From contig CM049310.1 in the NCBI GenBank assembly GCA_026874595.1, forward strand, positions 5,456,001-5,520,000: 64,000 bases of DNA. The letters are read 5' to 3'. The stretch is from Sipunculus nudus (taxonomy: Eukaryota; Annelida; Sipuncula; Golfingiida; Sipunculidae). The stretch's first letter is position 1, and each line of letters starts with the position of its first letter. Positions 1 through 64,000 of this stretch are shown here, one piece after another. The translations under genes were made by a program, and so were the position numbers. Under the pieces are notes generated by a model. That model had not been told where the DNA came from and made no database searches. It saw nothing but the letters and a program-made list of their open reading frames with translations.

Positions 1-1299
1 TTAATGTCTGGTGAAAACGCTCGAGGGCGCCCTGACTTTCAGGATGGTATGACGAAGAGCTGTACTGTTTTATACTTAGCTCAAGCATAACTTGACATAA
101 AATTAGACCCTTGGTCAGACTGGACGGATTTTGGTAATCGAAAAATTGTAAAAAAAACTTGGTCAGAGCTTTGACAACACTTTTGGCATTAATATTGCGC
201 AATGGTATTGCATCAGGGAACCTGGTAGATGCACACATAATTGTCAGCAAGTATTCATGTCCAGATTTTGTTTTGGGCAGTGGTCCAACACAATCAACAA
301 TAATCTTATTGAATGGTTCCTCGAAAGCAGGAATAGGCCTAAGTGTGGCCTCAGGAGGATTTTGATTGGGCTTGCCTACCATCTGGCATGTATGGCATGA
401 TTTACAATATTGTACAACATCTTTTCAGAGGTTAGGCCAGTAGAAGTGTGTACTAACTTTTGATAAGTTTTATTTATACCCAAATGGCTTTTGGGCATTA
501 CTATTTGATGTTTGAAGGCCCACTCATCATCAGCGCATACATCATGTGGTCGCCATTTACGCATAAGCACTCCATTTTTAACATAGAAACAAACTGGGTT
601 CTGTGATAGTTCATCTTTAGAAACTGCCCTGGGAAACAAACATGAAATTTCATGGTCCTTATGCTGTTCCGCGATAAGTTTTGACCTTGAAAATGCTGTA
701 TCCTGTACGGGCGAGTCGTTAGACGAGTCACTAGTGACTCCCAGAGTGTTATTATATGGACCATTATCCTCATGTGTGTTTTTCTTGGCCATAGATCTAG
801 TTACAGCACACGAAGGATACAAACCAGGAATTTCCTGACTTTTCGGATCAGTGTCCTGATCAAGTGACGGCTTTTCTGTCACTATTGGTACAGGCTGTAC
901 TTTGTCACCTGCAACATCATTGCCTAGTAGCAACTGAATTCCCTTAAAGGGAAAAGTAGTTCTTATGCCCACAGTAATATTCCCATAAATCAAATATGAC
1001 TTTAACTGTATACTGTGAAGCGGAACTGAAGTGTGCTTGTCTGAAAACACACCATTAACAAGTGCATGTGCACCAGTCAAGGACCTATTAGAAAATGGCA
1101 AAGTGTTTGCTAACATGAGAGTATGGCCTGAACCAGTGTCCCTCATAATTCTAATAGGAGTAGAATCTGAAAAATCACTTGAAGGTGTTACAAGACCATC
1201 ATGTATGAATGGCTCAAATAACTCCATTTCAGAGTCAGGAGAGGGATCTACTAACTCAGCTTCATCAAACAAAGAACTGACATTGACAGTGTCAGTCAT
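1..1299 (-). pseudogene. Ty3/gypsy (Gmr1-like) pol fragment: protease then integrase, left end off window
   Basis: Minus-strand pol region of an LTR retrotransposon. The open frame starts at 1299. It carries a retroviral-type aspartic protease with active-site DTGS about 50 residues in and a downstream LLLGND segment. A hydrophilic linker follows, then an integrase zinc-finger region (HLGINKTY). The second half of that H2C2 finger (CKSCHTCQ, about 375-405) is in another frame. The DDE core continues leftward to the window edge, with the first Asp in IIVDCVGPLP near 300 and the second in SDQG near 100, through further breaks. Integrase directly after protease is the order known for Gmr1-like Ty3/gypsy elements. 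No reverse transcriptase or RNase H is seen; if present they lie beyond position 1. Frameshifts and stops mean this copy is not expected to be active. Confidence 0.85.
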
Positions 1300-1328
1300 A
1301 AACTCTTTTTCAGAGTTATTTTAGGAAA

Positions 1329-2368
1329 CTACATCCTTTTTATCATCAAACTCCTCATGGGAATCAACAGAGGAACTTCCTCAGCAGAAACAAACTTCTG
1401 TTTGTCATAAGAGGACCTGGCCTCATTTGAAAAACTGTCGCTAGAGCCATGAAAGGACTTAGCCTTATTTAGAGAATACTCCTCGCAGGAGTGTTTCAGG
1501 ACTTTTCTCATCAAGAAAAGTTTTAACATCTGCGTAAATGCCGCGCTTAATTTCTTCAAGCAAAAACAACTGGCGCAAATTGTCATAATCTTTCATTACA
1601 TTTTTAAAACTACACCAGCGATCAAATAACTGCTCTTTTTTTCTAGCAAATTCGACGTTGGTCTGTCCTTTGCGCTTTTCCCAATTTCAGAATTTCTGGC
1701 GGTAAGCCCCTGGAACTAACTCATAACCTTCAGGGTTAACCGATTTACCAGGTCATAATCTGCAGCAGCTTCTACTGAAAGCTCTGTATAAATTTCTCTA
1801 GCCTTGCCAGTCAATACACTTTGTAACAGCATAGTTCAAATTTCCGTAAACCATTTTAAATTTTCAGCTACCTTCTCAAAGTCTAAGAAATATTTATCAA
1901 CCTCTTTTTCTTGAAAAGGTGGGACAAATCTAATGTGTTTAGTAACATCAAAACTGTGAGTTGGGGCAGCACTTAGACTATGTTCTAGTTTTAGTCTTTC
2001 TAACTCCAGTCGTTTTAACTCAACTTCCCTCTCTTCTCTCTGTTTTTCTAATTCTAACTGGTTTAACCTTTCATGTTCTTCCCTCTCTAACTGTTTTAAT
2101 GCTGGCTCATGTTGCATTTCCAACTTTTCAAATTCTAATTGCATAGCAAGACTGTCATTTTTTTATGTTTCAACTTCACTCTCTTCAATTAAACCTTTGC
2201 TAAATAGATCTTGCATGATTTTAGCAATGATATATCAGGCTTTCTCAAAGCTTTTTTCACACTTAGCCCCAAGTGCTGTCCCAAACGCAACAACTGTTCC
2301 TTTGTCATCTGTTCAAGTTGATCAGGGTCGGGATCGTCAACAAATGTCTCAGGTTTGAAATCTGCCAT
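1329..2368 (-). pseudogene. Gag of the same Ty3/gypsy element, SCAN-like, frameshifted
   Basis: Gag-like coding region, minus strand, starting at the ATG at 2368 (begins MADFKPETF). A short acidic/leucine-rich N-terminus is followed after a frame break by a Glu/Lys/Leu-rich coiled coil (about 2144-1980). Next comes the block HIRFVPPFQEKEVDKYF (about 1940-1880), typical of gag proteins related to the SCAN domain. Remnants such as LLQSVLTGKAREIYTEL follow in another frame near 1835-1780. At least three frame breaks separate the pieces and no CCHC zinc knuckle was found. It sits between the primer-binding site and the protease, as expected for gag. The link of SCAN to Gmr1-like gag is published knowledge; the assignment here rests on motif resemblance. 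Confidence 0.75.
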
Positions 2369-2515
2369 GTTAAATGTTAAAACAATAACATTAAAAAAAC
2401 ACTGAGATATATCCTGTAAACAATGTATTGTAAACAGTATGTAATCTTGTAAACAATGTATGATAAAACAATATGTCCAGGTCATGGCCTAATAAATTTT
2501 CAAAACTATTAAGCT

Positions 2516-2533
2516 TCCCAGACGAGCCCCCAA
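2516..2533 (-). other. Primer-binding site, tRNA-Pro type
   Basis: Read on the minus strand the 18 bases are TTGGGGGCTCGTCTGGGA. They differ at one or two positions from the classical proline-tRNA primer site (TGGGGGCTCGTCCGGGAT). The site lies six bases inside the end of the LTR, where minus-strand DNA synthesis would be primed. Confidence 0.8.
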
Positions 2534-2538
2534 TTTTA

Positions 2539-3386
2539 TGTTACGGAACCTAATATCAACAGATCACGTATTCGTGATAAACATAAATTTTGTCAAAGAA
2601 ATAAAAAAAAATCATATTCTGTAACACTAGGCAGCGTGAAATGTCTAAGGGAATGAATAAAGAAGTCAGTGTTTTTTCGTTAACAGATAACTTAACTATA
2701 ATTTATTCTTAAAACAACCCTAACATCACAGTACACTTAATCAATACAATGACACAGTATAACAGCAGTATAACAACAAATCAATACAATCACACAGTAA
2801 AATAAACAAAGTGCACAGTACCTGGATACCACCACTGTCACAACGATAAGTCCTTTTAAATATATATGCCGGATGAAAAGTCAACACAAATCCTCTCGGA
2901 GAATAACAGTCCAATGTAAAGCTCTTGTAACAATCCCGAAAGTAAACTTGAGACAGGCAGCACTAAATTGTAAAGTGTTAGTAATAGTAGAATCCCTGAA
3001 ATTACTGGATAATCGGATAGGTCCCACACGTCTGTGTCCGCTTGAATATTCTCTCACCTATCTCTCTCGGCTCTAAAACACAGCCCTTTATATAGCTTTT
3101 TAACAACAGCCGAGAAGCTTCTATTTCTCGAACAATCGAAGAATCTAACATAATACACAGTAAACACGCGTAACAGGAATCATCGAGAAAAACATCGCTG
3201 TGTCTCTACATACCAGGGTCCACACGTGAGTTCGCCCCGGCTCGGCCAGGCGAGAAAGCCCCAAGCTAGCATGACAACGAGAGTTCAACCAGTACGGATT
3301 AAACTGAGAGTGCAACACGCGGCCAGGCAAGAGCGCTACAACACGAGTTACGCCCGTGTCACACAATAAAAAGGGCACCTGTAACA
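2539..3386 (-). repeat. 5' LTR of the Ty3/gypsy element (848 bp)
   Basis: The block begins tgttac and ends gtaaca on the plus strand, a 6 bp terminal inverted repeat of TG..CA type. Its inner end abuts the primer-binding site at 2533. A TATA-like GCTATATAAAG (minus strand) lies near 3085-3096. The partner LTR is outside the window, so neither LTR identity nor the target-site duplication can be read. Confidence 0.75.
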
Positions 3387-6300
3387 CAGTTTAATTTAAA
3401 GGGTATTAATAAAATGAAATAAATTCACAAAATCAGTTGAAAAGAGACATAACCAAAAAAGACGGTTGGTAAATTTACGCTTGTTCTGATGGCCGGAAGA
3501 AACGATTCGTCAGAAACCGGCCTGCTTGCAAAACCCTGTTATGATCGCCACAGAACTGATGAAATCACGCAATTCCTACAATACAAAACATCTGATTCGT
3601 GGAGATCGTGCGTTAGACATAGTAAATAGGCACACGTCATTTGCTTTATATACTCAAGGTGCCACCATGACTGTAGCCGAAAATTATAACCATCGTAAGC
3701 GACATGATCTCCGTGAACATTTTCCCGCCAAATTAAGTCATATGGGGTAAACATTTACTACGGAAATCTTTTTGGCTCTCCGTCTATGACAGGTGACCGC
3801 TGCGCCAAACACATATATATTTGTGGCGAGATCGTTCTAGGAAGGAGGTTGATATGTTGGGAACCTGTGAGGGGCGTAGTCGCCCAGTAGAGAAGCGATT
3901 TGGCTTGAGCACGAGGTAGAGAAAACATTGTTTTGTAGAGAAGCATGTGGTAGGCTGTTGTAAATAAAAGGGCTCGATATATTCAAAGAGAAGTCTAAGG
4001 CGGTACAAGATTGACGTCGAAGGGTTCAGTTGGCGAGGACCAATGGTGACTGTATCACACGTTGTAATATCGTTAAGTGGCCGGTATAAACTGTGAAAGT
4101 GCGGTGGGGGATCCCGCCTTGCCGAATTCAGATCAATATGGCCTCAGGAAAATTTAAGCACGCAGTTGTAGACAACCAAGCAGATGGGGACCCGTGGTAA
4201 TTCTATTTGGGATGATCACTTTGTATGTCTGTCGTTTATAACTTTTTCATACAAATTGACTGACTTGTTTCCTTTTGTCTGGTTGCTAAGAGTTACGCCT
4301 GTGTGTAGCTATCGCAAATCCCCCGCCCTTAAACGGAACAACGGACCCGTGAAGCGTGGCGAGCCGGAATAACCGGCCCCCGGTTCGCTACAAATAGATG
4401 TTTGTTTACGTGTATGTTTTTCATAGGCTTGTGTGTCAAAATACTAAAGCGATAAGCGTTCTAAATATAGGTCATTTTCTAGGACGTACGTGTGGTCTGA
4501 TGCATAGCACCTGACGCACAATTAGGTCAGTGTTGATAAAATTAGGCGACACATACACGAAGTGTAAGCCCAGGAAGCCCGTGGACAATAATTATTCCCT
4601 CCCATTAAACATAGAACAACCCTCTTTTTATAGTCTCTACCGAGAAAAAACGTTAAGTTATTTACAGCTAACTTGAACGATATTGGTGATCCACAGCATT
4701 CTTGATAAGCGTGGTGAAGTGTTGTATACTACACTGGTGTTCTTTGGTCATGAATGGCATCGTCACAACGTACTTAAGGCTGAGGCAAGGAAATACGTAA
4801 CCTAATTTGGAATTTGAAAAGTTTAACTCCGTATTCATTGATTAATATTAGGTCACGCCTTATAAATCATGTTATATATGTTACATGTTAAGTGAAAATC
4901 GATTAAGAAAAGGTTATGTTAGATTTTAGCTATAGTATAAATTATAAATACTACAAAGAACCATATTAAAATGATATAGAGGTGAGAAAAACGCAAATAT
5001 ATCACCGTTTCGCACCCGTTTTTCCTACCGGCCCTATAGAGGCAGGGACCGAATGGAGTAAGGAAAGAAGTTACCCCCCCCCCCCCCCCCCGGTGGGGTC
5101 CCGACAGCCAGAGGAAGAAGGAAGGGGGTGGCATCTCTAGGTTAAATAAACATATTCCACGTGCGTTTGTTATGTGAACGGAGGATCCCAAACTTTGACC
5201 TGATATGCTTGACTGGTAGTAGTCTGGTACAAATGTGACATAATGGACTGAATTTTATCAACAACTCAGATCTAGTAATGCATGTTGTTTTTATTCTGTC
5301 CTGAAAATTTGGGACTGACAGTGGCCGAAATACTGTGCTTTTACTGAGATATAGATTTCCTAGTGTGTGACGTCACTGCCGAGTTGACAGTGCTCATAAA
5401 TGTGCCAATAGTTTTTGAACAAATCACATCTTTGGAAAAATAGTTAGAAAAAAAAAATGTTTTTGAATTGCGCTCATTTTATGTAAAATATATATTAATA
5501 TATTTTTCATAGCAATTATGTAATACCATAATAAATTAGATAAGATTTGGAATACGTTTGCTTGATCTCTAGCTGTGCAATACTAATTGAAACAATCCTC
5601 CCTAACAACACTGATTCTAATTGTAAATTTCTAACATGACAATACATGAGAAAATTAGGGGAGATTCGGGCATTCATATTAATACTAACTCACTCATCCA
5701 GCAATATCTCACAAATAATTCATGGGAATTAATAAATAGAATATTTATTTGAATGACTTTCAACAGAACTAAATTGCAAACAATAAAGAGGAATAATCTC
5801 ACGAACCTCGGCTAACACGAACCTCTGTCAGTGAACAGCTAAATCTACAGCTGTTGCCAAACCTAACGTATTCATAATTGCATCTGCACAGTCACAATTA
5901 TATATGCTAAAACCCATAAAAATCCCAACAAGTATTTACACAGTTCTATGTACAACTAATCTTACCAAATATTCCACTGACACGCAATATAGTATGGCTA
6001 CAGGCTTTTCCCTGAATCCCTGACATATCTCCTGTCTCTTTTTACAATAGAAGACGACCAGCACTGTGTCAGTGAGGGAGACGATCTATCAATCCAATGT
6101 ACCACGATTAAAACAGGGTGACCAATGACTCAAAACTTCCTGCCGCCCCAAAACTACAATTTTCTGCTCTTAGTCTTAAATACTTAAAAAAACTTCTACC
6201 GACATTTCCGAAACAAAGTGTTATTGTTTTGGTCAGCTAAATGATTTATGGATGATACATTGATCTAAAAAAAAAACTTTTTTTTCGGCATTCTGTGAAG

Positions 6301-6980
6301 ATTTATTCAAAGTGACCTAGGCTGTTGTCGATATTATTGGCAAGAGAAATGATACACTAACTATTAGAAACTCAAGGACATAAATTAAAATTAAGCTAAA
6401 AGGAGGCCCAAAAAGTTAACCAGCATATAATGATTGAATACAAACCATATAAACGTGATGAAACATTAATTAATTATCCTTGCTATACAGTATAATTGAT
6501 ATGAACAAATTGTCCTTTTTTATAATTCTTATTATTAACACTGGGTCATAGGTTACTTATCAATAAATGAGCAACTGGACTTGTGCGTAAAATGAGTATT
6601 CCTTCTCACCAATGAACCTTTGTTCTCATTCAAAAACTGATGTATCATTCCATCTCTTCCATTTTTAATTTAACAAGAAGCGTTCCTGGAATGGTGACAT
6701 AAATAGTACATAATTAAAAAAATTAGTATAAGTTCATCACAGTAAAAGTTGCCACAGTGTTTTTCTTTATAAGCAGTTGGTAATCGTTAAATAACGTTTT
6801 GTAATATTGAAAGAAAAACGTAATTTAAATATTAACATTTGAAGATATACGATTATTTAAGGTACTGATTATCAAATAATATTATTAGTTAAAAAGGAAG
6901 GTTTGTTTTTTAAATGAACGGATATACATGTATTTAGTTTCAGAAGCATATAAAGAATCGATATTGAATTTTACAGCTAC
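3387..6980. other. Intergenic stretch, no recognised gene
   Basis: No open frame here looks like a conserved protein. Notable items are an 18-base poly-C run (5074-5091), AT-rich sequence, and a 228 bp block (about 4164-4391) with termini TGTAG..CTACA and a GC-rich right half that might be a small solo LTR. Further downstream exons of the Ig gene that ends its visible part at 6981 may be hidden here. Confidence 0.5.
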
Positions 6981-8613
6981 CTTGTTCTTGGACTCCATCA
7001 ACTGAATCACCGTTACTACGCGACCTGGATATAAACAAATGCAAATATACACAGAAACATGTAAGTAAAATTGATATTAAAATATCTACTTCATACATTT
7101 TTTTTCCTGAAATGATTACGATGAAGACATGAAGTATTCACGACCAGCTTAACTCAATGGCACTTATCCAGTACTTTACATATACAATTGTATACTGTAT
7201 TTCATAGTTAGGATAACTGACCTTGGTTTTGAGGGTTTTCTGTGACACAATTTCCATATCAAGCACAATGATAAAAAGGTAACAGCAGTTACACTTGGTA
7301 TTGATACTATCATTATTAGGGACAGGATCGGCTCTCTCTCAGCTTTTCCTAAAAAAAAGGAATTTGTCTCATAGTTAACGGTAAATTCATACAAATCCTT
7401 TAAGGAGTTTCGGTATTATTGGTTTCTCTTTACTTTGACCTAGATATATTTCCTGTAAGCACATTGAGAAGTTTAAGAAAAGGAAAATATATATGTAGTC
7501 GAAGTTTACCTTCGTTTACTTGCCCTGTATAATTTGCTGTCCATGGCAAGGATTGAAATTGGTTAGTAGACACTTGTGTTGTATATTTCGACCGCTCTTC
7601 TCCAGTTTCCTTTGAAAATACTGTTAAACACAAGATTCTCACTACATACCATAGCTTAATAAAACTATTATGTGATTTTGGCGTATATTATAAACCACAT
7701 ATTTAATTTTGGCGAAAAATTATAACACAAATATCACACAGTATACGAGTAAAATAAAAACATCTGACTATATAATTTTTATACATCGACACACGAATTA
7801 AACATGTAACAGTTAACATTTTATTAAAGTATGTATACGTCTAGCTGTGCCACATACTATTTAATATAATGTATTTAATATAAAGGATTACGTCATATTT
7901 TAGTATGGAAATACATTCACCATACAAATTGAGGCTTGCTGTGTGAGGTGTTGATGCTCCGTAAGAATCAAGTTCACATACATATTGCCCAGCATCTGAT
8001 TTCCTCAGATGTTCTATATTCAGTGAAAATCGTATGGGGCTTTTACTCCCATTTTTAAATGAATGTGTCACGGTTCTATTTTCAAAAGCTCCTCCTTTCC
8101 ATATTTTCTTACTGTTATGGTCATATGTAAAAACGTGAGTTTCATCAGCTACACGATCACGATAACAGCGAATCCAAAACAATGACGCGTTCCAGGGCTC
8201 TATAACCCACGTTAGCATCTTTGAGTCTGTATTTTCTGCTGTGCAGTTGCGTCCCGAGAACTTAGTCACAACCACTGGAACAAGAAAACAAATATGCAGA
8301 GGGAGGGAATCCAAGATTGTCTGCATATACGCTGTTCAATTATTGTTCAATTATTACATGATTGCCATATATGCTGTATACTCCTACATTTTGAAATTCG
8401 GATTTACCAATTAAGATTTGTAGGTTATCCTGCAAATGCGTTTAAATGCCTTTGTACGCCTTATAAAATTAATTAAACATGTAATGCATATGAATTTTAA
8501 AGTAAAAACGGAGCTTAATTAACCAACAAACCTTCCATGGGACGGCAAACAGCAATAAGGAAAATAAAAATAAGCATCCGTATATGGGTGAACACCAAAC
8601 GCAGGTCAAACAT
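6981..8613 (-). CDS. Single-Ig-domain type I membrane receptor (five exons seen, 3' end not found)
   Basis: Five minus-strand exons join in phase: 8613-8532, 8274-7921, 7620-7510, 7348-7222, 7024-6981. Exon 1 encodes a start and a signal peptide with hydrophobic core MLIFIFLIAVC, ending at the donor G|GTTTGT. Exon 2 is one V-like Ig domain: early Cys in GRNCTAE, LFWIRCYRD, and a late DAGQYVC. Exon 3 is a short Ser/Thr/Gln-rich stalk. Exon 4 encodes a membrane segment (ILSLIMIVSIPSVTAVTFLS) followed by a basic stop-transfer KLCHRK. Exon 5 starts the hydrophilic tail and ends in a phase-1 donor, so at least one more exon lies to the left. About 240 residues are visible. The Ig boundaries are phase 1, as usual for Ig exons. 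No known family member is recognised; adhesion or immune recognition is an inference. A second Ig gene lies at 33384-34056. Confidence 0.75.
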
Positions 8614-9479
8614 TTTCAGTGATAAGACTGACTCCCTTCAAACCAAATAGGTTCTGAGTTGGAACTACAAGAATAAATATACATATACACGACAGAAGAT
8701 AACAAGTACTGTATGGAAGTGTAACATATTTTCTGGCGTCAGAGGTCACGTGTATCATCAAACATCCTGCAGATCATTTAATTGTAAGCTGTGTCCCCGT
8801 TAATTGAGCTTTTACAGATCATCTGTCAACAATGAGTTTTAACAAGAAATAAAAAAAAAAGTATAAATGCCACTTTTCACAAAATTAAAACTTTTATACA
8901 ATAACTCTAAAGAAGCACCTTAAACCTCACTTGATTTTTCTTTCGCCGATAAGATAACATTACATCAAGATGATTGTTAACACCTCGTCGTTTGTCCCAA
9001 AAATTTTCTGGTGGCCAAATCCTTCTTCCTATTGTAGTCCAGCTGCTTGGTACCAAAATAAATACTCTAATAATATGATAATAATTCTAATAATAATCAA
9101 CTTTTTAAAATTTCTTCACTCCATGTTATGCAATATTCGCATTCAACATACAACAGAATATGAATGAGCCAGCATTGAATCCTTCCCATGAAGCGCGGTC
9201 ATAGGAAAGCATATGTAGTAGTGAGGTTCCGTGGGGTTATTGTCTGCACACAAATAATAATTAAACTATTTGTGTATTCGCCAAGACCGAAAAACAACCA
9301 GCTGGGTTAAGAGTTATCATAAAAAAAGTAGGTTTGCAGTCCAAACATCGACTGAGACCATTGACATATTCCCTCACACTTATTGTATCGTGTGATCAAG
9401 TTGGCCTTCTTGGCAAGTTGCCATACGGGTCACTGCACTGTCTGACAAGGTTACAAAACGTGTTTGTAAACAGCGCTGG
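8614..9479. other. Upstream region of Ig gene 1
   Basis: Nothing recognised beyond AT-rich sequence. It presumably holds the promoter and 5' leader of the minus-strand Ig gene, but no clear TATA element or leader exon was identified. Confidence 0.4.
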
Positions 9480-9895
9480 AACCAGAAATCATAAATTATG
9501 TAACCTCGAGCGTTATCTCGTAAAAGAGCCTCTTTCATTAAATGTTTAAATACCATTTACCTATAATCAGCAAGGAAATGGAGATGTTAATTATGTATTA
9601 ACGTACTTTCTTATGGTTGTGATACAATGATATGAAAAGGTTCAATATATTTCACACTTAACGAAATTAAATCAATGTACACAAGAACACTGTAGAGGCA
9701 CTTATCGCCGAGAATTTTTTTTCCACCAGGGTACTTGTTGGGGCGAAATATATATAGTAAAATATGTTGATTGTCAAATCTTTTCTCTTATCAGTCCCGC
9801 TGTTTGGTTCGAGAATAATGTTTGACTAGTATCAATTTTAGTTCAATCATCAGCGGCATACAATATCAACATGGTTCTGAATATTGAAGCCCTGT
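9480..9895. repeat. Duplicated block, copy A
   Basis: Similar, in the same orientation, to 32760-33180. Shared landmarks include 'ccag.aatcataaat.atg', 'atcagcaaggaaa', 'acacaagaaca', 'ttcaatcat' and 'acaatatcaaca', in the same order with comparable spacing. It looks like an old low-copy duplication. Where copy B has the donor-like GTAAGTGCC (minus strand), this copy reads ATAAGTGCC. The two copies flank the large transposon at 10550-31499 and sit beside the two Ig genes, so a tandem Ig-gene unit is the likely origin. Confidence 0.65.
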
Positions 9896-10549
9896 CAGCG
9901 AATCTTTGCAATGAAGTCTGTCAGAGATATATGTGCAGTGACGAATCTCCGTGGGTATTTATCTACCATTTTATAGTCCAACCTATATTTTTTATATTCA
10001 ACAACCTCTTTTCTGTGAGTGATGCATATACATACTTGAAAATGCAAGACGGACAAAGGTCCATACTAACATTTTTCTTAGCTTGTGTCCAGGTTGTCAG
10101 TTTATAGCTCCTATATCTATGAACTGAGATCAAGACCACCAAAAGCACATGGAAAATAAATCACTTCCTACCTGTAGGCGAAATTTGCCTTAATGCCATA
10201 CAGTAAATCGGCTGCCGCAGTGGTTCCTTTGAATGGAGTTTTCTTTTGTTTCCTGTAAGCGTCGTGGCAGAATTTCACTTACAAAAGGGGTTGAAGGATT
10301 TCATGGGCTACGTAAAAAGCTACAGTGTTTGTCACACACTGACACAATGACATACATTCCCTCTGGCTTACTACTAGTATATCTAAGTGAATAGTCTAAT
10401 TGGCAAGTTGCCATAAATAGCTCTGAGAGCCTACGACAAGTGTAAGTAAACATCACATGAAAGAAATACGCAGTGTGTAAATAAATAAAGACCGAGTGAT
10501 TACAAAGTTCACAAAATAATGGATGACATGTATTGGAACTTTAACACTA

Positions 10550-10800
10550 CACTGTAAAAAGTAAAGGTTTCTATAAAGGTTTCCTAGAGGTTCCTGTCTT
10601 GTCGCTGTGATGGAACCCTTTTCAGGTTTCCACCGAAACCCTTTTAAAGGGTTTTCACCAAAACCCTTGGAACAGGTTCATATGGAAACCATTTTAGGTT
10701 TACACAGAAACCATTTTTGGAAGACTCAACAAAACCCACATAGGTTTTTGGTAAAACCACTTAAGGTTCCTATAGAAACCTGTCCTAATGTTAAGGAATA
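10550..10800 (+). repeat. Left TIR and subterminal repeat region of the 21 kb transposon
   Basis: The TIR is about 30 bp (CACTGTAAAAAGTAAAGG followed by TTTCTATAAAGG). It is followed by about 200 bp in which GGTTTC, GGTTCC and their complements GAAACC and AAACCC occur more than a dozen times in both orientations. Such arrays are where TnpA-type proteins bind in plant CACTA elements; that role here is inferred. Confidence 0.7.
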
Positions 10801-10959
10801 TTTGCCTGCAAAATTATTTTGAAATATTGTCATTCAAAAGATCATTCACACATGAACACTGCAAACATCAGTGGGTCTTTTGCAACAGATTTATTTTAAA
10901 AAAATACAAATAAAAATATAGTAGGCAGTCTGCCAAATCTATAAATAGAATGCAGCTAC

Positions 10960-11160
10960 TGCACTGAGTGAACTCTTGACCTATACCTGGCAGCACTTGA
11001 GTGAACTCTAGACCTATACCTGGCTGCACTTGAGTGAATTCTTGACTTGTTGCCTAATCTGATACAGTTGCCAGTCTGCCAAAGCTATAAATAGATCCAG
11101 GCTGACCTTTGGCCTGTTGCAAAATCTGAAATAGTTGGCAGTCTGTCAAGCTATTAAACC
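10960..11160. repeat. Dispersed repeat, also at 54090-54260
   Basis: Shares with 54090-54260 the phrases 'ggcagtctgccaaagctat', 'aaatagatccag' and 'ttgcaaaatctga' in the same order. It is an interspersed family of unknown type, here just inside the left end of the large transposon. Confidence 0.6.
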
Positions 11161-11898
11161 TAAAATCTAGTGGCATGATGTTACAGATGCTAATCAACTG
11201 GTGCCAGGCATGATGTAACTGCTTCACACAGCTAACATATACAGTAAAACGGCTCAATTCATGGTTTAGCCAAAAATTATTCATGTGGAACCATTACAAA
11301 CAAATATTATATTATTCTTGTAAAATATTAAACAAATTGGCTTCAGTGGCGTCAGGCGAAAACGTTTTGCAGGTTTATCACTCATATAGGAAGATACAGC
11401 AAACTGTAAGTTCAGCTTCCCGTAACTCGGCCAAAAGTCACTAAACAGAGACAATATGAACAAACTTCAGAGAGCACTACCCTAGAATCATTTCTGTGCA
11501 ATATTAAACAATTTGGTTATATGGTTTTAGAGAAGAAGTTCTTTGTAGCCCTTTGTACGATACAGGCACTGATGACCTCCATACAAAAAAGGCTGATGCA
11601 GGTGGTGCCACCTCAATTTCTGATATGACTCAGGTGACCAACATTGGCATAAAATTTGGTGATGATTAATCAATTTGGCTGGACCAATCCGGAAGAGAAG
11701 ATATTTAAAGGTTTTTAGCTTTTTCACTATAAAATCTAAGAAAATGTAGTTAGCCAAAAAATAAGCAAAATCGGATAGAGTTTTTCAGATGGGTAATTTT
11801 TAGCATAAAATTTTGTGATGCTAGCGTCTGTCGATTTCGACGCCACACCATTGCATTAGCTCAGGTTCGCTAAAAAAGAAATTACGGAACTGGAAAAG

Positions 11899-14800
11899 TT
11901 AAACAAAAAGTCTGGCTGTCCAACTTTTAATGCTGGCAGGGCAGTCTTTGGTGCATTCAACCACTGCAAAGTCCAAAAATGCCATGGTCTTCTTAATCCC
12001 CTTTGGGTACTTTAAACCAAATGACCAGTATGACGCATACCATGCCTCAATGGCCAATTCAAAACTTTTGCACGGTGCTGTCAATATTTGATGTCCCTCG
12101 ATCCTGATGTTGAACATATGAGTATTTTCCGAGGCTTCTTCGACTATAACCGGGGTTGGTGATTTCACTTTCTGGAACCAATGAAGTAAACATATATCTA
12201 TAAGTAATTATATAAGATTTATAAAGATTATTAGCTGAGCGAGGACTTTTATGATATATGACAAAGAACCAAAACTATTTGAACAAACTAGAGACAGAAC
12301 TACCTTAGGATCAGTTCTGTTAAATATTGAATAATTTGGCTGGTCGGTTTCAGAGTAGATTTTTCAAGATTATTAGCTAAGAGAGCAAACAAGGGACCCA
12401 TTGGTCAGTGCTCAGCTGAAGCTGACCTTGAAGGTTAAAATCTAAAATAATATCAAATGGAGATAAAGTGTGAGGGGAAGAGGTAATATAGGCCATGGTT
12501 GGTTTATATGATTGGCTTGTATTGATGAGCAAGAAATTGTTGCAAATAATATTTTGACCTGACCATGTGTTTCCTAATGTTGAAACTGAAGCTTGTGAGC
12601 AGTTTGTGAACAAATGATACTATTTCCATGATCATTAGTTGGCTTTTTGATTAACTGTTGACAGTTCAGTAGTTTACACATTTGTTCAGTTGAATCTATT
12701 TTCTAAATATATATTATTAAATATAAGTATATTTTTTATTTTATGAAATGTTTACATTTGAAATATAACTAATGTCCCAAGTCCATAGATGAAAGGACTT
12801 TGTGGTGGTGGGTTTGGGGGGGGGGGGGGGGGGGGTGGCGAAATTATAGGAATCACAATGTATATGCATCATTATAGTGTTTATATATAGGATTTTCACT
12901 AAATTCAACAATGCTTTCTGGATAAAAAATTAATTCACAATTACTAAATATTTCAAAAAGGACAAACAAACTGGTAAACAAACAAAGCTGAAAATATATG
13001 ATGTTTCAATTATTTCTTACTTTTTTTATTATATCAATTTTTTTTAAAGTTTAATATCTGCAATAATACACAACTGAATATATAAGTTGCTCTCAAATTT
13101 CAGACTTAAATAGCTTAATTCCATACACATACAGCATATGAAAGTTATTTCAACAGTGTTTAAAGGAAAAATGTCATAATTATTATATATTTAATGATAA
13201 CGGAGAGATGATGGACAGACAGAGGTGATCACTTTTTGTCCCATTCTTCTAAGACAAGAATATGTTTCAATTAGATCTTAATTTTTTCTAATCCAATTAT
13301 TTTTTTAATTAAATCATTTTTACACATTTGCAATAAAAACTAATATCCCAGTGCACAGGTGCACAGGAGTCAATGGCGGGGGGGGGGGGGGGGGGGGGGG
13401 GGGGACTAAGCCTGATCTCCAATTCTGCAGGAAAATAATGAACTATACTATACATTTCCAATATAACATATATATCTGAATATAAATGTTGATTCATAAT
13501 TCTAAATTGTATCATTATAAATCTTAATCTTGTCAGATAACTCCACATCATGCATAGAAATGTTTATATATAGTTATTACCCAAAAATTATATCTTTAAA
13601 ATTTGCAAAACAAAAAATATATAAAAATAATACTTTATTCAGATTTCACAATTTTAAATTGTGCCTTTATCTATCCATAATTTGCTTCATATTTATAACT
13701 GATGCATACTGATGGGTTAAATTATATTTGTTAAAATCATTTAAAAGAAAACTGATTTATTTAAAAATGCTACATTGACATAACATGGTATCTTCTGGAT
13801 TACACCTTGAATTACTTTTTCAAGGAAAGTTTGTATATTTGAGTGGAAACAGCATTACAATTAAGGAGATACAGTGAAAACAAAAACAATCGCAAAACAC
13901 TTGGTGGGTTGGGTTTGCGTGGGGATTGGGTGGTGATATGAGAATTTTATTTTTATGCGAATAACTTAAAACATTTACAAAATTCAGATCTAATTTTGGG
14001 TATACAATTGAATCTTTATTAAACAAAGTTATATACTTGAGGGAAAAATTTTTCATATGCGAGTAAAAAATTGTTCTGATTTTTTACAAAGTCCATTATG
14101 TTCAGGCCATTACTTCCAAAAATTACACTTAATGGACTTAATTTCTGGCATGTATATAGGAATTATATCAGAGATTACTTCTAGTGAAAATTAAGAGAAA
14201 CAGATTAGTGGTTTTGATATTAGGCAGTCCTGAAGTGTGATAACAGGTAGCTAATGGAATTTGAGGTTTTTCCTTCATATCTATAAGGAAGAAGTCATAT
14301 CGATCCAGTTTTCGGTATGCTAGGACATTTTGGAGACATCTAACTGTATGCCAAATTTTGGATTTGTAGGTCTTTTGGTCCCAAAACGTGGCAGTCTAAC
14401 GGACAGATGGACGATGGACCACGACTATAGCTCAGATGACTTATAGTCAGCTGAGCTAAAATTCAATGAAATTGAAATATTTGAAAAAACGAGAGAGCAC
14501 TACCTAAAGATTATTATTTTTTAAATATTCAGCAATTAAACCTAACAGATTCAGAGATTTTAAATGTCAATGCCTAAAAAAGGCTAATATTACATCTAAA
14601 TTTGACAGAAAAAAAAAGTAGATCACAGATGAAAGAAATAACTTTCAAAACTGCTATCTGGACCCCTCACATTTCCATATTATAATAGTGATAGTAGGAG
14701 CTGAGGTAATATATACCTCTTCTGAATCCACAATCACATAATACTCTGATTCTCCGAAGACTGATGGTAACAGCTTATATGTAAATTGAAGTCTAGCATC

Positions 14801-15391
14801 TGTAAATACACAAGAGGCCACATTTAAAACAAATCAAATACATTGTTTACAAAATAAACACAACAAATGCACTTGCAAGTAAAGTTATCCATTCTATTTT
14901 CTTTTTATAATTTGCTTTATTAACAATGATATACATTTATGTCAGAGCCTGTACATACAAAAAATGTGCTGTTACAATTCTTAACAAATCTAAGATTCAC
15001 CATTTCACAAGTAAATATAAAAGGCACCAATAAGATATGAGATGGTATGCTTATCTTATTAAGTTCACTGTCAGAGTGAAATGAAAAAGGAGGGGGACAC
15101 CCCTTCGAAAACAAAGAAACTATGGGTCACAATGCTCAGCTGAGGAGATCGATTAGGGTAAAGAATGAAAGCCTTGAAAATGGAAATTTCAGAAGTTGGA
15201 TATTTTTTATAGACAATAGTCTTTTGGTAATTTACCATGCTTCTGAAAATTTGCAGTGCTAATTTTGTTTGGCAATAACTGAAATGTTGAACTCAAAAGT
15301 AGTTGGACACTGCACCACTGTAACCATATATGCCAGCATGATCAATAGTTCCTAACTTTTGTTAACTTGTTTACTTTAAGTAGTTGTAATA

Positions 15392-15442
<51 letters not shown>

Positions 15443-18400
15443 GAGAACAAGAAAAACCTACAACCTAGTCTACTTAAACATCTATTTACAGCTTTAGAAG
15501 AACCTAAGAGCATGAAGCAATCTAATGACACACAGATGGATTCATTTTTTTTATAGTTGAATCCTTGTACTGTTCCAAAATCATCTAACTCCAAAGTAGT
15601 AACACACCTAAAGACAACTTTCCTTAGAATAATACAAGATTAAAAGATATCTAGTTTTCTGAGATTAAGACAATAAAGAGATCAGCATCAAAAGAAATAG
15701 TATGTTGTATGTTATATGATTTTCATTTCTTAAATTTTTAAGAGTTTGGTTTGTAATACATCCATGTAAGGCCCAAAAAAAAGGTGAGGTTCTTGGGCAT
15801 TTTTTTCTCAGAAACCAATGAAGCCTGGCAATATTTTATTTTACCTTTTTTTGTATGTTTCGATAAAAATGTCATATGATCAGGGAAAACATGAAAATAA
15901 TAGAACTGTTTTGCTTAACAGACAAAAGCACTACATAACAAAGGAACTCTCATTAAAATTGTATTTTTTTATCTTCTTGAAGATGAAAATAAAATTTAAA
16001 AATTTTTTATGCGGGGTGGGGGACAAATTTGATGCAGGTGGTGCCTGAGGACCATACCTTTTATTTATTTTGGCTTAATACATAAGAGATAACAGATCAC
16101 ATTAGAATTGCATGCCTGTAAATTCAAAAGATAATCAAAAGATTGCACACCTTGAAGTAACATATAAAAAGTATATACTCTTATTGAATAAAATAGCTGA
16201 AAACTGAATGAACTTTACTGCTCATAACTTAACCTATATGATTTTAACAGCTGTGCTGGTCTCTCAGGTAAAAGACAATTTAGTTAATGTTGATAAATTT
16301 GTTAGACTAGCTTGTTTTCCTATTATTATTCTGTTATGTCTGATTCAAGGCTTAATGTCTTCAGATGTTACCATAATGCTATCAAATTTCACAATTTACA
16401 AGCTTAAACCCAAATAAAGTTTTTCATATACAGAGTGAAAAGAATAAAGCTCAAGTGGTTACAAGATGAGACATCCATGATATGTTACTATAGGATTTAA
16501 TAACCTTTTACTGTTCAGATTACTGAGGTCTGATTTAGTTTAATGAAAAACTTCAGAACTTAAAATTAACACACAATCTGTTTGACCACAGAAATCTAGC
16601 TAAGTAAGGGGGTCTAAATGCCCATTTAGAGTGGCTTTTAGTGCACCTGTGAACAGTAGAGGGTTAATTAAATGAAAGGTTTTTCACTTAACATCTCACA
16701 GGAATTATGTCAGAGTGACTTAGTTTCAGGTCTGGTAGATATGATATGGATCAGCATGTATGTTGATATTCAAATTTTTTAAATTTTAGGAATCAAAACA
16801 TGTTTAATGGAAAGATAGATGGACAGACAGACATCATAACCCAGGCCACTGCCAGAGTTCAGTTGACTTAGAGTCAGTGGAGCTAATGAATTCCCAAATG
16901 GGAGTTCCCTGTCCTTAACCTTCCAACAAGCCCTTATATTACTATAAACCTTTGTTAACATCTTTTCAAAAGAGCCATTGCTGGATGATACAAAGGACCC
17001 AAGTGTCTCAAAGCTCATCCAGAAGAAAAACATTTTTCTTCAACAGATGCAAGAGATCATCTGTAAGAATACATAATTTTAGTAATATTGTTATAATATG
17101 TATACAATAAATGCAACAATTTACCCTGCTGGACTTTTTCTTCAATATTCTCCTCTATGATTTGCTCAAGCTGATGTTTGTACACATTGTACAACTTGCA
17201 TCTGTATCTTGCTCGTGACTCTATGTTTGGTAAAGCCTTCAGTAGTTTCGCCATCTTTCCTCGGACCTTGAAACTGTGTTGCATGTATGTCTCCCCAATA
17301 AGCTAAAATGCAGAAATGAGTGAAATAAAAAAAAATTCAATTAGTGACAGATGACCGACAATAACCCATTGCTATAGCTAAGCATAACAGATAGTCAGCT
17401 GAGCTAAAAATCAGAAAGAAAAGAAAGGACCTTTGGGTCACCAAGCTCTGCTGAAGTTGTATATATAAAGTTCTTAACTACTGTTACCTGCAGTATTTAT
17501 TGTCAGCTGAGTTATAAATATATATATTATATACATGATGACAGAATAGGAAATCCTATAAACTGTTCTACTTTAAAATTCTATTTACTGTTTTAAGTTG
17601 TCAAAATTATAGCAAATTTTAGGACACAGTACTATTTTACTATGTGTGGCACAATGTAAAGTAATCATTACAACTTCTTTATAAATTTAAACTTACCATT
17701 TTAGAAAATATATCCAATTGCAAATTCATGGGATAAGAGATACTGGATTATGAATGCTTTCATACAAAAAACAAATTAAGTTTCATGATTCCTTTTAAAA
17801 TCATGTAGGTATAACTAGTACTGGTGTTGTTTGCATTGAGGGATGTGTTATACCAATAATTTCACTGTTTCGCATATTTTTGTTGGTATAGGCTGTTAAA
17901 TCATGGCTTGAGATAATATTAAATACAAAATAAAGTCACATTCCTTGGAACTTTTAAACAAATATATTAAAATATATAAATATCATTAGTTTTTTTTCCA
18001 TCCAATGACAGCTCAGGTTTGACTGAAAAAAAGGTGCAAAATATACATATTTATGACAAAATAATGCTATCTATATAATCAGTGCATAAATATCAGCCAC
18101 TGAAACTAATAAAAGTAAGTTCCATCATCTATGACTGAAAATAGCCAAAAGTAATTTCAGGTCTGTAGCCTGAACGGTTTAAATTTGTGCCATATAAGGC
18201 TGTTAACAGACTTCCAGATCAATGGACAGACATAGCTAAGAAGACTTACAGTCAGCTGAGCTACAAAATACCAAAATAGAAAACTTTATGTATGCATTTT
18301 AAAAAAAGATGCACACTGTGGCTACACACTGTACATTGTCCTTTTCCTTTACACTGTTTGTAGTTAGCCGCTTGTTTTTACGTAGTGTACATCAGTTTCT

Positions 18401-20652
18401 GTAACATTATATGTGATAAAAAGAAATTTAATACAAAAGGTGGCATCATTTTCATGTGAATATATAAGAATACAGAGTGGGGTACTTACATATGGCCTTA
18501 ATCGCAGAACAGGGAACTCCTCAAGGACCTCAGATATAGTATGGCCACTATATACCAATTTTTTCCGGTAGCTTTTCGTTTTTTCCATTTTTTCATTAAT
18601 AATCTGGACATCCATGTTTTGCTTTTTGGCCTCCTTCTGTAAAGTTTCCATGTGTTTTCGAATTGATATCTCATCTTCTGCTACTTCTTCTACATTGATT
18701 TCATCAGTGACCTAAGTGTAAGACATGACAAATAAATAAAAACAAGTGAACTATAGGTCATGACACTCAGCTGATGAGCACAACCTGCCAGTGTCATAAT
18801 ATTGAAATTTAATATTTTTTACAATTGATTAGACTAATTTTGCTCAAATAGATAGACAGCTTGGATATATGTCATTATTTGTGCCTAGTTAAACAGCTGG
18901 GCAGAAAATGGCAAAAGATCATTTACTACGGCAGAATGACTGAAAATCAGCTGAACTAAATTGATATAGGGGCACCACACATCAAATAAAATGATTGCTA
19001 TTAATTCAATAAATCTTCTGCAGACAATTTAACATTAATTTGGCTGAATTCATACTCATTTAATTCCCCTTCCCAAAAGGAATTAATTTCAATGATATGA
19101 AAGCATAAGTGTCAACATTGTTTCACATCTGTAGGAAAAAAGTAAAACCAACATGAAAACAAACATTCCTGGATTTTCCAAGATACTTCCCTGATAAATT
19201 TTCAGAATTCCAGGATAATTATTTTGACTTTAATCCACATTAAAAATAACCCATAGTGGATCATCAGGTGGACACGCCTTTCTGACATGAAACAAAAACT
19301 AACAGATTGCAACTTTCTCCTCTCTGGTTCAATAAAATTCCCTGTCTTTTCCCTGATTTGAGGCCGAGTTCTAAAACTCCCAGAGTTTCCCTGACTGCAA
19401 AGTGGGAAAATAATTTCCCAGTTTTCCCTGTTCTCCAGGCTGACTGGGAAACCTGACTTGGGTTTCTTTAACAGATAGATTGTGCTCTTTTTATGAATGT
19501 CCAAAACATTGTAAGGTCAGGCCTCACAGACAAAGGTTCAGCACTTCAGCTCAAATGACTTACTCACCTGAGCTGAAAAACAATAAACTATTAATTTCAT
19601 GGGTCTGTAACCAGCATATTTTAAGGATAATCTTCCAGATTCCACTCTTTATATGTAGCTGTAATTTACTTTGATATGCAATAAGCCCAGGAAGCATGCA
19701 GCTTTAAAGCTCACCTCCAGCTGTTGCCGCTTCTCCAATCTTTGTTCATCAGTTTCTTCTGTTGAAGCTCTTTTCCTGCCTGACACTCCTGGCCGTCCGT
19801 ATTTTTTTCGCATCTGGAGCACAGCACCCTCATTTGTCAGTGGCTGCCTCTCCTTCTTGAACTTTCTCCTTAATGCCTCTCTCCAAACAGACTAAAAAAT
19901 ATACAAAAAAATAATAATTGTTTTTATATATATATAAAATGTCATAACATTTAAGCAGCCCAGCTGAAAGATCACAGATGGAACACTGGCACAATGCTTG
20001 AAAATCAGATCCAATCATCCAAGACAGTCAAATAATGCATAAGGATAAGTCAAATTTATTAATACTCATCTGACTGGATAACAAGAATGACTTACTAGGT
20101 AAAGTAACCACATTGATTGCTGATTTGTAGAAAATATTACAGAAATACTTGGCAAGTTTTTGGCAAGATACTACTTGCCCAGTGAGCAGTTTTTTCAAGC
20201 CCCATGGAAGTCTACAGCAAGAGCTTTAAGAACATTTCTTTTAAGGAAGAACCACTGAATGTATGATTGTTTTTTACTCTTCAGGCAATGAAACACTGAA
20301 CCATAAAACTTCTGTTATATTGTTCGAATTAAATATTATACACAACAGTTTGTGTATAGGAACTTACTATGTCACCAGGTAACCAATTGTACTTCATTAG
20401 TAAAGTTGAGCACACATTCCCATAGCCACGTCTGCTTGGAAACCTGAATTTATTAAATGCACGATAAATTATTTACAGAACATATGTACACTATTAAATT
20501 AACAAAAGAATGATCCATGTGAGTCAATTATAAAAGAAGGGACCCTTGGTTCATGGAGCTCTGCTGAATTTGAGTCTTAATTTTATAAATGTTATCAAAA
20601 AGGACAAAATCACAGTTTTCGGTCTTGCTTGCCTAAGTTGGTTCAAAGACTG

Positions 20653-20720
<68 letters not shown>

Positions 20721-23700
20721 ACTATATCAGATAAATGTTTCAATGATAAAATATAAAGTGCTGAGTTTAAACTTCTTTTAATCAGAAATAAACAATAATA
20801 TAATATTTGTTAAAAAAAATAAATAAAAAATTTTTTATGAAAAACTTATTTTTCTTAGATAAGTGGGCAAGTCAGCTAAATAACATGAAAAAGTATTATT
20901 GCTTATAACTAAATTTCTAATATACAATCAAAGCATAACAAAATCTGTTATTGTCATTTATAATATTATTAATTAATAATTTAAGTAACAATTAACACAT
21001 GATATAGCTGGCAATAACATGGGGGGGGGGGGGGACCTGCTTTCTCGGCTTTCTGGATTAATCTTCTAGGTTTCTCAGATTGATCTAACGAGTCTTAGTT
21101 TTCTTTTGTCAATCCCTATAATGACCTGCAAGGTATATCCCTGCCACTGAAATGATTTATAAGATGCTTTACTAGATGATAATACAACAGCTGTGTTCTA
21201 TTTCTATACACATATTCACATATTCAAATATGATTTTAATATAAACCACATGAACTTATCTATTTTCACATTGCAAATTATCTTTGACTGGAAAACAAAG
21301 ACAAAAGAAAGAGATCTCTCAGTGGAAAACAATAAATTCAAATTTTACTATCAGCTTTCCTTACTATAACCACTTATACCAGTCATAGCTTTGGTAGTAG
21401 ATCATATGTACCTCTAAGAGCATTCTAGCTTAGGTCTAGCATTAAAAGCATAGGTCCATTGGTTATCATTTATGCCAGTCTAACGGATGGACCAACAGCC
21501 AGACAGATGTCCCATGTTTGGTCATTGCTATAGGTCAGCTGAATTTAGTCAATTGAGCTTAGAATAAATTAATACAAAAAACATATAATGCACTTATCCT
21601 GAAGTCATGAAAATGAAAATTAAGGCAATAACAAATGATCCAGTTATTTTACATTTTTCATATGCAGTGCAGAAGTTAGCTAAAGCCTAGAATACAGGTA
21701 GTCAACAAGTGACTACGTGTATCCGCTGAAATCAGAGTGGAACGGGTGAAGTGAGGCATGGATTGAGTGGCATGGGGAAATAGAGTGAGGTTTGTTGCAT
21801 ATTAGCATGGATGTCTGCAGCTGAAATGTGTATGTAGGTTGCGCCACCTACCACAAAATCTAGAAAACTGTCAATGTTGTATACATATGCAAAAAGTCAA
21901 ACCACTGCCGAGATATGAGTGATTTTATCCCATGGCAGACAAACAGACGGACGCTGTGCAAAAATGGTTGCAGGTGGCCCCACCAGTTTTGCCTATGATA
22001 AAGAGCTATGTGAGATCTATACACATGCATTTTTTTTTACCAATCATTCAAAAGGTTCCCGAGTTATCCAGTCCTGAGATATAAGCTTGGATGTCTGCAG
22101 CGTAAACGTGAATGTAGGTGGCCTCACCTGTCATAAAAACAAGAAAACTATCCAGGATGTATACACATGCAAATTTTCAGGTGGATAAGTCCAACCATTG
22201 CAGAGACATGAGTGATTTTATCCCAAGGCAGATGAACAGATGGACCCTGTGCAAAAATGGTTGCAGGTGGCGCCACCATTAATTATGTATGTTATAAAGC
22301 TATCCAAGGGCTACAATTTTGCAAATTCTTTTTCCTGATCAGTCAAATAGTTCCCGAGATATGTGTCAAAACAGATGCACAGATGGACACAGAGTGCAGA
22401 GGAAAGGTCAGAGGTCAAGACAAAATTGGGGCGCAGCAGTTCACATGTGACCCTAAGATAATCCCAGGTTTCGTAAAAATTCTGCCCAGCGTTTACGGAG
22501 GAGTTCTCCGGACACCTACACGGCGGCCTCGGTGGTGAGCTGAAAACATTGTATCCGCAAAACTCTGTTTTGGCGGATACAATTACATATGCTGAACAAA
22601 AACTGATTTAAATAAGTGATGGAAGAATTTCTTGGACTTTGATAAATTTTAAATTCACCTCCTCTAGGGAAGTCACATGCATTTTAGTTTTTCTATCAAA
22701 ACATTTATACTACTGAAGCAGTTGTTCAGAATATACTTGCAATTTTATAAATTGGCACATAAGTAAAATGTATTCACATACCATACATTTTTCACAACAA
22801 TGCTGTCAAACAGCATATTAATCAGCATCCCTTTAAGATTTCTGCCTGGCAAAAACTCTTTCTCTCTCTTTTCCAACAAAGCTTGCTGAAGTACTGGAGG
22901 AAATTTCGGTAGGCAGTAATCCTGCAGATCTGCAGCACAAGCACTTGTGGCTCCTTCAAGCTGACCTGGCGACTGCACTTCTTCAGGAGTTGCAGGCTCG
23001 CCTTCACTTTGGGCTTCAAGTTTCTTTTTCGCTTGGTTGAACATAACCCTAAGCTTCAGTTGGGAAAAGCTCAGCCACCATGTTATCATTCAGGCCAAGT
23101 AACGTTTGCCCATCAATTTCTTCATCTGTATAAAAAAAAAAACACACAAACCAGGCTTCTATATGGGAGTTTGTGTTTTAATATTACTGAAATCATCTAA
23201 TAAGTTAATTTTGTGAATCATTCAATGTCAAAACAACATCCATTATTTGTTACAAAATTTTGACAAGAAATAATAAAAACTAGAATACGGGTAGTCTTGT
23301 TGACTGTGTATTCGCCAAAATCAGAGTGCTAGCTGTTGACAGATTTTAGACAGATAAACCAACCACTGCTGAGATATGAGTGATTTTATCCTAGAGCAGA
23401 CAAACAGAAGAAAGATGTAAAAAAAATGGTTGCATGTGGCGCCACCAATTTGGTGTATGATAAAGAGCTATGTGAAATCTATACACATGCAAAATTTCAG
23501 GTGGATAAGTCAAACCACTGCAGAGACCAGTGATTCTAACCCAAGGCAGATGGACAGATGGACACTTGGCAAAAATGGTTGCAAATGGGCCACCATTTTT
23601 GTGTATGCTGTTAAGTTATGCTACATTTGTGCAAATATTTTAGTCTGATTAGTCAAACGAGTCCAGTCCACAGATATGTGTTAATGTGTCAGAACTGACA

Positions 23701-26608
23701 CACAGAAGGACGCACTACAGAGAGGAAAATTCAGAGGTCAACGCAAAATATTTTTGCACCATGTACCAGTGATAAATCTGTTCAGTGGTATCAGAGTTCT
23801 ATTCTGGAAACAAAAGCAGCGGCAGGGGAACCTTGTAAAAAACATTGTATCCACAAAACTTTGTTTTAGCAGATAAAATTATATAAATTACATGTTCAAG
23901 GAGGATATCTTGTAAACATGCATATAATACAGTACCTTCTCACCTGGTACACCCCATCTAATTAAAGTTTAAGTGAGTGGGTAATTTGCATCCTTAAAAC
24001 ATGATGTAACCTTATAAATTGGAAATGCAAAGGCCTGATCCCCAACAGTATAGAAACGGTGTTGACGAGTGTCAAGAAGTTTGTTTGGCTCAACTGCATA
24101 CCACTCAGTGTCTGCTTCTACCTGATAGCAATGCAAGTAATATATGTATCTTTTGCTAAGGTAACATCTACCACACAAGAACCACCTGCCTCTCATATTC
24201 ACAATATATTTAATAATTAAAAAAATAGGAATTTGTTCCTCTTCATGGACATCAAGGACATAGCATCCAGACACTTTAAAGGGAGCTCCATCAAGTGTTA
24301 CTGAATGAACAACCTCTACCTCTTCTTTGGTTAGCATTTCCCCATCATATTTGCTGTTCAAAGTTGTTACAAGGGGGGCAGGTAATGTCTGCAACTGAAT
24401 ATGTCTGGACTTTGACTGTAAGGTAACAGGGGCCGGATAGAAGAATTTACCAGCAAGCTCACATGCTTGTCTCATTTGGTGCCTCTCAGACAGCGTGTAT
24501 GTAATATTTTTAAATGTACGCAAAGATGAGGATACCCTTTTGAAATACTGATGTTTTGCCTCAAACCGCATTGTCCAAAAGTTTCTAAGAGGCCCAAACC
24601 TTAGCATGAGTTGTGGATAGTGTACCAAAAAGTGGTGCTTTGGGGTGAAGGAATCCTCCCCAAAAACCTCCTTAAATTTATACAAGTACCCCTCTATAGC
24701 CACCTGTATATAGGGAATCGCTCTTTGTTCTACAACCGGACTGAAAACATAATCCATGCATTCTCTTAGGCACAGGTAAACGTCCCATTCTGGTTCATTT
24801 TCCACTCCAAATGAACCTATAATCTGAGGGAGGTTGAGAAAGATTTCCCACTTCTGAGCTGCTGTTCCAACAAGTTTGTTTTTCCCTTTCAGAGCTACCT
24901 CTTTTATTTCATTAGGTTTGTCTTTGGCTGGGATTTTAAGCTGCCTCAGGGAAACATTTAATTCATCAAAGGTAAATTTCTTCTTTTCATAGAGGCGCTT
25001 TAGAACCAATGTTACAGTGGCAGGTATAACCCCCTCCAGACAATCATGCATGATGTCTGGTGGAAACGAATCAGGAACACTGAAGTAATCTAAATGGCTC
25101 AGAGCACATTTGTGTTTTATTCCATATATCTTGCTATTGTCTGGGTTAGAAAGAACAGCTTCAAGCTGGTACCTGTATACTTGGTTGTCTCGAAGAACAA
25201 ACTCCTTTTCACTAAATGCCTGGCTAATTTGGCTATAGTCAGCTGTGCAAAAGCGACAAAAACGTCCTGCATTGAAATGGGTTTGAAACCCAGCAAGACT
25301 ATTAGATGACAGATTATCTCCACAAATGGTTGCCAGTCTTGCCCTTATAGTTCTCTCTTTGCCATTCACCATGACATTTACTCCATTTTCAAGAGTTTTT
25401 AAATCTGACAACAGTGGCTGCATGACTTTGTCGTAATCAGGATCATGCTGTTTTACATGAACATGTCTAACCAGCAAACACAAATTAATGGAATGCTGCA
25501 AGCTTCTATAAATTGGAGGCAAACTACCAACTACAAAGTAAACTGCAGTTATTTTGTATTTACCTCTTTTTGCACCTATCGGGTTGCATAATTCAAATTC
25601 GTCCATGTAAAAATGAAGTGGAATGACCTTTGAGTTGAGAAAAGAATTTTCCCTCCAGGCTTTCCCATCAAAATAATCAAACAATGTGTTTGGGTTGTGA
25701 ATTCTTTGGGGTTCCAAAATGGCTTGTTGTGCATCTGAATTGTTTAAAATAGATTTTAATACATCAGTGAGTGGTACATAATGAAAGACAGTAGTTTGGA
25801 TGGAAGGGCATAGTGAATATGCCTGCGGTTTAACTACTGAATAACTGCGTCTGATGTAGTTATTGAATTTGTATTTTGTTGTGAGGCTTTCCCATACATT
25901 CAGATCAACAAACTGGGTATTAAGTAGGTCATGTAATTCTTTGTTCTCATTGAAATTCACTTCTACATGGTTTAACGCCTGTTTTATCAATTTTTGAAGT
26001 ACATCATTGGTGAAAGTTATAAGGAATCTAATTTCCTCCACTAAACTCACCTGTACAGTACCAGTGAGCAAGTGCTTTTCTCTCAACTTAAGCATGAAAG
26101 ATGCAAAATGTGTCAAAAAATCAGCCTGGAAGGACTCTCGAGTTGTAGAGTCTGAATCTTGATCATCACTGATTTGTTCCCCATCCTCATCTGAACAATA
26201 AAATTCATTATCTGAATCACTGAAACTGGTATTGGATGTGTCATGATAGTTGGTATTTTGAAGCCTGGTTTGGTGTTTTCTGTAATAATGCCGTTTATAA
26301 GCAGACACATTTTTGAAAGAATTTTGACAATTTCCAATCCCACATATTATAAAGTGGGCTTCACTTTCATGAAACAAATGCAAGTGCTGACAGTATTTTA
26401 AGAATGAAAATTTAAAGATATCACAGTATGGACACTTGAATTTTTCAAGTGGCATTGCTTTCCCAATTGAGCAACATAAGGGTCAGTTCCCCTGAAATTA
26501 AAACAACATACCTTGAAATTTTTTAGAGTACTCCCCAATCCCATTCTCTTCAAGCCAAACACCTACTGTCTCTGTGGTCCAGGTTGTGATATTACTATAA
26601 GTGTTCAT
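11899..26608 (-). CDS. SAM-domain multi-exon gene (TnpA-like second gene of the transposon), with lesions
   Basis: Minus-strand exons: 26608-26512, 23125-22782, 20443-20368, 19891-19715, 18711-18490, 17302-17125, 14799-14717, 12171-11899. Every junction agrees in phase except inside exon 2. Exons 1-2 encode a SAM domain (WTTETVGVWLEENGIGEY, then EIDGQTLLGLND). The rest contains YCLPKFPP, VWREALRRKFKKER, a Lys-rich segment, QHSFKVRGKMAKLL and a C-terminal domain starting SPTPVIVEEA. The layout resembles the many 'SAM domain-containing 3-like' proteins predicted in fish and invertebrates. Exon 2 has one extra base in TTTTCCCAACTG (about 23065) that shifts the frame within the SAM domain; the last SAM helix and all downstream exons agree in the shifted frame. 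A further possible exon (about 17060-16890) has an in-frame stop, and skipping it keeps the frame. The mended length would be about 480 aa. DNA or protein binding is an inference. Confidence 0.7.
13378..13404 (+). repeat. Poly-G tract, 27 nt
   Basis: The longest G run in the window; another of 20 G lies at 12816-12835. Both are inside the large transposon. Confidence 0.95.
14428..14458 (+). repeat. TAGCTCAG..CTGAGCTA hairpin terminus of a dispersed repeat
   Basis: Near-perfect 13 bp stem (TAGCTCAGATGAC / GTCAGCTGAGCTA) with loop TTATA, followed by AA and preceded by a 'ggacagatggacgatggac' tract. The same structure recurs at 30432-30462 and 50542-50572. Confidence 0.7.
15391..15442 (+). repeat. 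(AT)n then (AG)n microsatellite
   Basis: About 20 bases of alternating AT followed directly by GA repeats with a few AAAG interruptions. Confidence 0.9.
15770..16075 (+). mobile_element. PIF/Harbinger-like MITE, copy 1
   Basis: 306 bp, starting GGCCCAAAA and ending TTTGGCT, flanked by TAA (15767-15769 and 16076-16078). Inner TIR sequence around 'aggttcttgggca' pairs with 'tgcctgaggaccatacc'. It is the inverted relative of 31714-32007. TAA duplications and GGCC ends fit PIF/Harbinger MITEs. It sits in an intron of the SAM gene. Confidence 0.75.
20656..20713 (+). repeat. (AT)n microsatellite
   Basis: Uninterrupted TA dinucleotide repeat of about 58 bases. Confidence 0.95.
21687..22582 (+). 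mobile_element. GGTGGCGCCACC-type non-autonomous element, copy 1
   Basis: Begins 'ctagaatacaggtagtc' and ends in the hairpin TATCCGCAAAAC-TCT-GTTTTGGCGGATA followed by CAAT, like the copies at 23280 and 51378. The interior holds diverged units with 'gatgtctgcag', 'gttgcaggtgg' and 'gagatatgagtgatttta'. No coding capacity. Copies sharing both ends define its limits. Confidence 0.75.
23280..23880 (+). mobile_element. GGTGGCGCCACC-type non-autonomous element, copy 2 (diverged)
   Basis: Starts 'ctagaatacgggtagtc' and ends in a decayed version of the same hairpin ('tatccacaaaactttgttttagcagata'). It is shorter and more diverged than the other copies. It lies in intron 1 of the SAM gene, immediately beyond the stop of the transposase ORF at 23969. 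Confidence 0.7.
23969..26455 (-). CDS. C2H2 + DDE transposase, CACTA/EnSpm-like (828 aa)
   Basis: A single uninterrupted ORF, unusual in this window. Two C2H2 fingers open the protein (C8-C11-H24-H29 and C38-C43-H56-H61), followed by an acidic stretch. A long RNase H-like region then carries candidate catalytic residues: D285 in FYMDEFELCNP, D380 in CGDNLSSN and possibly E632 in MRFEAKHQYFKR. Also seen are a CRFC pair near 400-403 and PPDIMHDCLEGV at 465-476, a motif like the Asp/His blocks of CACTA-type transposases. It lies wholly in intron 1 of the same-strand SAM gene and starts 57 bp after SAM exon 1. An acceptor-like TTTTAATTTCAG just upstream of its ATG could join it to a distant leader exon. 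The intact frame suggests recent activity or selection. Superfamily assignment is from motifs and termini only; a related KDZ/Plavaka-type family is the alternative. Confidence 0.8.
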   Translation of the reverse strand: MPLEKFKCPYCDIFKFSFLKYCQHLHLFHESEAHFIICGIGNCQNSFKNVSAYKRHYYRKHQTRLQNTNYHDTSNTSFSDSDNEFYCSDEDGEQISDDQDSDSTTRESFQADFLTHFASFMLKLREKHLLTGTVQVSLVEEIRFLITFTNDVLQKLIKQALNHVEVNFNENKELHDLLNTQFVDLNVWESLTTKYKFNNYIRRSYSVVKPQAYSLCPSIQTTVFHYVPLTDVLKSILNNSDAQQAILEPQRIHNPNTLFDYFDGKAWRENSFLNSKVIPLHFYMDEFELCNPIGAKRGKYKITAVYFVVGSLPPIYRSLQHSINLCLLVRHVHVKQHDPDYDKVMQPLLSDLKTLENGVNVMVNGKERTIRARLATICGDNLSSNSLAGFQTHFNAGRFCRFCTADYSQISQAFSEKEFVLRDNQVYRYQLEAVLSNPDNSKIYGIKHKCALSHLDYFSVPDSFPPDIMHDCLEGVIPATVTLVLKRLYEKKKFTFDELNVSLRQLKIPAKDKPNEIKEVALKGKNKLVGTAAQKWEIFLNLPQIIGSFGVENEPEWDVYLCLRECMDYVFSPVVEQRAIPYIQVAIEGYLYKFKEVFGEDSFTPKHHFLVHYPQLMLRFGPLRNFWTMRFEAKHQYFKRVSSSLRTFKNITYTLSERHQMRQACELAGKFFYPAPVTLQSKSRHIQLQTLPAPLVTTLNSKYDGEMLTKEEVEVVHSVTLDGAPFKVSGCYVLDVHEEEQIPIFLIIKYIVNMRGRWFLCGRCYLSKRYIYYLHCYQVEADTEWYAVEPNKLLDTRQHRFYTVGDQAFAFPIYKVTSCFKDANYPLT

Positions 26609-26984
26609 GGCTCCTTATCTTTCCTATAAATCAAAATTAAATAAGACACATTCATGTACAAGAATTCTCAGCATCACAAAATAAATATCATGACACTGTG
26701 GAGTGAACATTTGGTGACACCATGGGATGTCAAATGTTGTACATACTTTTTTTTAAGTTCATTTTTAAAAGTACACCAGTAACAATAACATGAAAATGAA
26801 AATAAAAGAATGAATATGTCATTTATATGAATATCAAACAAACAGCACAACTTGCAAAGCATTTGGGCCAGTAAATATAACAAAATAAACTTACTAAAGA
26901 AGTAGTCATGTCACATGATTTAGAAGTGTAAAAATAAAAGTGAATGTTACGGCCCTTAGGCCCCTTTTCCATGCGCGCATTTCT

Positions 26985-27522
26985 CGCGCTGAAAAAATCG
27001 CTTTGAATCGCTTTACCAATCGCGCGTTTCCGCTGAATCACCCCTACATGTGACGTGTTTTCACAAGGGTTTCCGCGTCCCCAAGACTTTCAGGCAACAT
27101 GTTGAGCATGTGACTGTTATGTACAGTTCACTTTATTCATGTAAACATTTAAAATTTCGTTTTATTTTTGCAAGAATGAACAGTTTTATCACGGTATAGT
27201 GTGCTATCTACAGGCCGATAGGGGTGGTATATAGGCTACAGGCTTAAGAGATTATTCACTATCCGTAATAAGATATTTCACACCCCCGCAGCACATATAT
27301 TTATATGTTTATATAAAATATATATAATCATGCATTAAAGTAGACAAGCAGAACAGCAGTTAAGTATGATTTGTCACCATGCATGATATAGGCCTATGCA
27401 TGGGCATCCTCAAGCAGACTGCATTCTCGTTCTTGACCTCCACAAGAAAGCTGGCCCGCGTGCCTTCCCGCGTGCATGGAAGAGGGATACATGATTTACA
27501 CTTGAGCGATTTTTTCAGCGCG
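26985..27522. repeat. Inverted repeat, 18 bp perfect arms 500 bp apart
   Basis: CGCGCTGAAAAAATCGCT at 26985-27002 and its exact complement at 27505-27522. The surroundings are GC-rich ('atgcgcgcatttctcgcgct' and 'gcccgcgtgccttcccgcgtgcatgga') within AT-rich DNA. This may be a nested MITE; flanking duplications were not identified. Confidence 0.6.
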
Positions 27523-30430
27523 CGGAAACCATGATAAATGGGTATAAATGTATTAATAGTTAACCCCTCACAAGTATAAAGTCAAGACTTTAAAGGTGTT
27601 TGTTAAGTGTATTTAATACACATATCTTTCCAACACTACCCCAGACACATAAATATAAATCTCCCTTCTTTTCTGGTCAAAGTAACACAAACTGCATTTC
27701 TAGGTTAATAATCATGACAACTGCAGCACAACCTGTTACAGGTGGGACAGAAAAAATATTTTATTTTGACCTAGACATCATAATAGGTACAAAATCCAAG
27801 TTACTTCTTAATGTAAACTCTCTACGGTACCCTTTTGAAATTATTCAGCAGCATATATGTAGCTGATTATTAATGTCTGCATGGTCATAAAATTAACGGG
27901 TTTAACTGTGGACATGTCGCAGCTGGGACAAAATGGCCTATAATTTGCTGTGGATAGAAACATCTTTTCTCTTACTCTAGGAATTGATGGATGTTACTGT
28001 CTGCATCATCCGTGTTATTCTTAATAAGTAACTGCCTTACAAACAACCTGATTTTTCTTTCTATAACCTCAGACAATATCATGTACAGATTTAGAGCAAT
28101 TGGCCAAATAATGACCTTAATTCAAGTATGTACATTGGAGCGTTATAGGGGAATATTGGATTCGTAGGTCTAAAGGTTTCAAAATGTGCTGTCTAACAGA
28201 TTTACAGACGGACGGACAGACAGACAGAAAAGACAGACAGGCAATGGGAGAAGGGGGTGAAGTGCTACCAATGGTATGGTTTGCATCCTTAGCATAGTTT
28301 ACCGGCTAAGGCAGGGTGAAAACCTTGCCATAGGCTAATTAATTAGGGGAGAGGGCTTGTAAGCCAGCCCGCAGCTAATTAATTAATGACAGGCTGGGGC
28401 AGTACTGGGGTAATGTTTGTACAGTGGTGGCACAGGGTACTTCACAATTTAGCAAAAGCATTTAAGTAAATATGTTGCATCCTATAAATCCTAATCTTAC
28501 AAAGGGTTTTTAATCAATGCTAAATGGGCAGTGTCCCTGATCGGTTGATGAACATTCATAATGCATATAAATTACATTTGCATATAGTCAGTTACAAAAC
28601 CCTTGTCGGCATGTTTTTTAGTAGACTGGCCCAGTCAATGAAATGGCTCTTAATTGTTGCCTCTGACAAAGAAACCAAACGTTCTCTCACTGTATCGCAC
28701 GTATAGTGTCGGTATCGCAATCTCTTGGTTACTTCTATAACTAATTACCACTCGCTGACCCTCTTATTTCATCGACTGGTAAACTTGGGCCGTACCGGAC
28801 AGTCAGCGCCATACATCACCGCCTCGCTGAACTAAGGTCTTTCACAGTGAAGTGCAGAGTAATTATAGTGGTCTTTCCCAGAATCTTTTTTTTTTAAACC
28901 AACATGGGTTATCCAGTAACCGCCTATTGTGGGCTTCTAGCTTGCTATTTATATACCCATTTAATCAGTCTTAATATTTTAAGGTCCTCGGCTATTTTGA
29001 GTACGGCAAGACTTTTTAACACTATAATATAACCCTCAGCCTCAGTGAGTCAGAGTGTCACCGTTTATCAGACCATCGCTTTCCAAGGCAGGTCGGTTTG
29101 AAAATGTATCTCTAGCTCAGCCAATCAGCGCGAGATATTCAGGTTCACATGCGACAAACGCATTCATGTACCGGCTGGCTGAAACAATCAGCGTGTTGGC
29201 AACTTAACAGGGGCAGGGCTTTCAAGCTTGAACACTAACAAATACACCGCACAAAACAGATGTGACAGTGTCTACAATGCACTTTCATCTGGCCCATGGA
29301 CCGTAGTGTTGGACAGCAGAGATATATCATAGGACACGAAGGTCCATGTACAGACTTTCTGTAAACATGATTTCAGTGCGAATGTTACAAGTGGGTTGAG
29401 CTGTCTATTGCCATTTTGACCGCTGCTAGCGTCCACATAGCAACGATGCCATTCACAGGAGGCGTGGCAGCCTGAAATGCTAATGTGAGGGAATCGTCAG
29501 GAGCCTTGTGTCGCCTTAATATTTAAATATCAGGGATTAACCATACAGACTTTACAGGGCTTTAGTGATAAGAGCTGGTACTGAGTTACGACTATTGGCA
29601 CATGGAAAAACGTTTTATTTTAAGCATTTTAGTAGTAAACGTAAATACACTATAGCCCAGGCAGGGCTAGTTTTTTAGTGATAATTATTTTAAGAATATT
29701 CTTTAAATAGGAACAGCTGAATATATAGCTCCAGCAACCTTTGGACAAGAAAGGTTTACACTGCTTTACTTGTATAAAAAATTATCCCGGAAATACATGC
29801 AGACACAGGTACTTGGACGGACTATAAATAATAATTATTTCATAAAGGTTTTGGATAGATTTATCATATGTAAATAATATTCAATGTATGAACTCTAATT
29901 ATCTGGCATATATCAGGGGCGGAATTTAGAGGGGAGGGGCTCAGGGGGTGCGCGGCCCCCTTTTTTTCGACCTTACCATAAAAACCTGGGAAAACTCAAA
30001 GTACACCAAGTGTTTAGAACAGTAACAATGTATGTTTTGTTTATAATGCATTTAAGCGACCTCAGGGTGCACGATTACAACCTTAATTTTTAAAAAATGT
30101 GTACACCTGGGCCATTACAACCCCCCCCCCCCCAAATTCTAAATTCCTTTATCTAACCCTGAATATAAAAATTTCATTTTAATAAAATATATAGGAATAA
30201 ATAATATTAAATCATTCAGGGGCAGGAGAAAGTGTATAAAAAAATTAATAATGTAGTGGATACTGGAAGGGAATCTAAAATGTTTTTAATTTTAAATATT
30301 TTTAGTCTGTAATGATACAATAATCCCTGACATTTGGTTTTATAAATAAACAGATAAATAATTAATGGGCAAAAGTGCCAATACCATTAGTCATTACATA
30401 ACATAACAATGGACCATATGAAGGCAAACT
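27523..30430. other. Long 5' intron/leader region of the transposon, no ORF recognised
   Basis: No coding sequence was recognised. It contains a 'gacggacggacagacagacag' tract (28208-28240), AATTAATTA palindromes near 28340-28385 and a poly-C run at 30121-30133. If the leader exon near 30711 is real, this is the intron between it and the SAM/transposase exons. Confidence 0.4.
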
Positions 30431-30431
30431 A

Positions 30432-30462
30432 TAGCTCAGTTGACTTATAGTCAGCTGAGCTA
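30432..30462 (+). repeat. TAGCTCAG..CTGAGCTA hairpin terminus, second copy
   Basis: TAGCTCAGTTGAC / GTCAGCTGAGCTA around loop TTATA; same family as at 14428 and 50542. Confidence 0.7.
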
Positions 30463-30710
30463 AAAAGAAATATACGAGGAGTTTTAACCCGCCGAGTCAC
30501 TGAAAACAAGAAGTTTCACCAGGACCGTTTGAGATAATCAAGGATGTTTCAAGGACAATGACACAGGCTGAACACATTTGACGGGGCCATCTTCAGAGTT
30601 CAAGTTTCGCCTATTTAGTTCTCTGATTTTGTGCTGTGGGATAGGCAATTGACAATGGGTGTATTCAAAAATAGTAATAGGGGCATTATTATCATTTTAA
30701 TACAACATAC

Positions 30711-30840
30711 CTGTGCCATCGGTGTGAAGAATTCCTCGCTTTTTGCTTCATGTGTCGTAAAAAGGACGCTGCTTCTCTGTCATGTGACGCTACACGTGAT
30801 CGCGTGACGTCAACACTGGGTGCGGTTACTATATTTAGAC
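30711..30840 (-). promoter_or_regulatory. Candidate promoter and leader exon of the transposon genes
   Basis: On the minus strand a good donor, CACAG|GTATGTTG, marks an exon end at 30711. Upstream of it are a palindromic CRE-like TGACGTCA (30805-30812), an E-box CACGTG (30793-30798) and a TATA-like CTAAATATAG (about 30828-30838). The site lies 0.7 kb inside the right end of the transposon, where the promoter of a CACTA element is expected. The exon could be spliced to the SAM exon or to the transposase ORF. No transcript evidence is available. Confidence 0.4.
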
Positions 30841-30965
30841 GCGGGACCTCGTTAATGCTTCATGGTCTGAACTACAGATGGCGCTCCGTTTGGACCTTGA
30901 AATCGTGCACGCAAAGATATTTTTTACAAAAGCCATTGTGAAATTAATGTCACTGTATTTTGCTG

Positions 30966-30969
<4 letters not shown>

Positions 30970-31032
<63 letters not shown>
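30970..31032 (+). repeat. (AT)n microsatellite
   Basis: About 63 bases of uninterrupted AT repeat. Confidence 0.95.
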
Positions 31033-31035
<3 letters not shown>

Positions 31036-31285
31036 CAGCATTTTACCGTTAATTCGTACCATTTACCACTGTAATAAATACTATTAGCTGATTTCTAAAA
31101 CTGTGACTTAAGTAAATTTATTTGTTCAGTCTATTCAAGCTTTATAAAATTTATCTCATTAGTGTTAATTTAGTAATAATGTATTATCACAAATTTCACT
31201 GAATTTGATGAAAATTTGTATATAAACTGGATATTACAATGATCGATTGGTCTTAATTCTGATATATTCTAGGTTTATATTTAGA

Positions 31286-31286
<1 letters not shown>

Positions 31287-31347
<61 letters not shown>
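31287..31347 (+). repeat. (AT)n microsatellite next to the right subterminal region
   Basis: About 61 bases of AT repeat directly abutting the motif-rich end of the 21 kb transposon. Confidence 0.95.
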
Positions 31348-31348
<1 letters not shown>

Positions 31349-31349
<1 letters not shown>

Positions 31350-31499
31350 CGTGAAAAAGGTTTTCTCGAAAACCCTTTGCGATAGAAACCTTTTGTAAAA
31401 GGGTTCCTTGACCATATAGGTTCCTGTTGTTACAAGAAACCCTTTTCCGTAACCAAAACCATTTCAAAACCTTTAAGAAACCCTTTATTTTTTACAGTG
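31349..31499 (-). repeat. Right TIR and subterminal repeat region of the 21 kb transposon
   Basis: It ends in TTTTTTACAGTG, the inverse of the left terminus. It contains the same AAACCCTTT, AAAACC and GGTTCC motifs as the left end, interrupted on the inner side by an (AT)n tract at 31287-31347. Confidence 0.7.
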
Positions 31500-31713
31500 T
31501 ACATGGGGGGGGGGGGGGGCATCGAATCCTAAACTCTCCCCTTCCAAACACATCCCTCGGCCGATACATGGCCTGGACAGTGATGCTTCCCTCAAGATAC
31601 TTGCACCTCCCTCTTCCGAACTGAATTTTAGTTGCACCTCTTGTAAAAATTATTTTTTGATTATATGAAACTCTACATAAATATGATGTAAAATATATAT
31701 GTTGTACTAGTAA

Positions 31714-32007
31714 GGCCAAAATAAAATAAAAGGTATGGTTCTCAGGCACCGCCCGCGTCAATTTTTACCCCCCGCATCAACAATTTTTATTTTGATTTTC
31801 ATCTTTCAAGAAGATGAATATTACAATTTATGTAGTGCTTTTCCCTGTTTTGCAAAAAAAATTGTTATTTTCATACTTTTCCCTGATCATATGACATTTT
31901 TATGGAGACACTCAAAAAAAGGTCAAAAATAAAATACCGCCCGCCCGCACTGATTTCTGAAAAAAAATGCCTGAGAACCATACCTTATTTTTTTTTTTTT
32001 TTTGGCC
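31714..32007 (-). mobile_element. PIF/Harbinger-like MITE, copy 2
   Basis: 294 bp with ends GGCCAAAA..TTTTGGCC and long TIRs including 'ggtatggttctcaggca' / 'tgcctgagaaccatacc'. It is flanked by TAA on both sides (31711-31713 and 32008-32010). The interior matches the copy at 15770 in opposite orientation, for example 'tgatcatatgacattttta'. Confidence 0.85.
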
Positions 32008-32190
32008 TAAGGTGTATGAAATAAATAAAAATAATTTTAATCTTTGTTGTTTCATTCAAATAGTATTTAATTATTTCAGTCAATAAAACTGGCTAATTTT
32101 TCATTCAATTTGTTAAGTGCCTGAAATTTTCAGTCATATTTATAAAATGCCTGGGTGAATCTTTCAATATAGTGCAACCACAGGCCATGG

Positions 32191-32192
<2 letters not shown>

Positions 32193-32239
<47 letters not shown>
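32193..32239 (+). repeat. (AT)n microsatellite
   Basis: About 47 bases of AT repeat. Confidence 0.95.
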
Positions 32240-32241
<2 letters not shown>

Positions 32242-32410
32242 GGTTTCATAGCTTCTCTGTGGTTTCAACTCGGCAAAAAGGTTGGTGCATATGTATACGT
32301 GCGTATTCACATACTGGCATGCCAGTTTATTATGTTTGTGAGTATTAATTAGGGCCAGTTTTGATATATCTATAATGATCCGCTTTATACATACATATAC
32401 ATTTATATAA

Positions 32411-32411
<1 letters not shown>

Positions 32412-32460
<49 letters not shown>
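32412..32460 (+). repeat. (AT)n microsatellite
   Basis: About 49 bases of AT repeat, fourth such tract within 1.5 kb. Confidence 0.95.
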
Positions 32461-32464
<4 letters not shown>

Positions 32465-32759
32465 GTTGAAACATGTAAAATCAAACAATTAATAAATTTA
32501 TCACTTATAATTATATTCCTGTCTGCTGGTATGGCACTGGGCGTCCCAACAGTCAATAGAACATGGTTTCTGAGTGATCGCAACAGTTGATCAATCACAA
32601 AATTACGAGAGACGTGCGAGAGGTTTCCAGCACACTTCACGTGATGCTCGGTTGTGGAACACTTATGTCAAAAGATATAGATAGCAGGAATGCATGATCT
32701 ATAAATAAATATAATTGAAGCAGAAGATATCTAACACAATGTGCCTTAATATTTCTAGT

Positions 32760-33180
32760 ACCAGTAATCATAAATCATGCTGTATACATCGAACGTTAAA
32801 CTGTCTCCCTCATTGAATTTTAGATAATTGTCGTTATCAGCAAGGAAACCAAGATGATAATCAAGTATCAACGCACTTACTTATGGTAGAGATAAAATCA
32901 TATGAATAAAGCGTTAAATGTTCTTCACAATTCACGAGTTAAATCTCTAAACACAAGAACAGTGGAGCGGCACTTACTGTCGAGACCTTTTTTCACCAGT
33001 GTCCTTATTATGGCGTAATATATGGTATCACTCCGTTATTAGTTCTTGAAAATATGATGATTGCCAAATCTGCGTTCAGATTTCAGTCCCCCTGTTTGGT
33101 TCGGGTAGTATCAATTTCCAATTTCAGTTCAATCATCTACGGTACACAATATCAACATCCTTCAGAATATTAAAGCCCTT
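32760..33180. repeat. Duplicated block, copy B
   Basis: Same-orientation relative of 9480-9895 (see landmarks there). On the minus strand it contains a consensus donor, CTCGACA|GTAAGTGCC near 32985, that copy A has lost. Just before it a short frame reads TGEKRSR, reminiscent of TGEERSK in exon 3 of Ig gene 1. That is too short to be decisive, but it would fit a stalk-exon remnant. Confidence 0.65.
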
Positions 33181-33383
33181 GGTATAAGATTATTAGATTG
33201 TTACGTAATTACTATAGATATTAAGCTAAGGTTGACCCCGCGCTAATTTTTATTCGTTGTTTTAATTTTCTTTCATAGCGAACACGTAACATATTGGGGA
33301 TTATGAAAGGCATGCACGTGCAGCCTCCGAAATATTGTAAAAATTAAGCTATGTACGTTTAGACCATTCACATATATATATAC

Positions 33384-34056
33384 CGACGACATGCACATGG
33401 GGTATTTGCATGTTGTTGGATAGTCTCTCCTTTCCGTCTGTTCACTGTACACGTATACATTCCACCGTCTTTCAGCTGAGCGGGTGACAGTGTCAGCTGA
33501 CCCCATCCCCATGATTTTATTCTCTTGAGAAAAGTAGAGGACCCACGGAGTGAAGGATTTCCCATGTATGTGGACTGCTGATAAAATAAAATTACTGTCG
33601 AATCATTTTTTCTCTTCTTTTCATATCTAATCGACATAATATTCTGTTTCTCTGTCACAGGACAGTTTAGCCAAATTGTACCTCCAGGCGTCACCACCTG
33701 TGACTGTGACAAAGAAGCTGATGGAATTTCATTTGAATGTACTGAAACAGGAATGTGGTAAAATATCCTTCTCATGATATTGAAGAGTAAAATACGGTTT
33801 AAAAGGCAGAAAAGTTAAAGTTAAAACTTTTAAACGGACATTTGCTTTTTTTAACGCTATATTGCATTTAGTAATTTTTTTTTATTTATTTGAGGAAAGG
33901 CTCTGATGATGACGGAGCCGGAAGTTGCTTGTTAAAAATGGGAAATGACAGAGACGTTAGTTATAAACAACAATCAGTTCATGAAAACGTACCTGTCTTC
34001 CAACTATATCTCAAGACGATTATCCAGAATAAAACAACCGTCAGAAATTCCGTCAT
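33384..34056 (-). CDS. Second Ig-domain gene: signal-peptide exon plus Ig exon (3' part not found)
   Basis: Exon 1 (34056-33993) encodes 21 residues with a hydrophobic core (FLTVVLFWIIVL) and ends at donor G|GTACGT in phase 1. Exon 2 starts at 33741 after acceptor CTGTTTCAG in the matching phase. It encodes a V-like Ig domain: VVTPGGTIWLNCPV with the first Cys, QLTLSPAQLKDGGMYTCTV with the second. Its left end is uncertain: CGTCG|GTATAT at 33384 is the best visible donor but gives phase 2. No membrane exon was recognised to the left. Exon plan and phase match Ig gene 1, but the Ig sequences are diverged. Immune or adhesion function is inferred from the fold only. Confidence 0.65.
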
Positions 34057-34674
34057 GCTCTAATATTTTACTCAGGACCGACCTGTTTTCCCACAGAACG
34101 AATCCTAGATCGGGCTGGCATACACACAGAGGAATAAATTCTGGCTGTATATAGCATGAAGTTCCTGGTCTGATATTTATTAGGATTTGTCAATAGTTAA
34201 TACTTTATTCTAAATATTTGTTGAATGATATATAATCCACTTTCTGATAGTATTCTCTACTTAAATCAACTTGTTAGCTTAAAGATAATGATAATTACGT
34301 CTGGCGGAATACTCAGCTGCACGTTTACATAAACCAGATAAAACTGGCAGCTGCCCATTAATATATACAGAATGTGCAGATAAGCATGCTAATTTCAGTT
34401 TCATATTGTTGATATATAATGATGTAACCTTTTGCACACATTCCTAAAACCACAAACCATCCAGGGGCACTATGTTTTATGAACTGCTGACTTCAGGCAA
34501 ACCTGGACCTCTTGAGTGACATTCCTATTTAAAATTTATATTCTGAATAAAACAACCTCAACCTTGTAAATTTGCAGTTTCGAGAATTTGAATTAACGTT
34601 TTACAAATGGGAACAATCTGTGTTTGATTGAAATGCTTAGTCTTAAATGCAATAACAGTTTGAATATAATCATC

Positions 34675-34910
34675 CTACCAAGAGAAACGAGCGCTGATAA
34701 TATCGTTAATAGTGCTCTCATACGTTGAGAAATGCCATAATGTGAGGAGTGTTACACGTACAGCTGACTGCTGGCGTTGCTTTATCAATGTTGATGCGTA
34801 CCTGATAATGAATGGACTATAGTCAGACGGGAAGTACACAACAACCGTTTCAGTGTCTGGGCACCAACATGCCACTTCATATGTATATCTGTAGGTCAAA
34901 ATTACCTCTA
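34675..34910 (-). other. Possible exon upstream of Ig gene 2, unassigned
   Basis: A minus-strand open stretch reads YEVACWCPDTETVVVYFPSD and is bounded by acceptor-like ACCTACAG near 34900 and a GTACGC donor near 34803. It may be an exon of a neighbouring gene. I recognise no family and the call is weak. Confidence 0.25.
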
Positions 34911-35061
34911 TAGAATAGAAAAAAAGTATAGTATTAGCAATATAGGTATGTCACCATAAGAACATTAAACTGACGGTGCATTCGTATTTAAATAGACATA
35001 GTAGAAGTCCTTGATGGATGTCAATGTAAGATCGGATCCTATCGTTTATGTGACCCGCTGT

Positions 35062-35082
35062 GGGGGGGGGGGGGGGGGGGGG
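35062..35082 (+). repeat. Poly-G tract, 21 nt
   Basis: Uninterrupted G run; a second run of 16 G lies at 35261-35276. Confidence 0.95.
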
Positions 35083-35689
35083 TTGGGAGTGATTGATGTG
35101 TAGCAAAAGACTCAGTCAGCACGCTGGAGCGCTATCTCGTGTCAAGACAAAGAACTATCACAGGTCTTTCATAGTAATATTATGCACATATATATTTGAA
35201 TTTTTTTTTCTAATTGAAACAAGATATACGTTCAGCAATACAAAACCATGATTTTTTTTTGGGGGGGGGGGGGGGGTTGACTCGCAGTGGGAGGAAAATC
35301 AGAGTTTGGACACACACACACACATATATATATATACATATGTGTATATATACACACACCTTTTATTGTCATTTCATATTTCAAATATATTACAATTAAT
35401 TATAAGGTTTAAAAAATAAGGCATTATGTTACCTGTATATATTAATTCTAAACCAAGTTTAGATATATAACATTTCATAGAAGGCCTAAACTCAGAAATG
35501 AAACCAAAGTTTTTAATTATTAATATATATTTTATTTTCAATATAAAACTATTTTTTCTGAGCATGGGGGGGGGGGGTTACATTGACAATCCCCCCTTGC
35601 TAAATAAATGGAGGTATATACCCCATCGCCCCTGTATTGACGCTCCTGTATTACCCTGTTGAAAATGAATTCAATATGCAGAGCAGGTT

Positions 35690-36166
35690 ACACACAATTG
35701 GATGTATTAGGAACTATCTGAATAATATTGTCACAAAGTCGCTTAAAAATGGACTAGTTACAATGTACATCTAGACTAGAATATTACAATGCTCTTTTGT
35801 ATGGGCTGTCTAGTTTTCAACCAATAAATAACAAAAAGATCAGAACACAGCCGCACGTATAGTCACAAAGCAGCCCGTCACTGTCACATAACACCTACTT
35901 TAGCAGACTGACACTGGCTCCCGGCACTATTATCGTATTCTTATCATGTCATGAATATTTAGTCATCAAAATATACAAGAGACGAGCTAGATCCCTTCAG
36001 TCAGAAAATTGCCGCCATGGTAAAACCATTGGAGACAGGTTTTTTAGATATAATGCACCAGAGCTATGGAATAAAATTCCTAGCCGCATAACAGATGCAA
36101 AAACATTTTCAAGTTTCAAAAAGCAATTTGCATTTATATTTAATCTATACTTTGAACCGATGTATT
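35690..36166 (+). pseudogene. LINE (CR1/jockey-like) reverse transcriptase C-terminal fragment
   Basis: Broken plus-strand frames give the typical end of a non-LTR reverse transcriptase: a piece resembling YCNALLYGL near 35780, a CHIT-like HW/LAP region near 35890-35930, then SENCRHGKTIGDRFFRYNAP, ELWNKIPSRI and TFSSFKKQFAF close to the stop at 36166. Stops and frameshifts interrupt it. It is a 5'-truncated dead copy. Confidence 0.8.
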
Positions 36167-36556
36167 AGCTGCAATGATTCACAGTTGTACACAAGTGAAT
36201 TTCATCAATTTTTTTCTCTCTTTTGCTCGCCGGAACGAAGTTCAGGGGATCTTATACCGTACCCCCGGCGTCCGCGTCTCCTTGTTTTTGAGTTGTCGCG
36301 CATGCGCATGGTCGGACCTTTGGACACTGGGTCTTATTATGGTAAACAGACAGGCGTGGCCTTTGAATCATGAATCACAGAATCATAACAAAGTGCCGGG
36401 ATGGTTTTGCTGGGAAACTTTTGTATGCAGCGAAATTGAACTAATACCATTGGATAATACATAAATTATTGTGAATGACCATGAACCTTTCGGCTAATCA
36501 TTCTTATATCATACAGGTGTCTGTCCTCAGGGGTCAGTAACCCGTTTTTTGCCAGC

Positions 36557-37260
36557 TGCCAGCCCCTGGTGTCCGCGTCTTGCTACCAATTTGTAAAACG
36601 AGAGCTGACTTGGTATGGAGCTGTAGAAAATTGTCAAGACTTGGGACCTGGTCAGCATCGAGAGTGTTGTGGAAAAACATACTCTCTTGAGAATCATTAA
36701 CCAGCTGACAGGTGTGTCAGAGTAAACGATTTGCATATAAAACAAGGAACCATTTCAATATTTAGATTCAATCAGTTGAATTTAATTTCATTCTATAAGT
36801 GTATGGACATGAAACGTTTTCTACCGAACGTGTGGGGAAGCTTATATGTAAACTGTGATAAAAAATGTGTAAGCTTATAATCTTTTCAATTGCCTGTTCA
36901 GGTTAAGAAATATAGTTTATTCGCTTATGAACCGTCTAATGGAATACAAACTACACCAATATAGATACGCTCACATACGTGTTACCTCAGGATCGGAGGA
37001 GGGGTACTGGGTGGAGAAGGGGGTTTGGACTGGTGGAAACGATCTCCAGGACGAGGGAGACTGGTCGATGGGCAGCATCCGGTCACAAAATCTTTGTTAA
37101 TGGCTGGTACCCTGAGTAACCAGATAACATGAAATATCTAAGCCGCGATGAGGACTGCGCTCTGTGGCTATATTGGAGCAAATTGTGGGGATGGCATGAC
37201 TTCAAATGCAAGGAGAAAGGCCACGGAGCCATCTGTGAAGTAAAGGCCGTGCCAGATTAC
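36557..37260 (+). pseudogene. C-type lectin domain gene remnant
   Basis: Two plus-strand blocks read as one C-type lectin-like domain. Block 1 (36557-36715) has SCYQFVKRELTWYGAVENC and then, one frame over, DLVSIESVVEKHTLLRIINQ. Block 2 (about 36990-37260) has EEGYWVEKGVWTGGNDLQDE and then, after another shift and a TAA where a Gly/Glu is expected (WYPE-stop-PDN), RDEDCALWLYWS and FKCKEKGHGAICEV. The conserved Cys residues and WIGL/WND-like positions can be followed, but two frameshifts and a stop break the frame. A functional gene is unlikely unless these are assembly errors. Confidence 0.8.
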
Positions 37261-37463
37261 GAGCATTAAACATATACAGTGATGTTGCATTGTCATGACA
37301 GTTTCTAATCTACAAAACATTCCTATAGATATATGTAAATACGTCTACATGCTTTATGCGTTTAACGTGACCGAGGCCCTTCAAGGGATCATCAACACAC
37401 ACAATGTAATTCTGGTAATAAAATATATGGGAAACATGGTTTTATATAAACTTATCTATTCCT

Positions 37464-37808
37464 TTATATATTTCTTATTGATTCACAAATTATCTTTAGG
37501 AATGTTATTCCTCTGCCCTGTGTAACAGACTGTTCACTTGTCACGGATGTGACGTTGTATTGTCCATTAATATTAAATAGTTTTGCCAGTTTTGAGTGTA
37601 CTGAAGGGCCATCTGTCGTTTGATGAAACAGGTCTTCAACTGCAAAATAACGAACAGGTAGGATAAACTTGTACGTATTATTGTGGAGCAAGTGCAGATT
37701 CACACGGTTAGGTCGATCGGAATAATTACTTTTACTTTCAAAGTTAGTGCTACTGATTCTCATGAACTCAGCGGAAGTTACATACGCAGACCCCCCGCGA
37801 CCCTGCAA
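37464..37808 (-). other. Unassigned open stretch
   Basis: A 115-codon minus-strand open frame with several N-glycosylation-like sites (NNT, NVT) and balanced composition. No domain is recognised. An acceptor-like TTATTTTGCAG lies inside it near 37640. It could be an exon of an extracellular protein or chance. Confidence 0.2.
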
Positions 37809-38011
37809 ATCAACACTCCGGCGGCGGCAATCAGCCAGAGAAGATTATACACAGCACGTAGTCTACTGTATATTTTATTGTAGATTCTTCATGTACAGGT
37901 TCAATACTCTGTAAAACAGCTGTGTGGCGTTTTTTTCACCCTTAGGCTAACTTTCTTTGTATGGTCATGAACATCGTGTAATGTCTCATATGGAAGTGCG
38001 ACGTCATCAGA

Positions 38012-38365
38012 CAGAGGGACCGCTACTGCTCACCGGTAGATGGCGTTTCTTGTTTTTAATCCGTCACGATTTTGCCGAGGAGACCCTTCTTTCCGGTGTG
38101 TATTGCCTCACCTGTCCATCCGGTTTGCCTGTCCGCTTCTCCAGCCATCACGGTAATACTGTCTCAGTTGATTACAAGGTTTTCTTAGCTAGTTGTCCAC
38201 CAACGCCAATTTGACCAGGATGAGAGCAGATGCCCTAAGCTGTGATCTTGAGCAGGCCACGTTCCCTGTCTCTGATGGATTTCTGGTGTTCCGCAACCCT
38301 CCTGAGCAACTTCCTACTCTTCGCGTCGAAACGCCATCTACCGGCGAGCAGCAGAGGTCCCCCAG
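38012..38365. mobile_element. TIR element, hAT-like ends, ~354 bp
   Basis: About 40 bp inverted termini: left CAGAGGGACCGCTACTGCTC then ACCGGTAGATGGCGTTTC; right the complement with a few changes, sharing a perfect 17 bp core CCGGTAGATGGCGTTTC. The CAGAGGG start resembles hAT ends, but the 8 bp flanks (tcatcaga / tatgatta) do not match, so the class is uncertain. Confidence 0.6.
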
Positions 38366-38731
38366 TATGATTATAAGTGGACAAAACTGTCACAACAAAA
38401 AGTAAGTGGCTCTGCGTAGGAAACCGTGAGTGTGTATAACACCAGCCTCATGCAACTGTTTAGAGTTTATGTGGAAGTGCACGGCAATATTTCATATATT
38501 CTTCCTTTTCGTTTCTGTTTAAGTATGGAATCATAATGTGAAAATCCTATAATAAAAATATGTATAAGACGTGTGTATATAAACAAATCTTAATTCCAAT
38601 AAAACATGATAAGTATCTAATGTAAAATTAGCAATGTTGATTTAATTTAATTGGTCGACATATACCACTAATGACTACTCCTCTATCCACGGATTGAGCT
38701 TGGTCCGAACATGAGTATCCGTATTACAAAA

Positions 38732-39720
38732 AAAGTGACCAATGGGTCATGACGCTCAGCTGAATTTGAAATACAGGTGATGCATGTATTAATTATTGAT
38801 GTTCAGATCTGTTGAAAAAAATTGTTAAGGAACCTTGAACAATGGGTAGAATGACTCCAGAGTTCTTAGAATAATATTTTTTGCCAAGAATCATATAAAA
38901 AAATAGGTAACAGCAACCTTTTTAAGGTTTCCAAGAAGATTTTGCTAGGAACTCCCCAGATGCTACGTTAGAAGTTTCTATACGTCAACCTTCTATGACT
39001 TGTGTCCATCTGACTTATAGGGTACTCAAATCACGTTATACATAGCTCCGGAATATAGGTAACAATGACCTAACTTTGAATGTCAAAGGAGACATTACAC
39101 TGACCTCCCTTTTCATTTAGAAAGAGATTTCCAGATGGAAATTTTTTTTATTTTTTTTTCCCAACAGTTAAGAATTGTGACCTGTCTGATGAAAATCGGG
39201 GTTTTATGCTCAAAGCTTACATAATATACAAAAGGTACATAATACAGTGACCTAAATTCAGGATTCAAAATGTAATAGTAGAAGGTTCTAGGTCTAACAG
39301 TAAAGTTTTGTGCCCCACCTGACTATCTGGGGGGGGTCTCCATATATTGGGCAGACGCTTGCAGTATACGGGTCACCATGACCTAGTTTCAGGTTTCCAA
39401 GGAAATTTGGCCAGTACCTCCTTGGATATTTGTGTTATAAGATTCTAGGCCTAATGGTTACAGGGAGCTCAAATCATGTATTTTCCGGAGTTCGCAGATT
39501 ATAAGTCAAGGTGACTTAATTTTGTGTTTCCGAGGACATTTATCAAGGACCTCCCTGAATGTCACCTGAGATGATTCTAGGCCAAATAGACACAATTTGT
39601 GCCCCGCCTGACGCTCAGGGTGCTCAAAATTATGTTTTCGGTCAGTAGTTTGTAGAAAATAGGTCACCATGACACCTTCCAGGTTTGAAATTGAAGACCA
39701 ACGTCAAGGTCACCAGTTTT
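38732..39720 (+). repeat. Dispersed element with diverged ~150 bp tandem core
   Basis: It opens with 'gtgaccaatgggtcatgacgctcagctga', the start shared by copies at 41690 and 50130. The core has about six diverged units marked by 'ggt(a/c)ac..tgacct' followed by 'tttccaaggagat' (38906, 39058, 39234, 39371, 39505, 39661). Tandem-core elements of this style are known in bivalves (pearl/HINE class); membership is inferred. Confidence 0.55.
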
Positions 39721-40723
39721 CAATCTCCTCAAATAACTTTAGTTATAATAAGTTAGTGTAGCAAAAATGAGGGGGGGGGGGTGTGAAATAAGGTTATTAA
39801 AGTACAAATAACCAATTATTTGTGACCTTCCACTCACACGTTGTGAGAAATAGCAGCCAATCAGTCAGTTTGCGCTGGATAAAGTAAAATCTGATTAGCT
39901 CTGCGTTTTAACAAATCTGCAGAACTGGTAGAAGAAATTTGATTGGCTTAGCGAGCGTGTAAACAAACATAGCTATTCGGGGCAAGCTCGTGCGGCACGC
40001 AATATAGGAAATATGCAGACAGTGGGGGATAACTGACCTCAGTCAGTACACAGACTGTGTTGAAAGCTGACGATTTCATCGTGTGTATTCCCATGGGGGT
40101 GAAAAAAGTCTGTGCTACCAAGCGCTTTCCATAGCAGTGTAAAGTGACTGGTACATCGAAGAACATCCGTTTGTGCTGTTGATACTGCAATGTGTTCGGT
40201 TATATATAACGCAGGGGGAATTCCACAGAGACAGCCCCGTCTGCTGGCCAAACCTGACCGGCAACCGCGGTTAAATGCAGCGGGTAGTGTAGCGAATAGT
40301 TGAGCGTAGCGTAGCTGCTGCTTATGGATCGTATACCATACCATACAATTAGAAACAAAAACTGCCTACACCGAACATATACAGAAATGAATGTCCTAAA
40401 GCAACCCATGATTATCGCAAGAACCAAACTAAAAACACACTGATAACTTGCAAATAAAGTAAATATATTTAATTCAGTAAAATAAGTATACATAAAATGA
40501 TTTTGGTCAACTGACCAAACATAAAAATAAGCATTACGATTCCTAGTATATGCAGGATATCAGCACACTAATGTATGTAGTTATGATAAAATACTAGGAA
40601 GAAAAAAAAAATCTATATCATAGAATTAATAATACATGAATGGCAATAATCGTGCATTTAAAATGTCAATTAGCGTAAATGCCAAAATGTTCAGGACCGA
40701 GTATTTGACTTTGCTGCGTTCCA
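39721..40723. other. Region downstream of the LPMO gene, nothing recognised
   Basis: Contains an 11-G run (39771-39781) and some GC-richer sequence, with short open stretches on the minus strand (39948-40493) that match nothing I know. Any polyadenylation signal of the LPMO gene would fall here. Confidence 0.35.
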
Positions 40724-43700
40724 TCAATCAGCGCATGCGCAATGGGTTCTGGGACAAAACCCCATGGCGCAGTTACTCGCGCACCAGAGGTCACTTCCGG
40801 GAACTTTTGCGAAGGGATCCACTGGTTTGCAGTCTTCAGGTTCAGATGCTGTACCACAAACACAGTGGGAACTCGGGCAGAATCCAGCGTTACAGTTAGC
40901 GACACACCAGGCATCACCGTTAATCCGCTCAAACCAAGGCCTTGCCCGACAAAACGGTTTGATAGTAACTTCCGGTTCCGTCGTCACATCATTCGGTGTA
41001 ACTCCTTGTGTGACTGTTAAGACCTCTGACTCCGTGACTTCCGTTTCCGCCCGTGGAGATGCAACATCTTGTGTGGTTTTCACGCTCACGGACTCTGTGG
41101 TGACTTCCCTTTGCGGCTCAAGTGTTGTAAAGTCAAGACTCTGAGAGGTTGAAATCTCAGTGTTTGTTTGCGCTTGAGTCACTGGTAGGGTTTTTCCAAT
41201 ACGAGGTTCAATTGCAATATCAGAACACCCGTAAAACTGTTCCTGCGGTCCACAGCCGATACAACTCGTCCCGTTCGGATTAGTTCCCCAGTTGTTACCT
41301 GAAATGAATGAAAAGTCATTTTAGGAGGAGGTCATTATTAGAATGCTCAACAGAGGGCGCTAGTTTTAAAAATAAAAACTTAATATTTATATGAGTTATG
41401 AAATAGCATTGCCGTTTACCGCCTGAGTTTTTGAATGAAAAATGAAATGATAGGTTTTTATTAACATATATTGTAGTTTTCATTATATAAAGAAAAACCA
41501 TGTGATTGCAATAGATATATATTGAAAATATCATAAGAATAGGACTAGAAGCACAAGGAATGTTCGTCTGGCGAGTTCTGTGCATTAATCTGACGTCAGA
41601 GAGCTAGAATAAACTTGAGCAATAGCAGCAGGGACATGCTTTTTAAACGGTAAAATTATGTTAGCTAAGTCCGATCCTTTATTTAAACAAGTGACCTAGG
41701 GTTCATGACGCTCAGCTGACTAGGAAGACATTCACAAAAGGAATTTTATCATCTGTATGCCAAATTTTGTAGATGATATCCCCATTCAACTGAAGCATAG
41801 CTTAGAGGAGATAAGCAACAGAGACCTAATTTCAGGTTTCCAAAGAGAATTTTCATGGACTTCCCTGCATGTTAAATAAGAAGATTCTATAGGTTGAATG
41901 GTAACGATTTGTAAACTGTTAACGGACGACTGCATCTATGAAGGTCTCAAAAATTGAGAAAAAATGCGCAAAAATTCGAAAATAAATCCAGGTTGCGCCA
42001 CCAGTCTTCAGAAACTGATGAAACAGTCCATGAGGAATATGCATGCGAAGAATCATGGTGAAATGTATCAGTTGTTCAGATATTGGAGTTTTTGTAACAC
42101 ATTTTTAATTATTCTTGGGGGGGGGAGTACTACTGATCCCATAGCTTTGAAGATAATGGTAACAGAAACTCAATTTCAGGTTTCCAAGGAGATTTTTCAT
42201 GGACCTCCCTTGATGTTAAGTTAGAATATTCTAGGTCCAATGGTTACGATTCCTGCCCTGTTAACAGACAAAAACACCTTTGAAGGGCTAAAAAATAATT
42301 TTAAAAAATTAGAAAAATTTGGAATAATCCAGGTAGCGCCACCAGTCTGCAGTAACTGATGGAACAATCCATGACCAATATGCATGCAAAGAATCATGGT
42401 GATCAATGCATTAGTTGTTCAGATATTTGAGCCTTTGTATCAAATTTTTAATTATTCAGATACCTCCCAGGATTTAAAGTTAGAAGATTCAAGGTCCAGT
42501 GGTTACGATTTCCCTGTTAACGGACGTACGGACATACAGACGGACAGACGGTCGGCGGACAAAGAGTGTTCGCTGTAGCTAAAAATGATGTTTGAAATAT
42601 GAGTGGATGCATATCTGTAAAAAAAAAGTTTTTATTACATACCACAGTGCCATTTCCATTGTAAAACACAGTTCGTGCAAGAGACACCAGAGGGCAGCTT
42701 CACCCTCATTTCAGACCAGGTTGGCAAAGTTGATCTTAGGTAGTAGCGGGTGCCATGACCTTGGATCTCTAGCAGATGTTTATCCAGACAGTCATGTGTG
42801 ATTGGGACGCTAGGATCCTCGTTTTCACACAGACGGAACTCGTACCATCCTTTGTGAGAAGCTGTGATTTCAACCTTGACATCGATAGTGGAACCCTCTT
42901 TATACCGGCGTGTGGTTATACCATTTGCGTATTTTCCGCCAGCCTCATTTGGACGAGGACCTTGCCAGGGGTCACCACATACACCGCACTTCCCGCCTTG
43001 TCTGTTCCATTGATTCTGGAAAGAGAGGATGCAATCCCTAAAATTACCATGCAGTTTGCGAAATTGTATAATTTGTGCATTTTGTTGAAATTGAACTACA
43101 CGTTTAATAAAAAACATTCTACATTTAACAGTAGCTACGATGGGAATGTCACCGTGGATTTAGAATATTTTGTTGGCCTGTAATTTTGTTTTTTTTTTCT
43201 CGGGAATTTCCTTGTGTTACTTCTTTCTAGAGGTTAAATTAACATATCACAGTAAATAACTTCTATATACAATCTTTATGTTTGTTATATGTAGTAATTC
43301 AATAAATTAGATCGTATCCATGTTGGTCGTGCTTATCGGGAAATGTTCCGAATTTATTATATCTGCCTTACTTCATTTTCCAAAATGTATTTCTTGAATG
43401 GATATTTTGTCATTCTGTAATGATTTTTATGTTGTTTTATTCCTGGAATATTCTAGTACACCAGCTGAGAAATTAAATACACTTAAAGTGAATGACATGG
43501 AAATGTTTCCATGTGAACATCTCAAAATTAATATATGTGACATTCAATCACTTCACGCTCATTACAATACTGTTTGCTTATAGATATTTTCCGTTTGATT
43601 GGTTGAAAATTCTAGACAGTTAATATTCAAGGTATTTTACTCCACAGATTAGTTATAACAGGGAATTTCGTAGCAGGAAACCTGGTTAGGGTTTTCATTA

Positions 43701-44106
43701 TTTGTCTTCTATTCATGGACTCTTTATCCTGGCGCTAGATTGTAAGGGTGGGTCTTTACTGCTTCAACAAAACTTGTAATTCTTTTGTATTTTTTTTTTT
43801 TTTTTGTTTAAACATATTTATTTAACCAAGATTACAAACTAAAAAAATACGTTCAACACTCTTTGCTCCCTACATTTGGTACTAAAATATTAGATGATTA
43901 TAACTTACGTTAAATCCACCACAGTTGAGTTCGTTGTCGTTATAGTTCGGTGGAGTGAGGAATCCGTCTCTCCACATGCTGGACCTGGAGGGTGGCTCCC
44001 TCAGGCGGCCATGTCCCCAAACACCAGAGAACAGTAAGCTTACTGTTACACACAGTACCAACTGACAAAGGTACAACTCGCATCTCCGCTGTGATTGTAT
44101 TATCAT
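40724..44106 (-). CDS. AA15-family lytic polysaccharide monooxygenase (chitin/cellulose-active type)
   Basis: Three exons: 44106-43909, 43015-42643, 41298-40724 (198+373+575 nt, 381 codons), joined in phases 0 and 1 with good GT..AG sites. The ATG at 44106 gives a ~29-residue signal peptide. Cleavage after GVWG exposes HGRLREPPSRSSMW, so the copper-binding N-terminal His is present. Exon 2 carries GGKCGVCGDPWQGPRPNEAG and the second His in ITASHKGWYEF. Exon 3 starts CIGCGPQEQFYGCSDIAI, then a ~90-residue Ser/Thr/Val-rich linker, then two Cys modules with WC..NC..GFCP..HC.C, probably substrate-binding. LPMOs are secreted copper enzymes that cleave crystalline polysaccharides oxidatively. Intron 2 contains a dispersed repeat. 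An acceptor-like CTGTAG at 44129 suggests a 5' noncoding exon. No lesion seen. Confidence 0.9.
41690..42580 (+). repeat. Dispersed tandem-core element in intron 2 of the LPMO gene
   Basis: Starts 'gtgacctagggttcatgacgctcagctga'. It holds two diverged ~350 bp units, each with 'ttcaggtttccaa', 'tggacctccct', 'gcgccaccagtct' and 'atgcatgcaaagaatcatggtga', and ends with a 'cggacagacgg' tract and 'tagctaaaa'. Same family as 38732 and 50130. Confidence 0.65.
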
Positions 44107-46320
44107 GTTGTGGTCTGCCTGGTTCAATCTACAGACAAAGTCAAAGGTGTATTTTTACAATGGATACTAATATCTGTATAATAGTGAACGTCAGGCAGAG
44201 AGGCCTTCCTTTGTACATCTACATAAAATTGCTTGTATAAACGTCTGTTGATAGTAAGATACGGAGCAGCTCTGGTTTTATATAATTCATTCGGGAAAGA
44301 GTCATTATTTACGCAAGAACCAAAATCAAGATGTGGGACCCGTTACAGCCCAACTAATTATACACGGATCAAGAAAACGGAGACAGGACTTATGGAGTGG
44401 AAGTCGTCCATGCCAAGAGGGTCTCTCTACTAATGCTTTCAGTCTTGGATTGACATACATGTATATGGACCTAGCGGTCTACAGACCATGGCTGAACTAC
44501 CTATAGGGACCTGCTTAAATACTAAAACATTATCATGAATTCAATTAATTTGAAATGTAAACTATTGGCGAAATATATAAGGTGTCCACCTTCGGACATT
44601 AATATATTTGTTATATAGAACGATGTCATAGTTACCAAGGTCCTCACATTTCTCAAATTTCATTGAGCATATATATGTGCGTTCATTTGTAGCTTACTTT
44701 TGCAAATCGTCTTATGCTATCTTAGTCAGAACAATAATAAAAAATAATAGTCTCCTTGAGTTCACAACTGTCAAAAGACGTAAGAGTACGTTTCCCTCAA
44801 ACCATGCTATGAAGGAACAGCGCTCTCCAAGAAATCGTTGTAAAAAATTAATTAATCTCTCTGCTTATTAAAGATTCACAATGGTCTTTAAGAATTGAGC
44901 AGATGTTGGCTTAGGTCTGGTTTATAAACTCTCTCACTTCATCTGTACGTAAAATAAGCTGGTCCTTAACTACGACATTTCAGCCACCAAGATATGAATG
45001 AGGTTTTATTCAAAGAGTCTATTTGGACAGCTTTTCTAAATTTGGGGACATTTTATTCCTTTTATTAATGGTAAGCTATACTGTCCTGGCAAAAACTCAT
45101 TTTCTTTTGTCTAGAATCAAAACATGATCAATCGTCAATAATATCACAAGATCAGTTATCAGATCAGTGCATGAAAATGTTGTGCGGCGACATATGTTAA
45201 TTTAAATGCATGAAATATATTGAGATCGAAAAATGTTCCGTAGAGGCATTCACTGTAATAACTGAAAAAGGGCCTGAAGTATATTTTTTATTGATATTCT
45301 GTGATTATTAGATTAACAGTCTTTTCTATCAATACAATAATCTCAGAAATGTTATACTTCTATTGCTCTGATGAAGACGGAAGTTCGGTTTTTCTCATGC
45401 ATGGTCAGAAGGGCCTCCATTGGTTTCGTAGCTCAGGATTAAATCTGTTAAATTCAGTTCAAGGAAACTTGTGTGGCCACACGGATCTTTGTGTCCTACA
45501 TATTTGGATGTCCCCGGTCTGTCTTACATAGATAAAATTATACTGGAGCTAACCCGGAACCCGTACGACGATAATCATTAGCCACCCTGCATTTATACTA
45601 CCGGGCGTAGTTGTCTGTTTCCGCTCTTTGGTGAGATAGATGTGTCAGGCGGAAATGGCAGACCACATGGTTGATGAGGAATGTCTTTCAGTCCTTAAAT
45701 CCTCTGAACTGTTGTTTCTCTTATTTATAATATATATTAATCCGTGCCACAATGAACGTTTCTGGGTTGTGACTATGTATCCTATATTTTCCCCATTATT
45801 ATAATTATCTAATGCCTGTGTTGATTCTGTCGATTTGAGTGTGTACATTATGCCGAAATTGCGGTTTTAATTAGACTTCGGTTCGTTTGAAAAGAAATGA
45901 AATTGTGGAAAGAAAAAATCATAATGGGCACGAACAACTAGAAAGTTATTATATCATTTATACTCCATTACTTGTATTAGATAGGAGACTAACATTAATT
46001 AGGCCTACATCGGTGACACCTTAATATACTTATTATATTGGTTATGCTGATAACATTTTTGGTTATACAGTTTAAACAAATCTACTGTAGGCCTATAAAA
46101 AAGCATTAATTGCAACCATGCAAAGTGCCGCAACGATGAATATCCAATAGTGAAAAATAATATAAAATGTCATTAAATATAACCATGTACGATACGTCAT
46201 ACAAAACAATCTTTTAAGAACCATAAAATTTAGTCACGCCCTGAATGTCCAATATACATGTAAAGGTATATTGATATTATACTTTAGACTATAGTCTGTG
46301 ATAATTTACTATTCACTCAC
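44107..46320. other. Upstream of the LPMO gene
   Basis: No gene recognised. A promoter and a possible noncoding first exon of the LPMO gene are expected here but not identified. Confidence 0.4.
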
Positions 46321-46470
46321 CTCTTTTCTGTTTATACTCTCTGTCAGTGGATGTACTTTCAGTGACTGCTGTGTTAGTGAGAGTCCGGGCATTTTATACA
46401 CGTGTAGGACCCCTCTTTGTTTTGGGTCAGAGGTCAAGTACACCACGTTTCCGCTGATGATGTACGTCAT
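46321..46470 (-). CDS. Orphan first coding exon, unknown protein
   Basis: An ATG at 46470 opens 50 codons (MTYIISGNVVYLTSDPKQRG, later VLHVYKMPGLSLTQQ) ending at a strong donor, GAG|GTGAGTG, in phase 0. The peptide looks like real coding sequence: alternating beta-type residues, no low complexity. I recognise no family. No following exon was identified before the LPMO gene 2.2 kb to the left; exon 2 may be short or on the far side. Confidence 0.4.
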
Positions 46471-47454
46471 GATTGACTGTTTGTTCCGACGCCTGCGAGC
46501 TCAAACAAAGTGCAAACAAATCAGCATACCGTGGCCTCTGGTCCAGCATAACTATGTCGTCTAAAGTATATGTGAATATAGACTTGCTCCTCCTCAACAT
46601 GAGATAATGGTTATATTAGGTTATTGAAAAGTCTATCAATGACGCATTTGTCGTTGTTTGCAGTAAAATAGCACTAGTTTTATTGTTGTTCACTATTATT
46701 AAGGGATTGAGTAACTACATATGTGATTGACTGATTGGTTGATAATCTTATTGCCTCAAAATAAGCTACGAAATGTAATATCTTCAAGGGTTTTTTTTTA
46801 GTATTCAAAAATAAAAATCAAATGGAATACAAGGACAAAGGGAGACTTTATTTCTAATTTATTAATTTTTTTCATTCTTCACTTGTGGAGTTGCTTGGAA
46901 ATTACGATTATAGAATTTTGAAAATGCATGACTCTTTTTATTCAAAATATATATGTACATAGGTTTTCATATTAGGGTATATTTGAACTGGGAACCAGTC
47001 TTTTGAAGGGGTTTACATCTTGACAGGCCAAGTGGCTGACGTCCACAAACGTACCTTTATAATCATGACTCCAGGCAGTGAGTGTCCCCGCGTGACTCAT
47101 CACAGAACAAAACACTCTGGTGACACCCGATTAACGTTTGTTTGACAAGATTATGTCAGTCAAAGGATACGTGCCCTCATAATGATGACTTCGTACCCGG
47201 ATTTTTATCAGGTCATGTTATATTTTTCAGGTTCACTTTTGCTTATTATAAGTGCAAAGACTGAACTGAAACCTGTGTAATAGGACCACTCGTGGTATGG
47301 GACTGGTAAAACAATTTCTTAATGCGCAGATGGTCTTATTTAGACACTTCAGTTTTAATCAATATGAAAGCTTTCGGTTCACTTAAGGGTGGTCTTAATA
47401 GACAGGTGATCTTTCAGACAGGTACCTCTACTGTTTGTTCTCTTCATCCAAAAC

Positions 47455-47456
<2 letters not shown>

Positions 47457-47533
<77 letters not shown>
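47457..47533 (+). repeat. (AT)n microsatellite
   Basis: About 77 bases of AT repeat, the longest in the window, just upstream of the SINE. Confidence 0.95.
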
Positions 47534-47536
<3 letters not shown>

Positions 47537-47589
47537 ACAAATTTATTGTAAAATTTTTATATGAAAGCATTTTATTATTTTATTATTTG

Positions 47590-47905
47590 TGGAGCGTGGT
47601 GGCGTATTGGTTAGGGCTTTAGACTTGTGATCGCAAGGTTGTGGGTTCGAATCCCGCTCAGACCGCCATCCTTGCTAAGACTCCTGGCCCAAGTCTTTAC
47701 TACAAGGATGTCTCTCTATACCCAGGAGTAAATGGGTACTGGTCATGGGAGTAAGGCAAACTGTTAAATGGAGAACCCTATTCCGTCCTCAAAGACGTGT
47801 GTTAGTGTGTATACTTCCCAGGGAGCCGAGAAAAGCTACAAGAATGAACAGGCCCAAGGCCAGGAAGGTGAAGTCAGAAGATATCAGACACCCAAACCTT
47901 TACCT
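47590..47905 (+). mobile_element. tRNA-derived SINE
   Basis: The head (47590-47668) is tRNA-like, with an A-box-like TATTGGTTAGGGCTTTAGA and a B-box GGTTCGAATCC preceded by 'gttgt'. It is followed by a tRNA-unrelated body ('cccaggagtaaatgggtactgg', 'gagccgagaaaagctac') and an AT-rich tail. Pol III promoter boxes plus such a body are the hallmark of a SINE. Confidence 0.85.
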
Positions 47906-48200
47906 TTTTTAATTTTTATACACCTACAGACTCAGCATTGAATACTGTTATATAAATAAAGCTTAAATTACATAAATATTAATAAAATTGGTTTCAACGT
48001 ATACATTTGGATGAATCGAATCACTCGGGATCTTTCAATTATTATCCTGAATTCGAGTTGCCAATTCACCAAATGGCTAAGACAAGCAGTCACATACCAT
48101 ATGCACATGCTGAAAATAATATACATACAGGCTGAGATATATGGAGAGAATTTATTTTGAGAAACTATTTTAAAACTGTTGAAAATATGTGTATATGTTA

Positions 48201-48891
48201 CAGTCAATTTGTGAAATCAGTAAATTTGTATATTGCCTGAAATTTTCAGACAGTTTAAAAATTGCCTGATCCATTCAGGCACTTTGTAAAATGACTGAAA
48301 TTTTCAGGCATTTTACAAATTGACTGAAAATCAGCCAGTTTTTGACACATTGACTGAAAGGTAAAAATAATGAAATATTATTGTTATAAGGTAACAGCCA
48401 TTTTAAATGACATTCCATTTATTTCATATACCTTATTCTTACAAAACAATATATTTTACATAATATTTTTGTACAGTTTAATATTTATTGATCAAAGCGT
48501 CCATCTGGCTTAAGTCAGAAATAATTATGTAATTATATGAGATGTAAATATTTTATCGTATCAGGGGCAAAATTTCCTCGTGCACTATGCATTGGAAGCG
48601 GGTGTTGGCGGGATAACCCTCACTCTCCGTAGGGGAAAATTGTCATAAAATTCTTTCGAAATTCTGAAACAATTTTGGTATTAAATAACAATTGAATATT
48701 CTCGCTTCAGATACCAACAACATATAAGAGTGTTTTACCTAAAATACTTCGGGCAGCAAACGTCCCTTGAGAAACTCCTCAAAACTGAAAATTTCAGTCA
48801 TTTTACAAAGTGCCTGAGTGAATCAGTCAATTTGTAAATTGACTGAAAATTTCAGACATTTTACAAATTGACTGATTTTAAACATTGACTG
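48201..48891. mobile_element. TA-flanked TIR element rich in internal palindromes
   Basis: Ends CAGTCAAT..ATTGACTG, with TA on both sides (48199-48200 and 48892-48893); the inverted match extends outward to ATGTTACAGTCAAT. The interior repeats TGACTGAAA(A)TTTCAG, CAAATTGACTGA and TGCCTGAA in both orientations. There is no ORF. A related piece occurs near 32090-32165. TA target and short TIR suggest a Tc1/mariner-like non-autonomous or foldback element. Confidence 0.65.
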
Positions 48892-48899
48892 TAACATAT

Positions 48900-50129
48900 A
48901 TATAAATAAAATACCAATACACGTAACCTAAAATACATGTGCTTAAGTCCAAGTGTTTGATTTTACTTTTTTAAGTCTTAAGTTTAATTTTAAAGAGAAA
49001 TAGATAGAATAAACGAAAAATACAAATATACACTTAATTTATAAAAAGCACATGTTAGACATGATATATATGTGACTAACATCTCACGTGATACATCTGA
49101 TGACAAATGAACATATGCAGAATCCTAATGGCCATATTGATAGCGGAGGAAAAAACCTCTCTCATGCGCCATTATTATAATAATATAAACAGTTATACAT
49201 AACATTGATCTCTGATACAACTGACATCCAGCTTTTTAAAGTTCAAGTTTAAATGAACATACCATAAAAACATATTTCATATATCAGATTTAAACTTTTA
49301 AAATTAGTTTCTGTTTCCTAATTAGGATAAGTTTTATTGTATAACACTTAAGTGCTTGCATTTTATTTTATAGATTATATATGAATCGAATTATGATCTG
49401 AATATAACGTAAAATTCATTTTGTTTACAAAATTTACAAACAATGTGTAACCTATATAGTGTTGCCTTAATTTAAAAATTCGAGTTAATCTGACCATTAG
49501 TTATGTAGGTATCACATAACGTAATATATACGATAACTCATCCAGATTTGTAGGTCAATAATAAACATTAGCATATGTATACTAACATGTATGTAATGAT
49601 ATTATGTCAACATGACCTGAAAATGGGTGGATAGCATACTGACAGTGCGCAGTGTGTACTCGATGTACACATCACCGTACATTGTACAATGATTTGTCAT
49701 TTACAGTCATTAATAGGACTTAAGAAAACTAAAGCGCTTTTGCTTTTCTCATATCATATACTCTAGGACTATAACTTCAACAATACATATATAAGGTTCT
49801 CAATATAACCCATACTTTAACCAATGGAAATGAATTATACAAATGTTTGGTGCGAGCCGGATCTGATCAGCACGTTTGTCATTTAATTAACGAATCAGCG
49901 TGTCCCAATTATTATGTCACCACAACTACTTACAGGCAAACGACTAACAGGCAAACTGTAATTTTTTTTCTATCTTTAATGTACGTGTGATCGCATGAAT
50001 ATCACCCAATCACTATACGGATAACTTTTCACAACTCACCCACAAATGAATAATTAAGGATGCAAAATAAACATCACGACATGTATCGCAAACCCTGTCC
50101 CAATCACTTTAATTATGGCGAACAATACA
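48900..50129. other. AT-rich intergenic DNA, nothing recognised
   Basis: No coding or repeat structure that I can support. Confidence 0.4.
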
Positions 50130-50573
50130 AGGGACCTGTCGGTCACGGCGCTAGGCTGAAATTGACAATGAGAATATTTTTTAAAGAACCTAAAATAATG
50201 AAATGCAACCACAGTATATTTCTTGTATATGATTTTTTTTTAGGAATATACAAAACACATGTTTGGATTTGCCTGTGTACTTTTATCGGCTACATGAAAT
50301 ATGCAGGAGCCTCTCATGATTACATATTTGCAGAAATATTGGTATCTAAACTAAGTGACTGTTATATGCATGTAAAATTTAAAAAAGGAAGAATGTAGAG
50401 AAAAGTTGATTAAAGTATTATAATACACGTTTAATATTTTAACTTAAATAAGAGGGTGTTGAAAAATAATCATTTTTTTTAACAGACAGACAGTCCTCAG
50501 ATCAGACAGACGGACGGATGACGGACGCTGGCACATCTCTATAGCTCAGTTGACTTACAGTCAGCTGAGCTAA
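50130..50573 (+). mobile_element. Dispersed element with 3' hairpin, apparently complete short copy
   Basis: Starts 'gggacctgtcggtcacggcgctaggctga' and ends with a 'gacagacggacggatgacggac' tract and the hairpin TAGCTCAGTTGAC-TTACA-GTCAGCTGAGCTA (50542-50572), then AA. The CTAA end beside a hairpin recalls Helitron termini, but this is only suggestive. Confidence 0.6.
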
Positions 50574-51377
50574 ATACCAATATAAAATTCTTATCTGACA
50601 AAGCCGACACATATTTGTGTACCAGCAGGAGTGCAGCCTGAAATTGGATATGTGTGGAGAATGCATATGTTCCTATGTGGGTCCAGTTTCTTGGTTCCGT
50701 GTTTAGGGATAGACATAAGGACATAGCTGTCATAACATCTCTTCAGCAAAAAAATCCATTGATGACACGAATGATTAAATTCGTTGATTATCATAATTCT
50801 TAACATATCTATAAAAATCAAGAGTCCTGTTATAAACTTACCAAAAAGCTGGCTACAAAGGACTAAATTTGAATATTATAATATAATCCCTCATCAGGGC
50901 TGGACCAGATCCCAATCGGGATTCTGACCAGTCCAAACCCTGATCAGGAATTGGTCAATGACCCAAAAAAAAGGTTTTACTTGCTTTAGAGGTGGGTCGT
51001 GTATAATTCAAATTTGAAATCGGTATGTCAATCCAAACTGGAGTTATGATCAGGAAACAAATCTGACGTTCATACGACGAGCAGACGGAGTGAGAGGGTG
51101 ATTACTATAAAGCATCCGCTTCTTCAAGCGGGGCCCTAATAACACACTAGGTTTCAAGACACTAAATGAAACCACAGTTGCATATCTGATAGTATCATTA
51201 TAATTTTGCAGTCTCAAAATAAAGAAAACAATTCGTTAAAAAAATCGTAGAAAATAGAAAAAATATCAGGTGGCGCCACCAGCCTTAAGGAACTGAAGAA
51301 AGTATTCATAATAAATAAACACACCAGGTTTCGGGTGATATTTCGGTATATTTATACATATAGGAACATTTTTTAAA

Positions 51378-53130
51378 CTAGAATACGGGTAGTCGACAAG
51401 CAGCTACGTGTATCCGCCTAAATCAGAGTGGAACGGGTGAAGTGAGGCATGGATTAAGTGGCAAGGGGAAATAGAGTGAAGTGTTGCATATTAGCATGGA
51501 TGTCTGCAGCCAAATTGTGTAGGAAGGTTGCCCCCCCCCCCCCCCCCCACCACAAAATCCAGAAAGCCGTCCCAGTTGTATACATATGCAAAATTTAAGG
51601 CAGATAAGTCAAACCACTACATGTATATAAGTGATTTAAGCCCGTGGCAGACAATCAGATGGACGCTGAGCAAAAATGGTTGCAGGTGACGGCACCAGTT
51701 TTGCGTATGATAAAGAGCTATGTGAGAACTATACACATGCAAAACTTTGGCCCAATCGGTCAAACGGTTCCCAAGATATGAGCTTGGATGTCTGCTGCAT
51801 AAACTAGAATGCAGGTGGCTCCACCTGTCATAAAATCAAGAGAGCTGTCGGGGATGTATAAACCTGCAAAATTTTAGCCAGATATGTCAAACCACTGCCG
51901 AGATATGAGTGATTTTATCCCATGGCAGACAAATAGACAGGAGCTGTGCAAAAATGGCTGCAGGTGGCGCCACCAGTTTTGCGTATGTTATAAAGCTCTC
52001 CAAGGGCTATATTTGTGCAAAAAAAATTTCCTGATCGGTCAATCGGTTCCCGAAATATGAGCTTGGATGTCTGCAGCGTAAACGTGAATGTAGGTGGCGC
52101 CACCTGTCATAAAATCAGAAAAGCTATCCAGGATGTATACGCATGCCGAATTTCAGGTGAATTAGTCAAGTCACTGCAGAGATATGAGTGATTTTAACCC
52201 AAGGCAGACAAACAGATGGACACTGTGCAAACATGGTTGCAGGTGGCGCCACCATTTTTTGTGTATGTTATAAAGCTCTCCAAGGGCTACATTTGAGCAA
52301 AATAATTTTCCTGATCGGTCAAACGGTTCCCGAGATATGAGCTTGGATGTCTGCAGCGTAAACGTGAATGTAGGTGGCGCCACCTGTCACAAAATCAGAA
52401 AAGCTATCCAGGATGTATACGCATGCCAAATTTCAGGTGAATTAGTCAAGTCACTGCAGAGATATGAGTGATTTTAACCCAAGGCAGACGAACAGATGAA
52501 CACTGTGCAAACATGGTTGCAGGTGGCGCCACCATTTTTTGTGTATGTTATAAAGCTCTCCAAGGGCTACGTTTGTGCAAAAAATTTTCCTGATCGGTCA
52601 AACGGTTCCCGAGATATGAGCTTGGATGTCTGCAGCGTAAACGTGAATGTAGGTGGCGCCACCTGTCACAAAATCAGAAAAGCTATCCAGGATGTATACG
52701 CATGCCAAATTTCAGGTGAATTAGTCAAGTCACTGCAGAGATATGAGTGATTTTAACCCAAGGCAGACGAACAGATGGACACTGTGCAAACATGGTTGCA
52801 GGTGGCGCCACCATTTTTTATGTATGTTATAAAGCTCTCCAAGGGCTACATTTGTGCAAAAAAAATTTCCTGATCCGTCAAACGGTTCCCGAGATATGTG
52901 GGTTTATGTGTGGAAACAGACGCACAAACGGACGCAGAGCGCAGAGGAAAGGTCAGAGGTCAAAACAAAATCGGGGCGCAGCAGTTCACATGTGACCCGA
53001 ACATAATCCCGGGTTTCGTAAAATTCCGCCTAGCGGTTACGGAGGAGTTCTCCGGAAACCTACGCGGCGGCGGCGGCGGCGTGCAGCTGAAAACATAGTA
53101 TCCGCAAAACTCTGTTTTGGCGGATACAAT
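51378..53130 (+). mobile_element. GGTGGCGCCACC-type non-autonomous element, large copy with five ~280 bp units
   Basis: Begins 'ctagaatacgggtagtcgac' and ends in hairpin TATCCGCAAAAC-TCT-GTTTTGGCGGATA at about 53099-53126. Units start near 51508, 51787, 52066, 52346 and 52625 ('gatgtctgcagc'), a period of 279-280. Units 3-5 are nearly identical, showing recent expansion; units 1-2 are diverged. Each unit carries two copies of the 12 bp palindrome GGTGGCGCCACC. A 16-base poly-C lies in unit 1 and a GGC repeat near 53061-53080. No coding capacity. Confidence 0.85.
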
Positions 53131-53519
53131 AAAAACCTAACATTTTGAAATCCGGCAACAGCAAATTTTTTTGTATATCATTATTTGAGAAATATAAAAA
53201 AAAAATACACACGTCCTATCTGTGTACTTTTATCGGCTACATGAAAGATGTAGGGGCCTCTCATGATTACATATTTGTATATTAGGATCGGTAGCTCAAT
53301 TAAGAAACTGGAATATGCATGTCAATTATAAACAAGCCAACAGGCCAAATGCGAACCTGTACAATTGGATATACATCAGGTATAATGCTTCCATGCAGGA
53401 CCATTAATTTTCAACTACACATGTGATATGTATATGTACAAGCAAGTACTACACATTTTGAACCCGAGTATAAGCACCAATTACACAAACGTCACTCCGG
53501 AAATACTGGAATGGATTTA

Positions 53520-54050
53520 CACAACAGAGAATGACTGCAGGTGGCGCCTCCAGTCTTGTGTACTCGAAAGCCATCGAAGATGAATGAACATGCAACATTT
53601 CAGGCAGATACTTTACACCACTCTTTGGCTATGTGCACAGATCCATTAAACCAAAAAAACAGTTGTAGGTGGCGCCACAAGTCTTGTTTACAGCAAAACT
53701 ATCCGAGAAGAATGGACATGCATAATTTCATGCTGATATGTCAAATCACTCCTTAGAAATACTCGGGAACATACACTTTGCAAAAATTATTGTAGGTGAC
53801 GCCACCAGTCTAATATACGACGAAGCTATCCGAGATGTATACATATGCCCAATTTCAGGCTGATATATCAAATACCCCCCCCCCCCCCCTGAAAAATAAA
53901 CAGGGACTTACACTGTGCAAAAATTAGTGTAGGTGGCGACCCAAGTCTTGTGTACGAGAAAGCCATCAAAGATGCATGGACAGGCCAAAATTTCAGGGAG
54001 ATACATCAAACTTTTTTTGAGTCAGGTGCACTGGGCTGACCAAGCTAAAC
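53520..54050 (+). repeat. Diverged relatives of the GGTGGCGCCACC units
   Basis: About four units of 130-140 bp marked by 'gcaggtggcgcc(a/t)cc', 'cttgtgtac..aaagcc' and 'atttcaggc.gata' at 53537, 53668, 53795 and 53930, with a poly-C run at 53875-53889. Confidence 0.65.
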
Positions 54051-54089
54051 TGAGGCAGGCAGTTACCCCAAATTAAGTGAAGCTAATTG

Positions 54090-54260
54090 CCAGCTGCAGA
54101 ACCGCACTGAGTGAAATCTTGACCTGTATCTGGCTGCACTGAATGAACTGTTGACCTGTTGCAAAATCTGATGCAGTTGGCAGTCTGCCAAAGCTATAAA
54201 TAGATCCAGACTGAAACTTATTCTGTTGCCAAATCTGAAATACTTGGCAGAAATGTAAGT
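54090..54260. repeat. Dispersed repeat, second copy of 10960-11160
   Basis: Shares 'ggcagtctgccaaagctataaatagatccag' landmarks with the copy inside the large transposon. Confidence 0.6.
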
Positions 54261-54352
54261 TGAAGCAGGTGCCGCCTCATAAAGCTCAATCCCACAACAG
54301 TTGATATGTGAAAAATTCTTGAAACATTTAAGAAACTTCTCTTGTAGAACCT

Positions 54353-54735
54353 GCAGGTTGTACAAGAGAAGACTGAATCCAATCATGACTGCATTATTTA
54401 GGCTATACAAGAGAAGACAGAAACCAATCATGACTGGTCTATACAGGTTGTACAAGAGAAGACTGAATTCAATCATGACTGGTCTATACAGGTTGTACAA
54501 GAGAAAACTGGTTCCAATCATGATTGGTCTATGCAGGTTGTACAAGAGAAGACTGAATCCAATCATGACTGGTCTATACAGGTTGTAAAAGAGAAGACTG
54601 AATTCAATCATGACTGGTCTATACTGGTTGTACAAGAGAAGACTGGGTCCAATCATGACTGGTCTATACAGGTTGTACAAGAGAAGACTTAATCCAGTCA
54701 TGACTGGTCTATACAGATTGTGCAAGAGAAAAATA
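54353..54735 (+). repeat. 45 bp minisatellite, about 8 units
   Basis: Unit marked by 'aggttgtacaagagaagac' and 'caatcatgactggtctatac'. The 45 bp period is a multiple of three, so both strands stay open (15-residue repeats); this is not evidence of coding. The fourth unit has aaaactggttcc in place of gaagactgaatcc. Confidence 0.9.
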
Positions 54736-55040
54736 AGATAAAGTTCACCAGTTTTCAAACTCCTCTGTGAATTTGGTTGAAAAATCAAATTTGAAATCAA
54801 AATATTAATTATCATATTCACAAAACATCCTGAAGATGATGGACAAATTCGGCTGATTTTTACTCTTTCGGTCAACATTTTTCGATCTAATTCGAGAACA
54901 TGGTTGTAACAGATTGTGTATCAAATTTGAGAACTAAACATCCAGTACTTCAAAAGTTATGGGGTTAAAAAAAATTTACATTTTGACTGATTTTGAACAT
55001 CAAATTCTCGGGGGGGGGGGGAGGGGGTTAGTGGACACCT

Positions 55041-55390
55041 AATAAACACACCAGGTTTCAAGACACTAGATGAAACCACAGTTGAGAAACTGAAACCATC
55101 GATGTAAGTTTGCATTCATCGAAGTTATTTTTCAGTATCAAAAAAAAGAGAAAAAATGGTAAAAATTTGAAGAAAAAAATACAGTTTCCGCCGCCAGTAT
55201 TAAGCAGCAGGTTTAATAAACACACCAGGTTTCAAGACACTAGATGAAACCACAGTTGAGAAACTGAAACCATCGATGTAAGTTTGCATTCATCGAAGTT
55301 GTTTTGCAGATTCAAAAAAAAGAGGAAAAAAATGGTAAAAATTTGAAGAAAAAATACGGTTTTCGCCGCCAGTATTAAGCAGCAGATGAA
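55041..55390 (+). repeat. Tandem duplication, two ~174 bp units
   Basis: Units start at 55041 and 55215 with 'aataaacacaccaggtttcaagacac' landmarks and are almost identical, so the duplication is recent. A diverged relative lies near 51150-51340. Confidence 0.85.
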
Positions 55391-56460
55391 ACTGTCCATG
55401 ATAAATAAGCTAAGCAAAAACATTTCATTCCGAGCTACTGGAGGATTTTTATCATTTTTCAATTATTCTGGATTGCTAATGAGCTTCATGTACAGCTCGG
55501 AGGGTATAAGTCGCAGTGACCTGATTTCTGGTTTCTAAGTAGATTTTTATTGGCCTCCTTAGAAGATTCTGGGCCAATCACTTACGATTTGTGCCGTGCT
55601 AAGGGACGTCCGGAAGAACTATTATCGCTATAGCTCAGCACGTTCGAAAGTCATCTGAGTGTATAATACATATTTGTTATTTATAAAGAATTGTAATTTA
55701 AAATTGACTGAATAAATACAGGCAAGGTGCAATTTTTGTTTTATCACCTTGTTTTATTTAGTTAATTTTATTTAAGTCGAATTTCACTTTTATTGGTATC
55801 TGATGACATGAATTTTCCTTTACATTATATGAGAAGCACACCTTTGTTACGAATATGCGTGTGTGAGTGTTTATTTTGTCAATTTTATTGTCCGAGATAT
55901 GTGCCAAATTATATGAATCATGCGCGCGCATTTGTCAATCCCAATCTCGTGCAGCGAGCAGCCGTAGCAGCATGATTGACCCCTCAAGCCTACATGTACA
56001 AGTTGCTGTCACATGACCAGGACTTCGGAGTGAGGGTGACACGTGGCTATCTAAAACATGGCTTGTACATACTGGCCATTTCAAAGTTAAACCTTTTTGT
56101 ACGTAGTGTTTTTTTAAACATGCACTCTCAGTTCTGACGTTAGTGACCATTACCCCTCCAGTTAAAATAAAACCAACCAGTTTTGAATGGGTATTGTAGT
56201 CATCCCCCCCCCCCCCCCCCGACAACCGAACCATACAAAACAAAACACATCCTCAACCCGGGGACACAATGTCAAGGGACGAACGCCCTGGTGTTAAAGA
56301 CGAAACGCGTTGACTCCCATTGACACCCTATGACTCTCTTTGATACCGGCCCTATAGTATTACCATAAACCTTCAACAGCCAGATTAAATTAAAACTATA
56401 ATTATCTATAGTTAACAACAAAGTTACAGCATGGAGGTTTAAAACAGTCATTGGTAACAA

Positions 56461-57900
56461 CTTCTATACATATATACCATTCACAGGTAACTACTTCTGT
56501 ACATGTATACCATTACAGGTAACTACTTCTGTACATGTATACCATTAACAGGATACCACTTCTGTACATTTATACCATTCACAGGTAACTTCTTCTGTAC
56601 ATGTATACCATTCACAGGTAACTACTTCTGTACATGTACACCATTCACAGGTAACTACTTCTATACATGTATACCATTCACAGGTAACTACTTCTGTACA
56701 TGTATACCATTCACAGGTAACTACTTCTGTACATGTATACCATTCACAGGTAACAACTTCTGTTCATGTATACCATTCACAGGTAACTACTTCAGTACAT
56801 GTATACCATTCACAGGTAACTACTTCAGTACATGTATACCATTCACAGGTAACTACTTCTGTACATGTATACCATTCACAGGTAACTACTTCTGTACATG
56901 TATACCATTCACAGGTAACTACTTCTGTACATGTATACCATTCACAGGTAACTACTTCTGTACATGTATACCATTCACAGGTAACTACTTCTTTACATGT
57001 TTACCATTCACAGGTAACTACTTCTGTACATGTATACCATTCACAGGTAACTACTTCTGTACATGTACACCATTCACAGGTAACTACTTCTGTACATGTA
57101 CACCATTCAATGGTAACTACTTCTGTACATGTACACCATTCAATGGTAACTACTTCTGTACATGTACACCATTCAATGGTAACTACTTCTGTACATGTAC
57201 ACCATTCACAGGCAACTACTTCTGTACATGTACACCATTCACAGGTAACTACTTCTGTACATGTACACCATTCACAGGTAACTATTCTGTAGATGTATAC
57301 CATTCACAGGTAACTACTTCTGTACATGTATACCATTCACAGGTAACTACTTCTGTACATGTATACCATTCACAGGTAACTACTTCAGTACATGTAAACC
57401 ATTCACAGGTAACTACTTCTGTACATGTACACCATTCACAGGTAACTACTTCTGTACATGTACACCATTCGCAGGTAACTACTTCTGTACATGTATACCA
57501 TTCACAGGTAACTACTTCTGTACATGTATATACCATTCACAGGTAACTACTTCTGTACATGTATACCATTCACAGGTAACTACTTCTGTACATGTATACC
57601 ATTCACAGGTAACTACTTCTGTACATGTATACCATTCACAGGTAACTACTTCTGTACATGTATATACCATTCACAGGTAACTACTTCTGTACATGTATAC
57701 CATTCACAGGTAACTACTTCTGTACATGTATACTATTCACAGGTAACTACTTCTGTACATGTATACCATTCACAGGTAACTACTTCTGTACATGTATACC
57801 ATTCACAGGTAACTACTTCTATACATGTATACCATTCACAGGTAACTATTCTGTACATGTATACCATTCACAGGTAACTATTCTGTACATGTATACCAGT
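56461..57900 (+). repeat. 33 bp minisatellite, about 43 units
   Basis: Unit marked by 'accattcacaggtaac' and 'tacttctgtacatgtat'; period 33. Units are nearly identical with variant clusters: 'ttcaatggtaac' in consecutive units at about 57105-57180, 'tgtacacc' in place of 'tgtatacc' from 57060 to 57280, and two 35 bp units with 'tatatacc' (57525, 57660) that shift the apparent frame. Because 33 is a multiple of three the array stays open over hundreds of codons; I treat this as non-coding. Confidence 0.95.
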
Positions 57901-58142
57901 CACAACATCTTGGTACATTACGCTCACGATATCGGCCCCTGTTATATATGAGAAAGTTATAGAGAATTTTAAGTAAAACATGAAATAGTGGAAATACAGA
58001 CGTATGCGTTGTTGGTGAAGCGATCTACATGATGACAAGGTAATATCACTTGACCTTACTTGTGTCTTCTATTGACAATAAAAGCAACAAAAACAGGCTC
58101 CGTCGCCCGCAGACCAGCCATAATAAGATGAGAATAATTATA

Positions 58143-58200
58143 ATAATCTAATAATAATAATAATAATAATAGTAATAACAATAATAATTATTATTATCAT
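58143..58200 (+). repeat. (TAA)n/(TTA)n simple repeat
   Basis: Imperfect TAA repeats turning into TTA, forming a weak palindrome. Confidence 0.85.
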
Positions 58201-58411
58201 TTTTGTGTATGCATGAAATTAATATCTCAATACCCATAAACATATACAGGTTTTGAAGGGTTATCTTATTTTGTAGCTGGAAGGTAGGATGAAAGTACCC
58301 CTAGGAGTACTACGAAATCAATTTCATGCAACCCCGAAGTCCCCGATAGTCTAGATTTGATTTGTATTTATCAGGGGGTAATCTGAAACAACAGTCATCT
58401 TAAAATCGTTA

Positions 58412-58432
58412 CCCCCCCCCCCCCCCCCCCCC
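58412..58432 (+). repeat. Poly-C tract, 21 nt
   Basis: Uninterrupted C run, one of about twenty poly-G/C runs in the window. Confidence 0.95.
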
Positions 58433-60465
58433 ATCTGCTTTCTTTAAATTGATTGCTCCAAAAAATTCCTTTGTAGAAATCCTTTGTAGAAAATCGTTGG
58501 AATGAGCGCCACCTCGTGGTGATGAAACAGACTAAATGATGGAGCCCCGTGGAAGCGAAAAAAACCATCAAGGGCTTGAAATTTAATAGCTTTTCCCCTA
58601 AAAGCAGGGCTTGGTATTATTAATCGATTCTTTAATGATTTTCCCATTGTTTCAAATCATCATCATAAGACCCTTTCTGTTAACTTTGCTAAAAGTGCGA
58701 TCCTTCACGGCTGGATGTTTGATATCCGCACTAAATGATACAGGCATATTTCAAATCGTCTGTGCGAGCTTAGGATTGCAATTTGGACGAGATGAGTCAT
58801 GTCATGAGATGTATCGCCTAGGTGGATTAAGAGCTGAGGTTTTGATTTCTTAACCCCATATTGAAACCATGGTTTCTTTGCTATATTCTGCTTTATTAGG
58901 TCTTGTTTGTATGAGACAACGTCTTCTCCCGTGAATGAATGGAGTATTTTAAATCACATGGATAGAACTAATGCATTTTCTAAAGTAATCTCAAAATACA
59001 TGAATAATTAAATCATGGTAACGTCTTCCATTCGTCCGTATGAAGTCAATATTTAATTTGATTAATACATTTTTATTTAGATGTTTATATAACTTTAATA
59101 TCAATAAATTCAATAAGTTTGTCCCCAAGGAAAATTACATTTTATCAAAGTCACACCGTAATGAATCACTTTTTGCAGGCTTAATTCCATTAAAGGTCTG
59201 GCAACGTCCTGAGAGTCACAAAGGCAGATGCACGGACGAACGGGAGGACTCACCACAGTAGCTTGAAGCGTTATTTGTTGCTGAAATTTGGTCCTAAAAA
59301 AGGTCAATTAAGATGTAAACAGAGAATCAACGAAGTCCGTTCCGAAGGAACGAAGTATGGAATCTCTAATGTTTGGGTGCATGGGGTTATTTGGTGGTTC
59401 AAGCCATTACTTTCGCTGTTCAGCTGGAATACATATAGTAAACCATAAAAATATTGTTGTTTGTGTTACTCTCTTGACCGGAAATATATACTGCATGCCG
59501 TTTTAAACTGTTTTGTGAGTCTGCAAAACAACCATTGCTCACCCGCCATGTTTACAGACGATTCATAGTCCCACACAGAATGAAGTCATTCCGGACAGGC
59601 CTGTGATTGGTTCATTCATTGACAGTTAAAGTAACAGCAGTTGTACGTGTCCACGTGAATTGTTTTGATCACGACATTGTATGTTGTAATAAGTGAAAAT
59701 TACTGCAGTAAAATACCATTCTACAAAATATATTCCTATTCTATTTTACCAAAAGTAACAGTACACAAATATTTATTTCTTTTTTTATATTTGATTCAAA
59801 GTTTATGTAGATTTAATTACATTTTGCCCGAGATCGTCACGGCCAGGTCAAGGAGACGGATTTCACGCATGGAAACAATTGCTGTTCTACAAGATTTAGT
59901 GCTGTCTAATCCCAGTGAAAACATAGCGATTTCAAGTATAATATAATAATAGTTTATAATAGCAGAATAAACGACGTGTAAGGAGTTTATCACATGCTTC
60001 AGATTAGTTTCAAAGATTTTATCCTGAGAAACGCTGCAAAACTGCCGCTTAACTGTTGTACCAGCCGGCTGAAGTTGACCGGGTCCAAATTTTACTTGCT
60101 TTACTAGCCTTCCTTCGGAAGGCATTGGTGGGATTAGTATATAATTGCGAATTATGCTTGTTCTAGAATAAGCCCACCAATAGCGATTCATGCGACTGCA
60201 TGTGGACTAACGCCACTGAAAAAAAGCTCGGACCTCTTTTACTTTACTGTGCCAGAAAGGATAAAACATTGTAGACATAGATGGGTATCATGAGCTTTCT
60301 CCCGTTTATTTATTGGCAGCGTGTCGCGAGTGCCTTCGCCGAAAAGTAGGGCATCACCCATGACTCGTAACCAAACAAGTCAAGGTACTGAAGGCATACA
60401 TATACACGTAGACAGGGACAGATGGATAAGCAATAGACAGGTAGACAGGGCAGGGGCGTATCCGC
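58433..60465. other. Intergenic DNA, no convincing gene
   Basis: Short open stretches exist on both strands (for example 59817-60191 minus and 59040-59448 plus), but none has recognisable domains or clear splice structure. Confidence 0.4.
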
Positions 60466-60707
60466 GGGGGGGGGGGGGGGGCAGGCGCTGGGTGCCCCCC
60501 CCCCCCCTCCATCCGTCTTTACATGTAATATTGAAGGGAAAAATATATGAAAAAGATATGAAAATATCAGTCATGTTTACTGCAAGATTCTTTACTGTAC
60601 ACTTTCATATGCAGGTAAAAAACGTTTCCTCTTGTTTTCAGTCTTTAAATAGTTCAAGGATATTGAAGTAATCCGATCCTATAATACATGTATCGGGTAC
60701 AGTTTAA

Positions 60708-60779
60708 TTTTCGCTGGCCAGGGAGTGCATATATATTAACTGTAAATAATTAATATATGCACTCCCTGGCCAGCGAAAA
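60708..60779. repeat. Perfect inverted repeat, 27 bp arms, 18 bp spacer
   Basis: TTTTCGCTGGCCAGGGAGTG at the left continues to ATATAT and is mirrored exactly on the right, ending CACTCCCTGGCCAGCGAAAA. A hairpin of this length without mismatches must be young. It may be the fused ends of a TIR element or a hairpin RNA source. Confidence 0.9.
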
Positions 60780-60819
60780 GCTCTACAATATCCCGGCTCG
60801 ATATCCCCCCCCCCCCCCA

Positions 60820-63800
60820 TCCACTTCCGCAAACCATGGCTATTCCCCTGCACGGTCTGTTTTCAAAGAGGGTTCAATATCCCCGTAGGCAAATGTTGAT
60901 ATTAGATTAAGTGCCCGGCCCGCCATAGATGATCAATGGGCACAATCAGCGAGTTCTGTTTGTAAAGCTGTATTTACGGGAGGGTTTTTTCGTTCATGAG
61001 CGCTCCTATCAGCGGTCTGCAGTATAAAACGCTGATCAGCCCGCTGATCATAGCATAGCTTCAGTACATGTAGTCATATACCGGCGTATAATATAAGTGT
61101 TTTATTTTAGCAATTCAAGCGCATATTGGGCATGCAGTATAAACTATTGTCTTTGAAATATGATGAAAAGGAACTACTTTATTAAAATGTCCACCCATTT
61201 TGTGTGTAAACAAAACACTGTATACAAGATCCCGACTTCCATGATGAAATGTCGAGCTCGAACACCAGTACGTTAACCAGCTTTGTTTTGGCCAGGCAGA
61301 AAAAAGGTATATGGATCAAAATTACGGAGGCGAAGAAAATAAACAAGTTGATAAAGGGTCCCTTACCTGTCAAATCAACCGAATCACATAGCATTATGTC
61401 GTATATACGGAAAATTGGAAATGAAATTTGTTACACAGACGGCACATTTTTATTGTTTGTATATTGACAGTTCATATAAATATATGACACGGACGTTCAA
61501 ATAAATCATCCTTTATTAGACAGGACAAATCGCCATATATGAAAATCAACGCTATATTTTGTCAAAAGTATATATATAATATATAAATATATATATAAAA
61601 TATATATATATAAAATTTTTTTTTATATTTTTAAAAATTCACGGTTTATTATAAACCAATGCGGTCGTTACAAATAACAGGAAACAAATGAAGGTTAAAT
61701 AAAAAAATTGATACATATATATTATATAATTTAAATTTTATGAATTAGATAGGATAAACGCATTCATACGCATTCGTTTATCTTGTATGCCGGTCTCTGT
61801 TATTATTGTGAGCCTTGAGTGAGTGTGTGCCCGTGTACACGAGCGCGTGGTTCAGCCAGACAGAAAACGACGTCACAGACACACTTTTGCTCTGCTAAAA
61901 AGATAAAAAAAAACATTTACATAGCTGTATTCTATGTTGTGTACTTTGAAATTTTAAAATTTAAATATCCTAATTTTAATATGTGGATATTTCAATTTTC
62001 AGAAAGGCACTTTTTGTTAAACCGAGAAAATACAATACATATAAATATTTTGCAAAAACTTTAATTTTCTTAAACTGTTTTCTGCTTCCGTTCCAGTACT
62101 TAAAATATAATAATTAACGGCGCCTGGAGTGTATACGCATGATTTCTAAGCCACATGAACATAACCTCTGAGCCGTAAAACTATCGATTAAATTATTACA
62201 CAATCACAAATGAATTTGATGCATGATCACAACAGTTCTCACTATGTAGGGGCAAGGTTATAAACACAAAATGCATATATATTTTGCGTGAAACCTCTTT
62301 TGTTTTCATTAAATATAGATGGGTAAAAAGGGTTTGCATTCGACTCAAAGAACATTCATATGACACATAGACATACTCTTCCCTGATCAAATTCTGTGAA
62401 ACTACCAAATAATGATGCACACTTTATATGTATTGCCATTATATATGTATAATGTATCCTACATTATTTTATTAACTCGCTAACACATAACTAAATACTG
62501 TTGGTTATTGTATGGGTATAGGTTGGGTGTAAATAAAACTGTATGTAACTGTCTATGAAAGCATAATCTATTCATGCACGTTAACTTCATGACATTTCTT
62601 GAGGGTTCACATGGATTGAAATAAAAACGAAACCATAAATTAAAAAGGCATTATATCATGTGAACTCTCCATCTCCAACGTTAGCTATCCCAAAGATGAA
62701 GAGATATCTTGACTCCGTGCTATCGACAGTGATTTTCCGGTTCAGGATTGAAGAGTTATCTATATATAATGCAGATTAATGAATGTTATTGATTTTTTTC
62801 TGTACGTGTATTTTACTTACTGAATGCGCACATTTTAAGTATATGTTTTTTTTAAAGGACATAGTTCAAAGCTAATCGATTAAGTGCATATGTGTTGACA
62901 TTGTACTTTAACTAACATTAATGAATGACATTTATTGACGTTATTGATAATCACGTACGTTTTATCCATTTTCTTTTGCAAATTTTATACAAATATGACA
63001 GCAATAAGATAAAAAAATATGTATATTATATCAAAGCATTATAATTTTAATTGACCAGGATTCGTTGTTTAACTTGTTTTACTGCACATAGAAGGACATG
63101 TGTTTGTTATCAGAATCCATTGTCTAAATTAAACTGAAGATGCAGCTGTATGAACACAGTAATTTTCATTATAATGGATCAATATACATATTTATATAGA
63201 GAGAATAAGCAAACATATCTCAAAATGACTGCAAATAACCTACTTTAACCTACTTATAAGGAGGGTACAAATAATTTAAATACAATATGCGAATAGGACA
63301 AATTAACTAGCATGTTTTCGTATTGGAATTATGCCACAAGTTTCAATAGAGTATTTTTTTCATGGGTTATTTCTAAGAAAAATTACGGAAACCTTGCTTA
63401 CTTTTTGCAACAAGGCATTTTCCAACCCTTAACCTTGAGATACATTAAGTAAATTCAGGTTTTGGAAAGTTATGACATTGATTATGACATTGATATATGC
63501 AGCCTTAATTTACTTATATATTTTAAATAACATTACATTAATCTCGAAAAATAAGATCTGCGTGTCGAAAACTTTATTTTTTTAATTACCGCATACGTAT
63601 ATCATTCCTGTAATTAATAACATTGGATCATAAAACAATTTATACAGTCGAAGCAGAGTAAAATGACATTCATTCGATGATACCTATACAAATATTATAA
63701 GGGTGTTAAAGAATCTTTTTTTAAAAAACTTGAGTGATCATTTCCTTAGACCCGCAAATAGGATACTATCACGTGGCTTGATGTAAACGATCACTCGTTA

Positions 63801-64000
63801 ATAGTAATAATAATGATAATGATTATAATAATAATTCATTTTAATAATGAATTTAATAATTAAAGATTCCAAGACACAAAAATAAAGGTTTGTGATACTC
63901 GATCATCCCAGGAAGAACAATCATGCTCACGGGATAATAGTTCAATACCTATGATATACGATTTGACGTTTCCACTCTGCACAAATAAAAATGACATCAA
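60820..64000. other. AT-rich intergenic DNA, no gene recognised
   Basis: Only short AT-rich repeats (for example 61565-61625) and no plausible exon that I can support. Confidence 0.4.

Follow-up and report, generated by a model that had tools for sequence, protein, structure and literature searches.

A DNA transposon of about 21 kb from Sipunculus nudus (10550..31499 of the window, the whole 64,000-nucleotide stretch analysed) is best explained, with a probability of roughly 0.8, as a two-gene CACTA/EnSpm element with a nested layout, in which a splice switch would select between the transposase and a SAM-domain partner acting like the plant protein TNPA. What is new compared to the earlier observation is that the transposase is nested within the SAM gene, in its first coding intron. 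That the element is a complete cut-and-paste transposon of the CACTA/EnSpm group is almost certain, the class being assigned from the transposase residues, the CA..TG ends, the short target-site duplication and the subterminal repeats.

The terminal 18-mer CACTGTAAAAANTAAAGG was found exactly once per strand in the window, at 10550 (+) and at 31482-31499 (−). Alignment of the left end with the right end covered 34 columns and contained a single mismatch and two gaps of 1 nt, giving a left terminal inverted repeat (TIR) on the 3′ side of the genes (10550..10582, plus strand) and a right TIR on their 5′ side (31467..31499, minus strand), both CACTG-ended and both identical in two other full-length copies. 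A TA dinucleotide flanks each end, at 10548..10549 (left) and 31500..31501 (right), as the two copies of the target-site duplication. The inverted ends at 10550 and 31499 with TA outside both, as proposed in the initial annotation, were thus borne out by the end alignment and the flanks. All three full-length copies have 5′-CA..TG-3′ ends (CACTG...CAGTG). Subterminal repeat arrays, a trait of CACTA/EnSpm elements, were present at both ends: the left array (10566..10780) contains 17 half-sites and six 16-bp GGTT[TC]N6[AG]AACC dyads (starting at 10625, 10650, 10675, 10697, 10743 and 10765), and the right array (31359..31482) contains nine half-sites and one 16-bp dyad at 31359. The AAACC/GGTTT half-sites were densest at the two ends, with 17 in 276 bp on the left and 9 in 152 bp on the right, compared to 4.1 per kb elsewhere (maxima of 7 in 276-bp windows and 4 in 152-bp windows).

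Allowing up to two mismatches, the terminal motif was no commoner genome-wide (529/523) than its reversed control (639/565), and copies with paired ends were therefore searched for in the genome. That loose matches to the 18-mer are as frequent as those of the control would fit a reading in which the end at 10550 and the end at 31499 come from two different short elements lying 21 kb apart by chance. The search for copies bounded by the same TIRs, which had been set beforehand as a test, revealed two full-length sister copies of 20,991 and 20,942 bp, with 99.50% and 99.48% identity to the window element and the same termini. They sit on C2 and C4 with flanks that differ from those of the window copy, and in both of them the genes are likewise contained within the ends. 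A third site carries an 11,073-bp internal-deletion derivative that has both ends, the right one reading CAGCG. Copies of the derivative's target site without the insertion could also be read, and they show that insertion duplicates 2 bp. The reading as separate short elements is refuted by the full-length copies and their flanks, is also opposed by the derivative and its empty site, and retains a negligible probability. The same pair of ends encloses this ~21 kb at two further genomic places, in agreement with the original proposal of a complete transposon. Matching 2-bp flanks were found in all four copies (three full-length and the derivative); the duplication is TA in three of them and CG in the fourth. 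For the window copy, the genome search gave no match spanning the joint of an empty site. Near-identical ends made up 4 of the 11 left-end matches and 4 of the 8 right-end matches in the genome search, indicating that the family is small and young and has been copied recently. The end matches at C1:38265871, C2:20756211, C3:68607484 and C9:17650523 are single ends and were rejected as not being this element.

The 828-codon transposase ORF described in the initial annotation was confirmed at 23969..26455 on the minus strand. It carries D285, D380, C400xxC403, H608xxxH612 and E632, and these D-D-E, C(2)C and H(3)H residues, as in the CACTA/EnSpm group, were invariant in all four aligned transposases. 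A Pfam search gave a match to Transposase_21 (tnp2) with an E value of 1.3e-5 and 24.9 bits, below the 28.6-bit cut-off, and the next related family was DUF4218 (E 0.44). The transposase had no match in the PDB, an NCBIfam search gave no credible match, and no relative was found in the viral contigs searched; the genome contigs searched yielded one match, to a contig of animal-like character that is listed under an Aquifex MAG. An AlphaFold model of the transposase from the four-sequence alignment had a mean pLDDT of 46 and was set aside.

The second gene is, as first noted, a multi-exon gene on the same strand. It comprises seven GT-AG exons in one open frame encoding a 464-aa SAM-domain protein, and the frame is open in two of the three full-length copies; the window copy is frameshifted by a 2-nt deletion near 23059 in exon 2, where both sister copies are open. 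All exons lie on the minus strand. Exon 1 (26512..26623, ATG at 26608) encodes the first half of the SAM domain and exon 2 (22782..23125) the second half. Exons 3 (20368..20443) and 6 (17125..17302) are placed by their GT-AG borders, as is exon 5 (18490..18711), which also has a relative in locus E. Exon 4 (19715..19891) encodes a basic stretch, and locus B contains a relative with 39% identity (E 2e-10); the C-terminal exon 7 with the stop codon (11899..12197) is supported by its open frame and phase fit. The phase would equally allow a short alternative last exon at 17008-17060. An upstream first exon and a promoter were not located. The two genes do not lie side by side: as judged from sequence, splice phase and relatives, the whole transposase ORF very probably lies inside the first coding intron (23126..26511, minus strand), where it splits the SAM domain. 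Because the ORF occupies this intron, the SAM domain would be complete only after intron removal. Pfam SAM_1 spanning the exon 1/2 junction scored 32.7 bits against a cut-off of 23, whereas each half alone was below the cut-off. Comparison of the SAM protein with the PDB returned SAM domains only, weakly, plus a chance-level HORMA match.

Related loci in the genome showed how far this layout extends. In 4 of the 10 transposase loci examined (window, B, E and F), the transposase is followed by exon 2 of the SAM gene, with transposase identity among them down to about 30%. Loci E and F, from much-diverged and decayed families, have the same phase-1 split of SAM around the transposase as the window element, and their joined SAM halves scored 30.1 and 30.5 bits, respectively. 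In loci A and C, which have intact transposases, the second gene lies wholly downstream and has a different N-terminal module, showing that the coding-sequence nesting is not a general feature; a core related to that of the SAM gene was recognised 3′ of the transposase in locus A (profile E 7.9e-6) and weakly in locus C (E 0.004). The profile search gave no second-gene match in loci D and I, and loci G and H contain relatives of SAM exon 2 and gave no transposase match over the 4-6 kb examined.

The element was compared with known systems. In maize Spm, the first intron of tnpA contains the tnpD ORF; the products of both genes are required, and TNPA binds the subterminal repeats (PMC2613891). 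Spm/En-1 and the window element share two genes, a transposase ORF nested in the partner gene's first intron, and subterminal repeats (PMC2613891), and the nested layout is of the same kind, the likeness being one of layout. Spm/En-1 is 8.3 kb long with CACTA ends and TNPA as partner (PMC2613891), whereas the window element has ~21 kb, CACTG ends, a 2-bp duplication and a SAM-domain partner. The 20.5-kb soybean CACTA element Tgmt* is similar in size, produces its transposase and smaller spliced mRNAs from one complex gene and has asymmetric subterminal repeats, but differs in its 3-bp duplication and 13-bp CACTA repeats (PMC2613891). SmTRC1 and other animal TRC elements are CACTA relatives with Transposase_21 and a 2-bp duplication, and SmTRC1 is alternatively spliced; however, the elements described from two insects are 5.2 and 9.2 kb long with ends starting CCC, and the available text mentions no SAM gene (PMC1636069). 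ESTA and fungal EnSpm elements (CMCT clade) share C(2)C and H(3-4)H between the second D and E as well as CA..TG ends, and ESTA has TA duplications like the window copy, but these elements are fungal and carry TET/JBP dioxygenase genes (PMC12730594).

A working model can be drawn from these features. A single transcript beginning on the 31499 side would be spliced in two ways, with removal of intron 1 giving the SAM protein, and retention of intron 1, or joining of an upstream exon to a candidate acceptor, giving the transposase. This candidate, TTTTAATTTCAG (26492..26503, minus strand), was identified by sequence reading just 5′ of the transposase ATG. The SAM protein would bind the subterminal dyads, oligomerise via its SAM domain and bring both ends together, and the D-D-E transposase would do the cutting and joining. 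The production of both proteins from one transcript by alternative splicing is considered probable, while the role of the SAM protein as a TNPA-like reader of the GGTTT...AAACC dyads is about evenly balanced.

Plant CACTA elements are known to capture genes, and the SAM gene might accordingly be a passenger with no role in transposition, captured from the host by a smaller CACTA transposon. This would agree with the full length of the window copy despite its broken SAM frame and with related SAM-gene exons on C11 and C6 that have no nearby transposase match. However, exon 2 follows the transposase in loci as diverged as those described above, the phase-1 split is shared by E and F, and the related core lies downstream in A and, weakly, in C. 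Since the pairing of SAM gene and transposase recurs across diverged loci, recent capture of a host gene is improbable.

The two genes might also be transcribed separately, each from its own promoter, in which case the nesting would be purely positional and without regulation. Locus F is in line with this, since its transposase ATG comes only 14 bases after the exon 1 donor, with no acceptor in that interval; splicing to an acceptor is therefore excluded for the F family, and retention or another promoter is needed there. By contrast, an acceptor-like site precedes the transposase ATG in locus E as in the window element, and alternative splicing has been reported for Spm (PMC2613891) and SmTRC1 (PMC1636069), so that separate transcription seems rather unlikely.

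If the two-gene reading with a splice switch is correct, the split SAM domain predicts that a single splicing decision selects either the transposase or its partner. Should the Spm-like layout have been inherited or have arisen twice, this would suggest that CACTA transposition generally needs two proteins from one locus. This animal CACTA element meets the needs of a transposition assay: its ends are proven, its sister copies are nearly identical, and both a deletion derivative and an empty site are available. In the portion of the open-access literature covered, no report was found that links SAMD3 to transposons or places a SAM gene in CACTA/EnSpm elements. Vertebrate SAMD3-like proteins have a SAM domain and a core that may resemble that of the SAM-gene protein. 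It is tentatively proposed that animal CACTA elements have an ancestral accessory gene, made of a conserved core with SAM or another module at the N-terminus, which takes the part of plant TNPA, and that one clade keeps this gene in step with the transposase by placing the transposase in an intron that splits SAM. If so, the free-standing animal SAMD3-like genes would descend, through domestication, from the accessory gene of a transposon.

Within the window, CACTGTAAAAANTAAAGG was matched once on the forward strand (10550) and once in reverse (31482–31499). The two element ends aligned with each other over 34 columns and each was flanked by TA, in agreement with the inverted termini and outer TA described in the initial annotation. 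With two mismatches allowed, the motif was not commoner in the host genome than its reversed control and is therefore weak proof by itself; the evidence for the element is its copies. A search of the host genome (1.427 Gb, 153 contigs) showed exact end pairs 20,991 bp apart on contig C2 (79392166–79413156) and 20,942 bp apart on contig C4 (69005531–69026472), and each of these copies aligned with the window element along its entire length (99.50% and 99.48%, BLAST). Pairwise substitutions among the full copies were 0.14–0.19%, and their three-way alignment contained 53 substitutions and 19 indels, many in simple repeats. A fourth copy (C2:66846633–66857705), ~99% identical, keeps both ends, the right one being CAGCG, and is a deletion derivative without element bases 10799–20583, which comprise the transposase and exons 1 and 2 of the second gene (the SAM gene, encoding a SAM-domain protein). 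The proposed genome search with terminal sequence, run with the left 281 bp and the right 152 bp, gave 11 matches (four near-identical, one at 86%, six partial at 73–85%) and eight matches (four near-identical, four at 70–72%), respectively. The element family is small and young.

Scanning the 64 kb with the dyad pattern GGTT[TC]N(2-10)[AG]AACC revealed nine dyads, seven of 16 bp. All seven 16-bp dyads lie within the element ends, six at the left (start-to-start spacing 25, 25, 22, 46 and 22 bp) and one at the right. Half-sites numbered 17 in 276 bp at the left end and nine in 152 bp at the right, against maxima of seven and four in equal-length windows elsewhere. Given these unequal numbers, the ends are asymmetric, as is also described for plant CACTA elements. 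Outside the element lies a 279-bp tandem array (TRF; 51625–52898), to which dispersed pieces in the element introns (21799–22363 and 23343–23659) show 72–81% identity. The window also contains a lytic polysaccharide mono-oxygenase frame (42635–43117, minus strand; LPMO_10, 54.7 bits against a cut-off of 23), likely a host gene exon, and a 33-bp minisatellite of 44 copies (56453–57904) with one frame open for 347 codons.

The transposase ORF (26455–23969, minus strand) has 828 codons, and 829 in both sister copies. Its Transposase_21 match was under the Pfam cut-off; alignment with three intact relatives (27–28% identity) showed that D285, D380, C400xxC403, H608xxxH612 and E632 are invariant. 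PMC12730594 lists the same residue signature for EnSpm/CACTA, Mirage, Chapaev and Transib. Cys/His motifs near the transposase start appear zinc-finger-like, with a zf-Di19 match under the cut-off. The entire ORF is enclosed by intron 1 of the SAM gene (26511–23126, minus strand). As had been suggested, this second gene is multi-exon: its seven exons are bordered by GT-AG, agree in phase and together form a single open frame of 464 aa in the C2 and C4 copies. The window copy is frameshifted by a 2-nt deletion in exon 2. SAM_1 scored 32.7 bits over the exon 1/2 junction and 21.1 bits, below the 23-bit cut-off, on the exon 1 half alone, and did not match the exon 2 half alone. An alternative short last exon (17060–17008, minus strand) also fits in phase. 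The protein may resemble vertebrate SAMD3-like proteins. When it was compared with the whole genome, about 40 of 91 scored matches began at residue 367, in the C-terminal exon; most had ~42% identity and one TAA, and they are probably a high-copy non-autonomous relative retaining that exon.

The host-genome transposase search gave at least 60 matches (55 of 222 candidates scored), three being the full copies. Ten loci were compared: the window, host loci A–F, I and J, and the outside contig L039. The transposase is followed by SAM exon 2 in four (window, B, E and F), and the first SAM half lies 5′ of it in three of these (window, E and F); at B neither the transposase N-terminus nor the first SAM half was found, so that B cannot be judged for nesting. 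The phase-1 split recurs in E and F, whose joined SAM halves score 30.1 and 30.5 bits (SAM_1); these two loci are decayed, with stops within the transposase, and no ATG was seen in exon 1 of E. At F, exon 1 and the transposase ATG are 14 bases apart and no acceptor fits between them, so this locus must depend on retention of the intron or on a second promoter. A and C have intact transposases and a second gene that begins 3′ of the transposase and has an N-terminal module of another kind, for which no Pfam match exceeded the cut-off. One core profile, derived from the window element plus E, matched this gene in both (E 7.9e-6 in A, 0.004 in C); the other core profile gave no match in either. 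J resembles the core only on visual comparison and in one tblastn match of 20 bits. At D and I, 6.0 and 4.3 kb were read and gave no second-gene profile match, and L039, which stops inside the transposase, showed no SAM half within 2.2 kb upstream. This locus-by-locus pattern indicates that nesting within coding sequence is a mark of the SAM-bearing clade.

Several further observations were made at these and other loci. The second genes of A, C and J (pieces L029+L031, L032 and L046) seem to open with another small N-terminal module in the place that SAM takes in the window element. Upstream of the D transposase are two frames resembling the second SAM half (L033, 2–208 and 432–626); the one tested had no Pfam match. 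Contig L039 (QNXQ01000188.1), 4.5 kb long and assigned to an Aquifex MAG, carries an animal-type CACTA transposase (30% identity) and is presumably misbinned animal DNA. Loci G and H, picked by SAM-gene matches, were read over 6.0 and 4.4 kb and showed no transposase match. Five SAM-gene-like exons (52–63% identity) span 24 kb at G000:C11:66480217–66504224, starting in L037, where repeats similar to the 279-bp array lie upstream; no transposase match was found there in the genome search or in 6 kb read, and the locus is a decayed element or a free-standing gene. At G000:C16:45625798–45627408, the open frame that holds a transposase relative (29%) runs to 2249 aa, far above normal transposase length.

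Matching 2-bp flanks were present in all four copies (TA in three, CG in one). The deletion derivative is inserted in a repeated reading frame resembling retroelement reverse transcriptase. Its flanks, joined with a single CG, gave 41 matches, two of them its own flanks; 20 of the 41 were unbroken from query base 1 to 299 or 300, at 81–98% identity. Three uninterrupted sites were inspected base by base over the joint: the expected pre-insertion sequence was present in L040 and L041, and L042 departed from it there by one base. Such an empty site was recovered for the deletion derivative; for the window copy no match spanned the joint.

In maize Spm, according to PMC2613891, the tnpD ORF derives from tnpA intron 1, both proteins are needed, and TNPA recognises the subterminal repeats; Schistosoma SmTRC1 is described as alternatively spliced in PMC1636069. 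By likeness to these two systems, the SAM protein would read the subterminal dyads and oligomerise via SAM; exon 4 codes for a basic stretch, which is only suggestive. The animal relatives described in section 6 of PMC1636069 measure 5.2 and 9.2 kb and have ends that start with CCC. In a library of open papers, listings showed neither a SAM gene in CACTA/EnSpm elements nor SAMD3 linked with transposons, and a similar Repbase entry may exist. The window element is thus an animal member of the CACTA group that combines a nested layout like that of Spm with a partner gene for a SAM-domain protein; a related second gene may be carried more widely than the SAM-bearing clade.
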